Positions 1 through 64,000 of a stretch of DNA of 64,000 nt are shown piece after piece; positions within the stretch are counted from its first letter, which is position 1, and every line of letters starts with the position of its first letter. A model generated the notes under the pieces. The model was not told the origin of the DNA. It made no database searches and saw only the letters and a program-made list of their open reading frames with translations. The translations under genes and the position numbers were made by a program. The DNA comes from Granulicoccus phenolivorans DSM 17626 = NBRC 107789 = JCM 15570 (GTDB taxonomy: Bacteria > Actinomycetota > Actinomycetes > Propionibacteriales > Propionibacteriaceae), in assembly GCF_000423085.1 (NCBI RefSeq), contig NZ_AUHH01000010.1:1-64000 (forward strand). Direction: 5' to 3'.

Positions 1-277
1 CCCGTCGAAGCTCCCGGTTCTCCTGCTCAAGCTCTCGCACCCGCTGCGCCTCCGCAGTGCTGATACCGGGCGTGACGCCGTCGTCGATGTCGGCCTGCTT
101 GACCCACATCCGCACGGACTCGACCCCGTATCCGAGCTGCGTCGCGACCCGCTGCACGGTCCCTTGCGTGAAGCCCAGCTCGGCGCGCAGCGCCCTCACC
201 ATCCGCACCGCGGCGGCCTTCTCCTCGCTCGAGTAGCGACGCGTCGTCGGCTTCCCCGACGCCAGTTCCTTCGGCAT
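1..277 (-). CDS. IS3-family transposase OrfA (partial)
   Basis: About 92 residues are visible, starting MPKELASGKPTTRRYSSEEK and reading ...AAAVRMVRALRAELG...TVQRVATQLGYGVESVRMWVKQADID. This is the HTH_Tnp_1 (IS3 OrfA) domain that binds the terminal repeats. The chain continues into a leucine-rich, coiled-coil-like segment (ELEQENRELRR) that in this family mediates multimerisation, and then runs off the window. OrfB, normally made by programmed -1 frameshifting, is not visible. The ATG at 277 is the first start inside the element end at 331. Confidence 0.8.
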   Translation of the reverse strand, partial: MPKELASGKPTTRRYSSEEKAAAVRMVRALRAELGFTQGTVQRVATQLGYGVESVRMWVKQADIDDGVTPGISTAEAQRVRELEQENRELRR

Positions 278-331
278 AACTCCATCCTCGTTTCCAAGGT
301 CAGGAGCCTCCAACAATCTCAGGGCGCTTCA
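1..331 (-). mobile_element. IS3-family insertion sequence, one end only
   Basis: Partial element entering from the left edge. The minus strand from position 331 begins TGAAGCGCCC; actinobacterial IS3-family terminal repeats commonly start TGAA(C/G)CGCCC. The OrfA start codon follows 54 bases inside this end, a usual distance. The rest of the element, including OrfB with the DDE domain and the other terminal repeat, lies outside the window, so neither the full length nor the target duplication can be checked. The exact terminus is inferred from the repeat-like sequence. Confidence 0.7.
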
Positions 332-624
332 ATCGCCTCTGCGTGTCAGGGTTGGGTGAGTCCACCGGTTCATAACAGTCCGCCTGCGGGGCGAGTTGAA
401 GGATCAGACAGTCCGATGAGTTCGAGTCCCTTTGCCGCGGTCGCCGCGGCACCGCTCGAGGATTCCGCAAACCTCACCCACGACATCGCCCGCTGCTTCC
501 TCGACGCCGGCGGCTCAGCCCCTGATCCACTCCCTTTATGAAGAGCCGGTAAGACCTGGCTCGCCCGGCCTGACTGGCCTTGGGAACCGTGGTGGCGGGC
601 CAGGAGCCGTCTGGCCGAGTACAT
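332..624. other. Intergenic stretch between IS end and recombinase module
   Basis: About 290 bases between the inferred IS terminus and the stop codon of the zinc-ribbon recombinase-like gene. Short ORFs exist in several frames but none has a recognisable domain or a convincing ribosome-binding site. I see no clear terminator or repeat. It may contain flanking DNA of the recombinase module. Confidence 0.5.
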
Positions 625-2094
625 CTAGCGGGTGCCCGTGTCGTCGCGAACTGCCGCAATGTAGGCGGCGTATGCCGTTGCCGAGTCGATGGCGTGGCGC
701 TCGATGGTGGCGGGGGAGTAGCCGAGGGCTTCGGCGATGATCGCGACGGGTGCGAGCTTCGTAAGCTCGTGCAGGGTGCCGAGTCGTGCCGCCCGGGTGC
801 TGAAGACGCCCTTGAGTCGGTTCCGTAAGTGGCCGGGGTCGACGTGGCGGCCGGGGGAGTAGCCACGGAACACCCAGTTGCTGTTGGGGTGAGACGCTGT
901 CAAGTCGTTGCCCGGGTTAGCAGCGAGTTCGCGCCAGGGCTGGTCGAGTGGATCGGGGAGCGCGATGTCGATCTTGCCGACGCGGACGGTGACGATCTCG
1001 TCGCTTACCTTCACGTCGTCCCAGGTCAACGTGACGACGTCTTCGATCTGCTGGCCGAAGACGAGGACGAGGATGGCTGCAGCACGATCCCGGCGTGTGA
1101 TCTCTTTCGTGTGGACGACGCGTTGGACCGCATGGTCTTGATCCAGGGCGCTCATCCGGGGACTGGTGCCGCGGCGGTGACGCCGGACCTTCAGCTCGGG
1201 GTGGACGAGTCGCGCCTTGATGGCCCATGCGAGGAAGCGGTCGCTGAGGAGTCGGGTTGTGGTTCCGTCGTTGATCCAGGCGTCGAGGTGCTCCTGTTCG
1301 AGTTCACCCAGTTCGATGCCGTGGTCGGTGAGCCAGTTGACGAGTTCGATCGCGACCGTGACCGTTTGCTTGCTCCGTAGGAACGTGCCCTGCGACACGT
1401 TGTCCATCTGGTTCATCCGGCGCAGGTGGTGCCACCGGATGTAGCGCCGAAGCACGTCGCGGTTCTCTGGGTCTCTGACGCGTTCGAGCGCCTCCTTTGC
1501 CCACTCCTCGTAGCGGGCACGGTAGATGTCGCGTCGGGGGAGCGCGCCGTGCTCGACGAGGAGCCCTCGGACGAAGTCGCGTGTGTGCGACTTCGGCAAC
1601 GCGTCGAACGCCTCGTGGGTGATGAGCGGCGCGATCGCCAGGTTCTGGAGGAACTCGGTGACGTGCTTCTGCCGGATCCATGTCAGGCCGCTGTTCGAGC
1701 GCTTCATCGCCTTGAGCGCCGTCGCCATCGAAAGGAGCTCGTCGGCCATCACACCGGTTGTCGGGTTGGTCAGGAGACGATCGACGGTGACGCCGAGGAC
1801 GCAACCCCAACAGCGCCCGCCGTCGTAGAGCTCGGCCTCCGCGCCGCAGCTGCGACAGTCGATGTTGAGCCTGACGCCCGAGCATTGCCGACAGGCAGGC
1901 TGCTCGTCGACGATGCCGGGAAGGACGCCCTCGTGGCCGCAGGCGCATCGACCTCGAGTGCGCTTAGCCTGCTGGTAGCAGTAGGTGCAGACGCCTCCGT
2001 CAGGCCAGCGCGCCACGGTCTCGTGGTGCTGCCCGCAGCGGCCGCAGGGCTCGGGCCAACGCGCCGGATCCTCGGCCTTGCGGGGTCGAGCCAC
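625..2094 (-). CDS. Zinc-ribbon recombinase-like protein (489 aa)
   Basis: The N-terminal ~110 residues carry serial CxxC pairs (CGRCGQHH, CTYC, CACG, CRQC, CRSCG, CWGC), suggesting two or three zinc ribbons. The rest looks like a divergent tyrosine-recombinase scaffold: an alpha-helical core-binding part, then RDRAAAILVLVFGQQIEDVV and a C-terminal segment (LAPVAIIAEALGYSPATIER) of a type seen in actinobacterial proteins annotated as XerD-like recombinases. The canonical Arg...HxxR...Tyr set is not evident, so it is probably an accessory rather than catalytic subunit. The GTG start at 2094 follows the HTH stop at 2097-2099 directly; a longer frame upstream overlaps the HTH gene and is unlikely. 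It is the last gene of the module. Confidence 0.6.
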   Translation of the reverse strand: MARPRKAEDPARWPEPCGRCGQHHETVARWPDGGVCTYCYQQAKRTRGRCACGHEGVLPGIVDEQPACRQCSGVRLNIDCRSCGAEAELYDGGRCWGCVLGVTVDRLLTNPTTGVMADELLSMATALKAMKRSNSGLTWIRQKHVTEFLQNLAIAPLITHEAFDALPKSHTRDFVRGLLVEHGALPRRDIYRARYEEWAKEALERVRDPENRDVLRRYIRWHHLRRMNQMDNVSQGTFLRSKQTVTVAIELVNWLTDHGIELGELEQEHLDAWINDGTTTRLLSDRFLAWAIKARLVHPELKVRRHRRGTSPRMSALDQDHAVQRVVHTKEITRRDRAAAILVLVFGQQIEDVVTLTWDDVKVSDEIVTVRVGKIDIALPDPLDQPWRELAANPGNDLTASHPNSNWVFRGYSPGRHVDPGHLRNRLKGVFSTRAARLGTLHELTKLAPVAIIAEALGYSPATIERHAIDSATAYAAYIAAVRDDTGTR

Positions 2095-2096
2095 GG

Positions 2097-2450
2097 CTAC
2101 TCGTCTTCGTCGTCGGCGACGAGCCGGACGCGGTAGGCGATCGGGTCTCCGGACTTCACTCCCAGGTCTTCGCTGCGCTTGGGCGCATTGGCCGTCGCCG
2201 CGGCGCGTAGTTCCACGACGATCTCGAAGAGATCGTTGGGCTCGCAGTCCAAGATGTCGCACAGGGCCGCGAACGTACGGGCAGGAATCCGTTCGGGCGT
2301 GCCGGTCACGAGCCGATAGACCTGGCTCTCGGACAGGTTGATGCCTCGCGACTTCAAGAGCGGCATCAGTTCGGTGGTCTTCCAAAGGTTCCGCTGCGCC
2401 ATGACGGTGCGCAGGTTCCAGCGGAAGCCAATGCGTCGCTGCTCAGCCAT
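2097..2450 (-). CDS. XRE/Cro-type helix-turn-helix protein (117 aa)
   Basis: Residues ~5-70 form a Cro/C1-type HTH domain: NLRTVMAQRNLWKTTELMPLL, then the recognition-helix region GINLSESQVYRLVTG and a tail reading CDILDCEPNDLFEIV, typical of HTH_26/XRE regulators. The acidic, charged C-terminus has no known domain. The ATG at 2450 was chosen because the HTH begins at once after it; an upstream in-frame start would only add unstructured sequence. It lies between the small ORF and the zinc-ribbon recombinase gene. It probably autoregulates the module, perhaps through the palindromes upstream of the recombinase, but it could instead be an excision/directionality factor. Confidence 0.8.
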   Translation of the reverse strand: MAEQRRIGFRWNLRTVMAQRNLWKTTELMPLLKSRGINLSESQVYRLVTGTPERIPARTFAALCDILDCEPNDLFEIVVELRAAATANAPKRSEDLGVKSGDPIAYRVRLVADDEDE

Positions 2451-2586
2451 CAGTGTCCTCCGCTCGATCACCGTCGGACTCACGGGGAAGCCCGACGTAC
2501 CTCTGCGTCGTCGACGGCCAGACGTGGCCTACTTGCTTGTGGGTGATTTCACGGCTGGCAGTGTCCAGGGGAGTGTGCTTACTCAT
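2443..2586 (-). CDS. 47-aa ORF with a recombinase-like tyrosine box
   Basis: Starts ATG at 2586, overlapping the end of the tyrosine recombinase gene by 8 bases, and ends inside the start of the HTH gene, so it is translationally nested. The residues THKQVGHVWPSTTQRYV match the end of a phage-type integrase (GHxxxxTTxxY), which is the box holding the last catalytic His and the nucleophilic Tyr. The complete recombinase next door has its own copy (QVGHSYASTTSLYT). It is either a remnant of a second integrase or a coupled small protein. No independent RBS stands out. Confidence 0.45.
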   Translation of the reverse strand: MSKHTPLDTASREITHKQVGHVWPSTTQRYVGLPRESDGDRAEDTDG

Positions 2587-3706
2587 CGCCGTTCTCCTCT
2601 CGCTTGCCGATCCGGCGGGCGATCATCTTCTGAACGGTCTTCTGCTTGAAGTCGGCCGACACCGATGTGTACAGGCTGGTGGTCGATGCGTACGAATGGC
2701 CAACCTGGGTCTGAACGAAGGCCGGGTCGTAGCCAGCTTCGATCAGGTGCGTGACGTAGGAGTGCCGCAGACAGTGAAGGCCGAGTTCCGCCGGAAGACC
2801 TGCTGCGTCTCGCGCCGCGGTAAAGGCGTCGCCAAGTCCACCTACCGTCACTCGATCGCCGCGCTCGCTGGGCCACAGCGCAGAGGATCGATCGGCAGTC
2901 GCGAGGCGATCCCGGCCGCCAGGGGACGTCCACATCTGCATCATCCCGACTGACCAGTCGAACTTGGGAACCGTCAGGACAGTGCGGCGGCGCGGACCTG
3001 AACCGGCGGTGCCTTTGGCCCAGCGAACCGTTAGGGCGCCGAACATGCCGTAGTCGGGGACATGCGGGTTGGGGCCGAAGTCGTGCAGGTCGAGCATCGC
3101 CAGTTCGCGTCGGCGCAGACCGTAGGCGTAGCAGAGCTTGAAGGCGATCGAGTCGCGGAAGAGTGTCACCCAGCGCTTGCTACCTGCCGCGCGAGATGCG
3201 TCGACCTCGTCGTCGAGGAAGTTGAAGAGCTTCTCCAACTCGCTGCGCGTGAAAGAGCGGCGGGCCGGCGGAACCGCATCGTCCGTGGTGTGTTTCGGAG
3301 CGTTCCAGTCGAAGCAGATCTGCGCCGGAACGTCGCCGAACGTGCGGTCGCAGAACTCAGCCCAGCCGTACGCCGGGTTCGTCAGGAACGAGCAGAACAT
3401 CGCCACCGCATTGCTGTCTGAACGGAGTGTGGTCAGACTGATCGGCTTCTCACCCGACCGGCGCTCGCCCATGTAGTCGTCGATGTCGACGGGCTGCCAG
3501 GTCCACGGGAACTTGCCCGAGTACGCCTGGAATCGCCGGACGACGCCGCACCTGGCCTTGATCGTGTCGACTTGCAGGCCCCGAGCCAACATCTGCGCGC
3601 TCCAGCGATCCAGCATGGCCTCGAAGACGCGCTCGTCGGCGCGGAACAGTCCAACGGCGTCGTCGCTGAGGAACCCCGGCACGAAACCCGGAACCGACTG
3701 ATCCAT
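2579..3706 (-). CDS. Tyrosine recombinase / site-specific integrase (375 aa)
   Basis: Phage-integrase family. The N-terminal ~110 residues form a SAM-like core-binding domain (RWSAQMLARGLQVDTIKARCG...). The catalytic domain has the first Arg in CYAYGLRRRELAML, the HxxR box in LHCLRHSYVTHL, and the final His and Tyr in VGHSYASTTSLYTSV. All key residues are therefore present and it is probably active. The ATG at 3706 gives a normal-length protein starting MDQSVPGF; the upstream extension of the frame is low-complexity and not expected. It is the first gene of a minus-strand module of four overlapping or abutting ORFs and probably moves the module itself. Confidence 0.9.
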   Translation of the reverse strand: MDQSVPGFVPGFLSDDAVGLFRADERVFEAMLDRWSAQMLARGLQVDTIKARCGVVRRFQAYSGKFPWTWQPVDIDDYMGERRSGEKPISLTTLRSDSNAVAMFCSFLTNPAYGWAEFCDRTFGDVPAQICFDWNAPKHTTDDAVPPARRSFTRSELEKLFNFLDDEVDASRAAGSKRWVTLFRDSIAFKLCYAYGLRRRELAMLDLHDFGPNPHVPDYGMFGALTVRWAKGTAGSGPRRRTVLTVPKFDWSVGMMQMWTSPGGRDRLATADRSSALWPSERGDRVTVGGLGDAFTAARDAAGLPAELGLHCLRHSYVTHLIEAGYDPAFVQTQVGHSYASTTSLYTSVSADFKQKTVQKMIARRIGKREENGDE

Positions 3707-3730
3707 CGCCACCTCACAACAGCGGAAACA

Positions 3731-3744
3731 TGCATTAGATGCAA
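3731..3744. promoter_or_regulatory. Palindromic box TGCATTAGATGCAA upstream of recombinase
   Basis: The sequence TGCA-ttaga-TGCA lies just upstream of the recombinase start codon. Almost the same box (TGCACTAGATGCAA) recurs at 3864-3877. Two copies before a gene set that encodes an HTH protein and recombinases suggest an operator or recombinase arm site. This is inference from position and repetition only. Confidence 0.5.
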
Positions 3745-3854
3745 GTAACCTACGCTGACCTGCTGCGATACGCCAGCAGCGCGTCGACAGCGGGGCGTCG
3801 CCTCCAGCGCTATTTGCCCGCTGACCTGCAGGAACTGGGAAATCGTCACCACGC

Positions 3855-3882
3855 GGGAGTTCTTGCACTAGATGCAACTCCC
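3855..3882. promoter_or_regulatory. 28-bp inverted repeat, second TGCA-box
   Basis: Outer arms GGGAGTT/AACTCCC enclose inner arms TTGCA/TGCAA around CTAGA. The inner part repeats the box at 3731-3744. It may be an operator for the XRE protein or a recombinase crossover/arm-binding site. The rest of 3707-4098 (about 390 bases) shows no gene I can support. Confidence 0.5.
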
Positions 3883-4098
3883 GATGGTTCTTGTCCGATA
3901 AGCAACATTATGTCATTTAGAGTGGATAGGGCCCCTCCCCGCACTCCCTGTCCTGGATCCCAGCGGCGTCGCCGTCATCCAGCGTCACTGTGGGTTACCC
4001 AGCTTCTGGGCGCCCCGAAGCTGCCTCGCCCAGGCAGACGCTGGATGACCGGACTGCCGCTGACCAGAGGGGCGGAGCCGGTGCGGACGTCGCGGCCC

Positions 4099-4590
4099 TC
4101 AGCTGGGTGCCGACGTCGGCTTCGCCGAACGCGCTGCTTCACCCAGCCGGCGCAGATCCTCGATCAGCGCCAGGGCCCGATCTCGGTGCGACGGCGTGGT
4201 CACGGCGTACACCCGATCCCACACCGGGGGCAATCGCAGCACGTCGTACGACTGCGTGATCCGCGTCCCTCCGGGCGCCTCCGCCAACTCGATCTGCCAG
4301 CGCGTACTGTCCGGCAGCAGCACCGTGGGCAGGGTCCGCCAGGCCAGCAGCCGCGGCCGATCCACTTCGACGAACTCACAGGTGCGACTCCAGCGCAGCT
4401 GACCGGCGCGGTTTGCCCCCTTGAAGCGAGTCCCCACCGCCGCCCGCTCGGCCCCGTCGAGCCATTGCCCGGAACGACACTCACCGCTCCACTCGTCGAT
4501 GCGCGTGACATCCGAGATCACTGCCCACACTTCTTCGGGTGAGGCCGGTACGACGACCTCTACGCGGGCCTGCTTCTGAATCTGAGCCAT
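4099..4590 (-). CDS. SRPBCC (polyketide cyclase/START-like) family protein (163 aa)
   Basis: Starts with an N-terminal strand VEVVVPASPEEVWAVISDVTRIDEW, the signature of the Polyketide_cyc2/START-like fold, followed by the usual strands (GTRFKGANRAGQ..., RLLAWRTLPTVLL, GGTRITQSYDVL) and a long C-terminal helix (RDRALALIEDLRRLGEAA). The family forms hydrophobic ligand-binding cups; the ligand is unknown here. Length is normal. It is a single gene, 94 bases downstream of the membrane-protein gene and in the same direction. No catalytic residue can be assigned. Confidence 0.85.
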   Translation of the reverse strand: MAQIQKQARVEVVVPASPEEVWAVISDVTRIDEWSGECRSGQWLDGAERAAVGTRFKGANRAGQLRWSRTCEFVEVDRPRLLAWRTLPTVLLPDSTRWQIELAEAPGGTRITQSYDVLRLPPVWDRVYAVTTPSHRDRALALIEDLRRLGEAARSAKPTSAPS

Positions 4591-4684
4591 GTGGTCCCCC
4601 GACCCCGTGGGACGAGTGACGCCTCATCCCCGATCAGTCTACGGTCGCCCTCCGGGGCCATCATCGGAGCAGGTGCCCCCAATT

Positions 4685-5362
4685 TCAGGGGGTTTCGACC
4701 TGTTTGATCGGCTGGGTCCAACGCGCCAGGAACGTGAAGCGCCGGGAGAAGAACCGGACCAGGATCCCCACCAGGAACGCGCTGATCACGGTGCCTTCCC
4801 GTACGCCCTCCAGGCGACCCATCAGCAGCAGCGACGAGATGGCGGCCAGCGCCACCAACGTCCAGTCGAAGATCACCTTGACCTTCCCGAACTCCGCCCC
4901 GGTGACATGGCACAGCGCGATCACCGCACCTTCACCGGGAAGGTTGAGCACCTTCGGGGTGACCTGCATCCAGACCCCGACCGCGAGGACGAGCGTACCG
5001 GCCACCGACACCAACAGTTGGGCCCAGTACGCGTGCACCTCGATCCCCCGGGTCAGCCAGATCGACAGGTCGCACAGGCCGCCGAACAGGAACCCCGCCG
5101 GCAACTGCCACAGCTGGAACCGCGGATAGTCCCGGCGCAGCAGCAGGATCTGCAGGATGATCAGCAGGACATTGATGATCACCGTCGTGGTGCCGAGGCT
5201 GAGCGGGAACGCGGTCGAGAACACCACCGGCAACGACGAGATCGGGGTCGTGCCGATCCCGGCGCGTACGGTGAGGGCCACCCCCAGCGACATCAGGAAG
5301 ATCCCGACCACGAAGAAGCCGTACCGCACCAGATAATTCCGCACACGCGATTGCGTGTCCAT
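4685..5362 (-). CDS. YczE/YitT-like integral membrane protein (225 aa)
   Basis: Five or six hydrophobic segments: FFVVGIFLMSLGVALTVRAG, TTTVIINVLLIILQILLL, LLVSVAGTLVLAVGVWM, TLVALAAISSLLLMG and VISAFLVGILVRFF among them. The N-terminal motif GVALTVRAGIGTTPISSLP is characteristic of the YczE/YyaS/YitT-type family (DUF6198 group), whose function is not established. Starts at ATG 5362 with an RBS-like GGAGG upstream. No operon partner is obvious; the SRPBCC gene follows on the same strand. Confidence 0.8.
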   Translation of the reverse strand: MDTQSRVRNYLVRYGFFVVGIFLMSLGVALTVRAGIGTTPISSLPVVFSTAFPLSLGTTTVIINVLLIILQILLLRRDYPRFQLWQLPAGFLFGGLCDLSIWLTRGIEVHAYWAQLLVSVAGTLVLAVGVWMQVTPKVLNLPGEGAVIALCHVTGAEFGKVKVIFDWTLVALAAISSLLLMGRLEGVREGTVISAFLVGILVRFFSRRFTFLARWTQPIKQVETP

Positions 5363-5473
5363 GTGGCCTCCTGTCCGGTCCCCCGACCGGAGACCCGGTC
5401 AGCCTACGATGCCGACCGCCGCGGAACCGAAGCGAAATGATCCACTGGGCGGAACAATCCGCGGCCCACCGAC

Positions 5474-6772
5474 ATGAGCAGTGCCACCGACCGCGGCGAA
5501 CTCGCCTCTAGACTGCGTGGCATGCCGTGGAATGCGAAGACGCGCGATGAGATCCTGCGAACCGTGGGCCGGGGTGCGCTCTGGGTGGCCGGCGCTCAGG
5601 TGGCCGTGGCTGCCGGGGTCACCGCGGTGGACCGGATGCGGGTCCATCGCCAGCCCCCCTCCGGCGACTTCCCGCGATTGCCGTCCTATGACATCGCCGC
5701 GGCCAGCGGGAACGAGCTCACCGTGTTCACCGACGGCGACACGCTCTACCAACGCATGCTCGAGGACATCCGCGCCGCCAAGCACTCGATCTGGTTCGAG
5801 TCGTTCATCTGGAAGAGTGACCAGGCCGGCGAGGACTTCAAGCGCGAGCTCACCGCCGCGGCCAAGCGTGGCGTTCAGGTGCTCGCCATCTATGACAAGT
5901 TCGCCAATCTGGTCGTGCCGCCCGCTTTCAAGCGCTTCGATCCCGACATCCACGTCCTCGCCTTCCCGCTGCTGCAGCCCGGCAATCCCCTGTCGCTGCG
6001 CACCTGGGCGCGCGACCACCGCAAGATCCTGGTGGTCGATGAGGAGGTGGGCTACGTCGGTGGGTACAACATCGGGCAGCGGTACGCCGACACCTGGCGC
6101 GACACCCACCTGCGGGTCGAGGGACCCGGTGTCTGGGAACTGTCCAATGCCTTCACCGATTTCTGGAACAAGCACCGTAAGCGCCGCCACCCGATCCTGC
6201 CCGACCGCGGCGCGAAGAGTTGGGAACCCCGGATGCGGGCGATCCAGAACGAACCCGACATCATGCTGTTCCCGGTCCGGGGCACCTATATCGATGCCAT
6301 CGAGCGTGCCACCGAGTCCATCCGGATCTCCCAGGCGTACTTCCTGCCCGATCACACCGTGGTCTCCGCCCTGTTGCGTGCCGCCGAGCGCGGGGTCGCG
6401 GTGCATGTGCTGATCCCGGAGTACTCCAATCACATCCTGGCCGACTGGGCCGCCCGCGCCGGGATCCATCGGCTGCTCGCCGGGGGCGTACGCATCCACC
6501 TGTTCCGGCACGCGATGATCCACGCCAAGACGATGACCGTGGACGGCCGGTGGTCGACGATCGGGACCACCAACATCGACCGCCTCTCCCTCACCGGGAA
6601 CTACGAGGTCAACATGGAGCTCTACGACGAGCAGTTGGCCGAACACATGACCAAGGTCTTCGCCACCGACCTCACCAACTCCCGGGAACTGACCCTCGAG
6701 GAATGGGAGACCCGGCCCTGGTACAAGCGCGCGGTGGAAACGATCCTGCGACCGCTGGCCCCCTTGCTCTAG
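5474..6772 (+). CDS. Phospholipase D-like / cardiolipin synthase-type protein (432 aa)
   Basis: Two HKD motifs are visible: the first as RDHRKILVVDEEVGYVGG (about residue 178) and the second as MIHAKTMTVDGRWSTIG (about residue 342), each followed by the conserved G-[GT]-x-N-I. A hydrophobic stretch near residues 36-52 (LWVAGAQVAVAAGVTAV) would anchor it to the membrane. This matches bacterial cardiolipin synthases, which condense phosphatidyl groups, though other PLD-family phosphodiesterases cannot be excluded. ATG 5474 gives the longest form; ATG 5522 (MPWNAKTRDE) is an equally plausible start. It precedes the DUF262 gene by 81 bases on the same strand. Confidence 0.85.
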   Translation: MSSATDRGELASRLRGMPWNAKTRDEILRTVGRGALWVAGAQVAVAAGVTAVDRMRVHRQPPSGDFPRLPSYDIAAASGNELTVFTDGDTLYQRMLEDIRAAKHSIWFESFIWKSDQAGEDFKRELTAAAKRGVQVLAIYDKFANLVVPPAFKRFDPDIHVLAFPLLQPGNPLSLRTWARDHRKILVVDEEVGYVGGYNIGQRYADTWRDTHLRVEGPGVWELSNAFTDFWNKHRKRRHPILPDRGAKSWEPRMRAIQNEPDIMLFPVRGTYIDAIERATESIRISQAYFLPDHTVVSALLRAAERGVAVHVLIPEYSNHILADWAARAGIHRLLAGGVRIHLFRHAMIHAKTMTVDGRWSTIGTTNIDRLSLTGNYEVNMELYDEQLAEHMTKVFATDLTNSRELTLEEWETRPWYKRAVETILRPLAPLL

Positions 6773-6853
6773 CGTTCGCGCCACCCGGCGCTGAACACCG
6801 CCGAACCCCGGAGCACCTTCGCGTGACAGACTGGCCCCAACGACGGAGAGGCA

Positions 6854-8521
6854 GTGGTGGACAATCTCATTTCGTGGGCAAAGCCCGAGCAGTTCGGGAT
6901 CGACGAACTGAGAAATCTGGCGCTGAGAGGCCGAATCCGCGTGCCGGAGTTCCAACGCTCCTTCCGCTGGGCCTCAAGTGACGTCCTTGACCTCTTCGAC
7001 TCGCTACTCAGAGGGTTCCCAATCGGCAGCCTGTTGCTGTGGCAAGCCGAGGCTCCATCGGGTTCGGTGCAACTCGGCGCCCTCTCGATCGAGGCACCCG
7101 AGAGTTCTGATGCCTATTGGGTGATCGACGGACAACAGCGCATCACCAGCCTGGTCAATGCGGTGAGCCCGGAAGCCTTCGATCTCGAGGATCGGTTCCG
7201 ACTGATGTACTCGCTGGAGGACAATCGCATCAAGCGGCCCCACGAGGCACGCGGCGAACTGGCGATCCCCCTGCCTGACCTGTTCGACATGCCGCGAGCT
7301 ATGGGCTGGGTCAGCGACAAGGGCGCCACCGATCAGGTAGCCCGGATCGCCGAGGTGAACCAGTTCCTTCGCGATATCCGAATCCCTGCATCGGTGGTCG
7401 CTCGAGACGCGGACATGACGACGCTCCGCGAGATTTTCGACCGGATGAATTCCTCGGGCAAGCGCTTACGCGGCGCGGAGATCTTCGATGCCATCAACCG
7501 AAGTCTCGGCAACAACTCTGCCGACACCGATTCCACGGCGGTGGTCGCCGACCGGGTCGCCGCAGCCACCACCTTCGGCCGGGTCTCCGACGACGTCGTC
7601 CACCAGGCCATTCTGGTGCGCCGACATCCCGACTTTGCACGAGACCCGCACGGAGAGTTCGGCTCGGAGCGGCAACAGATCTCGAACTTCCCGGATGAGG
7701 ACCAGACCCAGGCGTACCGGGGTGCAGAGGAGGCCCTGATCCGGGCGGTGAGCTTTCTGACCGACACCGCTGGCGTCCCGCACACGACTTTCCTCCCATA
7801 CCGGAGTCTGCTGCTGGTCCTGGTGCGTTTCATGGCCTTCCACCCCCGTCCCTCACCACGAAATCGCGAGTTGCTCTCTCGATGGTTCTGGCGGGCTGCC
7901 GTCGCCTTCGCCACCAACACCATCAGCAATACCCAGCAAACCGGACGCATGCTGGCAGGTCAGATCGAGGTCGGTGACGAAGACGCCACGGTCCAGCACC
8001 TACTAACAGCAGTGTCGTCCGCAGATGGAAAGACGCCACCCGGAGCCGAAGATTTCAAGGCTCCGAGTGCCGTGTCGAAGATCCACCTATGTGCCTATTG
8101 GGCGCTCCAACCGATTGAACCGTCGAACGGGATTCCGATCGACGGCGCCGCGTTGGCTACTGCGCTGGAGGACTCACCCACTGCCTCCCCAGTGTTGCCG
8201 AAGCTCTCCCCTCGCCCTCCATCAATGCATTTGGCTGCTCGGATCATGTCTTTGAATCTCGGCGGCGCGGAGGCAGTGCAGGCACTCGCCACGAAGTCGC
8301 TCTCGGTACCGGACGATCGGGCCCTGCGCTCCCATCTGTTCGAGTTCGACGAACTGCCGGCATTGCAGGCCGGGGACCTCGCCGAGATCCTTCCGAAGCG
8401 GGCGGCTCGCTTCGATGCCCACATCGAAGATTTCATCGCCCAGCGGACGGCCTGGGGATTCGAGTCCACACCACCACTTTCTCTGTTCGATCTCGATGAC
8501 GAGGCGACCGAGGCATCGTGA
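6854..8521 (+). CDS. DUF262 domain protein, HipA-associated (555 aa)
   Basis: DUF262 (GmrSD N-terminal, ParB/sulfiredoxin-like) domain in residues ~1-220: the motif VPEFQRSFRW (residues 30-39), then YWVIDGQQRITSL (88-100) and the later helix FDRMNSSGKRLRGAEIFDAI. The GmrSD family uses this domain for nucleotide hydrolysis linked to DNA cleavage. No DUF1524 HNH motif is visible in the C-terminal half, so a nuclease role is unproven. GTG 6854 (or 6857) is the start. The stop overlaps the GTG of the HipA-like kinase gene (GTGA), implying co-translation. Codon choice looks less GC-biased than in neighbours, hinting at transfer. Confidence 0.85.
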   Translation: MVDNLISWAKPEQFGIDELRNLALRGRIRVPEFQRSFRWASSDVLDLFDSLLRGFPIGSLLLWQAEAPSGSVQLGALSIEAPESSDAYWVIDGQQRITSLVNAVSPEAFDLEDRFRLMYSLEDNRIKRPHEARGELAIPLPDLFDMPRAMGWVSDKGATDQVARIAEVNQFLRDIRIPASVVARDADMTTLREIFDRMNSSGKRLRGAEIFDAINRSLGNNSADTDSTAVVADRVAAATTFGRVSDDVVHQAILVRRHPDFARDPHGEFGSERQQISNFPDEDQTQAYRGAEEALIRAVSFLTDTAGVPHTTFLPYRSLLLVLVRFMAFHPRPSPRNRELLSRWFWRAAVAFATNTISNTQQTGRMLAGQIEVGDEDATVQHLLTAVSSADGKTPPGAEDFKAPSAVSKIHLCAYWALQPIEPSNGIPIDGAALATALEDSPTASPVLPKLSPRPPSMHLAARIMSLNLGGAEAVQALATKSLSVPDDRALRSHLFEFDELPALQAGDLAEILPKRAARFDAHIEDFIAQRTAWGFESTPPLSLFDLDDEATEAS

Positions 8522-9747
8522 TTGCGCCAACCGACCGGAGGCAGCACGCTGTCTTTCTGAGCGGGGTCCGGGTGGGCACGCTGTACCGGCGCGGGGATGC
8601 CACCCGGTTCGAATTCGAACCGGGCTATTGGGACGATCCAGCCCGGCTCGTTCTCGGCCTCTGGTTCGAGAACAATCCGTCCGAATCGCCCCGCGCCAGC
8701 CTGCGCCTCCCGGCCTGGTTCAGCAACCTGTTGCCCGAGGGCCGATTGCGCGAGTGGATCGCCGACGACCGCGGAGTTTCCACCGCACGGGAAATGGAAC
8801 TCCTGCTCCGCATCGGCCACGATCTTCCGGGCGCGGTCACTGTCAGCGAGGCTGACGATCGAGTCTGGCGCGAACCTGGGCATTCCTCTGCGGCACAGGC
8901 GCCGGACGCCTCGCGACAGCCTGCTGCCTGGCGATTTTCCCTGGCCGGGATCGGCATGAAGTTTTCGATGCTGCAGCGTGCCGATCGCCTCACAGTTCCA
9001 GCGGTGGACGAGTTGGGGGACTGGATCGTCAAATCGCCCGATGGCGCTCACCCGCACGTGCCCATCAACGAGTTTGCCATGATGCGCTTGGCCTCCCGCG
9101 TCGGGATCGACGTTCCGCAGATTCGGTTGGTCGACCGCTCCGAACTCCCGCCCCTTCCGGAGATCGCCTGGCCCAATGACGAGCACGTCGCCTTCGCAAT
9201 CGAACGTTTCGACCGAGGTCCGGCCGGTTCCAGAATCCACATCGAGGACTTCGCCCAGGTGCGCGGATTCTTTGCCGACCAAAAGTACGAGGGTGCGTTC
9301 GACACCGTGGCCGCGCTGGCGTACCGGGGTCAGCACTTGGCCGACCTAGTCGAATTCACCAAGCGTCTTACATTCAATGTGCTCATCGGGAACGGTGATG
9401 CCCATCTGAAGAACTGGTCACTGCTCTACGCCGACGGTCGAATTCCACGGCTGAGCCCTGCCTACGATCTGGTCTCGACCGGCCCCTACGCGCCGTACCC
9501 GTCCGAGGACATGGGCCTGAAGCTCCGGGGGAACCGCAAATTCGAGCGCGTCTCCCTGTCCGATTTCGATCGCCTCGCCACTAGGCTCAACGCCCCGCAT
9601 GCGGCTCTTGGGGACGTGGCGGACCAAACCATCAAGGCATTCGAGACCGTATGGGACCCCGATTCTCCAGCTCTGGCGCCGATCCCGTCCGTGGCTACCT
9701 GGATCGATCAGCGTCTCCCTGGAATCATCACCTCACTCCGTCGCTGA
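8518..9747 (+). CDS. HipA-family serine/threonine kinase (409 aa)
   Basis: HipA toxin family, PI3/4-kinase-like fold. N-terminal HipA_N-like part with [15 protein letters not shown] (~68-82). The phosphate-binding loop is [10 protein letters not shown] (141-150), the likely autophosphorylation region. Catalytic loop NGDAHLKN (292-299, Asp294 and Asn299) and metal-binding AYDLVS (316-320, Asp317) are intact. HipA of E. coli phosphorylates glutamyl-tRNA synthetase; the substrate here is unknown. No HipB-like HTH antitoxin gene is adjacent. It is instead coupled by a 4-base overlap to the DUF262 gene upstream, which may act as partner or antidote. Confidence 0.9.
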
Positions 9748-9818
9748 CCCACCCGGGCGCAGCGGGCGTACGCCGGGCGGCTAGGGTCGGAAGCTACACG
9801 ACTCGAAGGAGAGCCACC

Positions 9819-10031
9819 ATGTCCGACAACCACGTCTACAAGATCCTCGAACTGACCGGTTCCTCCCCCGACGGGACCGATGCGGCGATCCGCAACGCGA
9901 TCACCAAGGCGTCGGAGACGGTCCGCGATATTCAGTGGTTCCAGGTGCTGGAGACCCGCGGGCACGTCGCGGACGGCAAGGTCGCCCATTGGCAGGTCAC
10001 GATCAAGATCGGCTTCACCCTGGAGGACTGA
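9819..10031 (+). CDS. Dodecin (70 aa)
   Basis: Small flavin-binding storage protein. The sequence [20 protein letters not shown], then [13 protein letters not shown] and [12 protein letters not shown], followed by [16 protein letters not shown], follows the dodecin beta-alpha-beta-beta pattern, including the Trp of the flavin-stacking site (IQWFQV). The family assembles as hollow dodecamers that bind FMN/FAD, riboflavin or CoA. Start ATG 9819 has GGAG ten bases upstream. It is 71 bases after the HipA gene and appears monocistronic. Confidence 0.95.
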
Positions 10032-10075
10032 CCCGGGTACTCCCCCGGGCCCCCAGCGAGCCCTGGCATGAGCGG

Positions 10076-10687
10076 GTGATCCCCGACCTGCAGCCGCCGG
10101 CCGACCGGCCCGCTCGACACGCGCGCCTCGGCCGGCTATCGCTGCGCCGCAACACGCTCCTCGAGTGGGGTGTGGCCCTGGTGGTGGCGACGGTCCTGGT
10201 GGCGGTGTGGGCGTCGAGTGTCCCGACCGGTCCCCTGCTCTTCGGGCAGGTGATGGGGTCCATCATGGTCGCGACGAGTGCCGTGGTGCTGATGATCTGG
10301 CTGGTCCGGGTGATCCGGCGCCGGCGGATGTCGTGGGCGCTGGTCGGCTCGATCGCCGTCCTCCTCGGCGGTCTGGCTCTCGCCGCCACTCCCCTGCCGG
10401 CGGCGGCTCACTGGCCCGTGGTGCGAAACGATCTGGAGTCCGCCCTGGCGTCCGGCGAGTGCCCCGGCCGGGCCGGGCTGCTGAAGGTGCAGGAGTGTAC
10501 GCCCGTCGCCGGGACGACCGGATTCGATTTCGGCACCGGCTTCCTGAACCAGGTGGTCGCCGTCAAGCTCGACGACACCGCGCGGGCGGACCTCGAGGCC
10601 CGCGCGGCGGCCGATCCGACTGCCCTGGACGGGCGTATCCGTTCCGCACTCGGCGACGGCTGGTACGTGGTCGTCTTCGAGTGGTGA
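10076..10687 (+). CDS. Predicted membrane protein of unknown function (203 aa)
   Basis: GTG 10076 is the best start: earlier in-frame codons overlap dodecin. Three hydrophobic helices follow (LEWGVALVVATVLVAVWASS, QVMGSIMVATSAVVLMIWLV and WALVGSIAVLLGGLALAATP), then an extracellular domain of ~95 residues with two cysteines (SGECPGRAG...VQECTP) that could form a disulfide. The tail reads GRIRSALGDGWYVVVFEW. I do not recognise a family. It lies 44 bases after dodecin and ends 16 bases before the convergent luciferase-like gene. Confidence 0.7.
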   Translation: MIPDLQPPADRPARHARLGRLSLRRNTLLEWGVALVVATVLVAVWASSVPTGPLLFGQVMGSIMVATSAVVLMIWLVRVIRRRRMSWALVGSIAVLLGGLALAATPLPAAAHWPVVRNDLESALASGECPGRAGLLKVQECTPVAGTTGFDFGTGFLNQVVAVKLDDTARADLEARAAADPTALDGRIRSALGDGWYVVVFEW

Positions 10688-10703
10688 GCCGGCCGCGTAC
10701 CGC

Positions 10704-11759
10704 TCAGGCCGTACGCAGCAGCGGAATCACCTCCTGGGCGAATCGGGCGGCGTTCTCCTCCTGCGGGTCCTGGCCCATTCCCTTGGTGATCAGCACCAGC
10801 CGATCGAAGCCGAGATCGATGATCGGCTGCAGCTTCTCGGCGCACTGCTCGGGTGAGCCGACCACGGCAAAGCGATCGACGAAATCATCGTCGATGACGC
10901 CCTTCGGATAGAAGGTTCCGCCGCCGCCCCAGCGCTGCCCGTGCGTGCGGTACGCCTGCCCGAGCTCGGTCACCGCCCGGCCGACCACGGCGGCGTCGTC
11001 GGCGGAGATCCCCGGCAAGGGGGTGCCGTGCAGGGCGGAGAACCGCGACTGGGTCATCACCGCCCCGCGGATGTACTCCCGGGCCCGGGTCAGCGTCTCC
11101 CCGGTGCCGACCGCGACCTGCAGGTAGCAACTGAACCGGAATCCGTCCTCGGCCAGCCCGGCCGCGGCCCGGGTGGTGCGTACCTGGTCGATCAACCCGC
11201 GCAGCCGCGCCACGTCCGCGCCGACGGAGAAGGTGACCCCGTCACCCAGCCGCGCCGCCAGGTCGACCACCTTCGGCCCGGTCGCACTGATCTCCACGAT
11301 CGGCTTGGGCAGATCCAGCGCCGCGTCGCGCTCGAACAGGGAACTGATCGTGCTGGGGAACCCGGCCAGGTCCACCGTCTCCCGGCGCAGGTATCCCTGC
11401 AGGCGGGAAACGTACTGCTCGAACTCCCGCAGCCGCATCGGATCCTGCCCCAGCTGGTGCATCGCGCCGTCGCCGCGGCCCAGGCTGTAGACCACCCGTC
11501 CACCGGCGACCGCGTTGACCGTGGCCATCGCATTGGCGGTGATCTGCGGATGCCGGGTCGGGACCGAGGCGCCGCTGCCGATCTTGAGGGTACGCGTCGC
11601 CTGCGCGGCCAGCGTCAGACACACATACTGATCCGGCGACCCGCCCTGCCCCTCCCCCAGCGCCAGCCCGTCCCAGCCCAGCGACTCCAGCCGGGCAGCA
11701 ATGCTGCCCAACTCGGTCAGGGGTGCCGGGTACCCGCCCAGCCGCCAGAATTCCACCAT
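10704..11759 (-). CDS. LLM-class (luciferase-like) oxidoreductase, probably F420-dependent (351 aa)
   Basis: Bacterial-luciferase TIM-barrel family. Motifs include LGWDGLALGEGQGGSPDQYV, KIGSGASVPTRHPQITANAM (the common TGV.p..RhP cofactor/start motif), GRVVYSLGRGDGAMHQLG and a C-terminal VGSPEQCAEKLQPIIDLGFD, which closes the barrel in F420-using members such as MER and FGD-like enzymes. F420 rather than FMN is inferred from family resemblance in actinobacteria. The substrate is unknown. It is monocistronic and faces away from the MFS gene. Confidence 0.85.
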   Translation of the reverse strand: MVEFWRLGGYPAPLTELGSIAARLESLGWDGLALGEGQGGSPDQYVCLTLAAQATRTLKIGSGASVPTRHPQITANAMATVNAVAGGRVVYSLGRGDGAMHQLGQDPMRLREFEQYVSRLQGYLRRETVDLAGFPSTISSLFERDAALDLPKPIVEISATGPKVVDLAARLGDGVTFSVGADVARLRGLIDQVRTTRAAAGLAEDGFRFSCYLQVAVGTGETLTRAREYIRGAVMTQSRFSALHGTPLPGISADDAAVVGRAVTELGQAYRTHGQRWGGGGTFYPKGVIDDDFVDRFAVVGSPEQCAEKLQPIIDLGFDRLVLITKGMGQDPQEENAARFAQEVIPLLRTA

Positions 11760-11837
11760 GATCCGCCTCGCTTCGTTGCGATATTTCGTTGATGTTCACG
11801 ACGAACCGTATACCTGGATGGCGGCCGGGTGTCCCGT

Positions 11838-13460
11838 TCAGCGCTGATAGAGCGCCGGAACAGCATCCGGGGCAGCGTGTTGCGGATCGCTCGTAGCCGG
11901 TTCGCCCATCGTGGCAGCCTTCGCCCGCCCCATCCCGATCAGCGTGATGACCGCCGCGATCGCGGTCGCCACGCCGGCCACGACGAAGCCCTGGGTGAAG
12001 CCGGCATTAAGTGCTTCGAGTGCCAGCCCGTGGGCTCCCGCCCCCGGCGTACCGGGTGGCAACGAGTTGACCGCGATCGCTCCGCCATGACCGGCTGCCT
12101 CGGTGGCGGCGACGATCTCCCCGGCCGGGAGTCCGGAACCGGCGAGCAGGGCCATGAGCGTGTTTCCGGCGGTGCTGAGTGCCACCGCCCCCACCACGAC
12201 CGGCCCGAGGCAGAAGCCCAGGTCACGGATCATGTTGATGGTGGCGCTCGCCATCCCGGCCAGGTGCCGCGGCACCGAATTCAGCGCCACGGCCGTCACC
12301 GAGTTCAGCGCCAGACCGAAGCCGGCCCCGATCAGCAGCGCGGGCACCAGGAAGGCGACCAGGGCGGGATCATGGATGTTCAGGCCGGTCAGCAGGAAGT
12401 AGCCGGCCGACATCAGCACGAACCCGCCGCTGAGCAGCCAGACCGGACGCACCCGCGTGGTCACCCGGCTCATGACAGGAATGAGCAGGAAGGTCGGCAG
12501 CTGCAGCACGATGAACACCGCGGCGATCCGCAAGGCATCCTGATGCTGAATCGGGCCCATCCACATGCTGATGGCGTACCCACCGCCCAGGAAGGCAAAC
12601 ATGCCGAAGATGGCCACGATCGAACTCACCGCAAAGGCACGATTGCGGAACAGGTCGAGATGCAGAATCGGCGACTCCACCCGCGACTCGATGAACACGA
12701 AAGCGACCAGGAACACCGCACCGATCACGAACAGCACCCAGATCCACGGGGTGCCCCAGCCGACCTCCGGCCCCTGGACCGTGGCCACCAGCACGAGAAT
12801 GAGCCCGACCGCAAAGGTCACCTGGCCGGGGACGTCCATCTTCCGGCCTTCCGGAGCCGAGGACTCGGTGGCCAGAAAGAGGGTCAGCAGGATCGACAGG
12901 GCGGTCAACGCGACCAGGACCCAGTACGCCCCGCGCCAACTGCCGTAGGTGCCGAACAACCCACCCAACAAGGGAGCCGCGCCGCCACCCGCGGACAGGA
13001 ATCCCGCCCAGGTTGCCACGGCCCGGGCCCGGCTGGCCGGGGTATGGGTCACTGCTGCGGCCAGCGACAGCGATCCCGGGAGCATGGCACCGGCACCCAG
13101 GCCGTTCAGGGCGCTGCCGACCACGATCATGATCGGTACCGGTGCGGTGGCGCACACGATGAGGCCGAGCAGCAACACGCCCGCCCCGGCGACAACCAGC
13201 TTCTTGCGTCCGAAGAGGTCACCCAGCACCCCGAAGGTGAACTCGAAGACCACCACCGCGATCATGAACGCCGCCGTGATCCAGGTGAGGTGGCTCCCGG
13301 TTGCCCCGAGTTGGGCCACGAACAGACCATTCAGGGTGGAGGGAATTGAGCTACTGGCCTGGGCCACGAACACGGCGCTGCAAGCGCCGATCAGTGTCCC
13401 TGCCACCGCCTTGCGGGGCAGGTCCGGAGCGGTGTGTGCCGCCTGCATGTGGGTAGACAT
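11838..13460 (-). CDS. MFS transporter, DHA2/EmrB-QacA type (540 aa)
   Basis: About 14 hydrophobic helices. The motif A-like loop GVLGDLFGRKKLVVAGA after TM2 and the motif-C region (GSALNGLGAGAMLPGSLSLA) fit the drug:H+ antiporter-2 family. Length is typical. It is divergent from the IclR-family regulator gene, with one TCATTGAATGA palindrome in the shared promoter, so it may export or import a compound connected with the adjacent meta-cleavage genes. It could equally be a general efflux pump. Confidence 0.9.
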   Translation of the reverse strand: MSTHMQAAHTAPDLPRKAVAGTLIGACSAVFVAQASSSIPSTLNGLFVAQLGATGSHLTWITAAFMIAVVVFEFTFGVLGDLFGRKKLVVAGAGVLLLGLIVCATAPVPIMIVVGSALNGLGAGAMLPGSLSLAAAVTHTPASRARAVATWAGFLSAGGGAAPLLGGLFGTYGSWRGAYWVLVALTALSILLTLFLATESSAPEGRKMDVPGQVTFAVGLILVLVATVQGPEVGWGTPWIWVLFVIGAVFLVAFVFIESRVESPILHLDLFRNRAFAVSSIVAIFGMFAFLGGGYAISMWMGPIQHQDALRIAAVFIVLQLPTFLLIPVMSRVTTRVRPVWLLSGGFVLMSAGYFLLTGLNIHDPALVAFLVPALLIGAGFGLALNSVTAVALNSVPRHLAGMASATINMIRDLGFCLGPVVVGAVALSTAGNTLMALLAGSGLPAGEIVAATEAAGHGGAIAVNSLPPGTPGAGAHGLALEALNAGFTQGFVVAGVATAIAAVITLIGMGRAKAATMGEPATSDPQHAAPDAVPALYQR

Positions 13461-13564
13461 AGATCTCTCTCATCGTTGAGTCCGACCGGTCGGCAGGGAA
13501 CGGTTCACCCGGACCGGAATAGGATCAGTTTCAGAACGAGTCAGACGTGTCACAAGCGACATGT

Positions 13565-13575
13565 TCATTGAATGA
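13565..13575. promoter_or_regulatory. IclR-type operator candidate 1 (TCATTGAATGA)
   Basis: Perfect 11-bp palindrome with central G. It lies between the divergent MFS and IclR-family genes. The same 11 bases occur at 14424-14434 and 14457-14467, all next to promoters of this small locus. Confidence 0.7.
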
Positions 13576-13638
13576 CCACTCCGGGACCGGCCGGCGTCAT
13601 CGCAGACGGAAGATGTCGCCACATCAACAGGAGGTCCG

Positions 13639-14417
13639 ATGCCCCGTACCAGCGAACCCGGACGCAGCGTCAGCGCCCGGCTGCTCGATGTGTTGTTCGC
13701 GTTCCGGCCCGGACACAGTGAACTGTCCATGTCCGACCTGGTCGAGGCCCCCGGGATTCCGCGGGCCACCGTACGCCGCTACGTCGCTGAGCTGCTCACG
13801 GCCGGCGCGCTGGACCGGACGACGGCAGGCACGTACACAATCGGCCTTCGCCTGTGGCGGCTGGGTACGCTCGCCCCCTCGACCGAGCCGCTGCGCCGGA
13901 TCGCGGCGCCCTTCATCGAGGACCTCTACTCCGCCCTGCGGCAGCATGTGCAACTGGCCGTCCTGGAGGGTGACAGTGCCGTGGTGATCGAGCGGTTCTC
14001 CGACCGACCGCGGTCGGCCTGGTCTCCCGGGTGGGTGGTCGACTCCCCCTGCATTCCTCCGGTGCCGGGAAAGTGCTGCTGGCCCACGCGTCGGCGGAGT
14101 TGCTGGATCGGATCCTGGGGCAGCCTCTGCGCGCCTACACGATGGAGACCATCACCGACCCGGACCAGCTCCGCGCCGAACTGAGCCGGAGTCGCTCCAG
14201 TGGCACCGCGGTCGTCCATGACGAACTCACCCCCGGCGCCACGTCGTACGCCACCCGCATCGTCAACGGGGACGGTCGGGTCGTCGCGGCACGGTCGGTG
14301 GTCGTGCGCAGCGGCTCGATCAAGGAGCACGCGATTCTGCCGGCGCTGGTGACCAGTGGCCTCAACATCTCCCGCCTGCTCGGCTGGGAGCCGACCACTC
14401 GCCTCCGCCTCGGCTGA
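13639..14417 (+). pseudogene. IclR-family transcriptional regulator, frameshifted
   Basis: Residues 1-~128 (MPRTSEPGRSVSARLLDVLF...) give an IclR winged HTH with recognition region SDLVEAPGIPRATVRRYVAE, then the start of the effector domain (RQHVQLAVLEGDSAVVIERF). Around 14010-14030 the frame must move by one base to continue into VGGRLPLHSSGAGKVLLAHA, the conserved IclR effector-domain motif, and on to the end at 14417. A single missing base would explain this. Unless it is a sequencing error, the protein is truncated near residue 130-180. Three identical palindromes flank it and the target genes. It would be expected to sense an aromatic metabolite. Confidence 0.85.
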
Positions 14418-14423
14418 TCCAGT

Positions 14424-14434
14424 CATTGAATGAA
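14424..14434. promoter_or_regulatory. IclR-type operator candidate 2 (TCATTGAATGA)
   Basis: Exact copy of the palindrome at 13565, lying 7 bases after the regulator's stop codon and about 110 bases before the dioxygenase start. With the third copy it forms a tandem pair with 33-bp centre spacing, about three helical turns. Confidence 0.7.
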
Positions 14435-14456
14435 CGCGCGCGGCGCGACCCCTGGT

Positions 14457-14467
14457 CATTGAATGAC
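14457..14467. promoter_or_regulatory. IclR-type operator candidate 3 (TCATTGAATGA)
   Basis: Third exact copy, extended here to GGTCATTGAATGACC. It is the proximal element upstream of the dioxygenase-hydrolase operon. Same-face spacing with copy 2 suggests cooperative binding. Confidence 0.7.
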
Positions 14468-14542
14468 CACACCGGTTTCGGGCGGAGGCCCCCGGGCCCA
14501 GACTCGTCGGCGTACGGCAAAGGTCGCACGAAAGGACAAACG

Positions 14543-15472
14543 GTGACCGGAATCAAGGAATTGGCCTACGTCGTCTACCAGGTCAGCGACCTGATGGACT
14601 GGGAGCACTTCGGGGTCACGCTGCTGGGAATGCAGTTCGGGCACAAGACCCCCAACGGGTTCAGCCTGCGCACCGATCAGAAGGCGTACCGGTGGCTCAT
14701 CGAACAGGGGCCGGCCGACGACCTGGTCGCCACCGGCTTCGAGGTCGACAGCGACGCCGAACTCGACCTGATCGTCGCCCGCCTGCAATCAGCGGGTCGG
14801 GAGGTGACCGTGGCCGATGCGGACCTGATCCGCGCCCGCCGGGTCGAGCGGCTGGTGTCCACCACCGACCCGATGGGCAACCGGGTGGAGTTGATCACCG
14901 GCTTCGCGGACGCGGACACTGCGTTCGAGTCGCGGGCGCTGCTCGGCGGGTTCGTAACCGGGGCCGGTGGCGCCGGTCACGAAGTACTGACCACACCCGG
15001 AGTGACCCGGGAGACCTACCTCGAGTTCTACGTGGACCTGCTCGGCATGCAGATCAGCGACACGATCGTGGAGAAGATCGCCCCCGGCGTGTACGCCGAC
15101 CTGATCTTCCTGCACTGCAACCCGCGACACCACACCGTCGCACTCGGCGACGTTCCGGTGCCGCGCAGCATCCACCACTTCATGGTCGAGGTGAGCGACA
15201 TCCGCGATGTCGGCCGGGCCTGGGACCGGTGTCTGGCGGCCCATCAGCCGATCGAGATGACGCTCGGGATGCACACCAATGACCGCATGTTCAGCTTCTA
15301 CGTCTCCAGCCCCTCCGGCTTCGCGGTCGAATTCGGCTGGGGCGGACTGCTCATCGACGACCCGGCCGCCTGGCAGATCGGTCACTTCGACATGCGAGAC
15401 AGCTGGGGCCACGAGTCCCCCACCCGCGTTGCGGAAAGCCTGCACGCGGGAACCATGAAAGGAGCGCACTGA
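14543..15472 (+). CDS. Extradiol ring-cleavage dioxygenase, BphC/HsaC type (309 aa)
   Basis: Two-domain type I extradiol dioxygenase (VOC fold). Metal ligands are visible in the C-terminal domain: His146 (GAGHEVL), His211 or 212 (SIHHFMVEV) and Glu263 (FAVEFGW). The conserved active-site His196/197 (NPRHHTVA) and Tyr253 (FSFYVSS) are also present, so it should cleave a catechol-type ring between C2 and C3 using Fe(II) or Mn(II). GTG 14543 is preceded by GAAAGGA. The stop overlaps the ATG of the C-C hydrolase gene. Substrate class (biphenyl-, steroid- or alkylcatechol-like) cannot be decided from sequence. Confidence 0.93.
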   Translation: MTGIKELAYVVYQVSDLMDWEHFGVTLLGMQFGHKTPNGFSLRTDQKAYRWLIEQGPADDLVATGFEVDSDAELDLIVARLQSAGREVTVADADLIRARRVERLVSTTDPMGNRVELITGFADADTAFESRALLGGFVTGAGGAGHEVLTTPGVTRETYLEFYVDLLGMQISDTIVEKIAPGVYADLIFLHCNPRHHTVALGDVPVPRSIHHFMVEVSDIRDVGRAWDRCLAAHQPIEMTLGMHTNDRMFSFYVSSPSGFAVEFGWGGLLIDDPAAWQIGHFDMRDSWGHESPTRVAESLHAGTMKGAH

Positions 15473-16317
15473 TGGCGCTGCAAGAATCCGAAATCGCCCG
15501 CGACATCCGTACGCGCGACTGGCAGATCCACTACAACGAGGTCGGCGAGGGCCACCCCGTCGTGCTCCTGCACGGCGGAGGCCCCGGCGCAACCGGCTGG
15601 AGCAACTACGCGCCCAACATCGAGGCTCTCGCCCAGCACTTCCGGGTGATCGCCCCGGATATGCCGGGTTGGGGTCAGTCCGATCCGGTGGACTTCAACA
15701 CCCTTGACCATGTCGATGTCGCGCTGCAGTTGCTCGATGCGCTGAACATCGACAAGGCAGCCTTCGTCGGCAACTCGATGGGGGGCCACACCTCCATCCG
15801 GCTGGCGGTGGAGCATCCGGACCGGGTCTCGCACCTGATCACGATGGGACCGCCGCTGCACATGGGACCGGTCATGTTCGGTCCGGGCGGTCTGACCGAG
15901 GGGCTGCAGAAGATGTACGCGGCCTACCACGACGCTTCGCCCGAAGGAATGAAGCGTCTGGTCGAGATCATGGTTCATGACAAGGAACGCTTCGCCAGCC
16001 CGGAGCTCACCGAACAGCGCTCCGCGGCGGCGCTGCGGAACCAGCGTCACCTGGACAATGTGATTGCCGCCGGCCCCAAGGCCCCGATTCCGATCTGGAT
16101 CGGCGCCGACAAGGCCAAGATCTCCGGCATCCAGGCCCCGGCCCTGCTCATGCACGGTCGCGACGACCGGGTCGTCTCCTTCGAGACCACCCTCTTCCTG
16201 GCGACCAACATCCCCGACGCGCGCGCAGTGCTGTTCAACCGATGCGGCCACTGGGCCCAGTTGGAGCACGCCGATGAATTCAATCGACTCGTGACCGATT
16301 TCATCCGGCACAACTGA
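15472..16317 (+). CDS. Meta-cleavage product C-C hydrolase, BphD/HsaD type (281 aa)
   Basis: Alpha/beta hydrolase of the MhpC/BphD group. The oxyanion motif LLHGGGPGATGWSNY is at 32-46, the nucleophile Ser102 is in GNSMGGH, the acid Asp is in HGRDDRVV (231/232) and the base His260 is in GHWAQLEH. It hydrolyses the vinylogous 1,5-diketone made by the extradiol dioxygenase. ATG overlaps the dioxygenase stop (TGATG), so the two are coupled. Later lower-pathway genes (hydratase, aldolase) are absent here, so the pathway must finish elsewhere. Confidence 0.93.
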   Translation: MALQESEIARDIRTRDWQIHYNEVGEGHPVVLLHGGGPGATGWSNYAPNIEALAQHFRVIAPDMPGWGQSDPVDFNTLDHVDVALQLLDALNIDKAAFVGNSMGGHTSIRLAVEHPDRVSHLITMGPPLHMGPVMFGPGGLTEGLQKMYAAYHDASPEGMKRLVEIMVHDKERFASPELTEQRSAAALRNQRHLDNVIAAGPKAPIPIWIGADKAKISGIQAPALLMHGRDDRVVSFETTLFLATNIPDARAVLFNRCGHWAQLEHADEFNRLVTDFIRHN

Positions 16318-16341
16318 CCACGACTGAACCGCAGAATGCGA

Positions 16342-16372
16342 GGGTGCCCGGAGACGGACTTTCCGGGCACCC
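16342..16372 (+). terminator. Stem-loop terminator after the meta-cleavage operon
   Basis: Perfect 11-bp stem GGGTGCCCGGA/TCCGGGCACCC with a 9-base loop, beginning 25 bases after the hydrolase stop. No long U-run follows. Confidence 0.7.
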
Positions 16373-16541
16373 TTCCGCTGTCGGCGGCGAGAGAAAGTGA
16401 CCCTCAAAAAGCGGTCAAAAGTTTGGTTGACCTTACTCCGGAGCAGGGCATTCAATAGAGATGCAGCCGGTAATTCGGCATGCCCCGTACTTCCAAGGAT
16501 GGCCCCCCATCGCCACGTAATTTCAGCAATCTGGAGCCAAC

Positions 16542-17006
16542 ATGCGCACCGCAATCAAAACTCTCGCCATCATCGTTGTGGCCCTCGTCGCCGTCCAGGC
16601 CTCCATGCACGCCTGGGGCTCGGCCGGCCTGGAGCAGTACCTCGCCGCCGGCGGCGTGGTCGACTTCAACTCCCCCACTCCCCTGCCGGTCGTGGAGTAC
16701 ACCGGGCTGATCATCCACGGCATGAACGGGATGTACGTGATCCCGCTCGTGGTCCTCGTGCTGACCATCGTGTCGCTGATCTCGCGGATCCGGGGCGCCG
16801 CGCCTCGCGCGTTCATCCTGCTCGGCCTGGTCGTGCTGCAGGTGACCTTCGGCCTGCTCGGTCACGTAATTACCGTGTTCGCACTGCTGCACGGCATCAA
16901 CGCCATCCTGATCGCGACGACCGCGGTCATCACCGCCCGGTGGGCCAGCAAGCCCGGCACCCAGGCCACCGCCCAGGCGCCGCAGCGCACCGCTGCCCAC
17001 GTCTGA
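16542..17006 (+). CDS. Small integral membrane protein, four TM (154 aa)
   Basis: Hydrophobic segments: TLAIIVVALVAVQASMHAW, YVIPLVVLVLTIVSLIS, AFILLGLVVLQVTFGLLG and FALLHGINAILIATTAVITA. Conserved-looking His residues (SMHAWG, IIHGMNG, GHVITV, LLHGINA) sit near the membrane, resembling DUF6220-type four-helix proteins; function is unknown. Start ATG 16542 follows a ~160-base leader. A strong hairpin follows the gene. It is upstream of the multicopper oxidase but separated from it by that terminator, so it is probably its own unit. Confidence 0.75.
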   Translation: MRTAIKTLAIIVVALVAVQASMHAWGSAGLEQYLAAGGVVDFNSPTPLPVVEYTGLIIHGMNGMYVIPLVVLVLTIVSLISRIRGAAPRAFILLGLVVLQVTFGLLGHVITVFALLHGINAILIATTAVITARWASKPGTQATAQAPQRTAAHV

Positions 17007-17025
17007 GCGCGGGGCCCGGCTGAGA

Positions 17026-17066
17026 GGGCCGGGTACGATCCACCCCCCGATCGTACCCGGCCCTTT
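17026..17066 (+). terminator. Rho-independent terminator
   Basis: 15-bp perfect stem GGGCCGGGTACGATC/GATCGTACCCGGCCC with loop CACCCCCC, followed by TTT. It ends the transcript of the four-TM protein. Confidence 0.85.
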
Positions 17067-17092
17067 CCGAGTCACTTTCCCATCGTTTCCAA

Positions 17093-17132
17093 CGAAAATC
17101 AGCCGTTTCTCTCGGGAACGCCGCTGATTTCG
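17093..17132. promoter_or_regulatory. AT-richer hairpin in the multicopper oxidase leader
   Basis: Arms CGAAAATCAGC and GCTGATTTCG (10 of 11 pairable) are separated by 19 bases. It lies about 140 bases before the oxidase start, in a 207-base leader that is poorer in GC than the surroundings. It could be an RNA hairpin or a regulator site; weak evidence. Confidence 0.3.
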
Positions 17133-17273
17133 ACGCAGGCTTTCCGAGACTATTGCAGCGTCGGCGACCGGAGTTTTCCAGCCAATCCCCGCTGCGACGA
17201 ACCCCACCTTATCGACACGCAACGGTAACGGTCGTAACCCCCGCGAATTACTCTCCCCGGACAGAGCAGAAAA

Positions 17274-18809
17274 GTGCCCGTACCTCCTGATTCCGGCCCC
17301 GCACCGAGCCCGACCTCCCCCGGCCCCCGGCCCGCCGTCCGCGTCCTGCGGAAAGCCGCCGTGATCGCGCCGATCGTGCTCGCGCTGCTGGCCGGCTGGC
17401 TCTGGTGGGACAGCCGGCTCCCGGACGCCTACGGCGTCCACGACATGGGCATCCCCGACTACGGCGGCGGTCCCCCGCTGGGCATGACGCACCAGGCAGG
17501 CCAGCACGATGCTCCTGCCGACGGCGGGCGAAGCGTCACCGACTTCATCGCCGACCCGAACCGACCCGCCGATGTGCACGTCGACCTGGTGGCCCGGTTC
17601 GGACCGGTCACCCTGGCCGACGGGACGACCGGGAACCGCTACTCGCTGAACGGTCAGACCCCCGGCCCGGAGATCCGGGCCCGGCAGGGGCAACTGATCG
17701 AGGTCGTGCTGCACAACGAGAACATCCCCACCGGCACCGTGCTGCACTGGCACGGAGTCGAGGTGCCGGCGGCCATGGACGGGGTCGCCGGGGTGACCCA
17801 GGACGCCGTCCCGCCCGGCGGAAGCTTCACCTACCGTTTCGTCGCCAACCGGGCCGGGTCCTTCTGGTACCACTCGCACCAGGTCTCCCACGAACAGGTG
17901 TCCGGTGGCCTGTTCGGAGCGCTCATCATCGAACCGGCCGACGGGCCGATCCGCGATGAGGTCGCGATGCTGCACACCTACCCGGGTACGACGCGTACCC
18001 TCAACGGGGTCGCCGGCGAGGTTTTCCGGGCTGCTGCCGTCGGCGAGGTGGTCCGCGTCCGGGTTGCGAACACCGACAGTGTGTCGACCGTCGTCTGGGT
18101 CACCGGTGGCCCTTATCAACTCGTCGCCATCGACGGCACCGACCTGGTCGGGCCGGCCGAGGTCAGCGATCGCAAGATTGCGCTGAGTGCGGCCGGACGG
18201 GTCGACCTGCTGGTCCGGATTCCCGCGGGCGGCGTACGGATCAGGGCGCCGGGGGTGGCGCTGCTGCTCGCGCCGCCGGGACAGGGCGGCCCGCCCCAGC
18301 CGGTGGCCAACGCGCCCACGAGCTACCTCGACCCGCTGAGCTACGGCAGCCCCGCCCCGGCGCCGTTCGATGTGGACCACCCCACCCGTCGCTTCGACTA
18401 CGCGATCGGCCGGTTCGTCGGCTTCCTCAACGGGGTCCCGGGCATCTGGTGGACCATCAACGGGAAGATGGGCCGCCACGTGCCGATGTACGTCGTCGCC
18501 GAGGGGGACATCGTCCGGATGCGGATCGACAACACCAGCGGCGACGTGCACCCGATGCACCTGCACGGCCATCGCCTGCTGGTGCTGTCCCGCAACGGCG
18601 TACCGTCCACCGGGTCGCCGTGGTGGGTCGACTCACTCGACGTGCTGAACGGGGAGCACTACGAGGTCGCCTTCGTGGCCGACAACCCCGGGGTGTGGAT
18701 GGACCACTGCCACAATCTGCCGCATGCCTCCGAGGGGCTGATGACCCATCTGTCCTATGCCGGCGTCGACACGCCCTACCGGATGGGCCCCTACAACCAC
18801 CCGGAATAG
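17274..18809 (+). CDS. Multicopper oxidase, membrane-anchored (511 aa)
   Basis: N-terminal hydrophobic anchor at ~28-45 (AAVIAPIVLALLAGWLWW). Cupredoxin domain 1 carries HWHG (158-161) and HSH (200-202). Domain 3 carries HPMHLHGH (426-433) and HCHNLPHASEGLM (478-490), supplying the trinuclear cluster and the type-1 copper ligands Cys479, His484 and Met490. The Met axial ligand and the MHLHG motif resemble the copper-resistance/laccase-like group. It probably oxidises Cu(I) or phenolic compounds outside the membrane. GTG 17274 is the chosen start. It is convergent with the MetX-like gene, whose stop lies 4 bases away. Confidence 0.93.
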   Translation: MPVPPDSGPAPSPTSPGPRPAVRVLRKAAVIAPIVLALLAGWLWWDSRLPDAYGVHDMGIPDYGGGPPLGMTHQAGQHDAPADGGRSVTDFIADPNRPADVHVDLVARFGPVTLADGTTGNRYSLNGQTPGPEIRARQGQLIEVVLHNENIPTGTVLHWHGVEVPAAMDGVAGVTQDAVPPGGSFTYRFVANRAGSFWYHSHQVSHEQVSGGLFGALIIEPADGPIRDEVAMLHTYPGTTRTLNGVAGEVFRAAAVGEVVRVRVANTDSVSTVVWVTGGPYQLVAIDGTDLVGPAEVSDRKIALSAAGRVDLLVRIPAGGVRIRAPGVALLLAPPGQGGPPQPVANAPTSYLDPLSYGSPAPAPFDVDHPTRRFDYAIGRFVGFLNGVPGIWWTINGKMGRHVPMYVVAEGDIVRMRIDNTSGDVHPMHLHGHRLLVLSRNGVPSTGSPWWVDSLDVLNGEHYEVAFVADNPGVWMDHCHNLPHASEGLMTHLSYAGVDTPYRMGPYNHPE

Positions 18810-18813
18810 CGGC

Positions 18814-19893
18814 TCACACCGACGTGGCCAGCAGCTCCCGCAGATGCCCGTCGACCTCGTCGAGGTAACTCTGCTCGAAACCGAACAGACCCAGGTGACC
18901 AGCGATCGAATGCACCGGACGGAACTCCGACCCGGGCGTCAGCTCCTGCTGCTCCTGACAGTCCCGCGGCGGAAAGAACATGTCCGAGTCGATCGGCATC
19001 ACGAACATTTTCGCCGTGACCCGCCCCAGCGCTGCCGCCAGATCGCCGCCGGCGTTGCGGGCGACATCGCCGCGCTGCCACTTCCAGCCCTGGACCAGCA
19101 GCGAGTTGGGGTCCATCGCGCCGAAGACGACCTGCAGGAACCGCTCCTGGAATTCTTCGAAGTTGTCCCAGCCCTGTCCCTCGACCAACGGCGGTATGCC
19201 GCGCCAGAACTCGGTCTTCCAGAACTCGGTGGTCAGGCCCATCACCGCCCAGATGTCGGCGTGCCGGGCCAGCCCGTCGCGGACGTCGGTGTTCGCGGCG
19301 TACTCCCCGCCGTTGAAACCCGGGTCGCTGGTGATCGCATCGAGCAGCGTCCGGGTGAACAGGAAGTCGTGCGGAGTGTTCTGGGCCGTCCCCGCGATCG
19401 GCGCGGCCCGCAGCACCTTGTCGGGGAACCGGACCGCCCATTCCCAGGTCTGCTGGGCCCCCATCGAGCCCCCGACCACCAGGGCCAGCCGCTCGATGCC
19501 GAAGTGCTCGCGCAGCAGGATCTCCTGGGCCCGGACATCGTCACCGATCCGGACGTTCGGAAACTTCGACATCGCGATCGACGGGTCATCGGTGTTGTGC
19601 GGGGAGGTGGACAGGCCGTTGCCGATCTGGTTCACCACCACGATGAAATACTTGGCCGGATCCAGCGCCCGACCCTCGCCGAGGTACATCTGCCACCAGG
19701 TGGCGTGCGTGCCGGAGAACCAGGTCGGGATCAGGATCGCATTCGATTTCTCGGCGTTCAGTTCCCCGTAGGTGGCAACCGCCAGGTGGAGGTCGGCGAG
19801 GACGCCGCCCTCCTCCAGCTCGAAGCGGCCGATCGAGATCATCTCGTAGGGACCCTGCGCCTCGGGAGAGTAGAACGGATTCTGGATGGCCAT
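18814..19893 (-). CDS. MetX-like alpha/beta hydrolase (359 aa)
   Basis: Resembles the homoserine O-acetyltransferase fold: LHLAVATYGELNAEKSNAIL near the N-terminus, nucleophile Ser143 in VGGSMGAQQTWEW, Asp in PIDSDMFFPP and catalytic His in IAGHLGLFGF. True MetX proteins usually carry NxxLGGxxGSTGP and HALTGDSH motifs. Here these read NQIGNGLSTSPHNT and TWFSGTHATWW, so substrate specificity differs; such MetX-like paralogues occur widely and have no settled function. RBS AAAGGAG precedes ATG 19893. Monocistronic. Confidence 0.8.
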   Translation of the reverse strand: MAIQNPFYSPEAQGPYEMISIGRFELEEGGVLADLHLAVATYGELNAEKSNAILIPTWFSGTHATWWQMYLGEGRALDPAKYFIVVVNQIGNGLSTSPHNTDDPSIAMSKFPNVRIGDDVRAQEILLREHFGIERLALVVGGSMGAQQTWEWAVRFPDKVLRAAPIAGTAQNTPHDFLFTRTLLDAITSDPGFNGGEYAANTDVRDGLARHADIWAVMGLTTEFWKTEFWRGIPPLVEGQGWDNFEEFQERFLQVVFGAMDPNSLLVQGWKWQRGDVARNAGGDLAAALGRVTAKMFVMPIDSDMFFPPRDCQEQQELTPGSEFRPVHSIAGHLGLFGFEQSYLDEVDGHLRELLATSV

Positions 19894-19962
19894 GAGTGCT
19901 CCTTTGCACGGTCCGATGGCCAGAGTCTAGGTCGTCCACTCTCCCGCGGGCACGGCCCCCGG

Positions 19963-20625
19963 TCAGTCCTGGTCGTACAGCTTCATCGCCAGGTTGCCGT
20001 GGGTGTGCGCGGCGCCGGCGCGCAGGGCCGCGGCGACGGCGACGGCGCGGGCCACCTCGCCCTGGCTGGCGCCCTCCTTCTTGGCACCCTTCACATGGGC
20101 GTCCATGCAGTAGGGGCACTGGGTGGTCGCGGCAACAGCGACAGCAATGAGCTGGCGGGTCTTGGCCGACATCACGTCGTCACCGGTGAACACGGCCTTG
20201 TCGAAGGCGTTGAAGGCCTCGACGGCACCGCCGGCGTTCTGGCGCAGGGCCCGGGCGTACTTGACGTCGGTGGGGCTGGTGTATTCGGTGTTCTCATCGC
20301 CCAGCTCGTACAGCTTCATCGCCAGCCAGCCGTGGGTGATCGCACCGCCGGCGCGGATGCCCGCCGCGACCGCGATCGCCCGGGCCACCTCTTCCTGGCT
20401 CGCGCCCTCCTTCTTGGCGGCCTTCACGTGCGCGTCCATGCAGTAGGGGCACTGGGTGGTCGCGGCGACGGCGATCGACATGACCTGCTTGTCCTTGACC
20501 GACATCACCTCATCGGCGGGGTCGAAGACCGCGGCGCTGAGATCGCGGTAGCCCTGCACCCCGGCGGGGTAGGCGTGGCGCTGCTCGACGACGAACTTGA
20601 AATCGGAGGGTTCGTGATAGTGCAT
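19963..20625 (-). CDS. Tandem carboxymuconolactone decarboxylase/AhpD-like protein (220 aa)
   Basis: Two nearly identical CMD domains in one chain. Each has the redox motif CPYCMDAH (Cys59/62 and Cys170/173, CxxC-x3-His as in AhpD) followed by VKxAKKEGASQxEVARA. The halves are also very similar in DNA, pointing to a recent internal duplication. AhpD-type CxxC suggests a thiol peroxidase/antioxidant role rather than lactone decarboxylation. ATG 20625 was chosen because MHYHEPSDFKF begins the domain. It is divergent from the isochorismatase-like gene, with 80 bases between. Confidence 0.88.
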   Translation of the reverse strand: MHYHEPSDFKFVVEQRHAYPAGVQGYRDLSAAVFDPADEVMSVKDKQVMSIAVAATTQCPYCMDAHVKAAKKEGASQEEVARAIAVAAGIRAGGAITHGWLAMKLYELGDENTEYTSPTDVKYARALRQNAGGAVEAFNAFDKAVFTGDDVMSAKTRQLIAVAVAATTQCPYCMDAHVKGAKKEGASQGEVARAVAVAAALRAGAAHTHGNLAMKLYDQD

Positions 20626-20705
20626 GAGGACTCCTGATTGTGGGGACGAGGCCACACGGTACGCCCCGCCCCAACCCCTGCACGTGGGCGGGGCATACTG
20701 GCGCC

Positions 20706-21302
20706 ATGAGCCTGGATGCCGGCAAGACCGCCCTGCTGATCGTTCATCTGCAGCACGACATCGTCGCGGACGGGTCACCGTTCGGGGTGCTGTTCCACCC
20801 CGAGTACGCCGCGCGCCACGTTGCCGAGCAGGTCAATCGGGCCGCGACCGCGCTGCGCGATCGCGGCGGCTCGGTGATTGCGCTGCGGATCGCGTTCCGG
20901 CCCGGGTACGGCGATCTGATCCCGAGCATCCCGTTGCTGGCAATGGCGCAGCAGGCCGAGGCTCTGGTGGACGGCACCCCGGGGGCGGAGTTGGTGCCGG
21001 AGTTGACCCGCGACAAGCAGGATGCGGTGGTGACCCATCAGCGGCCAGGCCCCTTCACCGGGTCCGAACTGAATGAGCTGCTGCAGCAGCGGGGAATCGA
21101 GGACGTCGTGGTCTGTGGGGTCGCGACCAACGCGTCGGTCGAGGCGGCAGTACGCCAGGCCTCGGACCTCGGCTACCGCACTGTCGTGCTCTCGGATGCG
21201 ACCTCCGCGGGTGACACCGCCGCCCATGAAGCGTCGCTGGCCTCCCAGGGACTGTTCGCCCGGGTGATCACGGTGGCGGAGTTCACCGGCGAGTTCGCCT
21301 GA
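20706..21302 (+). CDS. Isochorismatase-like hydrolase without the catalytic Cys (198 aa)
   Basis: Isochorismatase fold: strand 1 TALLIVHLQHDIV supplies the conserved Asp, and the core motif reads VVVCGVATNASVEAAVRQASDLGY. In nicotinamidase-type members the segment is ATxxCV with a nucleophilic Cys and an upstream Lys. Here Ser replaces that Cys and the Lys site reads THQRPGPF. True isochorismatases (EntB, PhzD) also lack the Cys, so it may hydrolyse vinyl ethers or be inactive as an amidase. Substrate unknown. Confidence 0.85.
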   Translation: MSLDAGKTALLIVHLQHDIVADGSPFGVLFHPEYAARHVAEQVNRAATALRDRGGSVIALRIAFRPGYGDLIPSIPLLAMAQQAEALVDGTPGAELVPELTRDKQDAVVTHQRPGPFTGSELNELLQQRGIEDVVVCGVATNASVEAAVRQASDLGYRTVVLSDATSAGDTAAHEASLASQGLFARVITVAEFTGEFA

Positions 21303-21349
21303 GTCGGCCCGTCGGACCTGGGCCGGGAACCGGCACCACGCCCGAAACG

Positions 21350-21386
21350 CCACCATCCGCCGGCCCCGGGGGACGGCGGATGGTGG
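21350..21386. terminator. Bidirectional terminator
   Basis: 13-bp perfect stem CCACCATCCGCCG/CGGCGGATGGTGG with an 11-base loop, located between the convergent isochorismatase-like and proline-rich membrane protein genes. Confidence 0.8.
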
Positions 21387-21396
21387 GCGCTGGAAA

Positions 21397-21786
21397 TCAG
21401 TTGCAGGTGTAGGTGACGCCACCGACGACGTGGGTGCCGGGACCGAGTTCGGCGCACTTGGCCGCAATGCCGCCGAGGCTCACTCCCATGACGATGCCGC
21501 CGATGATCTGGCCGAGCAGAAACACGGCTCCGATGATGATGCCCACGGTGGCCAGGGTGTTCTTGAAGCCCGCGGCCTTCGATTTGCCGCGCGCGATGAT
21601 GCTGACGATCAGGCCGACCAGCGGAATCACGATGGCCAGGATCAGGCCGACCAGGCCCATCGTCTTTCCGGGGTCCTCCCGCGGAACCGATCCCGGGTAT
21701 CCCTGACCGGGGTAGCCCTGCGGGCCCGGCCCGCCGGGCGGCGGAGGCGGCGTTCCGCCCGGTGGCGGTGGTGGGTACTGGCTCAT
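21397..21786 (-). CDS. Proline-rich two-TM membrane protein, DUF4190-like (129 aa)
   Basis: A cytosolic N-terminus rich in Pro, Gly and Tyr (PPPPPGGTPPPPPGG, GYPGQGYPG) is followed by two hydrophobic helices (GLVGLILAIVIPLVGLIVSII and TLATVGIIIGAVFLLGQIIG) and a short tail with two Cys (AKCAELG...YTCN) that could pair outside the cell. This architecture is common in actinobacterial proteins annotated DUF4190/DUF4352-like; function unknown. Start ATG 21786 with GGAGG upstream. Confidence 0.75.
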   Translation of the reverse strand: MSQYPPPPPGGTPPPPPGGPGPQGYPGQGYPGSVPREDPGKTMGLVGLILAIVIPLVGLIVSIIARGKSKAAGFKNTLATVGIIIGAVFLLGQIIGGIVMGVSLGGIAAKCAELGPGTHVVGGVTYTCN

Positions 21787-21876
21787 CCTGCTGCCTCCTC
21801 GACTGGTCTGCCCACAGCTTAGTGGGCAGCCCCTGGGGCCGAGTCGGGGGTACCCGTGGTGGGTGCCGGACCCGGT

Positions 21877-22179
21877 TCAGCCGGCCCTCTGCAGCGGGAT
21901 CCCCATCGCTTCGGCGAGTTGGGAGATCCCGGCCGCGAGCTCCTCATCCCGTGCGGTCAGGTGCCCCACATCGTGACTGATGGTGCGCACCGTCACCCGT
22001 GGATAGGTCAGCTCCACGTCGGGGTGGTGATTGAGATCATCGGCCAACTGCGCCATCCGCGACACGAACTCGGCCCCGGCCCGGAAGTTGCCGGTGGCGT
22101 ACACGGCCACCAGTTTCCCGTCCTCGACCCGCCATTCGGGATGGCCCTGCACGAACTGTCCACTCGCATCTTCAACCAT
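21877..22179 (-). CDS. Pterin-4a-carbinolamine dehydratase family protein (100 aa)
   Basis: PCD/DCoH fold. The diagnostic active-site motif DDLNHHPDVEL ([DE]xxxHHPD) and the paired strand YPRVTVRTISHDVGHLT are present, with the N-terminal WRVEDGKLVAVYATGNF. The enzyme dehydrates 4a-hydroxytetrahydrobiopterin; in bacteria lacking aromatic hydroxylases, homologues may have other roles. The ATG at 22179 gives the normal ~100-residue length. Confidence 0.88.
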   Translation of the reverse strand: MVEDASGQFVQGHPEWRVEDGKLVAVYATGNFRAGAEFVSRMAQLADDLNHHPDVELTYPRVTVRTISHDVGHLTARDEELAAGISQLAEAMGIPLQRAG

Positions 22180-22299
22180 GTCCTCAGCATGGCACTCGAC
22201 GCGGGGGTTTGATCGGCCAACTGACAGGGAGACGACGCCAGTTTCGTAATCAGCCCCATTTCTCGGCGCCTGGGCCACGTCGGACCGCGGCGAGCCGGC

Positions 22300-22605
22300 T
22301 CAGCCCAACGGCCCTCGGGTGGTGGCGGTCAGGGACTCGTTCACGTCGAAGAACAGCGCCCGGATGCCACTCACGCCGAAGCCCTGGAGTCGTCGGGTGT
22401 GCATGTCCGCGTAGGCGTGGGCGCTCGCGGCATCCTCGAACAGGTAGATCCCGCCCGCCATCCCCTGCTCGGCATTCTCGGTCCAGATTTTCCACCGCAG
22501 CCCGGGCTGAGCAGCGATGTCCTGCGCGAGGTCGGCGTAGGCGGCGGCCATCTCCTCTCCCCAGGGACCGCGGGACGGGAAGTCGAGCTGCACCAGGGTT
22601 GCCAT
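22300..22605 (-). CDS. YdhR-type putative monooxygenase (101 aa)
   Basis: Dimeric alpha-beta barrel of the YdhR family: VQLDFPSRGPWGEEMAAAY, QPGLRWKIWTENAEQGMAGG, YLFEDAASAHAYADMHTRRL and IRALFFDVNESL match the family layout. The family has proposed monooxygenase or heme-handling roles. ATG 22605 has a strong GAGGAG seven bases upstream. The frame is open upstream into a decayed serine hydrolase, but the RBS supports independent initiation. Confidence 0.82.
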   Translation of the reverse strand: MATLVQLDFPSRGPWGEEMAAAYADLAQDIAAQPGLRWKIWTENAEQGMAGGIYLFEDAASAHAYADMHTRRLQGFGVSGIRALFFDVNESLTATTRGPLG

Positions 22606-23811
22606 GGCTGCCTCCTCAGGGATCTGCTGCTCCATTGTCGCCCCGGCGGTGGCACGCCCGCCACCGTGGCCGGGTCGGTGAGGGGAGGATCCGGTCAGGC
22701 GGACGCTCCCTCGGATCCAGTCCCAGGGCGCGGCGAGCCACAACAGCCCCACCCCGGCCAGGGCAAAACTGAGCCGCGCCAGCAGCCCGAGCCGGTTCCG
22801 CCCGCGAAACGCACCCACCAGCAGGACGAGTACCGCGAGCACCCCCACCAGCGAGTGCGCCCCGGACTCGATCCGCTGCACCCACACCGGCGCCCCCTCG
22901 CCGGGGTACCCGAGCAGGGCCAGGCCCGCCCTGGTGACACTGCTGTTGGAGTTGCTCAGCACGATCACCGCTTGCTGGTTCCTGGGGTCGAGAGCGAGCA
23001 GGGTCCGCGTGCCGCCGGTCCCGCCGTCGTGCCAGGCGACTTGGTCCCCCGGCGGACCGGTGAGCACCCACGCCAGGCCCATCTGGGAGTCCGGTATCGC
23101 CGGGGTCGGCACCCGCGGCTCGAGGGCCGCCATCCCGGGGGCGGTCCCGGCCAGCAGCGCCCGGGCGTACGTGGTGAGGTCGTCGGCGGTCGTGGTGACC
23201 CCGAGCCCGGCCGGGGCGTACCCACCGCCGGTCCACGGCTCGACGGCGCGGCCCCCGGCTCTGTGGGGCTGCGCCAGGTCGGGGTGCGGCTGCCCGGCCG
23301 GGGCGACGAAGGTGTCGGTCATCCCAGCGGCAGCAGCAGCCGCTGGGTGACCAGAGTCGTCCAGTCCGGGGCGTTCGCCGCGCGCGCGAGGGCAAACCCG
23401 AGCAGCGACATGCCCAGGTTGGAGTACGCCCACTCCCCCCGTCCGGTCAACGACACCCGGCGGGTCTGTTCGATCACCGCGGCGGACTCTGCTTCGGTGT
23501 AGATGCCCAGGGCCTGCCCACTGAGGCTCTGGGCGAGCAGGGCGGCGTCGATCGGCTTCGCGAGCTCGGGCAATCCGGACGTGTGCGTGGCCAGTTCCAG
23601 CAGCGTCACGCCACCGGCCTCGGTACCGGCCAGTTCGGGAAGGTAGCTGTCGAGGCGCCCGTCGAGGCTCACTTCACCGCGGTTCACCGCGTCGGCCAAC
23701 AGGTGCCCGGTGAAGGCCGAGCAGCAGCGGCCGCGGACCCACCAGCAGGGCGAGCAGCGTACCGATCAGGCCGAGCAGCAGCAGTACGCCCAATCTCGAC
23801 CGGAGAGACAC
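22606..23811 (-). pseudogene. Serine hydrolase (class C beta-lactamase-like), decayed
   Basis: A GTG at 23811 starts a signal-peptide-like segment (LGVLLLLGLIGTLLALLVG). Then, after a frame change, comes AFTGHLLADAVNRGEVSLDG, which normally follows the SxxK motif: SxxK and the ~60-80 residues before it are missing. The middle part keeps YSNLGMS (the YxN motif, residues of the beta-lactamase fold), but near 23320 the frame shifts again into GMTDTFVAP... and the HDGGTGGTRT region (HxG motif). The C-terminal TM segments (VGVLAVLVLLVGAF and LSFALAGVGLLWLAAPW) have no stop before the YdhR gene. It cannot be a working hydrolase. Confidence 0.85.
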
Positions 23812-23892
23812 CGCTGAACCGAGCTGGGCCGTGCCCTCAGCCCAATCGGGCTGCTCTCGGCCGGCAGGCGAAGGGCGCCCGGGTGAGTAACC

Positions 23893-24714
23893 TCACCGAC
23901 CTTGCTGCGCGACCGCCTCGGTGGCTTCCATCTCGGCGACGAAGTCCCGTTTGCTGGCCTGCCAATCGTTCTCGGTCATCCCGATCCGCCAGTACCCGGA
24001 GATGTGCACGTGGTCCTTGGCGACCCCGTGATCCACGAACAGGAATCGGCGCAGATCCTTGATCATCTCGGCGACCCCGTGCACGAACCAGCGCACATCG
24101 CCGTCGGGCACCCCGGCCGCCCGCACCGCCTCGACCAGGGCATGTCCGGGCAGCCCGTCGCGATGCACCCAGGTGATGTCCGCCCCCGCGGGCAGACCGC
24201 CCTCGGCGTCCGGACCGGAGACCTCCACGAAGACCTTGGCCGGCCGGTCCCCCAGCGCGTCCAGGGCCGCACCGATCGCCGGCATCGCCGCCTCGTCGCC
24301 GACCAGCACGTGCAGGTCCGCGGCCGGATCCGGCGACCAGGCACCGCCGGGCCCCAGGAAGCCGATCGAGTCACCGGCCCGGGCGTTCTTCGCCCAGGCC
24401 CCGGCCAGGCCGGTGTCCCCGTGCACGACGAAGTCGACCTCCATCGTCTGGGCAGCGCGGTCCAGCGAGCGGATCGTGTAGGTCCGGGTCACCGGCCACA
24501 GCGCCCGATCGAACTGTTCCCGGATCTGCTCGGGGTCGAACGGCCAGGCGTACGGCGCCCCGGCCGGCGGGAACAGCAGTTTGATGTAGCTGTCGGTGAA
24601 CTCCGGTTCCAGCGACCCCACATCGGCTCCACCGAAGGTCACCCGGAGCAGATCCGGAGTCACCCACCGGGTCGCGATCACCTGGGCCGAGCGAGCCGTC
24701 CGCTTGTTCGCCAC
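23893..24714 (-). CDS. Siderophore-interacting protein, FAD/NAD(P)H type (273 aa)
   Basis: SIP/ViuB family. The FAD-binding barrel includes RTYTIRSLDRAAQTMEVDFV (R-x-Y-T motif for FAD) and HGDTGLAGAWAKNARAGDSI. The NAD(P)H domain begins LHVLVGDEAAMPAIGAALDAL and ends with GYWRIGMTENDWQASKRDF, the conserved C-terminal SIP motif. It reduces Fe(III)-siderophores in the cytosol. GTG 24714 is preceded by AAGGAG seven bases upstream. No siderophore transport genes are adjacent. Confidence 0.92.
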   Translation of the reverse strand: MANKRTARSAQVIATRWVTPDLLRVTFGGADVGSLEPEFTDSYIKLLFPPAGAPYAWPFDPEQIREQFDRALWPVTRTYTIRSLDRAAQTMEVDFVVHGDTGLAGAWAKNARAGDSIGFLGPGGAWSPDPAADLHVLVGDEAAMPAIGAALDALGDRPAKVFVEVSGPDAEGGLPAGADITWVHRDGLPGHALVEAVRAAGVPDGDVRWFVHGVAEMIKDLRRFLFVDHGVAKDHVHISGYWRIGMTENDWQASKRDFVAEMEATEAVAQQGR

Positions 24715-24867
24715 GCGTACTCCTTGCGTTGAAAGGGCCCGATCACCGAGCCTTGGTAAGGACATCCTAATCAGCTATCGGACGGCGTCGAATCCGGCCG
24801 ATCGAGCCCTTGCCAGCCGCACCCCCGCGCGCAAGGATCGAAGCATCGTTCCCACCCAGGAGGATCC

Positions 24868-25263
24868 ATGGCCAGCAAACTCAACCCATACCTGACGTTC
24901 AACGGCAACTGCGCCGAAGCGATGCAGTTCTACGCCTCGGTGCTCGGTGGCACCGCCCAGATCATGTCCTTCCGCGACTCCGGCATGGACGCCGACGGCG
25001 TGATGCACGCCTCGCTGGAGACCCCCGACGGCTACTCCCTGTTTGCCTCCGACTTCATCGAGGGCATGGGCGACTCGCTGCAGGTCGGCAACAACATTCA
25101 GGTGAGCATCTCCGGCGACGACGCCAAGCTCGCCGACTACTTCACCGCACTCGGCGAGGGCGGCCAGGTTCTGGTCCCGCTGGCGAAGCAGCAGTGGGGC
25201 GCGGAGTACGGGCAACTGCAGGACAAGTACGGCATCCGCTGGCACGTCAACATCGGCGGCTGA
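24868..25263 (+). CDS. PhnB-like VOC family protein (131 aa)
   Basis: Glyoxalase/bleomycin-resistance fold of the PhnB/3-demethylubiquinone-methyltransferase-like group: PYLTFNGNCAEAMQFYASVLGG, then DGVMHASLETPDGYSLFASD and the C-terminal GQLQDKYGIRWHVNI, the usual D-x-F/Y-G-x-x-W end. The clear VOC metal ligands of glyoxalase are not complete, so catalysis is uncertain. RBS AGGAGG precedes ATG 24868. Confidence 0.88.
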   Translation: MASKLNPYLTFNGNCAEAMQFYASVLGGTAQIMSFRDSGMDADGVMHASLETPDGYSLFASDFIEGMGDSLQVGNNIQVSISGDDAKLADYFTALGEGGQVLVPLAKQQWGAEYGQLQDKYGIRWHVNIGG

Positions 25264-25289
25264 CGCCCCCGCATTCCGGCAGGGTCGAC

Positions 25290-25856
25290 TCACTCCGGCA
25301 GGGTCGGCGGCGGATCGATCACCCCGTAGTGCAGGGGAAAGATCCCCGCGGCCCGGTCGGCCACCCAGAACTCGAGGGTGGTGCGCACGGTGCGGAAGGC
25401 GAGTTCGTCCCACGGAATCCCATCGGCGTGGAACAACTGGCACTCCAGGGTCTCCACCCCGGGATCGAGCTCGATGTCGCGCAGCGTGGCCAACCAGAAC
25501 AGATGCACCTGCTCGACGTGGACCACATCCAGCACCGAATACAGCGCCCCCAGATCAATGTGTGCGCCGGCCTCCTCGGTGGTCTCCCGGATCGCACCGT
25601 CCGAACTGCTCTCCCCCGCCTCGAGGAAGCCGGCCGGCAACGTCCAGTAACCGTGCCGCGGCTCGATCGCCCGGCGACACAACAGCACCTGGTCGCCCTG
25701 CCAGACCGGGATCGTGCCGACCACGTTGATCGGATTCACGTAATCGATGAAGCCACAGTTCGGGCACACCGCGCGGGTTCGGTCCTCCAGCGGCGGTACG
25801 CGGCGCTGCATCGGGGTGCCGCAGTTGCGGCAGAACTTGGCTTCGGGCTTCGGCAT
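25290..25856 (-). CDS. Nudix hydrolase with N-terminal zinc ribbon, NudC-like (188 aa)
   Basis: A zinc ribbon of four Cys (FCRNCGTP at 8-15 and VCPNCGFIDYVNP) precedes the Nudix domain. The Nudix box reads GFLEAGESSSDGAIRETTEE-AG, with all metal-binding Glu residues. The arrangement resembles NADH pyrophosphatase-type and related ADP-ribose/NAD hydrolases, but NudC's SQPWPFPxS motif is absent, so the substrate is open. The ATG at 25856 was selected because the ribbon starts there; the upstream extension is unlike protein. Confidence 0.88.
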   Translation of the reverse strand: MPKPEAKFCRNCGTPMQRRVPPLEDRTRAVCPNCGFIDYVNPINVVGTIPVWQGDQVLLCRRAIEPRHGYWTLPAGFLEAGESSSDGAIRETTEEAGAHIDLGALYSVLDVVHVEQVHLFWLATLRDIELDPGVETLECQLFHADGIPWDELAFRTVRTTLEFWVADRAAGIFPLHYGVIDPPPTLPE

Positions 25857-26008
25857 GGGCCAACTGTAGAGGCTGCCCCTGACCCGCGCGCGGCGGCGAA
25901 CCGGATGTCGGTCCCCGGCCATTCGGTCCCCAGCCATGAGGACAGAATCTGTCCGGCCAGCCGCCTACGCTGAACTCAGCATCAGCCCCGGCTCCCCTGG
26001 AGGACGAC

Positions 26009-26512
26009 ATGACCACGCTCGAAAGCACCGACCTGATCGAGGCACTGGATCGCCACCGCAACTTCCTGCTGTTCACCGCCGGCGATCTCACCGACGAGCA
26101 GGCCCGGACCACGAGCACCGTCAGCGTCCTGACCATCGCGAGCCTGCTCAAGCATGTCGCCGACACCGAGGAACAGTGGTTCGCCTTCGCCGATCGGGGG
26201 CAGGAGGCCTTCGGCGGCGCCGGGCGGGCCGGGGCCAATGTCGAGTGGGAGGACACCCGGTTCGTGCTCGGGCCGCAGGACACCCTGGCGCATCTGATCG
26301 GCCGGGTCCGGGAGGTCGGGGCGGCCTCCGCCGAGTTCCTGCGCGGCGCGGATCTCGACGCCACCCATCCGCTGCCCGCGGCCCCGTGGTTCGAGCCGGG
26401 CGCGGCCTGGTCGGTACGCCGGGTGGCGCTGCATGTCCTTGCCGAGATCAGTCAGCACGCCGGCCATGCCGACATCATTCGGGAGGCCATCGACGGCCAG
26501 CACACCATGTGA
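26009..26512 (+). CDS. DinB-family (DUF664) protein (167 aa)
   Basis: Four-helix DinB-like fold. Conserved His residues for a metal site occur in LLKHVADTEEQWF (first) and in ALHVLAEISQHAGHADIIREAIDG (the HxxxH...H pattern). In actinobacteria DUF664 proteins include mycothiol-dependent enzymes; that role is possible but not shown. It begins 28 bases after a GGAGG-containing leader and stands alone between two minus-strand genes. Confidence 0.85.
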   Translation: MTTLESTDLIEALDRHRNFLLFTAGDLTDEQARTTSTVSVLTIASLLKHVADTEEQWFAFADRGQEAFGGAGRAGANVEWEDTRFVLGPQDTLAHLIGRVREVGAASAEFLRGADLDATHPLPAAPWFEPGAAWSVRRVALHVLAEISQHAGHADIIREAIDGQHTM

Positions 26513-26536
26513 CACCCCGGGCGTCCCGGGCCCGGG

Positions 26537-27337
26537 TCAGCCGGGGAACACCGTTCCCCGCAGCAGCGTGGCGTGATCGCGCAAGCGACCGCCGGGCCCG
26601 TCCAGCAGGGCCATCGCCGCCACCTGATCGTCGACACTGCGCGCGGCACGCCCGGCCGCCCGGGTCAACCGGGCTCCCAGGGCCCGGGCCACGTCGGCCA
26701 ATTCCAGCCAGGTTCCGGTCGGCAGAATCAGCTCCCGCAACGCGGGCAGCCCGAGCAGCACCTCGGGATGTCGCAGCCGGGCCCGGTCGGCGTCCAACAC
26801 CGCCAGCGCGGACGCATCAGCCAGTTCCGCGCAGTCGATCTCGGCGTTGGTGATGTGCAGTTCGCGTACGCCCCGGGGCCCGGCGTCGGTCAGCCCGGTC
26901 ACCTCCTGGCCATGCACCGAGGTGAACCGGCCCCGGATCCGCCGCAGATCGATGGTCGGCCACTGGAACAGGTCCAGCTCATCGGTCCCGTCCGCGGCGG
27001 GATCGGGCGTCGCGCGCAGGATCCTGGTCCAGCCGACCTGGACGTCGATGCGCCGCCCGACCGCGACCAGCACGGCCCATTCGCCGTCCGGGGTGAACGA
27101 ACAACTCAGCGAAATGGTCCGCTGCGGGAAGGCCGCCTCGAGCGCGCCCCCGAACTGCTGCCGGGTCTCCTCGAGTTCCTGACTGCGCCGCGGTTCCCGG
27201 GGAAATGGGACCCGGCGGCGCCGCAGACCCCACCCGTAGCATCCTTCGTGATGACGGACATCGGTGAGGGCCCAGGCCGCCGACGCGTACGCCTGGGCGG
27301 CCACCTGGACGGCGTCATCGAGCACGGTCTGGGCCAT
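26537..27337 (-). CDS. Uncharacterised protein next to SelO (266 aa)
   Basis: Starts ATG 27337, five bases after the SelO stop, so it is probably translated from the same mRNA. The N-terminal half (VLDDAVQVAAQAYASAAWAL, then SFTPDGEWAVLVAVGRR) is not recognised. Residues ~150-240 are leucine-rich with short repeating strands (GVRELHITNAEIDCAELADA, PEVLLGLPALRELILPTG), reminiscent of LRR-like packing. No catalytic motif is seen. Association with SelO suggests a role in, or as a target of, protein AMPylation, but that is inference from position only. Confidence 0.65.
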   Translation of the reverse strand: MAQTVLDDAVQVAAQAYASAAWALTDVRHHEGCYGWGLRRRRVPFPREPRRSQELEETRQQFGGALEAAFPQRTISLSCSFTPDGEWAVLVAVGRRIDVQVGWTRILRATPDPAADGTDELDLFQWPTIDLRRIRGRFTSVHGQEVTGLTDAGPRGVRELHITNAEIDCAELADASALAVLDADRARLRHPEVLLGLPALRELILPTGTWLELADVARALGARLTRAAGRAARSVDDQVAAMALLDGPGGRLRDHATLLRGTVFPG

Positions 27338-27342
27338 GCCAC

Positions 27343-28737
27343 TCAGGTGCCGCAGTAGGTGACGAAGGACGCGTCGGTCCCGCGCGCCAGATCCTCCAGC
27401 CCGGGGCGGGCGGTGCAGGGATCGGTGACCGCCCCGAGCAGGCGCTGCAGTTCGCCGAGGTCGCCCTCCTCGGCGGCCAGCAGGGCCAGTTGCAGGACGT
27501 GGTTGCGCGGGATGTACATCGGATTGACCGTATCCATCGCGGTCACGTCGGGGCCCTGGGCCGCCCAGCGGGCGGCCCAGGCCTCGAAGGGCGCCGGATC
27601 CGCGAACGCCTCGGCCGCGGTGCCGGCGGCCAGGGCACGGAAGAACCCGGTCCAGTCGACGGAGTCGCGGGTCAGCAGTTCCAGCAGTTCCGGCTGCAGT
27701 TCGGCGTCCGGCTCGCCCAGCCCGAGCTTGCGCGCCAGGCCGGTATCGAAGGCTCGGTGGTAGTCGGCGGCGAAGCCGGTGAGCACCTCGGTGGCAATCT
27801 CCACCGCACGGTTGCTGTCGGGGTCGAGCAGCGGCAGCAGCGTCTCGGCGAACCGGGCGAGGTTCCACTGCGCGATGGCCGGCTGGTTCCCGTACGCGTA
27901 GCGGCCCTGCCGATCGATCGAGCTGAACACCGTCGCGGGGTGGTAGCCGTCCAGATAGGCGCAGGGCCCGAAGTCGATCGACTCGCCCGAGATCGTCATG
28001 TTGTCGGTGTTCATCACGCCGTGGATGAAGCCGATCAGCATCCACTGCGCGACCAGGTCCGCCTGGGCGCGGGAGACCTCGGTGAGCAGGGCCCGGGCCG
28101 GTTCGAGGTCGTCGGCGCGCTCGGGGTAGTGCCGCCGCAGCGCGTAGTCGGTCAGGGCGCGGACCTTCTCGGTGCCGAGCTGGGCGGCGTACTGGAAGGT
28201 CCCCACCCGCAGGTGGCTCGCGGCGACCCGGCACAGCACCGCGCCCGGTTGCAGATAGTCCCGGTGCACACCGGCGCCGGTGGTGACCACGGCCAGCGCC
28301 CGGGTGGTCGGGATGCCGAGCGCGTGCATCGATTCCCCCACCACGTACTCCCGCAGCATCGGGCCGAGCACGGCGTACCCGTCCCCGCCGCGGGCGAAGG
28401 GCGTACGCCCCGACCCCTTCAGGTGCAGGTCGCGGCGGCGCCCGGCGGTGTCGCGGAGTTCGCCGAGCAGCAGGGCCCGCCCGTCGCCCAGTTGCGGCAC
28501 GAAGGTGCCGAACTGGTGCCCCGCGTACGCCTGGGCCCAGGTCGGCGACCCCGCCGGCACCGTGCCGACCAGCATCGCCACCCCCTCCGGGCTGCGCAAC
28601 CACTCCGGGTCGAGGCCCAGCTCGGCCGCCAGCGGCTCGTTGATGAGCACCGGCCGCGGATCGGGGAAGGACGCGGCCTGCCACGGCACCGACAACTCCG
28701 GCACCGCCTCGGCATAGGTGTATTCGAAGCTGACCAT
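27343..28737 (-). CDS. selO: SelO-type protein adenylyltransferase (YdiU family, 464 aa)
   Basis: Pseudokinase-fold AMPylator. Conserved blocks: QAYAGHQFGTFVPQLGDGRA (ATP-binding N-lobe), HLKGSGRTPFARGGDGYAVL (Lys and glycine loop), LREYVVGESMHALGIPTTRA, WMLIGFIHGVMNTDNM (catalytic region with Asn/Asp), IDFGPCAYLDGYHP (DFG-like Asp), and MYIPRNHVLQLAL. The C-terminus ends YCGT, as in many bacterial homologues without selenocysteine. The enzyme transfers AMP to Ser/Thr/Tyr of redox-linked proteins. Length is typical. The next gene starts 5 bases downstream. Confidence 0.95.
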   Translation of the reverse strand: MVSFEYTYAEAVPELSVPWQAASFPDPRPVLINEPLAAELGLDPEWLRSPEGVAMLVGTVPAGSPTWAQAYAGHQFGTFVPQLGDGRALLLGELRDTAGRRRDLHLKGSGRTPFARGGDGYAVLGPMLREYVVGESMHALGIPTTRALAVVTTGAGVHRDYLQPGAVLCRVAASHLRVGTFQYAAQLGTEKVRALTDYALRRHYPERADDLEPARALLTEVSRAQADLVAQWMLIGFIHGVMNTDNMTISGESIDFGPCAYLDGYHPATVFSSIDRQGRYAYGNQPAIAQWNLARFAETLLPLLDPDSNRAVEIATEVLTGFAADYHRAFDTGLARKLGLGEPDAELQPELLELLTRDSVDWTGFFRALAAGTAAEAFADPAPFEAWAARWAAQGPDVTAMDTVNPMYIPRNHVLQLALLAAEEGDLGELQRLLGAVTDPCTARPGLEDLARGTDASFVTYCGT

Positions 28738-28792
28738 GTGTTCTCCTGCGGACTGACCTCCAGCCTAGCCAACCGGGCCGACAGTCGGCGGC

Positions 28793-29218
28793 TCACTGCA
28801 GCGTGCGCAGGTAGGCCAGAGCCGGTTCGGTGAACGGTGCCGAGCGGTGGGTCTGATTGCTCACCTGGACCACCGTGGTCTCGGCGGTGCCGACCAGGGT
28901 GCCGTTCTGGAAGAGGCCCTGGACCAGGCCGATCGAGGAGTTGCCGATCCGGTTGATCCGGGTTCCGATCCAGACCTCGCCGGGATAGGTCACCTCCGCC
29001 AGATAGGACAGGCTGACCGAGGCGAGCACGAACTCCATGTCATCCCCGGGTACGCCCTGCTCGCGCGCGAACAGCATCTCCACCCGCCCGGTCTCCAGGA
29101 ACGTCGCGAAGACCGCGTTGTTCACATGGCCCTGCCGGTCGGTATCGCCGTACCGCAGCTTGTCGAACGTGCGGTGCGGGAAATCCTCCAGGGTCGGAGT
29201 CGGTTCTGCCTCGGCCAT
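28793..29218 (-). CDS. Acyl-CoA thioesterase, 4HBT/hot-dog fold (141 aa)
   Basis: Hot-dog fold of the 4-hydroxybenzoyl-CoA thioesterase group: RYGDTDRQGHVNNAVFATFLETGRVEML contains the diagnostic D-x-x-G-H-V-N-N. The helix and strands that follow (VLASVSLSYLAEVTYPGEVWIG, GTLVGTAETTVVQV) complete the domain. Acyl chain specificity cannot be predicted. It is monocistronic and divergent from the FUSC gene. Confidence 0.9.
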   Translation of the reverse strand: MAEAEPTPTLEDFPHRTFDKLRYGDTDRQGHVNNAVFATFLETGRVEMLFAREQGVPGDDMEFVLASVSLSYLAEVTYPGEVWIGTRINRIGNSSIGLVQGLFQNGTLVGTAETTVVQVSNQTHRSAPFTEPALAYLRTLQ

Positions 29219-29301
29219 CAGCTCTCCTCGAGTCGGCGATGGGCCAAGTCTGGCACCTGCCGACCGGGATAGGTTGGGTCGGTACCCGCGACAGGAGAAC
29301 C

Positions 29302-30438
29302 ATGGTCACCCCGAGTGAGAATCCTCTCCACCTGAAGAACCTGATCACCCTGGGGCCGGCGAAGACGGATCTGTGGGTGTCGGTGCGTTGTGCGCTGGGG
29401 ATCTTCCTGCCGCTGTTCGGACTGATCCTGGCCAACCGGCTGGATCTCGCGGTGTTCGCGGTGTTCGCCGCGTTCACCAATGTCTACGGCCGGGTGCCCG
29501 GCCACGTCGACCGGCTGCTCACCCAGCTGAAGGTCGGTGGGACGTTCTGGGTGACCATGCTGGCGGGCTATCTCTCCTCGCGCTACCTGATCGATCACAG
29601 TTCGCCGACCTGGCTGTGGACGGTGACCGGACTGACCGCGATCGTCAGTGGTGTGGCCACCGCCTGGGCGGGGTACACCCGGATCCGGCCCGGCGGGTCG
29701 CTGTTCCACATCTTCGCCTTCGCCGCGATCGCGTCGAGTCCGGCCACCGCGCCCCTGGGCGACGGGATGTTCGTGGCCTCGGCCACGATCGGGCTGGCCC
29801 TGGTGCTGGGCCAGTTGGGTCGACTCAGTCCGTCGCGGCGTACGCCCTGGACGGTGACCGCACCCCGGCCGCTGTCCCCCGGGGAGCGCAGCGACGTGGC
29901 GGTCTCGGTGCTGATGCATGTCCTGGCGGTGTTGGTCAGCGGGGCGGTGTCGACGCTGCTGTCCTCGGTGCTGCACATCGGGCACACCTACTGGGCCCTG
30001 GTCGCGGCGGTGGTTCCGTTGGCCGGTCACACCACCCGGCACGGCATCGCCCGCGGCGTACACCGGATTCTCGGGACGTTCAGCGGGCTCTGCGTGCTGG
30101 CCCTGATCATGCTGTGGCACCCGCCGCTGTGGGTGATCGTGCTGGTGATCGGCCTGTGTCAGTTCATGACCGAACTGGTGGTCAACCGGAACTACTTCTT
30201 CGCCCAGACGTTCGTGACCCCGCTGGCCCTGCTCGGCAGCACGATCGGGCACCCGTTGACGACCCAGACGATGATCGACCGGCTGGTGGAGACGATCATC
30301 GGCTGCGGGGTCGGGATGATCGGGGTCGTGGTCCTGTCCACGGTGCTCGGGGCCCGGCGCCGGCGCCGGCTCGCGCAGGATCCCGATGCCCCCGATGACG
30401 ATCCCGACGATCTGGCGGCGCCGAAGCCGGACAGCTGA
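29302..30438 (+). CDS. FUSC/aromatic acid exporter-like membrane protein (378 aa)
   Basis: Two bundles of hydrophobic helices (from FLPLFGLILANRLDLAVFAV, then TFWVTMLAGYLSSRYL, LTAIVSGVATAWAGY; later LMHVLAVLVSGAVSTLLSSVL, YWALVAAVVPLAGH, GLCVLALIMLWHPPLWVIVL) surround a soluble linker, as in FUSC_2 proteins. The motif YWALVAAVVPLAGHTTRHG-x5-HRILGT is the conserved FUSC core (xR..G.lxG). It may export aromatic acids or other small anions. ATG 29302 follows AGGAG. Confidence 0.85.
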   Translation: MVTPSENPLHLKNLITLGPAKTDLWVSVRCALGIFLPLFGLILANRLDLAVFAVFAAFTNVYGRVPGHVDRLLTQLKVGGTFWVTMLAGYLSSRYLIDHSSPTWLWTVTGLTAIVSGVATAWAGYTRIRPGGSLFHIFAFAAIASSPATAPLGDGMFVASATIGLALVLGQLGRLSPSRRTPWTVTAPRPLSPGERSDVAVSVLMHVLAVLVSGAVSTLLSSVLHIGHTYWALVAAVVPLAGHTTRHGIARGVHRILGTFSGLCVLALIMLWHPPLWVIVLVIGLCQFMTELVVNRNYFFAQTFVTPLALLGSTIGHPLTTQTMIDRLVETIIGCGVGMIGVVVLSTVLGARRRRRLAQDPDAPDDDPDDLAAPKPDS

Positions 30439-30469
30439 ACCGGCTCAGCCCGCACTTGCGAGCACGTCA

Positions 30470-30505
30470 CCGGCCCCGGCGAGCGCTTTCGCTCGTCGGG
30501 GCCGG
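30470..30505. terminator. Bidirectional stem-loop terminator
   Basis: 16-bp stem CCGGCCCCGGCGAGCG/CGCTCGTCGGGGCCGG with one mismatch and a CTTT loop, lying between the convergent FUSC and DUF4342 genes. Confidence 0.75.
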
Positions 30506-30537
30506 GACACGGCACAGCAGGTTCGTCGCGGTGGTGG

Positions 30538-30831
30538 TCAGGCGTGGAAGCCGGTGTCGGAGGGAGTGTCGTCGGTCCGCTCGACCTCGAGGGTCAGCTT
30601 GGCCAGGACGCCCCCGACGGCGGCGATGATCGCGACCGGGGTGGCCCACAGCAGGGTGGCAACCCCGCCGGCGACACCGAAGGTCAGCGGAAAGGCCATG
30701 ATCTGGTTGCCCTTGGCGTTGCGGATCACGACTCGCTTGGCACTGGCATCGCGGAACAGCTCCTTGAGCTTGTGCACGATCTGGCCGCCGGTCGTCTCGA
30801 TCTTCTCGGTATAGCTGCGCTGGTTGCTCAT
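30538..30831 (-). CDS. DUF4342-type small membrane protein (97 aa)
   Basis: The segment QIVHKLKELFRDASAKRVVIRNAKGNQI followed by PLTFGVAGGVATLLWATPVAIIAAVGGVL matches DUF4342: an amphipathic N-terminal helix, the strand-like R-V-V-I-R-N, then a hydrophobic hairpin and a charged tail (LEVERTDD). Function is unknown. Start ATG 30831. Confidence 0.75.
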   Translation of the reverse strand: MSNQRSYTEKIETTGGQIVHKLKELFRDASAKRVVIRNAKGNQIMAFPLTFGVAGGVATLLWATPVAIIAAVGGVLAKLTLEVERTDDTPSDTGFHA

Positions 30832-30896
30832 GTCTCAAGGCTAGGCGCCCGGCGGGCCCGCGACCTCGGAGGTCTCCCCGAGTTCGACCCTGAGGG

Positions 30897-31328
30897 CTAC
30901 TTGGCCATCCCGTAGAGGTGGTCGACGCTCAGCTTCAGCACTCGCCGATGTTCGTCGGCCATTGCTCGGCGGTACTCGTCCCAGTCCGGGTGATCCTTGC
31001 CGGCGATGGTGCGGTACAGGTCGACCAGTTCGTCGCTGCCGGCGTCCCCGGGCACCTCGGTCACCGGCGACAGGGTCACCGCGCCGTCGGCGACGGCGTA
31101 CTCCCAGTCGCTGGCGCCGCGCACATGCATCACCGCACGCGGATCGCGGATGACGTTGCGGGTCTTGGCCCGATTATCGGTGACCGAGACCCGGATCAGA
31201 TTCGTTTCGGGGTCGTAGTGGTACATGACCGTCGACAGCTGGGGTCGCCCGTCCTTGCGGATGGTCGCCAGGACGCCGATCTTGTGCTTGCGCAGAACGT
31301 CGCGAAGGGCTTCGGGGTTGGGTGCCAT
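30897..31328 (-). CDS. PPOX-class F420-dependent oxidoreductase (143 aa)
   Basis: Split beta-barrel flavin/deazaflavin-binding fold. IGVLATIRKDGRPQLSTVMYHY is the hallmark N-terminal hairpin, and IRVSVTDNRAKTRNVIRDPRAVMHV contains the T-[KR]-x-R-N-[IL]-x-x-D-P motif typical of F420-binding PPOX proteins (Rv1155-like). F420 use is inferred from this motif and lineage. Divergent from the polymerase-domain gene; the two starts are 35 bases apart. Confidence 0.9.
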   Translation of the reverse strand: MAPNPEALRDVLRKHKIGVLATIRKDGRPQLSTVMYHYDPETNLIRVSVTDNRAKTRNVIRDPRAVMHVRGASDWEYAVADGAVTLSPVTEVPGDAGSDELVDLYRTIAGKDHPDWDEYRRAMADEHRRVLKLSVDHLYGMAK

Positions 31329-31363
31329 GGTGCGACGCTACCGCCTGGGCCAGACTGGGGGCC

Positions 31364-32272
31364 ATGGCCAATCAGCGCACCGCGGTCGAGGTCGACGGTT
31401 TCCGGGTCGAGGTGACCAACCTGGACAAGGTGATGTATCCCGCGACCGGGCTCACCAAGGGGGACGTGATCGCCTACTACCAGGCGGTCGCGCCGGTGCT
31501 GATCCCGCATGCGCGCAACCGGCCGGTGACCCGGAAACGGTGGGTGCACGGGGTCGGGACGCCGGAACACCCCGGGCAGGTCTTCTTCCACAAGAACGTG
31601 GAGGCCAAGCACGCGCCGGCGTTCGTCGAGCTGCGCGAGATCGTCCACCGCGAGGGCACCAACCTGTACCCGCTGGCGAACAACACCGCCACCCTGGTCT
31701 GGCTGGCCCAGCTCGCGGCCCTGGAACTGCACACCCCGCAGTGGCGCTTCGCCGAGACCGTCGACGCCGACCGGCACGCCGATCAGCTCCCCCCGGATCG
31801 GCTGGTCCTCGACCTCGACCCCGGTGAGGGGGCCGGCCTGCCCGAATGTGTCCGGGTGGCGCTGCTGATCAAGGAGGTGCTGGACGGGATGGACCTGGTC
31901 TCGGTGCCGGTCACCAGCGGGTCGAAGGGCATTCACGTGTACGCCGGGATGGACGGCGGGCTCACCACCGAGCAGACCTCCGACATCGCCCGGCAACTGG
32001 CGCAACTGCTCGAGCAGCAACATCCGGACCTGGTCGTCTCCGCCATGCGCAAGGATCTGCGGGGCGGCAAGGTGTTCCTCGACTGGTCGCAGAACAACCA
32101 GAACAAGACCACCGTGGCCCCCTACTCGCTGCGCGGCCGGCAGCACCCGACCGTGGCCGCACCCCGGTCCTGGGACGAGATCGATGCCGACCTGCGCCAG
32201 CTCGAGTTCGATGAGGTGCTCGAGCGGATCGCCACCCACGGCGACCTGCTCGCCCCATTGCTGCCGGACTGA
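31364..32272 (+). CDS. Stand-alone LigD-type polymerase domain protein (302 aa)
   Basis: Archaeo-eukaryotic primase-type PolDom of NHEJ ligase D. The N-terminal VEVTNLDKVMYPATGLTKGDV is the family signature. Metal-binding Asp pair sits in RLVLDLDPGEG, followed by SGSKGIHVYAGM (nucleotide-binding SGSKG-x-H) and LRGGKVFLDWSQNNQNKTTVAPYSLR with the third acidic residue. No ligase or phosphoesterase domain is fused. It would fill or extend DNA ends with ribonucleotides, alongside Ku and a ligase encoded elsewhere. Ku is not in the window. Confidence 0.93.
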   Translation: MANQRTAVEVDGFRVEVTNLDKVMYPATGLTKGDVIAYYQAVAPVLIPHARNRPVTRKRWVHGVGTPEHPGQVFFHKNVEAKHAPAFVELREIVHREGTNLYPLANNTATLVWLAQLAALELHTPQWRFAETVDADRHADQLPPDRLVLDLDPGEGAGLPECVRVALLIKEVLDGMDLVSVPVTSGSKGIHVYAGMDGGLTTEQTSDIARQLAQLLEQQHPDLVVSAMRKDLRGGKVFLDWSQNNQNKTTVAPYSLRGRQHPTVAAPRSWDEIDADLRQLEFDEVLERIATHGDLLAPLLPD

Positions 32273-32289
32273 GCCGCCCGTCGGTCACC

Positions 32290-32946
32290 TCAGTGCCGGC
32301 GCAGGAACACCACGCTGTCCAGCAGTTCCCCCGATTGCCCCTGCGGACCGACGGCCTCGCGGGGGCGTACCTCCACGATCAGGCGGTCCCAGCCGTCACC
32401 GCCGACGGCCGCGACATCTCCCTCGGGGGTCGGGAAGTCCATGTGGTTGCTGTGCTCGGCGCCCATCCACGGCGGGGCGGCGGCGTGCGCCACGATCAGC
32501 AGGTGCCCGCCCGGCGCGACGAACGTCCCCGCGCGGTGCAGCACCTCCTCCCGGGGAAACTCCACCGGGGACTGCAGGAAGAACATGGTGACCAGGTCGA
32601 AGCGCTCCTCGGTCGTCCAGGTGCTCAGGTCAGCGCTGTGCAGCCGAATCTGTCGGGGGTCGATACCCAGCCGCGTCGCCGCCGCCAGACCGCGGGCGAC
32701 CGCGGTCCCGGACAGATCGATCCCGGTGACCTGCCAGCCCCGCTGGGCCAACCAGACCGCGTCCCCACCTTCCCCGCAGCCCAGATCCAGCGCGGTCCCC
32801 GGCGTCAGTTCGTCGGCGAGGTCGGCCAGGACCGGATTCACCCGCCCGGACCAGATCCGATCGCTCTCGGCATAGCGGGCCTCCCAGAACCCACTGGGTG
32901 ACAGGTCGCCGTCGGCGCCCGCGTTCGTGGTGTCTCCATTGCTCAT
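32290..32946 (-). CDS. Class I SAM-dependent methyltransferase (218 aa)
   Basis: Methyltransf_25-like domain. Motif I is TALDLGCGEGGDAVWLAQRG (~52-71), motif II VTGIDLSGTAVARG, then SADLSTWTTEERFDLVTMFF. The N-terminal FWEARYAESDRIWSGRVNPVL is common to the thiopurine/TehB-like actinobacterial group. The acceptor is unknown. Convergent with the polymerase-domain gene (17 bases apart). Confidence 0.88.
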   Translation of the reverse strand: MSNGDTTNAGADGDLSPSGFWEARYAESDRIWSGRVNPVLADLADELTPGTALDLGCGEGGDAVWLAQRGWQVTGIDLSGTAVARGLAAATRLGIDPRQIRLHSADLSTWTTEERFDLVTMFFLQSPVEFPREEVLHRAGTFVAPGGHLLIVAHAAAPPWMGAEHSNHMDFPTPEGDVAAVGGDGWDRLIVEVRPREAVGPQGQSGELLDSVVFLRRH

Positions 32947-33062
32947 GGGCCCATCCTGCCGGTGCCTAGACTGGGCCGCATGTCCGCCCCCACCGGTTGG
33001 CCGCGCGCGGCCACGCCGAGGACACGCTCGAGTCCGTCCGAGCCCGACCTGAGGAGAGTCCG

Positions 33063-33728
33063 ATGAGCAGAGCCCGCCATCCGCAGGCAGCCAACCCGTT
33101 CGCCTTCACCGGATTCGGGCCGGATCTGGCCGCCTTCTACCGGGGCCTGGCGGCGGACAACTCCAAGGCGTACTGGGCCGCGCACAAGGCCGACTACGAC
33201 ACTCAGGTGCGCGGACCGCTGGAACTGCTGCTGGGCGAACTGGCCGACGAATTCGGTGAGGCCAAGGTGTTCCGGCCCAACCGCGATATCCGGTTCTCCG
33301 CGGACAAGTCCCCGTACAAGACCTCGCAGGGCGCCTATATCGGACGAGCCCCGGCGACCGGTTACTACCTGGAGGCCTCCGCCGAGGGCGTTCGGATCGG
33401 TGGCGGCGTTTACCACACCCAGGGCAAGGAGTTGGCCGCGCTGCGGGCCGCGATCGATGACCGGGTCCGTGGGGAGAAGCTGGAGCGGCTGGTTGCCGAA
33501 CTCGGTGCGGAGGACTGGCTGCTCGGTGGCGAGACCCTGAAGACGGCCCCGCGCGGCTACGCCCAGGATCACCCCCGGATCGCCCTGCTGCGGCACAAGT
33601 CCCTGACGCTGACCCGCCCGGTCGAGGGAGATCTGACCGATCCGACGAACGTCCGCCGCCAGGTCCAGGAGGGCTGGCGGGACGTACGCCCGGTGGTCAG
33701 TTGGCTGGTCGACACCTTCGCCGCCTGA
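33063..33728 (+). CDS. DUF2461 (TIGR02453) family protein (221 aa)
   Basis: Conserved N-terminus FTGFGPDLAAFYRGLAADNSK-x-YW and central KVFRPNRDIRFSADKSPYKTS-x-GAYI identify TIGR02453/DUF2461. The family is widespread and has no established biochemical role. The ATG at 33063 follows GAGGAG. The gene precedes the Nudix gene by 36 bases on the same strand, so they may be co-transcribed. Confidence 0.88.
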   Translation: MSRARHPQAANPFAFTGFGPDLAAFYRGLAADNSKAYWAAHKADYDTQVRGPLELLLGELADEFGEAKVFRPNRDIRFSADKSPYKTSQGAYIGRAPATGYYLEASAEGVRIGGGVYHTQGKELAALRAAIDDRVRGEKLERLVAELGAEDWLLGGETLKTAPRGYAQDHPRIALLRHKSLTLTRPVEGDLTDPTNVRRQVQEGWRDVRPVVSWLVDTFAA

Positions 33729-33764
33729 ATCCCGGCGCCGCGGCGGGGCCAGTAGGTTGCTGTC

Positions 33765-34247
33765 ATGGCGTACTCCCCCATCCTGACCACCCTCGGCTAC
33801 GTCGTGCGCGATGACACGGTGCTGATGTGCCATCGCATCGCCCGCGGGTACGACGAGCAGTACGGCAAGTGGAACGGGCTCGGCGGCAAGCTGGAGGCCG
33901 ATGAGGACGCCGCGGCCGGGATGATCCGCGAGCTGGCCGAGGAGGCCGACATCGTCCCGACCGCGATGACTCTGCGCGGCACGCTCAACTGGCCCGGCTT
34001 CTCCGGACCCGACGGGCACGTGTTCGGCTTCGTGTTCCTGGTGACCGCGTTCACCGGGGAGCCACCCGCGCGCAACGAGGAGGGCGATCTGGTCTGGGTG
34101 CCCCGGGCCGACCTGATGAACCTGGACATGTGGGAGGGCGACCGCTACTTCCTGCCGCTGCTGTTCGACGACGACCCGCGGATGTTCCACGCGGTCATCC
34201 CGTACGCCGACGGCCGGCCGACCGGAGCCACGATCACCCGGCTGTGA
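33765..34247 (+). CDS. Nudix hydrolase, MutT/8-oxo-dGTPase-like (160 aa)
   Basis: Single Nudix domain with box GGKLEADEDAAAGMIRELAEEAD (residues ~44-66), containing the REx(2)EE metal site. The preceding GKWNGLGGKLE is typical of the MTH1/MutT-like oxidised-purine nucleotide hydrolases, and WVPRADLMNLDMWEGDRYFLPLLF matches MTH1-type proteins. It probably sanitises the nucleotide pool. Confidence 0.88.
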   Translation: MAYSPILTTLGYVVRDDTVLMCHRIARGYDEQYGKWNGLGGKLEADEDAAAGMIRELAEEADIVPTAMTLRGTLNWPGFSGPDGHVFGFVFLVTAFTGEPPARNEEGDLVWVPRADLMNLDMWEGDRYFLPLLFDDDPRMFHAVIPYADGRPTGATITRL

Positions 34248-34371
34248 CCCGGATCGGGACGAAGCTGACCGACGATCGGGTGACCCGCTCCGCGGACGAC
34301 CGGCTGAGCCGTCTTGGCCGCCCGGCTAGGCTCGGCACGACTCTGCCGACACCCCAGCGAAGAAGGACCCC

Positions 34372-34911
34372 ATGACCTCCCTGCACGATTTCTCCGCCAC
34401 CCGCCTCGACGGCTCCGAGCAGTCCCTCGGCGACTACAAGGGCAAGGTCGCCCTGGTCGTCAACACCGCCAGCGCCTGCGGCCTGACCCCGCACTACGAA
34501 GGCCTCCAGGAGCTCTACGACACCTACGCCGACCGCGGCCTGGTGGTGCTGGGGTTCCCGTGCAACCAGTTCGGCGCCCAGGAACCGGGCACGGCCGAGG
34601 AGATCGGCGCCTTCTGCCAGCAGAACTACGGCGTGAGCTTCCCGATGTTCGCGAAGGTCGATGTCAACGGCGATGACGCCCACCCGGTCTTCGCCTGGCT
34701 GCGCAGTCAGCGCGCCGAGGGGGTCGGCGAGGCCCCGGAGCGGTTCGCGGCGCATCTGGCCAAGCAGCCGCGGGGCGAGAACGGCGACTGGCTGGAATGG
34801 AACTTCACCAAGTTCCTGGTCGGCAAGGATGGCCAGGTCATCGAGCGCTACCTGCCGACGGTGACCCCGCAGGAGCTGAAGGCACCGATCGAGCAGGCGC
34901 TCGCCGACTGA
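34372..34911 (+). CDS. Glutathione peroxidase-family thiol peroxidase (179 aa)
   Basis: Thioredoxin-fold peroxidase. The catalytic tetrad is visible: Cys36 in NTASACGLT, Gln66 in GFPCNQFGAQEPG, and Trp/Asn in LEWNFTKFLV. Cys replaces selenocysteine, and Cys64 in PCNQF is usual. Actinobacteria lack glutathione, so the reductant is likely thioredoxin or mycothiol/mycoredoxin (family knowledge). A strong hairpin follows. Start ATG 34372 with AAGGA upstream. Confidence 0.93.
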   Translation: MTSLHDFSATRLDGSEQSLGDYKGKVALVVNTASACGLTPHYEGLQELYDTYADRGLVVLGFPCNQFGAQEPGTAEEIGAFCQQNYGVSFPMFAKVDVNGDDAHPVFAWLRSQRAEGVGEAPERFAAHLAKQPRGENGDWLEWNFTKFLVGKDGQVIERYLPTVTPQELKAPIEQALAD

Positions 34912-34925
34912 GCCCAACCCGGCAC

Positions 34926-34954
34926 CGGCCGACCAGCCCTTGGCTGGTCGGCCG
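34926..34954 (+). terminator. Rho-independent-like terminator after the peroxidase
   Basis: 13-bp perfect stem CGGCCGACCAGCC/GGCTGGTCGGCCG with loop CTT, followed by TTCTG. Confidence 0.8.
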
Positions 34955-35060
34955 TTCTGCGTCTACTCCCGGGTAGGGATGAGTGCTTCATAAGGAAAAC
35001 TCGGCAATACAGAGGAATCCGTTCAGGATTCTCATTTCTGTGTGTCGCCTGTGCCTTCGT

Positions 35061-35082
35061 GGTCACCTCAGGTTCACCTTCG
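35061..35082 (+). promoter_or_regulatory. PHO box (PhoP-binding direct repeats)
   Basis: Two adjacent 11-bp units GGTCACCTCAG and GTTCACCTTCG, and a degenerate third unit after them (GTCGATGGGCT), match the Streptomyces PHO-box pattern of G(G/T)TCAYYY repeats. They lie 54-75 bases before the start of the PhoX-like phosphatase gene. This predicts induction under phosphate starvation through PhoR-PhoP. Confidence 0.7.
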
Positions 35083-35135
35083 GTCGATGGGCTCGAGGCA
35101 GTCCGCACTTCCTACCCCGAAAGGGACGCAGACAC

Positions 35136-36548
35136 ATGTCCGAAATCACGACCACCCCCTTCGGCCGCCGCGGCCTGCTGGCCGGCGCCGGCGTCGCTGC
35201 CGGTGTGGCCCTGAGCCCGTTCGCCGCCCTGGCCGCCAACACCGCCCATGCCGCCCCCGGCCAGAGCTCCGGGAACCGCTTCTCCTACGGCGATCTCGCC
35301 CCGGTCAAGGACCGGACCACCGGCCTGGAACTGCTCCTGCTGCCCAAGGGCTTCGAGTACATCAGCTACGGCTGGACCGGCGACCTGATGGCCGACGGTG
35401 TGGTGACCCCCAGCAGCCACGACGGCATGGCCACCTTCCGCGCCGAGTCGGCCAAGAAGAACGGCAAGCCCGCCAACAACAACGGGCGCGGCAACGACGA
35501 CCTGGTCACGATGGTCCGCAACCACGAGCGCGGCGCCGGCGCTGCCTTCACCAGCCCGAACTACGACCCGCAGGCCGGCGGTGGCACCACCACCCTGACC
35601 TTCGACTCGGTCAACGGCAAGTGGCTCGACGCCACCTCCAGCCTGGGCGGCACGATCCGCAACTGCGCCGGCGGCCCGACCCCGTGGGGCACCTGGCTGT
35701 CCTGTGAGGAAACCACCCTGATCCAGGGCAGCTACCGGCACGGCTACGTCTTCGAGGTGCCCGGCGACGGCTCCCACGCCACCGCCGAGCCGATCAGGGC
35801 GATGGGCCGCTTCAGCCACGAGGCCGTCTGCGTCGACCCGAAGACCGGCATCATCTACCAGACCGAGGACACCGGCAGCTCGCTGATCTACCGCTACCTC
35901 CCGACCGAGCAGGGCAACCCCGCTGCCGGCGGCAAGCTGCAGGCGATGAAGGTCGACGCCGGCGACGCCCATGCCACCCGCGACGACGTCACCGGGACCC
36001 AGTACAAGGTCTCCTGGATCGACATCGACAACCCCGATCCCGGCGCCACCGAGACCAGCACCGCGGTGCAGGGCCGGAACAAGGGTGCGGCCCTGATCAG
36101 CCGTGGCGAGGGTGCCTGGTGGGGCAACGACCGGGCGTACTTCGTGTCCACCAACGGCGGCCCGGCCCGTCTCGGCCAGGTCTTCGAGTACGACCCGAAG
36201 AAGGAGACCATGGTCGTGCTGTATGCCTCGCCCAACGCGGCGACCCTGGACGCCCCGGACAACGTCACCGTTTCCCCCCGGGGCGGCCTGGTGCTGTGCG
36301 AGGACGGCGGCGGCGAGCAGTACCTGCGTGGGCTGACCACCGACGGCCGGATCTTCGACTTCGCCAAGAACAACGTGGACCTGCGCCAGGGCACCGCCGG
36401 CAAGAACGTCAGCGCCCGCGACTACCGCGGGTACGAGTGGTGCGGCGCCACCTTCGGCGGACGCAAGGACGAGTGGCTGTTCGTGAACATCCAGACCCCG
36501 GGCATCACCTTCGCCATCACCGGCCCGTGGCAGGACGGCGCGCTCTGA
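35136..36548 (+). CDS. PhoX-family (DUF839) secreted alkaline phosphatase-like protein (470 aa)
   Basis: Tat signal peptide at the N-terminus: FGRRGLLAGAGVAAGVALSP followed by an Ala-x-Ala cleavage region (NTAHAAPG). The mature part is DUF839/PhoX: MVRNHERG, GTIRNCAGGPTPWGTWLSCE, MGRFSHEAVCVDPKTG, YQTEDTGSSLIYRYLP, APDNVTVSPRGGLVLCEDGG and FAGATFGG-like CGATFGGRKDEWLFVNIQTPG. The family binds Fe(III) and Ca and releases phosphate from phosphoesters outside the cell. A PHO box lies upstream and a strong hairpin downstream, consistent with a monocistronic phosphate-starvation gene. Confidence 0.92.
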   Translation: MSEITTTPFGRRGLLAGAGVAAGVALSPFAALAANTAHAAPGQSSGNRFSYGDLAPVKDRTTGLELLLLPKGFEYISYGWTGDLMADGVVTPSSHDGMATFRAESAKKNGKPANNNGRGNDDLVTMVRNHERGAGAAFTSPNYDPQAGGGTTTLTFDSVNGKWLDATSSLGGTIRNCAGGPTPWGTWLSCEETTLIQGSYRHGYVFEVPGDGSHATAEPIRAMGRFSHEAVCVDPKTGIIYQTEDTGSSLIYRYLPTEQGNPAAGGKLQAMKVDAGDAHATRDDVTGTQYKVSWIDIDNPDPGATETSTAVQGRNKGAALISRGEGAWWGNDRAYFVSTNGGPARLGQVFEYDPKKETMVVLYASPNAATLDAPDNVTVSPRGGLVLCEDGGGEQYLRGLTTDGRIFDFAKNNVDLRQGTAGKNVSARDYRGYEWCGATFGGRKDEWLFVNIQTPGITFAITGPWQDGAL

Positions 36549-36600
36549 GCAGCCGCACGCCCCGTCGCTGAGGTCCCGACCCCGACCTCGCTGACGCACG

Positions 36601-36630
36601 ATGCCCCGGCCGGAATCCCGGCCGGGGCAT
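36601..36630 (+). terminator. Stem-loop terminator after the phosphatase
   Basis: 13-bp perfect stem ATGCCCCGGCCGG/CCGGCCGGGGCAT with a 4-base loop. It can act on both strands and also lies beyond the end of the convergent GtrA gene. Confidence 0.85.
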
Positions 36631-36650
36631 CTGCGTACGCCCGGGTCCGC

Positions 36651-36698
36651 CGGACTCAGTGCGTCCCGGACTCAGTGCGTCCCGGATTCAGTGCTTCT
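36651..36698. repeat. Three tandem 16-bp repeats at the GtrA 3' end
   Basis: CGGACTCAGTGCGTCC occurs twice in succession (36651-36666 and 36667-36682), followed by a diverged third unit CGGATTCAGTGCTTCT that contains the GtrA stop codon. It looks like slippage duplication of the gene's last codons into the downstream region. Confidence 0.8.
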
Positions 36699-37245
36699 CG
36701 GCCAGCACCAGCCGGGCCGCGCCACCGCTGTCGCGCTCACCCTTGTCCGAGCGCGCCGGCTCGCGGAACACGAACCAGCGCATCATGCAGTACATCCACA
36801 GCGCCTCGCACAGGCCGGCCAGCACCCGGGCCACCAGATAGTTCACCCCGAGCGCCACCAGGCCACTGCCGACGCCCAGGATGAAGGCCAGATAGTTGAC
36901 CGCCACCACCAGGACGTAGCGGGCACCCGAGCGTCCCATCGGCGCGTGCGAGCGGAAGTTGAACCAGCGGTTGAGCAGGAAGGCCAAGGTGAAGGCCGTG
37001 CCGTAGCTGATGGTGATCGCCACCGGGTTCGGCAGGCCGATCACCCGGTAGAACAGGGTCAGCAGGCCCAGGTCGACGCTGAAGGTGAACAGGTTCAGCA
37101 TGCAGAAGCCGATGAACGTCTCGGGGATCCAGCGGTGCAGCCGCAGGGGGAGATGGCGCCACAGGAAGTTCCGTGCGGTCAGGAACCAGCGCACGCTGCG
37201 CCGATCCGACGGCTTCTGCGGCGCTTGGCCCGATGACTGCTCCAT
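36688..37245 (-). CDS. GtrA-family membrane protein (185 aa)
   Basis: Four TM helices (FIGFCMLNLFTFSVDLGLLTLF, PVAITISYGTAFTLAFLLNRW, YVLVVAVNYLAFILGVGSGLV, YLVARVLAGLCEALWMYCMM) with the GtrA signature LNRWFNFRSH after TM2 and RWFVFRE near the end. The family is linked to flipping or handling of polyprenyl-linked sugars during surface polysaccharide modification. No glycosyltransferase is adjacent. Its final codons lie within a small tandem repeat. Confidence 0.9.
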   Translation of the reverse strand: MEQSSGQAPQKPSDRRSVRWFLTARNFLWRHLPLRLHRWIPETFIGFCMLNLFTFSVDLGLLTLFYRVIGLPNPVAITISYGTAFTLAFLLNRWFNFRSHAPMGRSGARYVLVVAVNYLAFILGVGSGLVALGVNYLVARVLAGLCEALWMYCMMRWFVFREPARSDKGERDSGGAARLVLAEKH

Positions 37246-37427
37246 GGGGCGAGACTATAAGTGTTACCGGATCGACACCATCCGACTCCGGTCTTTGCTT
37301 CGTAATCCTTCTCCGTCGGCTGTCCCGAGCCACGGATTCCGGGCGGGAATACCCCGCCCACGGCAGACGTTTCCTCAACGGATTGGGGCGCCGGATGGTG
37401 CGCCCGTTTGGTTCTGGAGGAGATTCC

Positions 37428-38321
37428 ATGCTTGACCCGGTTCAGCTCTTCGCGTTCGAAGATCATGTCGACCAGCGGACCGTTCGCGCCGACACGCTCG
37501 TGGTGACCCTCGGCTCTTTTTCGGACGCCGGTGCGGCCCAGCGGATCATCAACACCCATCTGATCGACACCCTGCCGAGCCACCTGCTCGGTCACTTCGA
37601 CACCGATCAGTTGCTGGACTACCGCGCCCAGCGGCCGATGATCGACTTCGACCACGATCACTTCCAGAATTACCAGCGCCCCGAGATTCGGCTGCACCGG
37701 GTCGAGGACTCCGACGGCCGCTCCTTCCTGCTGCTGTCCGGTCCCGAGCCCTCGCTGCAGTGGGAGCGGATGGCCGCCTCGGTGGAGTACTTGATCGACA
37801 AGTTCGATATCACCCACACCTACCTGCTCAGCTCGGTACCCTCCCCCACGCCGCACACCCGTAACCCGTACGTCGCCTACTACGCCGGCGATCCGCAGGC
37901 CCTGACCAAGCGGCAGCCGATCCCCGGTGTCTTCCGGTTCAGTGCCTCCTTCACCGCCCTGTTGGCCGTACGCCTGCACGAGGCGGGCCGCGCGATCACC
38001 GGGCTGTCGGCCCACATCCCGCACTATGTCGCCGAGGGTGAGTACCCCCAGGCGGCCCTCGCCCTGCTCACCGAGCTCGGCGAAGCCAGCGGCCTGAAGG
38101 TCCCCACCCGCGAACTGGCCGTCGCGTCGGGCATCGTCCGGGCGCAGCTCGGGGTTCAGTTCGAGGCCGACGAGGACGCCATGGCGAAGCTGCACGGTCT
38201 GGAGGAGCAGTTCGACGCCTGGATGAACCAGGCCGCGCTGCCCTCACCGGAGGACCTTCCCGATGCCGAGGAGCTCGGCGCCGAGATCGAGGACTACCTG
38301 CGTACGCTCGACCAGGAATGA
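37428..38321 (+). CDS. PAC2-family protein, proteasome assembly chaperone-like (297 aa)
   Basis: PAC2 domain: LVVTLGSFSDAGAAQRIINTHL at the N-terminus, FLLLSGPEPSLQWERMAASVEYL in the middle and GLSAHIPHYVAEGEYPQAALALL near the end. These match the actinobacterial PAC2 proteins found with the Pup-proteasome system. A C-terminal acidic helix (PDAEELGAEIEDYLRTLDQE) follows. The RBS GGAGGAG precedes ATG 37428. Its precise role in bacteria is not settled. Confidence 0.9.
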   Translation: MLDPVQLFAFEDHVDQRTVRADTLVVTLGSFSDAGAAQRIINTHLIDTLPSHLLGHFDTDQLLDYRAQRPMIDFDHDHFQNYQRPEIRLHRVEDSDGRSFLLLSGPEPSLQWERMAASVEYLIDKFDITHTYLLSSVPSPTPHTRNPYVAYYAGDPQALTKRQPIPGVFRFSASFTALLAVRLHEAGRAITGLSAHIPHYVAEGEYPQAALALLTELGEASGLKVPTRELAVASGIVRAQLGVQFEADEDAMAKLHGLEEQFDAWMNQAALPSPEDLPDAEELGAEIEDYLRTLDQE

Positions 38322-38450
38322 GGCCACCCCCGGGCGGTTCGCGAAATGGGCCGCCCGGCAGGTGACTGTTTAGTAGTCTTCGCCGTGCACTGCGGCGCGT
38401 TCGGCCGCGGGCACGTACGCCGCCCCGCGGCCCCGAGCCAAGGATTTCGG

Positions 38451-39443
38451 ATGAAGACTCTCCTCAAAGTAGCCGCAGCCGCTACCACCGTGCTGATGCT
38501 GGGCGCCTGTTCCGGCCAGTCCGGGCAGTCCGGCCAGGCCGGCGCCGACAAGAAGCAGTATTCGATCGGCATCGCCCAGATCGTGTCGCACCCGTCGTTG
38601 GACGCGCTGCGGACCGAGACCGTGGCGGCGCTCGCCGAGGACGGCTTCGTCGAGGGGCAGAACCTCAAGATCGAGACCGCCAATGCCCAGGGCGACCAGT
38701 CCACCCTCTCGGCCACCGCGAATGCGTGGAAGGCCCAGCAGATGGACGCCGTGGTCGCGATCGCGACGCCGACCGCCCAGGCCATGGTTCAGGCGATGCC
38801 GCCGAACCGGCCGATCATCTTCACCGGCGTCACCGACCCGGTCAAGGCCCAGCTGGTGGACTCCTGGGAGAAGCCCGGCAAGAACGTCACCGGCCTGTCC
38901 GACATCAACCCGATCGACAAGCAGCTCGGCCTGATCAAGCAGGTCAAGCCGACGGCCAAGAAGGTCGGCATCGTCTACTCCTCGGCCGAGGCGAACTCCG
39001 AGATCCAGGTGGACCTGGCCAAGACGGAGGCCGCCAAGCAGGGCCTCACCATCGAGACCGCGACGATCACCAACTCCTCGGAGGTCCAGCAGGCCGCCCA
39101 GTCGTTGAACGTCGACGCCTTCTTCGTTCCGACCGACAACACCGTGGTCTCGGCGTTCGAGTCGATGGTCCAGGTCGCCGAACAGAAGAAGATCCCGCTG
39201 ATCTCGGCCGACCCCGATTCTGTCGAGCGCGGCGCGGTCGGCGCCTGGGCCGTGGACTACCACGCGATGGGCAAGCAGACCGGCCACCTGGTCGCCAAGA
39301 TCCTGCGTGGCCAGAAGCCGGCCGACACCCCGGTGGAGACCGGCGAGGCGACCCTGACGATCAATACCGCCGCCGCGCAGCGGATGGGCGTGACCATCCC
39401 CGAGGACGTCACCAAGTCCGCCGGCAAGACTGTGAACAAGTAA
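38451..39443 (+). CDS. ABC transporter substrate-binding lipoprotein, TrpX-like (330 aa)
   Basis: Lipoprotein signal with lipobox LMLGAC (Cys20), followed by a Gly/Ser/Gln linker. The mature domain (IGIAQIVSHPSLDALRTETV, VVAIATPTAQAMVQAMPP, IIFTGVTDPVKAQLV, FFVPTDNTVVSAFESMVQVA) is PF04392, the family of the Streptococcus tryptophan/tyrosine binding protein TrpX. It heads a three-gene operon with a BPD-permease and ATPase. The ligand is probably an aromatic amino acid or related compound, though some members bind other ligands. Confidence 0.9.
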   Translation: MKTLLKVAAAATTVLMLGACSGQSGQSGQAGADKKQYSIGIAQIVSHPSLDALRTETVAALAEDGFVEGQNLKIETANAQGDQSTLSATANAWKAQQMDAVVAIATPTAQAMVQAMPPNRPIIFTGVTDPVKAQLVDSWEKPGKNVTGLSDINPIDKQLGLIKQVKPTAKKVGIVYSSAEANSEIQVDLAKTEAAKQGLTIETATITNSSEVQQAAQSLNVDAFFVPTDNTVVSAFESMVQVAEQKKIPLISADPDSVERGAVGAWAVDYHAMGKQTGHLVAKILRGQKPADTPVETGEATLTINTAAAQRMGVTIPEDVTKSAGKTVNK

Positions 39444-39447
39444 CCCG

Positions 39448-40464
39448 ATGCTCAGTTGGTTGCCGGGCTTCGAAGGTTTCATCACCTTCGAGGCCAACAC
39501 GGTCAGCGCCCTGGAGCTCGGACTCATCTTCGGGGTCATGGCGCTGGGGGTGTATCTCACCTTCCGGATCCTCGACTTCCCCGACCTGACCGTCGATGGT
39601 TCGTTCACCACCGGCGGGGCGGTCGCGGGCATCCTGATCGTGCACGGAGTGAATCCGTGGGTCGCGACCCTGCTGGCGCTGGTCGCCGGTCTGGCGGCCG
39701 GAACGATCACCGGCCTGCTGCACACGGTCGGCAAGATCAATCCGCTGCTGGCCGGCATTCTGACCCAGATCGCGCTGTATTCGATCAACCTGCGGATCAT
39801 GGGCAAGGCCAACCTGCCCATGCTCCGGGAGGTGACGATCTTCGACCCGATGCGGAATCTGGGCCTGCTCGGCACGTGGGCCTCGGTCCTGGTGCTGGCG
39901 GTCGTGGCCGCGCTGTTCACCGCCCTCATCGTGTGGCTGCTGGGCACCAACTTCGGCCTGGCCCTGCGCGCCACCGGTGACAACGAACCGATGGCCCGCA
40001 GCCAGGGCGTGGCGACCAACCGGATGAAGGTGATCGGTCTGGCCCTGTCGAACGGGCTGGTCGCCGTGTGCGGTGCGACCATGGCGCAGTACCAGGGGTT
40101 CGCCGACATCGGCATGGGCATCGGCCTGATCGTGGCCGGACTGGCCTCGGTCATCCTGGGCCAGGCCCTGCTGGGCCGGCGCTCGGTGGTGATCGCGGCC
40201 ACCGCCGTGGTGGTCGGTTCGGTCGTCTACCGGGCCGTCCTGCAGGCCGCCCTGTCGCTGGAGATCCCGGTGATCAACTTCAAGTTCGAGGCCAACGACA
40301 TGAAGCTGATCTCGGCGGTGCTGGTGATCCTGGCGCTGCTGCTGCCGCGCTGGACCCCGATCCGTCGGATGCGGTCGCGCCGCCGGGAGAAGCGCGAGGA
40401 ACAGGCCCAGGCCGCGCTGCGCGCCGAGGAAGAGGGAAGGCTGTCCCGTGCTGGAGCTCACTGA
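39448..40464 (+). CDS. ABC transporter permease, TrpY-like (338 aa)
   Basis: Eight to ten hydrophobic helices in the branched-chain-type permease family (BPD_transp_2): LGLIFGVMALGVYLTFRIL, the conserved DFPDLTVDGSFTTGGAV segment found in TrpY-like permeases, and GLALRATGDNEPMARSQGVATNRMKVIGL, the ATPase-contacting EAA-like loop. The C-terminus is strongly basic then acidic. Four bases separate it from the binding protein. Its end overlaps the ATPase start by 17 bases. Confidence 0.92.
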   Translation: MLSWLPGFEGFITFEANTVSALELGLIFGVMALGVYLTFRILDFPDLTVDGSFTTGGAVAGILIVHGVNPWVATLLALVAGLAAGTITGLLHTVGKINPLLAGILTQIALYSINLRIMGKANLPMLREVTIFDPMRNLGLLGTWASVLVLAVVAALFTALIVWLLGTNFGLALRATGDNEPMARSQGVATNRMKVIGLALSNGLVAVCGATMAQYQGFADIGMGIGLIVAGLASVILGQALLGRRSVVIAATAVVVGSVVYRAVLQAALSLEIPVINFKFEANDMKLISAVLVILALLLPRWTPIRRMRSRRREKREEQAQAALRAEEEGRLSRAGAH

Positions 40465-41242
40465 CATCAGCAAGGTCTTCTTCCCGCACACGGTGAACGA
40501 GCGACGGGCCCTGGACGGGGTCTCGGTACGCCTGGCCAGTGGCGACTTCGCCACCGTGATCGGCTCCAACGGGGCGGGCAAGTCGACGCTGCTCAACGTG
40601 GTCGCCGGCCGCTACACCCCGGAGAAGGGCACCGTGGCGATCGATGATCACGACGTGACCGCGATGGCCGAGCACCGTCGGGCCGCCATGGTCTCCCGGG
40701 TGTTCCAGGACCCGATGGCCGGTACCGCCCCGCACCTGACGATCGAGGAGAACCTGGCCATCGCGTACCAGCGCGGCCGCTCGCACGGATTGGGTCGAGG
40801 CATCACCCGTGCCAAGCGGGAGTTCTTCCGGACCGAACTCACCACCCTGGAACTCGGTCTGGAGAATCGGCTCGGGGCCAAGGTCGGGATGTTGTCGGGT
40901 GGGCAGCGGCAGGCGCTGAGCCTGTTGATGGCCACCTTCGTCGAGCCGCGCGTACTGCTGCTGGACGAACACACCGCAGCGTTGGACCCGACCCGCTCGG
41001 CGCTGATCTCGCGGCTCACCGCCGAGGCGGTGGAACGGCATCGGCTGACCACACTGATGGTCACTCACAACATGCAGCAGGCCCTCGACCTGGGCAACCG
41101 GCTGCTGGTGATGCACGAGGGCAACATCGTGCTGGAGGTCGACGCTGCCGCCAAGCAGGCGATGACCGCCGATCAGTTGCTCGATCAGTTCCGCCGGGCG
41201 ACCGGTGGCGAGGTGAGCGACCGGACCCTCTTGACCGAGTGA
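40448..41242 (+). CDS. ABC transporter ATP-binding protein, TrpZ-like (264 aa)
   Basis: Complete ATPase: Walker A GSNGAGKST (~38-46), Q-loop in VFQDPMAG, signature LSGGQRQ, Walker B VLLLDEHTAALD and switch His in VTHNMQQ. GTG 40448 is preceded by GGAAGG within the permease gene. Energises uptake through the two upstream proteins. Confidence 0.93.
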   Translation: MLELTDISKVFFPHTVNERRALDGVSVRLASGDFATVIGSNGAGKSTLLNVVAGRYTPEKGTVAIDDHDVTAMAEHRRAAMVSRVFQDPMAGTAPHLTIEENLAIAYQRGRSHGLGRGITRAKREFFRTELTTLELGLENRLGAKVGMLSGGQRQALSLLMATFVEPRVLLLDEHTAALDPTRSALISRLTAEAVERHRLTTLMVTHNMQQALDLGNRLLVMHEGNIVLEVDAAAKQAMTADQLLDQFRRATGGEVSDRTLLTE

Positions 41243-41554
41243 ACCTTGGCCGAGTGACCCGCAGGGCGGGGCTGACCCGATGATCCGCCGGTTCACGCAT
41301 CGTGCATGACCGAAGCTTCAGGAGGTCCCCCGCCCCGACGCCGGTGGCGGTTCGGGAGACGGCATCAGCCTAACCCGCGAACACCTGCCCTGCACATTAC
41401 GGGCAGGCGCTTTTGCCATCAATTCACCCAGCGGTCACCGGCGGGATACTGACCCGGTTGTCATTCTCGGCCAATCGGGCTCGGCCGACCGGACCGAGCG
41501 GGCGTCCCTCGCTGGGCTGGACCACCACGAAGCCGGGTCCGGGTGCCCCGTGCG
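41243..41554. other. Convergent intergenic region with a terminator hairpin
   Basis: About 310 bases between the TrpZ-like gene and the thiolase gene, which converge. It holds a hairpin at 41384-41407 (CCTGCCC/GGGCAGG) followed by CGCTTTT at 41408-41414, a likely plus-strand terminator. No gene is supported. It marks the left border of the large catabolic locus. Confidence 0.6.
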
Positions 41555-42781
41555 TCAGGACATCCGCTCCAGGATCATCGCCATACCTTGGCCGCCGCCC
41601 ACGCACATGGTGATCAGTCCCGTGGTCTTGTCGTGCCAGTCCAGTGAGTTGAGCATCGTGTTCTGCAGGCGAGCGCCCGTCATTCCGAACGGGTGTCCGA
41701 CGGCGATCGCTCCACCGTTGACGTTGAGCTTGTCGATGTCGATGTTCAGGTCGGACGCCGACGGCAGCACCTGCGCGGCGAATGCTTCGTTGATCTCGAC
41801 CAGGTCGATGTCGTCGATCGTCATTCCGGCATAGCGCAGCGCATTGCGGGTTGCCTCGACCGGCCCCAGCCCCATGATCTCCGGAGAGAGCCCGGAGACC
41901 CCGGTGGACACGACCCGGGCCAGGGGCGTCAACCCGAGCTGAGCCGCCTTGTGGTCCGACATGATCACGACGGCCGCCGCACCGTCGTTCAGCGGGCAGC
42001 AGTTGGCTGCGGTGACCACCCCATCGGGGCGGAAGACCGGGTCGAGGTCTTTGACTCCGTCATAGGTGACGCCGGCACGCGGGCCGTCGTCGGCGGTGAC
42101 CACGGTACCGTCGGGGGTGGTGACGGGTGTTATCTCGCGGGCCCAGAATCCGTCGGCGATCGCCTTCTCAGCGAGGTTCTGAGAGCGCACCCCGAACAGG
42201 TCAGCGTCCTCGCGGGTGACGCCGCGCATCCTGGCGACGTTCTCGGCCGTCTGCCCCATCGCAATGTAGACGTCCGGCATCACTCCGTCGGAGCGAGGAT
42301 CGCGCCAGTCAGCGGTGGTCACCCCGTCCCCTTTCGCAGCTGCGGCCGAGCGGGCCACCGCCTCGTCGAAGCGTGGGTTGCGCGTGTTGGGGATGTGGTC
42401 GGAGGTCCCGAACTGGAACCGTGACACCATTTCCACCCCGCCAGAGATGAACACGTCCCCTTCGCCGGCTTTGATTGCGTGGAACGCCATCCGGCTCGAC
42501 TGCAGCGAAGACGCGCAGTAGCGCGTGACCGTCGTGCCCGGCATCTCATACCCCATCAGGGTCGTGACCACGCGCGCCATGTTGTTACCGGCCTCCCCAC
42601 CGGGCAAGCCACAACCGAGGATGAAGTCGTCCGCATCGGCCGGATCCAGGCCGGGGACTTTGTCCAGGGCCGCCTGCGTGATGAATGCGGCCAAGTCATC
42701 GGGCCGAAAATCCTTGAGCGACCCCTTCTTCGCTCGACCGATCGGTGTACGAGCCGCGGCAACGATTACTGCTTCAGGCAT
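41555..42781 (-). CDS. Thiolase, acetyl-CoA C-acyltransferase type (408 aa)
   Basis: Degradative thiolase. The acyl-accepting Cys89 is in TVTRYCASSLQSS; NEAFAAQVLPSAS, the base His in VGHPFGMTGAR and the second Cys in MCVGGGQGMAM complete the active site. It would cleave a 3-ketoacyl-CoA with CoA to release acetyl- or propionyl-CoA. It is the last gene of the operon that begins with the mycofactocin-coupled SDR, behind the operator at 45190. Length is normal. Confidence 0.93.
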   Translation of the reverse strand: MPEAVIVAAARTPIGRAKKGSLKDFRPDDLAAFITQAALDKVPGLDPADADDFILGCGLPGGEAGNNMARVVTTLMGYEMPGTTVTRYCASSLQSSRMAFHAIKAGEGDVFISGGVEMVSRFQFGTSDHIPNTRNPRFDEAVARSAAAAKGDGVTTADWRDPRSDGVMPDVYIAMGQTAENVARMRGVTREDADLFGVRSQNLAEKAIADGFWAREITPVTTPDGTVVTADDGPRAGVTYDGVKDLDPVFRPDGVVTAANCCPLNDGAAAVVIMSDHKAAQLGLTPLARVVSTGVSGLSPEIMGLGPVEATRNALRYAGMTIDDIDLVEINEAFAAQVLPSASDLNIDIDKLNVNGGAIAVGHPFGMTGARLQNTMLNSLDWHDKTTGLITMCVGGGQGMAMILERMS

Positions 42782-42845
42782 GTGGGTCTATTCCTCAGTT
42801 CCGATGAGTGGATTCGGTGCGTGTTCGAGTGAACGCGCTGCACTC

Positions 42846-44327
42846 TCAAGAGTCGATCGGTCGCGCAGCTGCCTCGAAGACGGGCACCATCTCGGGGGTG
42901 AGGTTCACGGTCTTCAACTCGTAGAACGACTCGACCGCTTCGGGGCCGGTGTCGCGGCCGACGCCGGAGTCCTTCACGCCACCGAAGGGCGCTTCGTGGT
43001 TGTAGGTGAAACTGTTGATGCTGAACGTTCCGGTGTGGACCTCTCGCGCCACCCGTGCGGCAACGGTGGGGTCCTGGGTGAACACCGCACCGTGCAGGCC
43101 GTAGACCGAATCGTTGGCGATGGCGATCGCCTCGTCCAACGAGTCGTAGGAGATCACCGAGATCACCGGGCCGAAGATCTCCTCCTGGCTGATCCGCATC
43201 TCGTTCGTGGCGCCGGCGAAGACGGTGGGCGAGACGAAGAACCCGCGCGACAACCCCGAGGGTCGACCACCCCCGGTGGCCACCACCGCACCCTCGGATC
43301 GACCTGCGTCCACGTACCCTGAGACCGTCTCATACTGCTTGCGCGAGGCCACCGGTCCCATCGTGGTCGAGGTGTCGGCCGGGTCACCCACCACCAACGA
43401 CTCTGCAGCAGCCACCAAGGCCTGCGTCAACTCGTCGGCACGCCCGCGGGGCACCAGGATGCGGCTGTAGGAGGCGCACACCTGACCAGAGTTCATGAAC
43501 GACCCCATCCGGATACCGCTCATTGCCAGTTCCACGTCGACGTCCTCGGCGAGCACGGCAGCCGACTTACCGCCCAGCTCCAACTGCACCCTTTTGAAGG
43601 CGCCACCGGCCACTCGTCCGATCTCTCGGCCGGTCGACGTCGACCCGGTGAAGCTGATCTTCTGCACATCCGGATGGGCCACCAGAGCCCGTCCGATCCC
43701 CGGGCCGCTGGTGATCAGGTTGAGCACCCCGGCCGGCACCCCGGCCTCAGTCAGCTCCTCGACGACGAGGTAGGCGTCGAGCGGCGTCTCGAGGGCCGGC
43801 TTGTACACCACCGAGCATCCGGTCACCAGGGCCGGGATGATCTTCTGGATCGCCACCGCGAACGGGCCGTTCCACGGGGCGATGGCAGCGACGACCCCGA
43901 CCGGCTCGCGCAACACCGCTGCCGGGCCGCTTGAGGTCTGGCGGATCTCGGTCGTTGGCAGGTCGGTCGCCACGTCGAGGAAGTAGCGGCCCATTTCGAT
44001 CGACGAGGACACCTGTCCGGCGGCGTTGCTCGCCGGCAGCCCCATCTGCGTGGTGATGAGGCCGGCCAGCTCGTCGCTGCGGGTGGCCAGCCGGTTCAAC
44101 GCGTTCGCCAGAATGCGGGCACGCTCGGCGACGGTTCCGCGCCGCCAAGGCCCGTTGCGGAACGCGTTGGCAGCCGACCTGACCGCACGATTGACATCAT
44201 CAGGACTGGCCTGGGCAACCCGGGCGACGGTCTCCTCGGTCGCCGGGTTGACGATCGACGTTGTCTCGTCAGCTCCGGCCGGCACCCATTCGCCGTCGAT
44301 GAACAACATTTCACGGTCGGTCAGCAT
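42846..44327 (-). CDS. Aldehyde dehydrogenase (493 aa)
   Basis: NAD(P)-dependent ALDH superfamily. Cofactor motif SFTGSTSTGREIGR (225-238), general base Glu250 in QLELGGKSA, nucleophile Cys284 in SGQVCAS, and C-terminal EIFGPVISVISY and NSFTYNHEAPFGGVKDSGVGR. It oxidises an aldehyde to an acid and probably acts on the product of the SDR encoded immediately upstream (16 bases). Substrate unknown. Confidence 0.93.
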   Translation of the reverse strand: MLTDREMLFIDGEWVPAGADETTSIVNPATEETVARVAQASPDDVNRAVRSAANAFRNGPWRRGTVAERARILANALNRLATRSDELAGLITTQMGLPASNAAGQVSSSIEMGRYFLDVATDLPTTEIRQTSSGPAAVLREPVGVVAAIAPWNGPFAVAIQKIIPALVTGCSVVYKPALETPLDAYLVVEELTEAGVPAGVLNLITSGPGIGRALVAHPDVQKISFTGSTSTGREIGRVAGGAFKRVQLELGGKSAAVLAEDVDVELAMSGIRMGSFMNSGQVCASYSRILVPRGRADELTQALVAAAESLVVGDPADTSTTMGPVASRKQYETVSGYVDAGRSEGAVVATGGGRPSGLSRGFFVSPTVFAGATNEMRISQEEIFGPVISVISYDSLDEAIAIANDSVYGLHGAVFTQDPTVAARVAREVHTGTFSINSFTYNHEAPFGGVKDSGVGRDTGPEAVESFYELKTVNLTPEMVPVFEAAARPIDS

Positions 44328-44343
44328 CTGCCACGCCTCCTGG

Positions 44344-45168
44344 CTAGCGGTTGAAGAAGCCGGCGTCCACGGCCAGCTGGCTGCCGGTGACGTAACGCGC
44401 TTCGTCGGAGACGAGGTAGATCATCGCGTTGGTCACGTCGATCGGCTCCACCAGATCGACCGGCATCGGATTCTTGATCATCGGGTCGTTGGCGATCTCG
44501 GGGAACTGCTCGGTGTAGGACTTGTGCTCGTTGTTGACGACCATCGGGGTGTTGACTCCGGTGGGGTGCACGACGTTCACCCGGATCATGTCCTGAGTCA
44601 GCTTCGAGGCGTAGATGCGCATCAGTCCGACGACCCCGGCCTTGCACGCCGAGTAGGACACCATGCCGGGCAGTCGGTTGATGCCCGCACCGCTGTTGCC
44701 CGAGGTCGAGCCGGTGATCACGATGGATCCGCCCTGTCCCTGTTCGAGCAGGTAGGGAAGGGTTGCTTCGATCGAGTGCCAGACACCGGTCAGCAGGACG
44801 TCGATGCCGTCGAACCAGGCGCGGTCGTCCGCACCTTCGTTGATCAGCGGCATGATGCCGGCGTTCGCGATCAGCGCGTCGACGCGCCCGAACTCGGCCA
44901 CGCCGTCGGCCAGGGCGGCCTTGAGCGACTCCCGGTCACGGACGTCGGCCACTCGGGCGACGATCCTGCCACCGGCTGCCTCGACCTGGCGGACGGTCTC
45001 GTCGAGATCGTCCTTGGTGGACATCGGGTAGAACACCGTCGGGATCTGCTCGCAGATGTCGATGGCGATGATGGACGCGCCCTCCTTGGCCATTTCGACC
45101 GCGTGCGATCGGCCCTGGCCGCGCGCGGCGCCGGTGATGAAGACGACTTTGCCGTCCAGTCTTGCCAT
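44344..45168 (-). CDS. Mycofactocin-coupled SDR oxidoreductase (274 aa)
   Basis: Short-chain dehydrogenase of the TIGR03971 group. The nucleotide motif TGAARGQGRSHAVEMAKEGA and IIAIDICEQIPTVFYPMST match its characteristic G-x-x-R-G-Q-G-R-S-H-A and long insert before the catalytic part. Ser153, Tyr172 and Lys176 (SYSACKAG) form the catalytic set. In this group the nicotinamide is held tightly and re-oxidised by mycofactocin. The start ATG 45168 has GGAGGT four bases upstream. It heads the SDR-ALDH-thiolase operon behind an operator. Confidence 0.9.
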   Translation of the reverse strand: MARLDGKVVFITGAARGQGRSHAVEMAKEGASIIAIDICEQIPTVFYPMSTKDDLDETVRQVEAAGGRIVARVADVRDRESLKAALADGVAEFGRVDALIANAGIMPLINEGADDRAWFDGIDVLLTGVWHSIEATLPYLLEQGQGGSIVITGSTSGNSGAGINRLPGMVSYSACKAGVVGLMRIYASKLTQDMIRVNVVHPTGVNTPMVVNNEHKSYTEQFPEIANDPMIKNPMPVDLVEPIDVTNAMIYLVSDEARYVTGSQLAVDAGFFNR

Positions 45169-45189
45169 GGTGACCTCCATTTGTAAACT

Positions 45190-45205
45190 ACCAGTCGTTT
45201 GGTTG
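45190..45205 (-). promoter_or_regulatory. Locus operator 1 (ACCAGTCGTTTGGTTG)
   Basis: One of about ten copies of the same imperfect palindrome in the locus. On the minus strand it fills the spacer between TTATCA and TTACAA, which could be -35 and -10 elements, 22 bases before the SDR start codon. That position fits repression by a TetR-type protein. Confidence 0.75.
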
Positions 45206-45268
45206 ATAATATGGCTCGGTCGACGGACCGTCAATGCCTCCGGTGCCAGCGGCCAGCAAGGCCGACGA

Positions 45269-45661
45269 TCAGGAACTGGGAGCCAGTCCGTCGGTCAGGA
45301 TGCGGCTGGTGCGGCGCAGGATCCGCCATCCGTCGGCAGTCCGCACGTACTCGTCCGCGTAGTCGCCCGTGGTCACACTCGCGTTGGCGTGCACGCACAG
45401 GAACTTGACCATCCCGGTGGCGTGGTGCGGGCGCTCATCGAACTCGATGAAGATGTTGGTTCCGTGGTGCATCGGCATCACTGCCTGCTTGAGGTAGGCC
45501 ACCACGGCCGCCCGACCCACGTGCGCCCCGGATGTGGCCGAGTGGTATTCGCCGTCCTCGGCGTAGACCTCGTCCAGGCGGCCCCACAGGCCACGGTCGA
45601 TGGCATGGCCGTAGAGGGCGAGCATCTGATTGATCTCGACGATGTCGTTGATTCGCTCCAT
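45269..45661 (-). CDS. NTF2-like/SnoaL-type protein (130 aa)
   Basis: Cone-shaped alpha+beta barrel family: DIVEINQMLALYGHAIDRGLWGRL and DEVYAEDGEYHSATSGAHVGR form the N-terminal helices and first strand. HHGTNIFIEF and VHANASVTTGDYADEYVRTADGWRI complete the SnoaL_4 fold, which includes BaiE-like dehydratases and ketosteroid isomerase-like enzymes. His82-83 and Asp/Tyr residues could be catalytic, but the reaction is unassigned. It is the last gene of the SDR-SDR-ColD-like-lactonase series on this strand. Confidence 0.8.
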   Translation of the reverse strand: MERINDIVEINQMLALYGHAIDRGLWGRLDEVYAEDGEYHSATSGAHVGRAAVVAYLKQAVMPMHHGTNIFIEFDERPHHATGMVKFLCVHANASVTTGDYADEYVRTADGWRILRRTSRILTDGLAPSS

Positions 45662-45759
45662 CGTGTGCGTTCCTTCTGTGCGTTCGAGCCGGGCCGGTCA
45701 CGGGCCCGATGGTGCTGTTCGGCGGCGCATCGTCCGGACGCCGCCGCACAGGCCTTGGT

Positions 45760-46716
45760 TCAGCCCTGGTAGCGCACCTTCGGCACACCGCTCACGCCGA
45801 GACCGTGGACGGCGAGCAGGCAGCCACCGACCTGACCGTCGCCGGGAGCTGCGACACCCTGGATGCCGGCCTCCATCAGGCTGGTGACGAACATGATGTC
45901 CATGTTCGGCCCGCCGAAGGTGGCGTTGGTGACCGAGAGGATCGGCAGCGCGACCGTGCGCTCCAGCTGACCTTCCGGGGAGTAACGGCGCAGTTCTCCG
46001 GCGCGGCAGATGGTGATCCAGACACCACCCTCGCTGTCGACGATGATGCCGTCGGGGTCACCCAGACCGTTCGTGCCACGATCCTCCCGCGCCACGAAGG
46101 AGGCGAACTCACTGCGGTTCGACACGCTCCCGGTTTCGGGATCCAGATCGTAGGCGTACACGACGTTGGCCCAGCTGTCGCTGACGTAGAGGCGCTTGCC
46201 GTCCGGGCTGACACCGGGGCCGTTGGTGATGCCGTAGCCCTCGTCGATCAGCTGGAGCTTCTGGTCGGCGTCGATCCGGTACAGCTTCGCCGGCGGATGG
46301 ACCTGGCCGCGCAGCGACCGCGAGGCGCCCTCCCAGAACGGGCGGGTGGAGTGCCCGGTGATCAGCCGACCCTTCGAATCGGTGGTCGAGTCGTTGAACA
46401 GCAGTGGCGACCCGGCCTCCAGTTCGTCGATCGTCGTCACCTCGTTGGTCTCGAAGTCGAACAACCGGATCCCGGTCCGCTTGGTCGACTCCGACAGACT
46501 CGCCATGATGGCCCCACCCTGCTGGCGCAGCACCATCGACGACACGCCCGCGGTGTCGGCGGGCTTCCATAGGTTCAGTTCACGGCCGTCCGGGGTGGTT
46601 CGGTAGATGAGGCCGCCCAGGGCATCCGACCAGTACAGCCGCTGCTCCGCGTCGTCCCACCAAGGTGAGGTCCCCATCGTCGTCTTCGCGGGGGTCAGGA
46701 TTTCAAAGTTGACCAC
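45760..46716 (-). CDS. SMP-30/gluconolactonase-family lactonase, paralogue 1 (318 aa)
   Basis: Six-bladed beta-propeller of the SMP-30/LRE family: SPWWDDAEQRLYWSDALGG near the N-terminus (usually containing a metal-binding Glu; here that position reads GTSPWW), LLFNDSTTDSKGRLITG (Asn metal ligand), TNGPGVSPDGKRLYVSDSWA (Asn and Asp ligands) and GGPNMDIMFVTSL near the end. The usual E of GExP is not evident, so activity might be altered. It would open an aldonolactone-like ring. It lies 99 bases after the ColD-like gene in the same direction. Confidence 0.88.
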   Translation of the reverse strand: MVNFEILTPAKTTMGTSPWWDDAEQRLYWSDALGGLIYRTTPDGRELNLWKPADTAGVSSMVLRQQGGAIMASLSESTKRTGIRLFDFETNEVTTIDELEAGSPLLFNDSTTDSKGRLITGHSTRPFWEGASRSLRGQVHPPAKLYRIDADQKLQLIDEGYGITNGPGVSPDGKRLYVSDSWANVVYAYDLDPETGSVSNRSEFASFVAREDRGTNGLGDPDGIIVDSEGGVWITICRAGELRRYSPEGQLERTVALPILSVTNATFGGPNMDIMFVTSLMEAGIQGVAAPGDGQVGGCLLAVHGLGVSGVPKVRYQG

Positions 46717-46815
46717 TTCACTACGCCTTCCATCATGCTTGTGCTCGCGGCCGGACGGCTCGAGCCGGGGTATGCCCGCGCCGCTACCGCGGGGTCGGGT
46801 CGGTTGGGTGGAACG

Positions 46816-48039
46816 TCAGCCCACGGTCGAAAGAAAGTCCTTGATGTCGTCGCAGATGCGGTCGACCTCGGCGATCCCCATGTTGTGGTGCAGCGGGAAC
46901 ATCACGTGGCGCTCCAGCACCGCGTCGCAGTTCGGCAGGCCTCCTTCGGGGGCCTTGTACTCCTGGCCGCGCATCATCGGCTGGCGGGTCATGTTGCCCG
47001 ACCAGATCGTGCGCGCCACGATGTTCCGGCGGTCCATGTGCTCCTGAATGTCGGCCCGGATGAAGGGAGAGCCGGGCACGATCTCGACCGCGAAGCCCAT
47101 CCAGATGGCGTCCGCACCGTCGAGCACCACCGGCGGGACGAAGTATTTGTCGAAATCGGCGAACCGCTCGACATAGCGGGCGTAGTTCTCCCGGCGGATC
47201 TTGTTGAACTCCTCGACGCGGGTCAACTGCACGCGGCCGAAGGCGGCACCGATCTCGGCGGGCTCGAAGTTCCAGCCGATCTCGTCGTAGATCATGTCGT
47301 CGTTGTAGACGACTCCGTCCAGATCACCCCGGAAGGAGCGGGTGCGGCCACTGCCATCCCAGAGGAATTCCTCGCTGCGCCAGCCCCAGCGGCGCAGCTT
47401 CAGGCCGAGCTTCCACAGTCGCTCGTCATCGGTCAGGATCATGCCGCCGGCACCGGCGCAGGTGATGTGGTGGGCGAGGGCGAAGCTGGTCACGGTGATG
47501 TCGGCGCGCTCGGAGGTGGGCCGGCCCCGCAGGACCGGCGCGAAAGCATCGCAGGAGTCCTCGATGGTGAGGACGCCGTGCTCGGAGGCCAGCGCCTGGA
47601 TGCGGTCCCAGTCCGGCATGCTGCCCACCAGGTTGGGGACCATGATGGCCTTGGTGGCGGGGGTGATCGCTTCGGCCAGCCTGTCGACGTCCACGTTGTA
47701 GGTGTTGGGTTCGACGTCGACGAACGAGGGCACCAGACGCGCGTGGATGAGCGCGGAGATGTCGGTGGAGAAGGTCAGCGCGGGAGTGATGATCTCCGAA
47801 CCGTCCTCGAAGTCGAGCAGGTCCAGGGCCAGGTCGATGGCCGACGACCCGGAGTTCACCATCAGGCCGTGTGCCTTGCCGAACCTCGCGGCACACTCCC
47901 GCTCGAACTGCAGGACGTTCTGGCCCAGGCGCATGTTCTGCGAGTTCGCGAAGCCGCTCTCCAGCACGTCGACGACGGCTTTGATCTCCTCTTGATCGTA
48001 GTAGCAATCGGCGAAGTCGATCTTGCGTTGATTTGACAC
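46816..48039 (-). CDS. DegT/DnrJ-fold PLP enzyme with His in place of the PLP lysine, ColD/E1-like (407 aa)
   Basis: DegT/DnrJ/EryC1/StrS aspartate aminotransferase fold: LMVNSGSSAIDLALDLLDF (phosphate-binding region), EIITPALTFSTDISALI, VLTIEDSCDAFAP (pyridine-binding Asp161). In sugar aminotransferases the next motif is SFxxxK with the Schiff-base Lys. Here it reads TSFALAHHITCAGAGGM, with His190 at the Lys position. That substitution is the hallmark of ColD and CDP-hexulose 3-dehydratase (E1), which use PLP or PMP to remove a C3 hydroxyl. GTG 48039 is preceded by GAGGAG. It is unexpected in a catabolic lactonase/thiolase locus. Confidence 0.88.
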   Translation of the reverse strand: MSNQRKIDFADCYYDQEEIKAVVDVLESGFANSQNMRLGQNVLQFERECAARFGKAHGLMVNSGSSAIDLALDLLDFEDGSEIITPALTFSTDISALIHARLVPSFVDVEPNTYNVDVDRLAEAITPATKAIMVPNLVGSMPDWDRIQALASEHGVLTIEDSCDAFAPVLRGRPTSERADITVTSFALAHHITCAGAGGMILTDDERLWKLGLKLRRWGWRSEEFLWDGSGRTRSFRGDLDGVVYNDDMIYDEIGWNFEPAEIGAAFGRVQLTRVEEFNKIRRENYARYVERFADFDKYFVPPVVLDGADAIWMGFAVEIVPGSPFIRADIQEHMDRRNIVARTIWSGNMTRQPMMRGQEYKAPEGGLPNCDAVLERHVMFPLHHNMGIAEVDRICDDIKDFLSTVG

Positions 48040-48119
48040 GGGTGCTCCTCTAAACGGTGATCCGTCCGGTTGCCCTGTCGGGCGTTGACGGAGGGGTTGT
48101 GGTGGGGCCGCGCGGCCGG

Positions 48120-48878
48120 TCAGATGACCGACCCAGCGCTGGTGTGGATTGCCTGGGCGGTGATCTGGCGACTGCCCGGGAGGCACAGGAAGACCACCAC
48201 GAAAGCGACATCCTCCGGCGTCGAGATCCGGCCGAAGAAGTTGGCCAGCGGACCTTCGGTCATCGCCTGGTTGCCGAGGCCGCTGCTCACGACCCGATCG
48301 GTCGCGGTCAGCCCGGGGACCACGGCGTTGACGTTGATGTCGTGCTTGCCCAGCTCGGCCGCCGCGATCTTGGTGAACTGCACGACACCGGCCTTCAATG
48401 AGCCGTACGCCGGTTTTACCCCGGCGGCACGATAGGCCGAGCTGGACGAGATGTTGACGATCTTTCCGCCGCCACCACGTTCGATGCGATGACTGCCGAA
48501 CAGTCCGGTGAGAATCGCCGGAGTGCGCAGGTGGATCGCGTACATCGCGTCCCACACCGCGGTGTCGACGCCCAGGACGGTGTCGTTCGGGTTCAGGAAC
48601 CCGGCAGCGTTGACCAGGATGTCGACATCACCCAGCGCCAGGACGTCCGCGAAGGCGGCGTTCAGGGCGGCTTCATCGGTGACGTCGAGTTGGTGCGTCG
48701 ACGCGCCGTCCCCGATCGCCGCGGCCGTCGACGCCAAGGCATCCCCGTCACGATCCCACAGCGCCACCGCGGCGCCGGCCTCGGCCAGCGCGGTTGCCAC
48801 CGCTCGACCGATGCCGTTGCCCGCCCCGGTGACCACCGCGCGCTTGCCCCTCAGGGGGTTGTTCCAGGCTGAGCTCAT
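48120..48878 (-). CDS. SDR-family oxidoreductase (252 aa)
   Basis: Classical short-chain dehydrogenase: NAD(P)-binding VVTGAGNGIGRAVATALAEAG (15-35), NAAGFLNP, catalytic Ser in NISSSSAYRAAG, Tyr and Lys in YGSLKAG, and NAVVPGLTATDR. Specificity is unknown; Asp in LWDRDGD after strand 2 favours NAD. Its start overlaps the upstream SDR stop (ATGA), so the two are coupled. Confidence 0.9.
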   Translation of the reverse strand: MSSAWNNPLRGKRAVVTGAGNGIGRAVATALAEAGAAVALWDRDGDALASTAAAIGDGASTHQLDVTDEAALNAAFADVLALGDVDILVNAAGFLNPNDTVLGVDTAVWDAMYAIHLRTPAILTGLFGSHRIERGGGGKIVNISSSSAYRAAGVKPAYGSLKAGVVQFTKIAAAELGKHDINVNAVVPGLTATDRVVSSGLGNQAMTEGPLANFFGRISTPEDVAFVVVFLCLPGSRQITAQAIHTSAGSVI

Positions 48879-49663
48879 GTCGTCACCCCACCGTTGACCG
48901 ACAGGGTTGCGTTGGTGACATACATGGCCTCGTCACTGGCGAGGTAGACACTGGCCCAGGCCACGTCGTCCGGCGTCCCCGGATAGGGCAGCCGGGAAAC
49001 CCGGTCACCCACCTGGGTGCGTGCCACGTGGTCCTTGTCCTCAAGGATTTTGGTGAGCCGCTCGGTGGCGATCATGCCGCAGTTGATGGCATTGACGCGC
49101 AGGCCGGTCTCGACGTACTTGGAGTACAGCGACCTGGTGAGGGGCTCGACCGCACCCTTGCTCAGGCAGTAGGCGGTGAAGTTCGGGCCACCGAGGTAGG
49201 TGACCACCGACGAGATGTTCGTGATGGACGCCCGCTCCGCCGCCAGCAGGTGTGGCAAGGAGTACTTGCACATCCACACCAGCCCGAAGTAGTTGAGGGC
49301 GACCGCCTGCTCGAGGCTTTCGTTCTCCACGTCGGCAACCGTCTTGTCACCGATCGCCATCGGATTCACCGACGCGTTGTTGACCAGCGTGGTCAGCTGT
49401 CCGTACTCGGCGATCGTCGACTCCACCAGCCGAACGACATCCTGCTCCGTGGTCAGGTCGGCCTCGACGAAGATCGCCTTGCCGCCACTGTCGGCGATGG
49501 CCGCCAGGGCGCTGTCGGCATCCTTGGAATCCTCACCGGTGATCACGACCGAAGCACCTTGTTGCGCGAACCGCAGACCGATCGTACGCCCGATCCCTCG
49601 CGTCGACCCGGTGATCAGGGCAACCTTGCCCTGAAGCCTCCCTTGGCCCCCCACACTCATCAA
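48875..49663 (-). CDS. SDR-family oxidoreductase (262 aa)
   Basis: Classical SDR: ITGSTRGIGRTIGLRFAQQGA, NNASVNPM (NNAx motif), Ser in NISSVVTYLGG, Tyr and Lys in AYCLSKGAV. First gene of the minus-strand operon SDR-SDR-ColD-like-lactonase-NTF2, starting 58 bases after the operator at 49721. Together with the coupled SDR it may oxidise a diol or 3-hydroxyacyl intermediate. Confidence 0.9.
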   Translation of the reverse strand: MMSVGGQGRLQGKVALITGSTRGIGRTIGLRFAQQGASVVITGEDSKDADSALAAIADSGGKAIFVEADLTTEQDVVRLVESTIAEYGQLTTLVNNASVNPMAIGDKTVADVENESLEQAVALNYFGLVWMCKYSLPHLLAAERASITNISSVVTYLGGPNFTAYCLSKGAVEPLTRSLYSKYVETGLRVNAINCGMIATERLTKILEDKDHVARTQVGDRVSRLPYPGTPDDVAWASVYLASDEAMYVTNATLSVNGGVTT

Positions 49664-49720
49664 CTCCGCCTCTCATCGCTCCACCATGAACAACGTCGAG
49701 CAGTCCAACACTGTAAAACT

Positions 49721-49736
49721 GCCAATCGGTTGGTTG
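49721..49736 (-). promoter_or_regulatory. Locus operator 2 (GCCAATCGGTTGGTTG)
   Basis: Copy of the locus palindrome. On the minus strand it is bracketed by TTACCA and TTTACA, placed like -35/-10 elements, in front of the SDR-SDR operon. It shares the divergent region 49664-49948 with operator 3. Confidence 0.75.
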
Positions 49737-49878
49737 GTAACATACTCAGCCTGGGCATGGGCGTCAAGGGTTATCCGGCACACTCGCCCAACGGTCGGCA
49801 ACCTGCTGACGCACTGCGACACCGGCCGCGTCGGCACCTCTTGACTGCGCGTGGGACAATGCTACGGTTCACCCTATA

Positions 49879-49897
49879 CCAACCAGTCGATTGGCTG
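49879..49897 (+). promoter_or_regulatory. Locus operator 3 (CCAACCAGTCGATTGGCTG)
   Basis: Copy of the locus palindrome on the plus-strand side of the divergent region, 52 bases before the VOC gene start codon. The core CCAGTCGATTGG is identical to that of operator 9. Confidence 0.75.
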
Positions 49898-49948
49898 AAT
49901 TGCTCGGTGCGGCCGAAATCGCTCCTCAGCCTGGGAAGGATTGCGAAC

Positions 49949-50506
49949 ATGTCCACTCCGAAGCCCGTCGTTCGAGGCATCGACCACATCGGCATCACCG
50001 TGCCCGACATCGAGACCGCGACCGAGTTCTTCGCCACGGCGCTGGACGCCTCGGTGCTCTACGACCCCTTACCCAAACAGCCCGAGGGCGCGGACGACCG
50101 GTTCGCCAAGGTCGACCTGTCGACCCGTCTGGGCGTACATCCGACCGCTCGGATCCGGGGCATCCGGATGCTTCGATTGGGCGAGAGCGCGACCCTCGAA
50201 CTCTTCGAGTACTCGGTCGAAGACCAGACCTCACCGATCCGGCCGGACGGTCTCGGCTTCCAGCACATCGGCATCTACGTCGACGACATCGACGCCATCG
50301 GCGAGCGCGTCGAAGCGGCCGGCGGTGAGCTGATGACCGGCCCCAACCTGATGAAGGGCCCCGAGGAGGGCGCGGGCAACGCGACCTGGTACATGCGCAC
50401 ACCGTGGGGCAGCACGATCGAGCTGGTCTCCTTCCCCAGCCCGAAACCGATCGAGGCCGATCACGAGGTGAAGCGCTGGCATCCGCCGGCCTGCCACGGT
50501 CACTGA
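49949..50506 (+). CDS. VOC-family protein, epimerase/lyase-like (185 aa)
   Basis: Two betaalphabetabetabeta modules: GIDHIGITVPDIETATEFF (His12 ligand) and GFQHIGIYVDDIDAIGERV (second His), with Glu in STIELVSFPSP as third ligand. This is the metal-binding pattern of methylmalonyl-CoA epimerase and glyoxalase-type enzymes. GGAAGGA precedes ATG 49949. It is divergent from the SDR operon and under the same operators. Confidence 0.87.
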   Translation: MSTPKPVVRGIDHIGITVPDIETATEFFATALDASVLYDPLPKQPEGADDRFAKVDLSTRLGVHPTARIRGIRMLRLGESATLELFEYSVEDQTSPIRPDGLGFQHIGIYVDDIDAIGERVEAAGGELMTGPNLMKGPEEGAGNATWYMRTPWGSTIELVSFPSPKPIEADHEVKRWHPPACHGH

Positions 50507-50577
50507 CACCGGCGCCCGGCCCCACCGGGTGTTTGTGGACGGCCCGACGCACATGGTCAGGCCACCCAGCATGACAG

Positions 50578-50611
50578 AAGGGGGTGCGCGCCGGTTGGCG
50601 CGCGCCCCCTT
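50578..50611. terminator. Strong bidirectional terminator
   Basis: 15-bp stem AAGGGGGTGCGCGCC/GGCGCGCGCCCCCTT (one mismatch at most) with loop GGTT, between the convergent VOC and lactonase genes. Confidence 0.88.
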
Positions 50612-50628
50612 CAGCATTCGTCACTACC

Positions 50629-51564
50629 TCAGCGACCGGCGTTGCCCGGCTGCGGAAGTCCCGGGCGAGGCCAGGGCAACGAGAAGAGGCTGGTGTGCGT
50701 GGTGACATAGAGGGTCTGCAGATCGGCCCCACCGAAGCACACGTTCGTGCACGAGTCGCCCACCGCCAGGTATTCGACCAACCGGCCGTCCGGGGACACC
50801 AGCAGCAGACCGCCGTCGAGCACCGCCACGACAATCACCCCCGATGCCTCGACCGCCATCGAGTCGAGGCGGTAGGGAGTCGCCGCGATGATGCGGCGCG
50901 CACGCTCGGCACGGCCCGACGCATCCACCCCGAAAGCCACAACCCGGCCGGTCATCGTCTCCGACACATAGACGGTCTGTCCGTCCGGAGCCACGCCGAC
51001 ACCGTTCGGCGTCAGTGCCCAACCCGGTTCGAATTCGACCTCGCCACCGTCCCCCTTGATGTGCACCAGGCCACCGGTGTCGATCTCGTAGGGGCGCCGC
51101 TTACCGAAGTCGGTCGCCCAGAACCCGCCCCGCCGGTCGGACACGATGTCGTTCAGCCCCCGAAGCCACGGCTGTGATTCCGGACCGTGGAGTCGCTCCA
51201 CCTCGCCGGTGTCGGGGTTGACCCGATCGATCCACCCGCCCCGGTAGTCCGTCGGCGCCCACGAGGGCTCGCGGGTGTCCGGATCGCCGTCAGGACGTCC
51301 TTCCATGGCCGCCCAGTCGAAGCCACCGTTGTTGACGACGTACAGCAACCCGTCCAGGCCCAGCGCGGCACCGTTCGGTCCACCGCCGAGGTCTGCGATC
51401 TCGCCCAGCCCTGCCGTTTCGCTCCACCGCCGCAGCCGACCGCTCTTGATCTCGACGAAGGCGAGCGAGCCGTCCGGCAGGACGGTCGGTCCCTCGGCCA
51501 GCGCCAACCCGTCGAGGATGTTGCGGCGCCCTCGGCGCACTGCGTCCTGATCGAGCAATTCCAT
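50629..51564 (-). CDS. SMP-30/gluconolactonase-family lactonase, paralogue 2 (311 aa)
   Basis: Beta-propeller lactonase family: LALAEGPTVLPDGSLAFVEI contains the N-terminal metal-ligand Glu (AEGPT), GGGPNGAALGLDGLLYVVNNGG, GLNDIVSDRRGGFWATDFG (Asn), TPNGVGVAPDGQTVYVSETM (Asn, and Glu where Asp is usual) and SCTNVCFGGADLQTLYVTT. The ATG at 51564 has GAAAG upstream. It lies 230 bases after paralogue 3 on the same strand and may be the last gene of the transporter operon or separately transcribed. Confidence 0.9.
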   Translation of the reverse strand: MELLDQDAVRRGRRNILDGLALAEGPTVLPDGSLAFVEIKSGRLRRWSETAGLGEIADLGGGPNGAALGLDGLLYVVNNGGFDWAAMEGRPDGDPDTREPSWAPTDYRGGWIDRVNPDTGEVERLHGPESQPWLRGLNDIVSDRRGGFWATDFGKRRPYEIDTGGLVHIKGDGGEVEFEPGWALTPNGVGVAPDGQTVYVSETMTGRVVAFGVDASGRAERARRIIAATPYRLDSMAVEASGVIVVAVLDGGLLLVSPDGRLVEYLAVGDSCTNVCFGGADLQTLYVTTHTSLFSLPWPRPGLPQPGNAGR

Positions 51565-51794
51565 GACTTTCCTCTTTCGTCCTCGTTCTCTCCGCGGCAG
51601 CGCTGGTCGCCCTCCGCAACAGTTGAGTCGGCGCCGAGTCGAAGCCAGGCCCAGGACCGAAGCCCCCACGTCACAGTGAACCTCGCCCCACTGCCGTCCG
51701 CGTGGGCGTCGCATCGAGAGACCTTGCCTGAAGTGAGACACGATGGAGAGTTGGGTCGCCTGTTTGGCAGCAGGGCGGTCGGGCGCTGCGCCGG

Positions 51795-52697
51795 TCAGAA
51801 CCGGCATATCGGCTCGGCGATGCCCTGGAACGGCACGTCCACCGCGAACACCGCGCCGTCCAGCGGGTCGGGAGTTCCGATGTACTGGGGGTCGCCCAGC
51901 GAGGTGATATACAGCCGGCCCAGGTTCGGGCCGCCGAAGGCCACCATGGTGGGCATCCGGATCGGCAAATCGATCACCATGTCGAGCACGCCGTCACGGT
52001 CGAAGCGGACCACGGTGCCGTTCTCGGGCCCGGTGATCAACGCCAGCCAGTACCCGCCCTGGGTGTCCACCGCAGCGCCGTCCGGCTTGCCCAGGGTGTC
52101 GGGAACGGTCGCGAACAGGGACTCCGGACCGAGTGTGCCGGTCGTGTCGTCGTAGTCGCTGACGTAGATCTCCCGGCGCAAGGTCTCGGCCCGAAACATC
52201 CGGGTGCGGTCGGCGGAGAAGGCGGTGCCGTTGGCGGTGACGAGCCCGTCGATGACCGCGGTGGCCACGCCGTGGTCGTAGCGGTACATGGTGCCGAGTC
52301 CGCGCCCGGTCACCGGATCGGTGGTGAAGGAGGTGGAGTAGGAGCCCACCCACAACCGCCCGGCCGGATCGGTGCGACCGTCGTTGAACTTCAGGTCGGA
52401 CGACGGGTCGTAGGGCACGCCCACCACCCGCTCGATCGCCCCAGTGGCGGTCGTCAGTCGGTACACCCCGTCCTCACACGCCGCGATCAGAGTGCCGTCA
52501 CCACCCAGCGCGACGCACCCGGGCGCCGACGGCAGGTCCCACCGTTCGGACACCGTGGTGTCGACGTCCAGGCGGTGGATGCACGAACGGGTTGCGTCGA
52601 TCAGGTAGAGGCACTGCTCCTCACTGCTCCAGACCGGGCTCTCCCCGAGCATGGTGCGCAGGTCACCACCCACCACCTGGATGCCGAAGGAACTCAC
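51795..52697 (-). CDS. SMP-30/gluconolactonase-family lactonase, paralogue 3 (300 aa)
   Basis: Canonical SMP-30/LRE protein: LGESPVWSSEEQCLYLIDATRS (Glu19 metal ligand), DLKFNDGRTDPAGRLWVGS (Asn substrate/metal site), TANGTAFSADRTRMFRAETL (Asn; Ala-Glu replaces the usual Asp) and GKPDGAAVDTQGGYWLALI. The fold normally hydrolyses gluconolactone-like rings using Ca or Zn. Its start overlaps the ABC permease stop by 4 bases, so it is made with the importer; this ties lactone opening to uptake. Confidence 0.92.
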   Translation of the reverse strand: MSSFGIQVVGGDLRTMLGESPVWSSEEQCLYLIDATRSCIHRLDVDTTVSERWDLPSAPGCVALGGDGTLIAACEDGVYRLTTATGAIERVVGVPYDPSSDLKFNDGRTDPAGRLWVGSYSTSFTTDPVTGRGLGTMYRYDHGVATAVIDGLVTANGTAFSADRTRMFRAETLRREIYVSDYDDTTGTLGPESLFATVPDTLGKPDGAAVDTQGGYWLALITGPENGTVVRFDRDGVLDMVIDLPIRMPTMVAFGGPNLGRLYITSLGDPQYIGTPDPLDGAVFAVDVPFQGIAEPICRF

Positions 52698-53551
52698 TGT
52701 TCGTGCGCCTCGATCCGCTGCCAGCGCAGCAGGTGCTTCTCGACGAACTCGGCGATCAGGTAGAGGCCGGTGGCCAGGATCGTCAGCACGAACAACACCG
52801 CGAAGAGTCCGTCGGGTCGGAAGGTGTTGCCGAACCGGACAATGTCCTGACCCATGCCGACCCGGGAGGCGATCATTTCGCTGGCCACCACGCCGAGCAG
52901 CGCGTAGGTGAGCGCCAACCGGATGCCGGCGAACAGCGCCGGCACGCTGGTGGGGAGCAGCACCTTGAAGAGATAGGACGCACCGCGAAGACCGGTCACC
53001 CTCGCCATCGTCGCGATATCGGCATCGATGTTCTTCACCGCCGCGCGGCAGCTGACCAGCAGGACGAAGAAGACGATGGACACCGCCAGTGCAACCTTCG
53101 CCGTCATGGTGAGACCGAACCAGATGATGAACAACGGGGCAAGGGCGATACGCGGGATGCTGTTGAGCGGGGCGATCAGGATGCCGAAGACTTTGTCCAG
53201 GAACGGCGACAGGCCGAGCAGGTAGCCGGCCAGCGCCCCGGTCACGGTGCCGATGACGAAGGCGATCAGCATGGCCGTCATGGTCGCCAACAGCGATTTG
53301 ACCATCTGTCCGGAGTGGTAGTACTTACCCAGCGCCACGCCGATCTCCGACGGCTTGCTGGTGAACATCGGGTCGACCCATCCGCGGTTCGCGAACAGTT
53401 CCCAGGCCCCGAGCAACACCGCGATCAACAGCACGCGGCAAACGAGGATGACCCAGCGGTTCGTCGAGAAGACGCGCCAGCGCTTCCGGAACTTCTCACC
53501 TTTGGTGAGGACCGGCGCGACGGGCACGGGGGTTGCGGTTTGCGCGCTCAT
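52694..53551 (-). CDS. NitT/TauT-type ABC transporter permease (285 aa)
   Basis: Six TM helices of the BPD_transp_1/SsuC family: VILVCRVLLIAVLLGAWELF, LLATMTAMLIAFVIGTVTGAL, IALAPLFIIWFGLTMTAKVAL, then ALLGVVASEMIASRVGMGQD and LFVLTILATGLYLIAEF. The coupling (EAA) loop is around ATMARVTGLRGASYLFKVLLP. The stop overlaps the lactonase start and its own start abuts the ATPase stop, so it is the middle of a tightly packed operon. Confidence 0.93.
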   Translation of the reverse strand: MSAQTATPVPVAPVLTKGEKFRKRWRVFSTNRWVILVCRVLLIAVLLGAWELFANRGWVDPMFTSKPSEIGVALGKYYHSGQMVKSLLATMTAMLIAFVIGTVTGALAGYLLGLSPFLDKVFGILIAPLNSIPRIALAPLFIIWFGLTMTAKVALAVSIVFFVLLVSCRAAVKNIDADIATMARVTGLRGASYLFKVLLPTSVPALFAGIRLALTYALLGVVASEMIASRVGMGQDIVRFGNTFRPDGLFAVLFVLTILATGLYLIAEFVEKHLLRWQRIEAHEQ

Positions 53552-54471
53552 CAGGCGACCTCTTCTTCCTTGTCCTTGGTCAGGGCCCCGGAGCCCATGG
53601 CCCCTTCCAACTCGTGGAAGAAGGAGTGGTGGAGCTCTCGGAACTGGTCGGTGAACAGGATGTCGCCCAGGTCGTCCGCGCGCGGCCGCGGCAGGGGGAT
53701 CACGTGGTCGCCCGCGATCCGGCCCGGGCTCGGCAGCATCACGATGACCCGGTCGGCGAGCAGGATCGCCTCGGACAGGTCGTGGGTCACGAACACCACC
53801 GTCTTGCGGGTATCACCGTCGGAGAAGCCGTCCCGCTCCCAGATCGACAGGAACTCCCGCTGCAGGACCAGCTTCGTCCGCGCGTCCAGCGCTGCGAACG
53901 GTTCATCCATCAACAGCACGTTGGGATCGGGGGCCAGGGTTCGCGCGATCGCCGCACGCTGCCGCATGCCCTGGGACAACTCTCCGGGCAACGCATGGTA
54001 GTACGACGACAGACCGACGAGATCCAACATCTCCTGGGCTCGCCTGCGCCGGCCGCCACGGCTCCACCCGGGACGCACCTCCATCCCCAGTTCGACGTTG
54101 CGCACCACCTTGCGCCAAGGCAGGAGCGCATGCCGGGCAAACATGTAGCCCACGTCGAAGTTCGGGCACTGGGCGTGACTTTCCCCCAACGTGATCGTGC
54201 CCGTCGAGGGCGGGAGCAGGCCCGCGATCATGTTCAGCAGGGTGGTTTTGCCGCAGCCACTGGCCCCGACCAGGGCGACGAACTGCCCCTGGGGAATCGT
54301 CAGGTCGACGGTGTCGAGGGCCAGACGATCGGCGCGCGACTTGCCCTTTCCGGTCGCAAAGGATCGGGTGACCCCGCGGACTTCGATGTGTCCGCGTCCG
54401 CGACCGGCACTGCGGGCATCGACGGGTTGTCGGGAATCGGTGGAGCTGCGAGACGAGGTGATGAGGGACAT
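53551..54471 (-). CDS. NitT/TauT-type ABC transporter ATP-binding protein (306 aa)
   Basis: ATPase with Walker A VGASGCGKTT, Q-loop region MFARHALLPWR (typical of SsuB/TauB, where the Gln is shifted), signature LSQGMRQRAA, Walker B VLLMDEPFAALD and His in VTHDLSEA. An N-terminal extension of ~25 residues rich in Ser/Arg precedes the domain. ATG 54471 was chosen; an earlier in-frame ATG would overlap the intergenic region to the binding protein. Partner of the permease and binding protein encoded beside it. Confidence 0.93.
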   Translation of the reverse strand: MSLITSSRSSTDSRQPVDARSAGRGRGHIEVRGVTRSFATGKGKSRADRLALDTVDLTIPQGQFVALVGASGCGKTTLLNMIAGLLPPSTGTITLGESHAQCPNFDVGYMFARHALLPWRKVVRNVELGMEVRPGWSRGGRRRRAQEMLDLVGLSSYYHALPGELSQGMRQRAAIARTLAPDPNVLLMDEPFAALDARTKLVLQREFLSIWERDGFSDGDTRKTVVFVTHDLSEAILLADRVIVMLPSPGRIAGDHVIPLPRPRADDLGDILFTDQFRELHHSFFHELEGAMGSGALTKDKEEEVA

Positions 54472-54540
54472 GACAACTCTTTCGAACTTGGTGTGGCCCC
54501 CATCAAACGACCGAGGGCGGTTCACGGGACGCTTCGGCGG

Positions 54541-55593
54541 TCAGCCGAGCCGGTGGACGACGTCGTCGTAGGTGAGCTTTGAGGTGAGCACCTTCGCGTC
54601 GTAGAGGGCGGTGAGCGAGTTGTTCACCGGATCGGGGGTGATCTCGGTCGAGAACAAGGTGAGGTAGTGCAGCGCCGACTCAACGGCCGCGGGGTCGTTG
54701 ACCAAGCCGTACTCATCGAAGAGCATCTTCTTGATCTGGTCGGCGTTGGCCGGGTCCTTCACCGCGTCGTACGTCCCCTGCATGGCATCGCAGAAGGCCT
54801 TGGCCGTGTCCGGGTTGTGCTCCAGCCAGCTGATCTTGGCCGCGTAGCCGCCTCCGTTGACGTCAAAGGGCGGTACATCGTCGGCCAGGACGGAGACGAG
54901 GTCGATGGTTCCCTTGGCTCGCTCGTTCTGCATGGAGAACGCGTTGATGACGGTCAGATCCACTTGACCCTGATTGAGCGAGGCGACCGCCGCGTCCTGA
55001 CTGACCGGGATGAAGGTGATGTCTCCCTCGGCCAGACCTGCCAGGGACGCGGCAGCCTCGAAGCTGAGGTGAGGGCCGGAACCGAGCCCCGGCACGCCCA
55101 CGCTCTTGCCCTTCAGGCTCCGGATCGCCTCTTGCCAGGTCGCGAAGCCCCGGAACGGCTTCGCGCTCTCCCCTCCTGACTTGGCAACCAGGTAGGTCGT
55201 GGAGGTGGGCAGGTTGCCGCAGAACATCACCAGGTCGTGCCCCGCCTCCTTGGCGGACGCGACGGTGGTCAGTCCGCCGTACATGACATCCACCGAGCCC
55301 GACAGAACCGCCGAGACGGCCGCGGCCGAGTCCCCGACGCTGACCACCTCGAGGTCGAGACCGTGGTCCACGAAGACCCCGTGCTCCTGGCCGTAGACAA
55401 CGGGTAACTGGGCCGCGATGCCGGGGGCGGCGGATCCGAGGCTGATGTGCGTCCGCCCGCCGTCTTTCCCGGATTCCGAGGCCGTGCCACAGCCGGCGAG
55501 GACGGCCAACGCGACGACCCCGGCCGCCAGTGCCGCGCCCACTTTCTTTCCACGGCGGCGAGAACGACCGCCTCCCAGCCATTTCGCCATCAT
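54541..55593 (-). CDS. NitT/TauT-type ABC substrate-binding lipoprotein (350 aa)
   Basis: Lipoprotein signal (AALAAGVVALAVLAGCG, lipobox LAGC) and NMT1/THI5-like domain: LPVVYGQEHGVFVDHGLDLEVV, VDVMYGGLTTVASAKEAGHD, SLKGKSVGVPGLGSGPHLSF and VSQDAAVASLNQGQVDLTVI. The C-terminal half includes VNGGGYAAKISWLEHNPD and KLTYDDVVHRLG, which recur in the pseudogene at 62.4 kb. Family ligands include sulfonates, taurine, aromatic acids and pyrimidines. First gene of the importer-lactonase operon behind operator 4. Confidence 0.92.
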   Translation of the reverse strand: MMAKWLGGGRSRRRGKKVGAALAAGVVALAVLAGCGTASESGKDGGRTHISLGSAAPGIAAQLPVVYGQEHGVFVDHGLDLEVVSVGDSAAAVSAVLSGSVDVMYGGLTTVASAKEAGHDLVMFCGNLPTSTTYLVAKSGGESAKPFRGFATWQEAIRSLKGKSVGVPGLGSGPHLSFEAAASLAGLAEGDITFIPVSQDAAVASLNQGQVDLTVINAFSMQNERAKGTIDLVSVLADDVPPFDVNGGGYAAKISWLEHNPDTAKAFCDAMQGTYDAVKDPANADQIKKMLFDEYGLVNDPAAVESALHYLTLFSTEITPDPVNNSLTALYDAKVLTSKLTYDDVVHRLG

Positions 55594-55619
55594 CGGCAAT
55601 CACCCTTGAATCCGATTTC

Positions 55620-55636
55620 CAACCAACCGATTGGCT
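55620..55636 (-). promoter_or_regulatory. Locus operator 4 (CAACCAACCGATTGGCT)
   Basis: Copy of the locus palindrome, 27 bases before the binding-protein start. Reverse complement matches operator 2 almost exactly (AGCCAATCGGTTGGTTG). Confidence 0.75.
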
Positions 55637-55735
55637 GGCTTGCGGACGATCCTAAGTTGCCGGGCGGCCGCCGTCAACCCCTGCCCCGCACCCACCGAGA
55701 CCGCTCTCCAGGCGGCTCAGACCGACCCACACACC

Positions 55736-55774
55736 ACCAGTCGACCGGTTGGGAACCGCCAATCGGTATTTGGC
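55736..55774. promoter_or_regulatory. Locus operators 5a/5b (two degenerate copies)
   Basis: ACCAGTCGACCGGTTGG at 55736-55752 and GCCAATCGGTATTTGGC at 55758-55774 are adjacent variants of the motif, inside the 389-base region 55594-55982 upstream of the transporter operon. No gene is supported in this region. Confidence 0.55.
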
Positions 55775-55866
55775 AGCAAAGGAGCCTCGTGCCCGAACGA
55801 ATCGGACGCGAAGGCCACTGGGGTTCGGAAATCAGTCGAGCGGACGGACCACGTCGTCGTGGGTGT

Positions 55867-55890
55867 CAACCAATCGGTCGGCTGATTGGC
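55867..55890. promoter_or_regulatory. Locus operator 6 (extended, double half-sites)
   Basis: CAACCAATCGGTCGGCTGATTGGC contains overlapping half-sites CCAATCGG and CTGATTGG in opposite orientation. It lies near the 3' end of lactonase paralogue 4. It is the most upstream site of the transporter region and may help repress at a distance. Confidence 0.55.
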
Positions 55891-55982
55891 GGAAATCCCA
55901 AGCTCGCCAGAGAGCTGCGTCAACGATCAACCGAGGCCATCGTCAGCGCACCCGCGCGATGTGTCGTTCCTCTTGGTTGAAG

Positions 55983-56918
55983 TCAGCCGGCATAGGCCGG
56001 CTGGGCAGTGCCGGAGACACCGAGGCCGTCGATTGCGAGCAGGCATCCACCGAGGGGGCCGTCGGGACGGTACGGCACCGGGATCTCGGGATCGGCCATG
56101 GTGGTGACCACCAAGGACTCGAGGTTCGGCCCGGCGAAGGCCATGCTCGTCGCGTTGCGCACCGGCAGTGGGACACGACGATCCAGCGAGCCGTCGGGCG
56201 CGTAGCGGCGCAACTCACCGTCGTAGGTCGCCATCACCCAGAGGAAGCCGTCCGCGTCCAAGGTGGCGCCATCCGGAGTGGCCAACCCGCTCCCGCCCTT
56301 GTCATCGCGAAACGAGACGAACTCGCGGGACCCGGTGATGTCGTGGGCGTCGGAGTCATAAGCCAGCGCATACACCACGTCGGCCCAACTGTCGTTGTAG
56401 TAGATCGTGTGGTCGTCCGCGCTGATCGCTTGGCCGTTGGCGATCCCCAGCCCCTGCCACATCCGATGCAGAGCACGCTGCTCGTCCAGCTGAAACACAC
56501 ATCCCTGCGGGGCAACGCACCCTCGCAGGGCCTGCGTGGCCGGATTGAACAACCCGGGCACGGACGTCCCGACGATCAGCCGCCCCCGGGAATCGACCGT
56601 GACGTCATTGAACAGCGTGTCGGTGTCGTCCGGCAGTTCGTGGAGCGTGTCGAAGCCCCCGCTCTCGGGATCGAACACGTGCAGGCCCCGGAACGACGCA
56701 CAGACCAGGCCCCCGGAGGCCCGCCGAGCGATCCCGATGAGGGGTGCGGGAGGTCGCCAGACGCTCAGTCGCTCTCCACTCAAATCGGTACGAAACAGAT
56801 GTCCGGACATCGGATCGAGCCAATAGGCCCGCTCGGTCACCGGATCCCACAGCGGCGCCTCACCGAGCACCGCGACGGACGGCGTCAGCTGACGGACTCT
56901 CAACACGGGAGGGTTCAC
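55983..56918 (-). CDS. SMP-30/gluconolactonase-family lactonase, paralogue 4 (311 aa)
   Basis: SMP-30 propeller: LGEAPLWDPVTERAYWLDPMSG (Glu20), TLFNDVTVDSRGRLIVG (Asn), IANGQAISADDHTIYYNDSWAD (Asn and Asp) and LATPDGATLDADGFLWVMAT. All metal ligands of gluconolactonases are present. Ends GVSGTAQPAYAG, like paralogue 1 (GVSGVPKVRYQG), so these two are the closer pair. It starts 2 bases from the PdxS stop and is probably co-transcribed with pdxS. Confidence 0.92.
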   Translation of the reverse strand: MNPPVLRVRQLTPSVAVLGEAPLWDPVTERAYWLDPMSGHLFRTDLSGERLSVWRPPAPLIGIARRASGGLVCASFRGLHVFDPESGGFDTLHELPDDTDTLFNDVTVDSRGRLIVGTSVPGLFNPATQALRGCVAPQGCVFQLDEQRALHRMWQGLGIANGQAISADDHTIYYNDSWADVVYALAYDSDAHDITGSREFVSFRDDKGGSGLATPDGATLDADGFLWVMATYDGELRRYAPDGSLDRRVPLPVRNATSMAFAGPNLESLVVTTMADPEIPVPYRPDGPLGGCLLAIDGLGVSGTAQPAYAG

Positions 56919-56920
56919 TG

Positions 56921-57856
56921 CTACCAGCCGCGTTCGGCCAGCCGGTGCGGCTGGGGGATCTCGTCGACGTTGATGCCGACCATGGCCTCACCCAACCCGC
57001 GCGAGGCCTCCGCGATCACCTTCGGATCGTCATGGAACGTGGTCGCCGCTACGATCGCCGCGGCGCGCTTGGCCGGATCACCGGACTTGAAGATCCCCGA
57101 CCCCACGAACACCCCCTCGGCACCCAACTGCATCATCATCGCCGCATCGGCCGGCGTCGCGATCCCACCCGCGGTGAACAACACCACCGGCAACTTCCCC
57201 GTCGCCGCGACCTCCGCGACCAGGTCGTACGGCGCCTGCAACTCCTTCGCCGCCACGTACAACTCATCGGGTGCCATCGATGTCAACCGGTGGATTTCTC
57301 CACGAATCGACCGCATGTGCGTCGTCGCGTTCGACACATCCCCGGTACCGGCCTCACCCTTGGACCGGATCATCGCCGCCCCCTCGGTGATCCGCCGCAG
57401 CGCCTCACCCAGGTTCGTCGCCCCGCACACGAACGGTACGGTATACGCCCACTTGTCGATGTGGTTGGCGTAATCGGCCGGGGTCAACACCTCCGACTCG
57501 TCGATGTAGTCCACCCCGAGGCTTTCCAGCACCTGCGCCTCGACGAAGTGCCCGATGCGCGCCTTGGCCATCACCGGGATCGACACCGACTCGATGATGC
57601 TGGCGATCATGTCCGGATCACTCATCCGCGACACCCCGCCCTGGGCACGGATGTCGGCCGGAACCCGCTCCAACGCCATCACCGCGACCGCGCCTGCGTC
57701 CTCGGCGATCTTCGCCTGCTCGGCGGTCACCACGTCCATGATGACCCCGCCCTTCAACATGTCCGCCATCCCGCGCTTCACCCGCGACGTACCCGTCGTG
57801 ACTTTCTCATTGTCGCTCAATTTCGTCATGAGGTCGGGTGCCACCGTCTCGTACAC
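56921..57856 (-). CDS. pdxS: PdxS, pyridoxal 5'-phosphate synthase synthase subunit (311 aa)
   Basis: TIM-barrel PLP synthase. Key residues: Asp41 (GGVIMDVVT), Lys98 ([14 protein letters not shown]), which binds ribose 5-phosphate, and Lys166 ([10 protein letters not shown]), with the phosphate loop [13 protein letters not shown] and [10 protein letters not shown]. It makes PLP from ribose 5-phosphate, glyceraldehyde 3-phosphate and ammonia. The usual glutaminase partner PdxT is not adjacent. The gene sits behind operator 7 of the catabolic regulon, together with a lactonase, and so may be a dedicated extra copy serving the PLP-dependent ColD-like enzyme. Confidence 0.96.
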
Positions 57857-57923
57857 AGAATCCCCTTTCCGGGAGTTCGACAGAACGCCATCCGGAGAAG
57901 CCGAGATGACGAGCGGCTATACT

Positions 57924-57939
57924 ACCAGTCGGTTGGTTG
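57924..57939 (-). promoter_or_regulatory. Locus operator 7 (ACCAGTCGGTTGGTTG)
   Basis: Copy of the locus palindrome in front of pdxS. On the minus strand it lies between TAGACA and TATAGC, arranged as -35/-10 boxes. Confidence 0.75.
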
Positions 57940-58008
57940 TCTACTTTGATCACCGGACACGCCGACGCGTTGAATTCCCTGGTGCACACCCCTTGCGTTA
58001 CAATGCTT

Positions 58009-58026
58009 CAACCGACTGATTGGTTG
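58009..58026 (+). promoter_or_regulatory. Locus operator 8 (CAACCGACTGATTGGTTG)
   Basis: Variant of the locus palindrome, 76 bases before the TetR start codon. It suggests autoregulation. Confidence 0.65.
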
Positions 58027-58101
58027 GGTGTCGCAGGGGTTTCCCTTTGTGCGTCCGGCCACCAAATCACACGTAGGACACAAGCGAAGGCAGGCACGAC
58101 C

Positions 58102-58719
58102 ATGGCTGCAGGCAGCATGCGATCGGCCCCGGTGGTCACGAGCGACACCGCCGGGCAGCACGGGCAGCGCCGACGACAGGAACTGATCAGGCTCTCGGTG
58201 AAACTGTTCGCCAAGAAGGGCTACCAAGCTGCCTCTCTGCAGGACATTGCCGACGCCTTCGGCATCCTGAAGGGCAGCCTGTTCCACTACATCCGCAGCA
58301 AGGACGACCTGCTGTACGAGATCATCCAGATCAACTTCGCCGAAGCGCAGGAACGCATCTGGAAGATCGCCGAGGAGGAGGCCCCCGCTGCCGACCGGTT
58401 GGCCAGGGTCATCGGCGCCTACGTCCGCTTCGTCTCCGACCGGCAGGACTGGGTGACCGTCTGGCTCAACAACGCCGACTTCTTGAGCAAACCGCGCCGC
58501 GATGAGGTGCGCCAAACCGAGCACCGCTACCGCGACACCGTGCGGCGTTTGGTGGAGGGTGCGCAGGCGGAGGGAGCCCTGCCAGACACTCTGGACCCGG
58601 ACGTCACCACCATGACCCTGCTGGGTTCGCTGAACTGGGTCCACCGCTGGTACCGCAAGGGCACGCTGTCCCCGGATGACATTGCCGAACGCATCACCGC
58701 CGTCTACCTGCGCGGCTGA
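58102..58719 (+). CDS. TetR/AcrR-family regulator, KstR2-like (205 aa)
   Basis: N-terminal HTH (residues ~24-70): RRQELIRLSVKLFAKKGYQA, SLQDIADAFGILKGSLFHYI (recognition helix) and RSKDDLLYEII. The C-terminal ligand domain ends SLNWVHRWYRKGTLSPDD, like the W-V-x-x-W-Y ending of KstR2-type regulators, which bind acyl-CoA ligands. It is the only intact regulator in the catabolic locus, so it is the best candidate for binding the ten operators. The inducer may be a CoA thioester of the pathway. Confidence 0.9.
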   Translation: MAAGSMRSAPVVTSDTAGQHGQRRRQELIRLSVKLFAKKGYQAASLQDIADAFGILKGSLFHYIRSKDDLLYEIIQINFAEAQERIWKIAEEEAPAADRLARVIGAYVRFVSDRQDWVTVWLNNADFLSKPRRDEVRQTEHRYRDTVRRLVEGAQAEGALPDTLDPDVTTMTLLGSLNWVHRWYRKGTLSPDDIAERITAVYLRG

Positions 58720-58758
58720 CTCGCGCAGCATTCGGCGACACCGGCCACCGGCACCCAC

Positions 58759-58792
58759 GTGGCCCCGGCCCGCCTCGGCGGACCGGGGCCAC
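58759..58792. terminator. Bidirectional terminator
   Basis: 10-bp stem GTGGCCCCGG/CCGGGGCCAC, with a small inner hairpin CCGCCTCGGCGG in the loop, between the convergent TetR and thiolase-like genes. Confidence 0.75.
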
Positions 58793-58798
58793 GCCGTC

Positions 58799-59992
58799 TC
58801 ATCGAGTCAGGATGACCGAGGAGCCATGCCCGAACAGGCCCTGGTTCGCGGTGATTCCCACCCTTGCCCCTTCCACCTGCCGGCCTTCGGCCTGACCTCG
58901 AAGCTGCCAGGTCAGTTCGCAGACCTGCGCCAAGGCCTGCGCCGGTACCGCTTCACCGAAGCAGGCGAGACCGCCGGACGGGTTGATCGGGATGCGTCCG
59001 CCGATCGTGGTCTCACCGTCGCGCAGGAGTTGCTCCGCCTCACCGGGCCCGCACAACCGTAGATCCTCCATCCAGTCCAGCTCCAGCGCCGTCGAGAGGT
59101 CGTACACCTCGGCGACGGAGACATCGGCGGGGTCGACGCCCGCCTCCTCGTAGGCTGCTCGGCCGATGGACGCCTTGAACGTGAGCTCGGGTGCCGACAC
59201 GGCATTGGCGGCGTCGGTGGCGATGTTCGGCATGTCCAGGACGGTGTTGGGGAAGGTCGGCGTGACCGTCGACAACCCGCTGACCCGAACCGGATGATCG
59301 GCACCCATCCGCTTCGCGAACTCCGCGGAGGCCACAACGACGGCAGCCGCGCCGTCCGAGGTGGCACAGATGTCCAGCAGGTGCAAGGGGTCGCAGACCA
59401 CCGGACTGGCCAGCACGTCCTCGATCGTCACACTGGAGCGGTAGCGGGCGTTCGGGTTTGTGAGCCCGTGGGCGGCGTTCTTCACCTTGACCCGGGCGAA
59501 GTCCTCCACAGTGGCGCCATAAAGGTCCATCCGCCGGCGTGCGTAGAAGGCGAAGTAGGCAGGGTTGGTGGCCCCGAACAACCGGAACCGGAGCCAGTCC
59601 GGATCATCCCAGCGCTCGCCCGCATTCGGCGCGAGGAATCCCTTGGGCGTGGTGTCGGCTCCTACCACCAGAGCCACCTCGCTCAGCCCTGCCAGGATCC
59701 GGGTGCGCGCAACCTCGAGCGCCTGGGCACCGGTGGCGCACGCTGCGTAGGCGGTCGCGACCCGGGCGCCGTTCCACCCCAAGGCCTGGGCGAAGGTGGA
59801 GCCCGCGACGTAACCGGCATAACCGTTGCGAACGGTCTCACCGCCCACGACGAAGTCGATCTGGCTCCAGGCGACTCCCGCGTCCGCGAGGGCGGCGCGC
59901 GCGGCGTGCAGACCGTACTCGGCGAAGTTCCTGCCCCACTTGCCCCACGGGTGCATGCCCACACCGAGGACGGCGATGTCGTTGGGGTTCAC
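58799..59992 (-). CDS. Thiolase-superfamily lipid-transfer protein, Ltp/SCP-x type (397 aa)
   Basis: Thiolase fold of the non-decarboxylating Ltp group: IAVLGVGMHPWGKWGRNFAEY, nucleophile-region ATAYAACATGAQALEVARTR (Cys present), CDPLHLLDICATSDGAAAVVV, and the C-terminal NPSGGLACFGEAVPAQALAQV and ITANQGLFGHGSSVILT. The second thiolase Cys is replaced, as in Ltp2-type retro-aldolases. GTG 59992 overlaps the DUF35 stop (GTGA). The pair resembles the Ltp2-DUF35 aldolase of steroid side-chain degradation; C-C bond cleavage of a beta-hydroxyacyl-CoA is the likely reaction. Confidence 0.88.
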   Translation of the reverse strand: MNPNDIAVLGVGMHPWGKWGRNFAEYGLHAARAALADAGVAWSQIDFVVGGETVRNGYAGYVAGSTFAQALGWNGARVATAYAACATGAQALEVARTRILAGLSEVALVVGADTTPKGFLAPNAGERWDDPDWLRFRLFGATNPAYFAFYARRRMDLYGATVEDFARVKVKNAAHGLTNPNARYRSSVTIEDVLASPVVCDPLHLLDICATSDGAAAVVVASAEFAKRMGADHPVRVSGLSTVTPTFPNTVLDMPNIATDAANAVSAPELTFKASIGRAAYEEAGVDPADVSVAEVYDLSTALELDWMEDLRLCGPGEAEQLLRDGETTIGGRIPINPSGGLACFGEAVPAQALAQVCELTWQLRGQAEGRQVEGARVGITANQGLFGHGSSVILTR

Positions 59993-60438
59993 TGGTTGTC
60001 TCCGTTCGTCGCAGTGCTGGAGGACACCGGCCTCCAGCGCCAGATGGTTCGGTCGCCGGAGTCGTCCACGTACAAGGTCTCGATGACCAGTTCGACCTCG
60101 GCGCCCACGGCCAGGTCGACCACGCCGTAGCCTTCGGCGACCTGCCCGAGCACCACCAGCCCCTCGGCCAGTTCGACGGCCGCGATCGCGAAGGGCTCGT
60201 ACGGATCCCGGGCCGGCACGTACGGCGCCGGCGGCTGGTACTGCGCATCGGTGTAGGACCAGACCCGACCTCTGCGCGACAACGTGACGGGAGCGAACGA
60301 CGTGCCTTCGCATTGGGGGTTTCGACAGAAGCTCAATCCGGACGGGAAGAACACGGTGCCGCAGGCGTCACACGAGGACCCGATGAGTCCCGGCTCCGGA
60401 TCCTGCGTGAACCAGCCTTCGATTACAGGTGTACCCAC
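59989..60438 (-). CDS. Zn-ribbon OB-fold DUF35 protein (149 aa)
   Basis: N-terminal rubredoxin-like zinc ribbon with Cys23, Cys26, Cys38 and Cys43 (SSCDACGTVFF, FCRNPQCEG), then the OB-fold (GRVWSYTDAQYQPPAPYVPA, PFAIAAVELAEGLVVLGQVA and VELVIETLYVD). DUF35 proteins bind acyl-CoA and partner thiolases or hydratases. It is coupled to the Ltp-type gene by a 4-base overlap and lies behind operator 9. Confidence 0.92.
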   Translation of the reverse strand: MGTPVIEGWFTQDPEPGLIGSSCDACGTVFFPSGLSFCRNPQCEGTSFAPVTLSRRGRVWSYTDAQYQPPAPYVPARDPYEPFAIAAVELAEGLVVLGQVAEGYGVVDLAVGAEVELVIETLYVDDSGDRTIWRWRPVSSSTATNGDNQ

Positions 60439-60514
60439 ATTTCCTCCTGGGCTCGGCTTGGCCGTCGCAGGTCACGACGTCCGGCCACGAAACCGCAGCA
60501 TAGAACATTTTGCC

Positions 60515-60533
60515 CAACCAGTCGATTGGTTTG
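60515..60533. promoter_or_regulatory. Locus operator 9 (CAACCAGTCGATTGGTTTG)
   Basis: Copy of the locus palindrome centred between the divergent DUF35 and kinase genes. On the plus strand TTGCCC precedes it and TGTGAT follows it, so it may overlap the kinase promoter. The kinase start lies only 19 bases downstream. Confidence 0.78.
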
Positions 60534-60551
60534 TGTGATAGCCTTCTCTCC

Positions 60552-61574
60552 ATGTCGCTCCCCGATCTTTCCTGGCTGTCGCTATGGCTTGATGAGGCCG
60601 GCGTCCCGGGGTCCGGGGTGTCGTCCCCCGAACTCCTCGGCGGCGGAACCCAGAACACCATCGTTTCCTTCCACCGCGGCGGACGCCGACTGATTTTCCG
60701 GGCGCCGCCCGCGGCGTCGTCGTACGGCGTCAAGGCCATCGGACGCGAGGACCGGGTCCTGCGGGCCCTGGCGGCCACAAATGTCCCGCACCCGGCCTGG
60801 GTCGCGTCCTGCACCGAACACGAACCTTTCGGTGTGCCCTTCATCGTCATGGCCGCCGTCGACGGCACGACCCCCGCCAGCGAACTCCCGCCGGCCTACC
60901 TGCAGCCGGGGTGGGCCCACGCTTTTGCGCTGTCCATGGTGGACGCGGCCGCATCGATCGGAAGCGTCGACGTCGAGGCCGTCGGGCTCGGCTCGTTCGG
61001 ACGACCCGAGGGCTTCCTCAGTCGCCAGGTCGACCGCTGGGCCGGTCAACTGGACTCCTACCGCAGCTCACCGGGATACGACCCTGCGGAGCTGGGCGAT
61101 GTCGCCGCCGTGGCGGCCTGGATCGGCGCCCACCTGCCCACAACGGCCAGTCCCGGCCTGATGCACGGAGACTTCCATCTCGCGAACGTCATCTGCTCCC
61201 CCACCGAGCCCCGAGTGGCGGCCGTGATCGACTGGGAGCTGTCCACTGTCGGCGATCCGCTGGTCGACCTCGGGTGGCTCCTGGCTACCTGGTCGATCCA
61301 GGACCGGGGCCGGCCGGGCACGGTGGGCACCAAGCCCTGGGTCGATCCGCCGGCCGAGGAGGAACTGGTTGCCCGGTACGCGGAATCGAGTGGGCGCGCC
61401 GTCGACGACGTGCTCTGGTACAAAGTCCTCGCGTGCTACAAGCTCGCCGTCATCCTGGACGGCACACACGCCCGCGCCCTGACCGGGCAGGCAGCTGTCG
61501 CCGTCGGTGACCGCCTGCATGCCAATGCGCAAGGCCTCATCGCGCGAGCGACCCGCTGGCTCAATGAAGCCTGA
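60552..61574 (+). CDS. APH-like phosphotransferase family protein (340 aa)
   Basis: Aminoglycoside-phosphotransferase-type kinase of the ACAD10/LvaA-like group: [22 protein letters not shown] (N-lobe), catalytic loop [11 protein letters not shown] (Asp207, Asn212) and metal-binding [21 protein letters not shown] (Asp227). Homologues phosphorylate 4-hydroxyacyl-CoA in lactone/levulinate and 4-hydroxy fatty acid breakdown. In this locus, with four lactonases, that role is attractive but unproven. No LvaA-like acyl-CoA dehydrogenase is nearby. Confidence 0.9.
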
Positions 61575-61587
61575 CCCCTGACTGACA

Positions 61588-61616
61588 CGGCCGGCCGTCG
61601 CGATGACGGCCGGCCG
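61588..61616. terminator. Stem-loop terminator
   Basis: 12-bp perfect stem CGGCCGGCCGTC/GACGGCCGGCCG with a 5-base loop, between the convergent kinase and alpha/beta hydrolase genes. Confidence 0.75.
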
Positions 61617-61641
61617 ATCCGGTTCCGGTGGCGGTCGAGAC

Positions 61642-62325
61642 CTACAACGCCATCAGGACGCGCGCCACTCCCGCCGGATTCGACAGGTGCGGCGCGTGGC
61701 CCTCGTCGAGACCGATCACCTCACCGCCCACCTTCTCGGTGCGACGCGCAACCGCGTCGAACCGAATGGCCGGATCACGCCGCCCCAACACCGACACGAA
61801 CCGGATGGGCGGCCACACGGTCAGGGGAAAAGCTTCGGCGAAACTCCCGGTCGGCTGTGTCCGCGCGCTCTCGACCTGCACCGCGTAGACGTCGTCGGGG
61901 ACATCGGCGAAAAGGACGTGCCGCGCCGCGGGACCAAAGGCGACGCCGCCTTCCTCGGTGTCTGAAGCCAGGCTCATCAGCAGTTCCCTGTCGATCTGCT
62001 CCTCGAAGGCCGCGTTCAGTGACCGGTCGAGGAAGGGAACGGTTCCGGCCAGGTTCACGACAGCCCGCGTTGGCCGTTCGGCCCCGACCAGCACGGCTGC
62101 CGCGGATCCGACGCCTGACCACCCGACCACGACCACGTCATCGTTGGTGTCGATCGGCTCCATTTCATTCAGGACGCGGTCGCGATAGTCGAGCAGCGTC
62201 GCTGTCGGATCAACCCCGAGGTCGGGCACCGCAACCGTGTGACCGTGGTTCTCGAGCTGTCGCCGAACACCGTCCCAGCACCACGGGCCACTACCGCCAC
62301 CGTGGATGAGTACGAATCCAGTCAT
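61642..62325 (-). CDS. Alpha/beta hydrolase, MES/EstC-like (227 aa)
   Basis: Short alpha/beta hydrolase: FVLIHGGGSGPWCWDGVRRQL (oxyanion region, H-G-G-G-x-G), nucleophile Ser70 in VGWSGVGSAAAVLV and the base His in LDEGHAPHLSNPAGVARVL. The layout resembles plant methylesterase/hydroxynitrile-lyase-like esterases. GCAGGAA precedes ATG 62325. Operator 10 lies 26 bases upstream. Confidence 0.88.
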   Translation of the reverse strand: MTGFVLIHGGGSGPWCWDGVRRQLENHGHTVAVPDLGVDPTATLLDYRDRVLNEMEPIDTNDDVVVVGWSGVGSAAAVLVGAERPTRAVVNLAGTVPFLDRSLNAAFEEQIDRELLMSLASDTEEGGVAFGPAARHVLFADVPDDVYAVQVESARTQPTGSFAEAFPLTVWPPIRFVSVLGRRDPAIRFDAVARRTEKVGGEVIGLDEGHAPHLSNPAGVARVLMAL

Positions 62326-62350
62326 CAAGTTCCTGCCTTTCCCTTTCACA

Positions 62351-62366
62351 ACCATTCGATTGGTTC
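62351..62366 (-). promoter_or_regulatory. Locus operator 10 (ACCATTCGATTGGTTC)
   Basis: Copy of the locus palindrome, with TTGCAG before and TGAAAG after it on the minus strand, in front of the alpha/beta hydrolase gene. Confidence 0.7.
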
Positions 62367-62403
62367 TGCAACGGCAAGGCGACCCTGACCGTCTCCCCGA
62401 GCG

Positions 62404-62613
62404 TCACTCGACTACCTGAACGACGTCGTCGAAGGTCAGGTTCGACTCCAGCAGGTCACCACGGCGTCCTATGACTCCCGCATGGCGTTGCAGAACCCAT
62501 GCGCGTCGGCGTTGACATCGAGCCGGCTGCGCCTGGCCCGCATACCCGCCACCGTTGACCCGGAATGCCGAGATGTCCTCGGGCAGCAGCGAGACGAGCT
62601 TCCGGGATGCCAC
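62404..62613 (-). pseudogene. Remnant of a NitT/TauT substrate-binding protein
   Basis: Minus-strand fragments match the C-terminal half of the binding protein at 54.5 kb: KLVSLLPEDISAFRVNGGGYA resembles DLVSVLADDVPPFDVNGGGY; in another frame LDVNADAHGFCNAMRES resembles LEHNPDTAKAFCDAMQGTY; the end SNLTFDDVVQVVE resembles SKLTYDDVVHRLG. The order is kept, but there are frameshifts, a stop codon and a large internal deletion. It sits directly between the acyl-CoA synthetase stop and operator 10. Confidence 0.8.
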
Positions 62614-62657
62614 GCGGGCTGTCCCCAGCCCCCACGTGGTCGATGTTGCTGGGGTGG

Positions 62658-64000
62658 TCAGCCCTGCTGGGCCACCCAGGCCTTCAACGCGTTGCGGTGG
62701 TGCTTGCCGAACTCGGTGCGCGGCAGTGCGTCCATGAACAGCACCCGGTCGGGCAGGGTCTCCTTCGGCTGTCCCCGCTCGGACAGGTAGCTGCGCACCT
62801 CCTCGATCGTCGGCCGCTGCGAGCTGACCATAACCACCACCGCAAGCTCACCCAGGCGTTGATCCGGAGCGCTGACCACCGCCACCTCCTCGGCGCCGGG
62901 CATCTCGGTCAGGGTGGTCGCCATCTCGATGGGGTCGATCTGAATCCCGCCGCGGCGGATGATCTCCTTCATCCGACCCGACCAACGGATGTTCCCGTCG
63001 GCGGCGCTGTACACGAGCAGGTCGCCGGTCTTGTAGTAGCCGTCGCGGGTCAGCGCCGCGGCGGTGACCTCGGGCTGCCCGAGGTAGCCAAGGAAGGACG
63101 ACGGGCCACGGCACTCGTATTCCCCCACCTGCCCGGCCGGCAGCACGTTCCCGTCGCCGTCCACGATGCGGAAGTCGATGCCGTCGAACGGCACGCCGTC
63201 CTTCGTGTGCCGGATCGCCTCGGGGTCGTCGATCCGCGAAATGGCGTGCCCCATGCACTCCGACAGGCCGTACACGCGCAGGACGGGGATGCCGTACCGC
63301 TCCTCGGTCTCGCGATACAGGCTGTCGTCCCCGGCGTGGGAGGTCATCAGCCGCATCGAGGCCAGTTGCGCCTCGGCGCCGGCGGGGAGCCGGACCAGGT
63401 CGAACAGGTGGGTGCCGACGGTGATGCAGAACGTCCCACCGAACTCCTGGATCAGTTCGGCGACCGCCTGCACCTTCCATCGGGTCGGGATGACCGATGC
63501 GCCGTACAGCAGGGGCATGTACACCTCGAACAGCGACCCACTCGCGTGCCCGTACGGACCGAACGCCACGTGCACATCATCGGCGGAATACCCGGTCGCC
63601 TTGGCAAAGTGCCGGGCCGAGTAGATCAGCGTCTGCTCGTTGTGCATCACGCTCTTGGGAACGCCGGTGGTCCCGCCGGTGGACAGGACCAGGCAAGGAC
63701 GGCCTGGGTCCCAGGCTCGCTGGTCGATGCCGGCACCGGTATCACTCAACGCTTCCAGGGTCGGGTCCTCGCCGCCGCCGCCGCCGTCTCCACCTTGGAT
63801 GATGAACGAATCGGCACCCACGCGGTCGCGCAACTGCTGCGCCGGTCCCGTCCAGGCTTCCTGCGCCAGCAGGCGGCTCTGGACGATGACGACGCGAGCA
63901 TGGACCCGGTCGGCAATGGTCAGCACGAGATCCGGCGATACCCGGCTCGACAGCGGAGCCACCGCCACTCCGGCGATGGATGCCGCCACGGCCAGCACGA
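62658..64000 (-). CDS. Acyl-CoA synthetase / AMP-dependent ligase (partial, 3' part)
   Basis: ANL superfamily. About 447 residues are visible and the N-terminus lies beyond the window. P-loop LSTGGTTGVPKSVMH, LRVYGLSECMGHAI (A5), YYKTGDLLVY (A7) and GRMKEIIRRGGIQIDP (A8 hinge) are present, as is the adenylation Lys in PRTEFGKHHRNAL. It activates a carboxylic acid as an acyl-CoA, probably the opening step after lactone hydrolysis in this locus. A Gly-rich insert (GGDGGGGGEDP) is unusual. The decayed binding-protein fragment follows it. Confidence 0.92.
   Translation of the reverse strand, partial: VLAVAASIAGVAVAPLSSRVSPDLVLTIADRVHARVVIVQSRLLAQEAWTGPAQQLRDRVGADSFIIQGGDGGGGGEDPTLEALSDTGAGIDQRAWDPGRPCLVLSTGGTTGVPKSVMHNEQTLIYSARHFAKATGYSADDVHVAFGPYGHASGSLFEVYMPLLYGASVIPTRWKVQAVAELIQEFGGTFCITVGTHLFDLVRLPAGAEAQLASMRLMTSHAGDDSLYRETEERYGIPVLRVYGLSECMGHAISRIDDPEAIRHTKDGVPFDGIDFRIVDGDGNVLPAGQVGEYECRGPSSFLGYLGQPEVTAAALTRDGYYKTGDLLVYSAADGNIRWSGRMKEIIRRGGIQIDPIEMATTLTEMPGAEEVAVVSAPDQRLGELAVVVMVSSQRPTIEEVRSYLSERGQPKETLPDRVLFMDALPRTEFGKHHRNALKAWVAQQG

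Follow-up and report, generated by a model that had tools for sequence, protein, structure and literature searches.

A probable PMP-type DegT-fold enzyme in a catabolic island of Granulicoccus phenolivorans belongs to a separate, apparently undescribed clade of His-for-Lys dehydratases

The window analyzed here, a stretch of 64,000 nucleotides from Granulicoccus phenolivorans, encodes a DegT-fold PMP/PLP enzyme (positions 46816-48039, minus strand; the product of this dehydratase gene is denoted P0001) that carries a histidine, His190, in place of the Schiff-base lysine and for which we propose the role of an alpha-hydroxyketone deoxygenase. P0001 belongs to a large, separate and apparently undescribed clade of His-for-Lys DegT-fold dehydratases. 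We consider it fairly probable that the enzyme is a glutamate/PMP-dependent, ColD-like remover of the alpha-hydroxyl of a ketone in the acyl-CoA catabolism of a cyclic or lipid-like compound. To our knowledge, the known His-type DegT enzymes all act on nucleotide sugars in biosynthesis, and among the titles listed in literature searches of a library with few subscription papers, none dealt with a catabolic DegT-fold dehydratase. The fold, the His-for-Lys exchange, the clade, the absence of Fe-S cysteines, the gene order, a shared palindrome and a second pdxS gene, all described below, are read from the sequence.

The dehydratase gene runs from 48039 to 46816 on the minus strand as an intact ORF of 407 codons, with a GTG start at 48039 and the Shine-Dalgarno sequence GAGGAG 5 nt upstream; the plus-strand frame at the same coordinates, antisense to the dehydratase ORF, is also open. 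The 407-aa product matches the Pfam family DegT_DnrJ_EryC1 (PF01041) with an E-value of 9e-77 and a score of 259.1 bits, against a gathering cut-off of 19.8, which makes it a member of this fold family. The top NCBIfam model is RfbH, at 241.6 bits and thus under its cut-off of 423, and the top relatives in the PDB by sequence are E1 (6.9e-43) and then ColD (2.4e-40).

Within the segment TSFALAHHITCAGAGG (residues 184-199 of P0001), H190 is the first His of an HH pair and aligns with the Lys of the Lys-type DegT proteins (11 of 11 rows) as well as with the His of E1 and ColD, which confirms the fold and the catalytic replacement claimed in the first-pass annotation. Given that this His is kept in 86/86 rows of the clade, 7/7 of the sister clade, 22/22 of the E1-type and 3/3 of the ColD-type, its presence is not due to chance; P0001 has at this site the His of the His-type (PMP) 3-dehydratases instead of the Schiff-base Lys of sugar aminotransferases. 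A Schiff-base lysine located elsewhere in the protein, which had been named beforehand as an observation that would overturn this assignment, did not emerge from the 57-sequence alignment A3, where no lysine is invariant and K55 and K274 reach 90%. P0001 has Arg at position 274 and Lys at position 55, just N-terminal of the strand 57-61 and not at the Lys site.

The AlphaFold2 model of P0001, built from 57 sequences, has a mean pLDDT of 93 and a pTM of 0.91. When this model was compared with known structures using VIA-align, E1 came out on top (Z 49.5, rmsd 2.3, 384 residues aligned) and ColD second (Z 48.1, rmsd 2.1, 378 aligned), with Lys-type enzymes right after, perosamine synthase (Z 47.4) being tied with ColD, so that the fold alone cannot pick the enzyme class, which is decided by the His190 residue at the Lys site. 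The loop that contains four Cys in E1 has none in P0001, and among the 93 rows of the clade and its sister, 91 have no Cys in this loop and two (L106 and L117) have one; as three or more loop Cys served as the criterion for the E1 group, the Cys count of that group is circular, with the exception of the PDB row. P0001 lacks the [2Fe-2S] cysteine set of E1/RfbH, as ColD does, and therefore a ColD-like reaction without a reductase is indicated.

According to the review PMC8987622, E1 and SpnQ hold a [2Fe-2S] cluster and ColD does not, the Lys-to-His replacement is the most important difference of 3-dehydratases from aminotransferases, and the His-type DegT enzymes described there act on nucleotide sugars in biosynthesis. 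That P0001 catalyzes some other PLP/PMP reaction on a catabolic intermediate, such as aminotransfer, epimerization or another elimination, seems unlikely to us. In the same review, SpnQ without its reductase is reported to transaminate when given glutamate and PLP, and the Glu of the GEGG/MEGG motif is replaced in the clade, mostly by Thr or Asn and by Ala197 in P0001, so that the active site differs from those of both E1 and ColD; against this, neither ColD nor E1 transaminated under such conditions in that account, and the weight it places on the Lys-to-His exchange separates P0001 from aminotransferases. A ColD-like deoxygenation remains the reading that we prefer.

A scan of genome contigs retained the best 80 of at least 567 relatives, so that the tallies given below refer to the closest family members. 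An alignment of 129 rows, comprising P0001, 126 relatives from the loci and the PDB fragments of E1 and ColD, was used for a quick tree of all rows and for a more careful one, under a mixture model, of 73 rows, the groups having been named from sequence features before the trees were built. Five groups each formed one side of a branch in both trees. In the 73-row tree, the supports were 100/99 for the Lys-type group, 100/100 for each of the ColD-type (3 rows) and E1-type (11 rows) groups, 100/99 for an alphaproteobacterial group, and 95/98 for the clade with P0001, which was recovered intact in 93% of 200 bootstrap trees and had an SH-aLRT of 98 in the 129-row tree. The clade and the alphaproteobacterial group are sisters (100/99), with E1 next (89/86), and P0001 lies outside the E1-type and ColD-type groups in the 73-row tree; the phylogenetic check against ColD and E1 that had been suggested for this gene shows it clustering with neither, in the 73-row and 129-row trees alike. 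P0001 forms a long branch (1.02), which makes its place inside the clade unsure, and groups with L103 and L117 at 57/94.

The clade is also marked by individual residues, namely, Asp93, present in 86/86 clade rows, with Thr in 42 of the 43 others and in all 32 nucleotide-sugar rows; Glu223, again in 86/86 rows and absent among the four commonest residues listed for each other group, including those listed for the nucleotide-sugar rows (31 of 32 listed); and Trp346, found in 84/86 clade rows and 0/43 others. P0001 carries all three, in agreement with its membership in the clade. The best match to P0001 among the 391 genomes of the order is 49% identical, that is, no closer orthologue was found there, and the genus comprises a single genome; a Rhodococcus member of the clade is 50% identical to P0001 and 49% identical to the alphaproteobacterial CDP-sugar members. 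That the window copy is drifting, its activity lost or changed while the clade is active elsewhere, we regard as very improbable. The long branch and the 12 departures of P0001 from residues kept in at least 97% of the other clade members, including R220W and G176S, would fit such decay, but the ORF is intact, its ribosome-binding site is good, the operon is preceded by a palindrome, His190, Asp161, Asp93 and Glu223 are all kept, and the structural model is confident. A metagenome-assembled genome labelled Bifidobacterium breve contains a clade member on a 4.5-kb contig (L067) that groups with an Acidimicrobiia row; this bin is probably mislabelled or contaminated.

Gene surroundings were tallied for the 66 clade loci that span 9 kb or more, 13 of 79 loci being shorter, using tblastn classes at an E-value of 1e-8, because mechanical gene calls put several neighbors wrongly antisense; the tallies are partly circular because most queries were drawn from clade, window or alphaproteobacterial loci. 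These 66 loci include SDRs in 48, acyl-CoA dehydrogenases in 29, Amidohydro_2 in 21, FadD in 18, Ltp2-type thiolases in 13, thiolases in 11, zinc ADHs in 8, GMC oxidoreductases in 7, F420 reductases in 5, and aldehyde dehydrogenases and luciferase-like genes in 2 each. At the same threshold, 4,6-dehydratase, epimerase, 2,3-dehydratase and glycosyltransferase are found in none of the 66, an NTP-transferase appears in three (L068, L069 and L096), always on the strand opposite the dehydratase, and SMP-30 queries from the window match none. In the alphaproteobacterial sister loci, cytidylyltransferase, 4,6-dehydratase, epimerase and glycosyltransferase are each present in 7/7, and the CDP-glucose genes also appear in the records' own annotation for three of them; the nucleotide-sugar queries came from L042-L044, L125 and L127, so that this positive control is trivial for 3 of the 7 loci, the other 4 having supplied no query. 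Queries for 4,6-dehydratase, epimerase, 2,3-dehydratase, cytidylyltransferase and glycosyltransferase gave no match at 1e-5 across the 64-kb window, in line with the absence of nucleotide-sugar genes that had been claimed for it, and the GDP-sugar genes that accompany ColD were likewise not detected there.

It is improbable, in our estimate, that P0001 is an ordinary nucleotide-sugar 3-dehydratase with its partner genes elsewhere in the genome. Judged by its neighbors, the sister clade has this role in 7/7 loci, and RfbH is the best NCBIfam model for P0001, but the score of 241.6 falls short of the cut-off of 423, P0001 belongs to its own clade with Asp93, Glu223 and Trp346 unlike the 32 nucleotide-sugar rows, no 4,6-dehydratase, epimerase or glycosyltransferase is matched in the 66 clade loci or in the window, and gene order and palindrome are held in common with catabolic genes. 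The sister clade members (L041-L044, L115, L120 and L124), which lie beside rfbF/rfbG and are without the Fe-S cysteines, may be CDP-sugar 3-dehydratases that function independently of the E3 reductase.

Since SDRs could be common by chance, distance from the gene was used as an internal control. Among 50 of the 79 loci, selected to be below 85% identity, SDR density reaches 1.61 per 10 kb in the nearest 2.5 kb around the dehydratase gene, compared with 0.37-0.76 beyond. An SDR on the same strand lies no more than 400 bp away in 19 of these 50 non-redundant loci (downstream in 17 and upstream in 2), and 20 have no classified same-strand neighbor within that distance. One SDR family abuts the dehydratase gene in 16 ORFs, near-duplicate loci included, with a median pairwise identity of 62.7% (minimum 50%) and carriers that extend from Rhodococcus as far as Acidimicrobiia and include a bin labelled Frankia. 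At 1e-60, this partner SDR occurs in 3 of 296 sampled genomes of the phylum, all three with the dehydratase; in two of these, the SDR match starts 15-18 bp past the dehydratase match (in G319, the match beside the gene has one TGA in frame), and in G298, it is on a different contig. G086 has the dehydratase and not the partner SDR, and the genome of P0001 gave no partner SDR match at 1e-60. The two SDRs adjacent to P0001 represent other subfamilies: one reaches at most 36% identity with the SDRs from other loci, and its companion gave no match at 1e-30. The window neighborhood was seen in no sampled relative, with an aldehyde dehydrogenase in 2/66 clade loci; of the conserved synteny sought for this gene, the SDR partnership was found in part of the clade and the window's own arrangement did not recur.

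The Rhodococcus, Tomitella and Nocardioides members of the clade form a subclade that sits inside operons of the steroid side-chain type. The order is fullest at L052 (Rhodococcus) and similar loci: TetR, MaoC-like (FAS1_DH), ChsH2-type OB/zinc-ribbon protein, Ltp2, the dehydratase and an SDR, then a steroid 3-ketoacyl-CoA thiolase, a fused acyl-CoA dehydrogenase, two acyl-CoA dehydrogenases, an SDR and an acyl-CoA ligase. At L052, Ltp2 matches PDB 6ok1 at 9.8e-168, the steroid 3-ketoacyl-CoA thiolase scores 585 bits (cut-off 515), the fused acyl-CoA dehydrogenase matches Tcur3483/Tcur3481 at 1.4e-36 (PDB 6wy8) and 1.9e-22, and the acyl-CoA ligase is nearest to CasI and FadD17, under both cut-offs; at L046 and L047, some of these genes are absent beside the dehydratase. 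Four other genomes of the order carry the dehydratase; a steroid-type operon is seen in three, and no Ltp2, thiolase or acyl-CoA dehydrogenase was found near the gene in the fourth (L135). Other members of the clade adjoin amidohydrolases, luciferase-like monooxygenases, GMC oxidoreductases or SnoaL/LEH-type genes, so that the substrate range is probably wider than steroids. Six additional clade loci (L138-L143), inspected separately from the main tally, include no steroid-type operon, and two of them (L140 and L141) have a partner-type SDR adjacent.

KshA_C, detected at 1e-70 in 79 of the 391 genomes of the order, is present in all four other clade-carrying genomes of the order (about 1e-92 to 1e-95), in three of them 16-37 kb from the dehydratase on the same contig; the four belong to one genus, which named loci suggest to be Nocardioides, and this co-occurrence is therefore statistically weak. 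Of the sampled genomes other than that of P0001, five carry a clade member, and four of these match KshA_C, strongly only in the Nocardia-like G086 (2.1e-93, 18 kb from the dehydratase) and weaker in G329 (3.6e-41), G319 (2.3e-29) and G298 (3.7e-8), with none in G138. The genome of P0001 (G000) shows no KshA_C match at 0.001, and a classical steroid, which was considered as the substrate in the window, is therefore unlikely.

In the window, the dehydratase gene is third in a minus-strand run of SDR, SDR, dehydratase, SMP-30, SnoaL, mycofactocin-type SDR, aldehyde dehydrogenase and thiolase, which bears out the neighbors named in the first-pass annotation, two SDRs upstream and a lactonase-type gene downstream. 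The first SDR gene (48875-49663; adh_short_C2, 1.8e-49) overlaps the next one (48120-48878; adh_short_C2, 3.4e-45, under the cut-offs of the NCBIfam models listed) by 4 bp, and the latter lies directly upstream of the dehydratase. Just downstream of the dehydratase follow an SMP-30/gluconolactonase-type gene (45760-46716; SGL, 1.5e-58), a SnoaL-like gene (45269-45661; SnoaL_4, 7.5e-22), a mycofactocin-coupled SDR (44344-45234; TIGR03971, 350 bits, cut-off 300), an aldehyde dehydrogenase (42846-44327; Aldedh, 1.6e-160) and a thiolase (41555-42781; NF005890, 730 bits, cut-off 580). The divergent, plus-strand gene is of the VOC/glyoxalase family (49949-50506; Glyoxalase_4, 8e-11; longer ORF 49028-50506). 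Beyond it, on the minus strand, are two SMP-30-type genes (51807-50629 and 52697-51795; SGL, 1.3e-42 and 9.1e-69), an importer with a permease (53551-52694) and an ATPase (54525-53551), both recognized by eye from the translation, and an NMT1-type binding protein (55599-54541; NMT1, 1e-19), and another SMP-30-type gene (55983-56918; by eye from the translation) abutting pdxS. The SMP-30/gluconolactonase-type genes of the island thus number four (45760-46716 and within 50629-56918), three identified by Pfam and one by eye. A TetR regulator (ORF 57937-58719, plus strand; TetR_C_24, 1.8e-28, with TetR_N from residue 84), the true start of which is probably the in-frame ATG at 58102, is followed by a lipid-transfer-type thiolase (58799-60313, minus strand; NF004715, 712 bits, cut-off 424) and an alpha/beta-hydrolase gene (62355-61642; Abhydrolase_6, 2.2e-16).

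A palindrome links these genes. It was first seen by reading upstream of pdxS and the importer, and the pattern drawn from those sites then also matched before the dehydratase operon (49721-49734), where it is a probable TetR operator, and before the VOC gene (49882-49895). Further sites precede the mycofactocin-type SDR gene (45190-45203, 1 mismatch) and the importer operon (55622, 55736 and 55869, within 55622-55882), and lie between pdxS and the TetR gene (57924 and 58011, within 57924-58024), between the lipid-transfer-type thiolase (minus) and an APH gene (plus; 60517-60530), and before the hydrolase gene (62351-62364, 1 mismatch). The palindrome hence precedes the dehydratase operon, the importer, the SDR-aldehyde dehydrogenase-thiolase operon and the second pdxS. 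In the window, the pattern has 20 matches over both strands at 11 places, two of which overlap and one of which (10096) is outside the island, with 1.4 matches expected and 0 of 100 shuffles reaching as many. The stricter RCCARYCGRYTGGY occurs at 16 places genome-wide, 10 of these on the window's contig, which makes up 3.5% of the genome (binomial 1.8e-11, post hoc; the reversed control gave 6 places); once those 5 that fall in the window are set aside, 5 of the 11 left still lie in the remaining 80 kb of this contig. In that part, the island continues with enoyl-CoA hydratases, two thiolase/ChsH2-type pairs, acyl-CoA dehydrogenases and a TauD-type dioxygenase, and, as judged by eye, SDRs, a transporter, a CoA-transferase and a phosphotriesterase-type gene. 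RCCARYCGRYTGGY thus appears to mark a catabolic island of roughly 55 kb, from window position 45190 through 62364 on to about 101 kb of the contig. The palindrome is probably the operator of the TetR protein encoded at 57937-58719, which would bind these sites, and the genes of each operon are presumably co-transcribed. At L076, L088 and L089, palindromic TTGAATGAACGTTCAA sites, unlike the operator in the window, lie between TetR and the dehydratase.

The second pdxS, a PLP synthase subunit gene (56921-57856, minus strand; SOR_SNZ, 2.1e-106), is 2 bp from the SMP-30 gene, is preceded by the palindrome and has no second pdxT; the other pdxS of the genome is on another contig, beside the only pdxT match. 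The two copies are 88.7% identical over 292 aa, and the catalytic lysines, at what we take to be their positions, appear to be kept in the second. In Prescottella agglutinans (L076, positions 1-136) and R. hoagii (L089, 1-118), the TetR gene facing the dehydratase is followed by an N-terminal part of pdxS that is cut off by the contig end, and the contig of L088 (1-50), from a third Prescottella/R. hoagii assembly, ends where, by eye, such a pdxS would begin; these ends fit near-identical second copies breaking the assembly, without proving it. A tblastn search with pdxS of 146 loci, many with short flanks, found no further linked copy outside the genome of P0001, and among 37 genomes searched, G788 has two full copies, G787 of R. 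hoagii has half a pdxS, four have none at 1e-50 and the rest have one. A dedicated supply of PLP for the dehydratase would make sense because a His-type enzyme cannot hold the cofactor as an internal aldimine, and this is the role we suggest for the second pdxS. Together with the shared palindrome, this gene ties P0001 to a catabolic regulon and to PLP use, in support of the catabolic setting first ascribed to it.

The reaction, cosubstrate and substrate of P0001 are proposed by analogy, the steps following the precedent of ColD. An SDR of the operon would oxidize a hydroxyl to a ketone, with which PMP, formed from PLP and probably L-glutamate, would form a ketimine; His190 would abstract the cofactor proton, the hydroxyl of the neighboring carbon would leave, and hydrolysis would free the deoxygenated ketone along with ammonia and PLP, the whole sequence proceeding without an Fe-S reductase, after which glutamate would restore PMP. 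The product could then pass to the lactonase, aldehyde dehydrogenase and thiolase steps, and the pdxS of the regulon itself would keep PLP high, because the cofactor is not covalently held. The polyol or keto acid originally suggested as the substrate is not favored: the steroid-side-chain-type acyl-CoA operons of the relatives and the acyl-CoA-type island of the window make a cyclic or lipid-like alpha-hydroxyketone likelier, one that would be steroid-like in the Rhodococcus/Nocardioides subclade and probably not a classical steroid in the window. The weakest points of this catabolic reading are the divergence of P0001, the missing partner SDR and the unshared window neighborhood.

Taken together, these observations suggest that sugar-type deoxygenation chemistry has been recruited for degradation. 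We see about an even chance for the broader proposition that a widespread, mainly actinobacterial clade of PMP-dependent deoxygenases, with a dedicated SDR and, in some lineages, its own PLP-synthase gene, strips alpha-hydroxyls from diol-derived ketones when steroids, terpenoid-like molecules and other cyclic compounds are broken down aerobically. If so, bacteria would have a non-oxidative, Fe-S-free means of taking hydroxyls off rings or side chains that are polyhydroxylated; the clade could contribute a further step to degradation of the steroid type and could supply biocatalysts for selective deoxygenation; the pairing with a conserved SDR and a second pdxS makes the idea directly testable.

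Among the known systems, ColD (GDP-4-keto-6-deoxymannose 3-dehydratase; PDB 2gms, 3b8x and 2r0t) resembles P0001 in fold (Z 48.1), in having His for Lys and in lacking the Fe-S cysteine set, and hence presumably in glutamate/PMP chemistry, whereas P0001 is 28% identical to it in the structural alignment, belongs to another clade, lacks the TMEGG motif, and is surrounded by catabolic genes with no GDP-sugar gene match. E1/RfbH (CDP-4-keto-6-deoxyglucose 3-dehydrase; PDB 3bcx and 3bb8) is the closest in fold (Z 49.5), has the best PDB sequence score and likewise has His for Lys, but P0001 has no Fe-S loop Cys, lacks the GEGG motif, misses the RfbH cut-off and has no CDP-sugar gene match in the window. 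The alphaproteobacterial sister clade, the nearest outside group, shares TSF-x(3)-H with the clade of P0001, likewise lacks the Fe-S cysteines, and differs in Thr93, Ser223 and Phe346 (7/7 each) and in the CDP-glucose genes of all 7/7 loci. Steroid side-chain degradation operons (ChsH1/H2, Ltp2, FadA5 and ChsE types), for which no DegT-fold enzyme appeared among the papers listed in the literature searches, house the Rhodococcus, Nocardioides and Tomitella members, in contrast to the window, where no operon of this type surrounds the P0001 gene. In its fold and catalytic residue, P0001 is of the ColD/E1 type, it falls in neither group, and its context is that of a catabolic enzyme.
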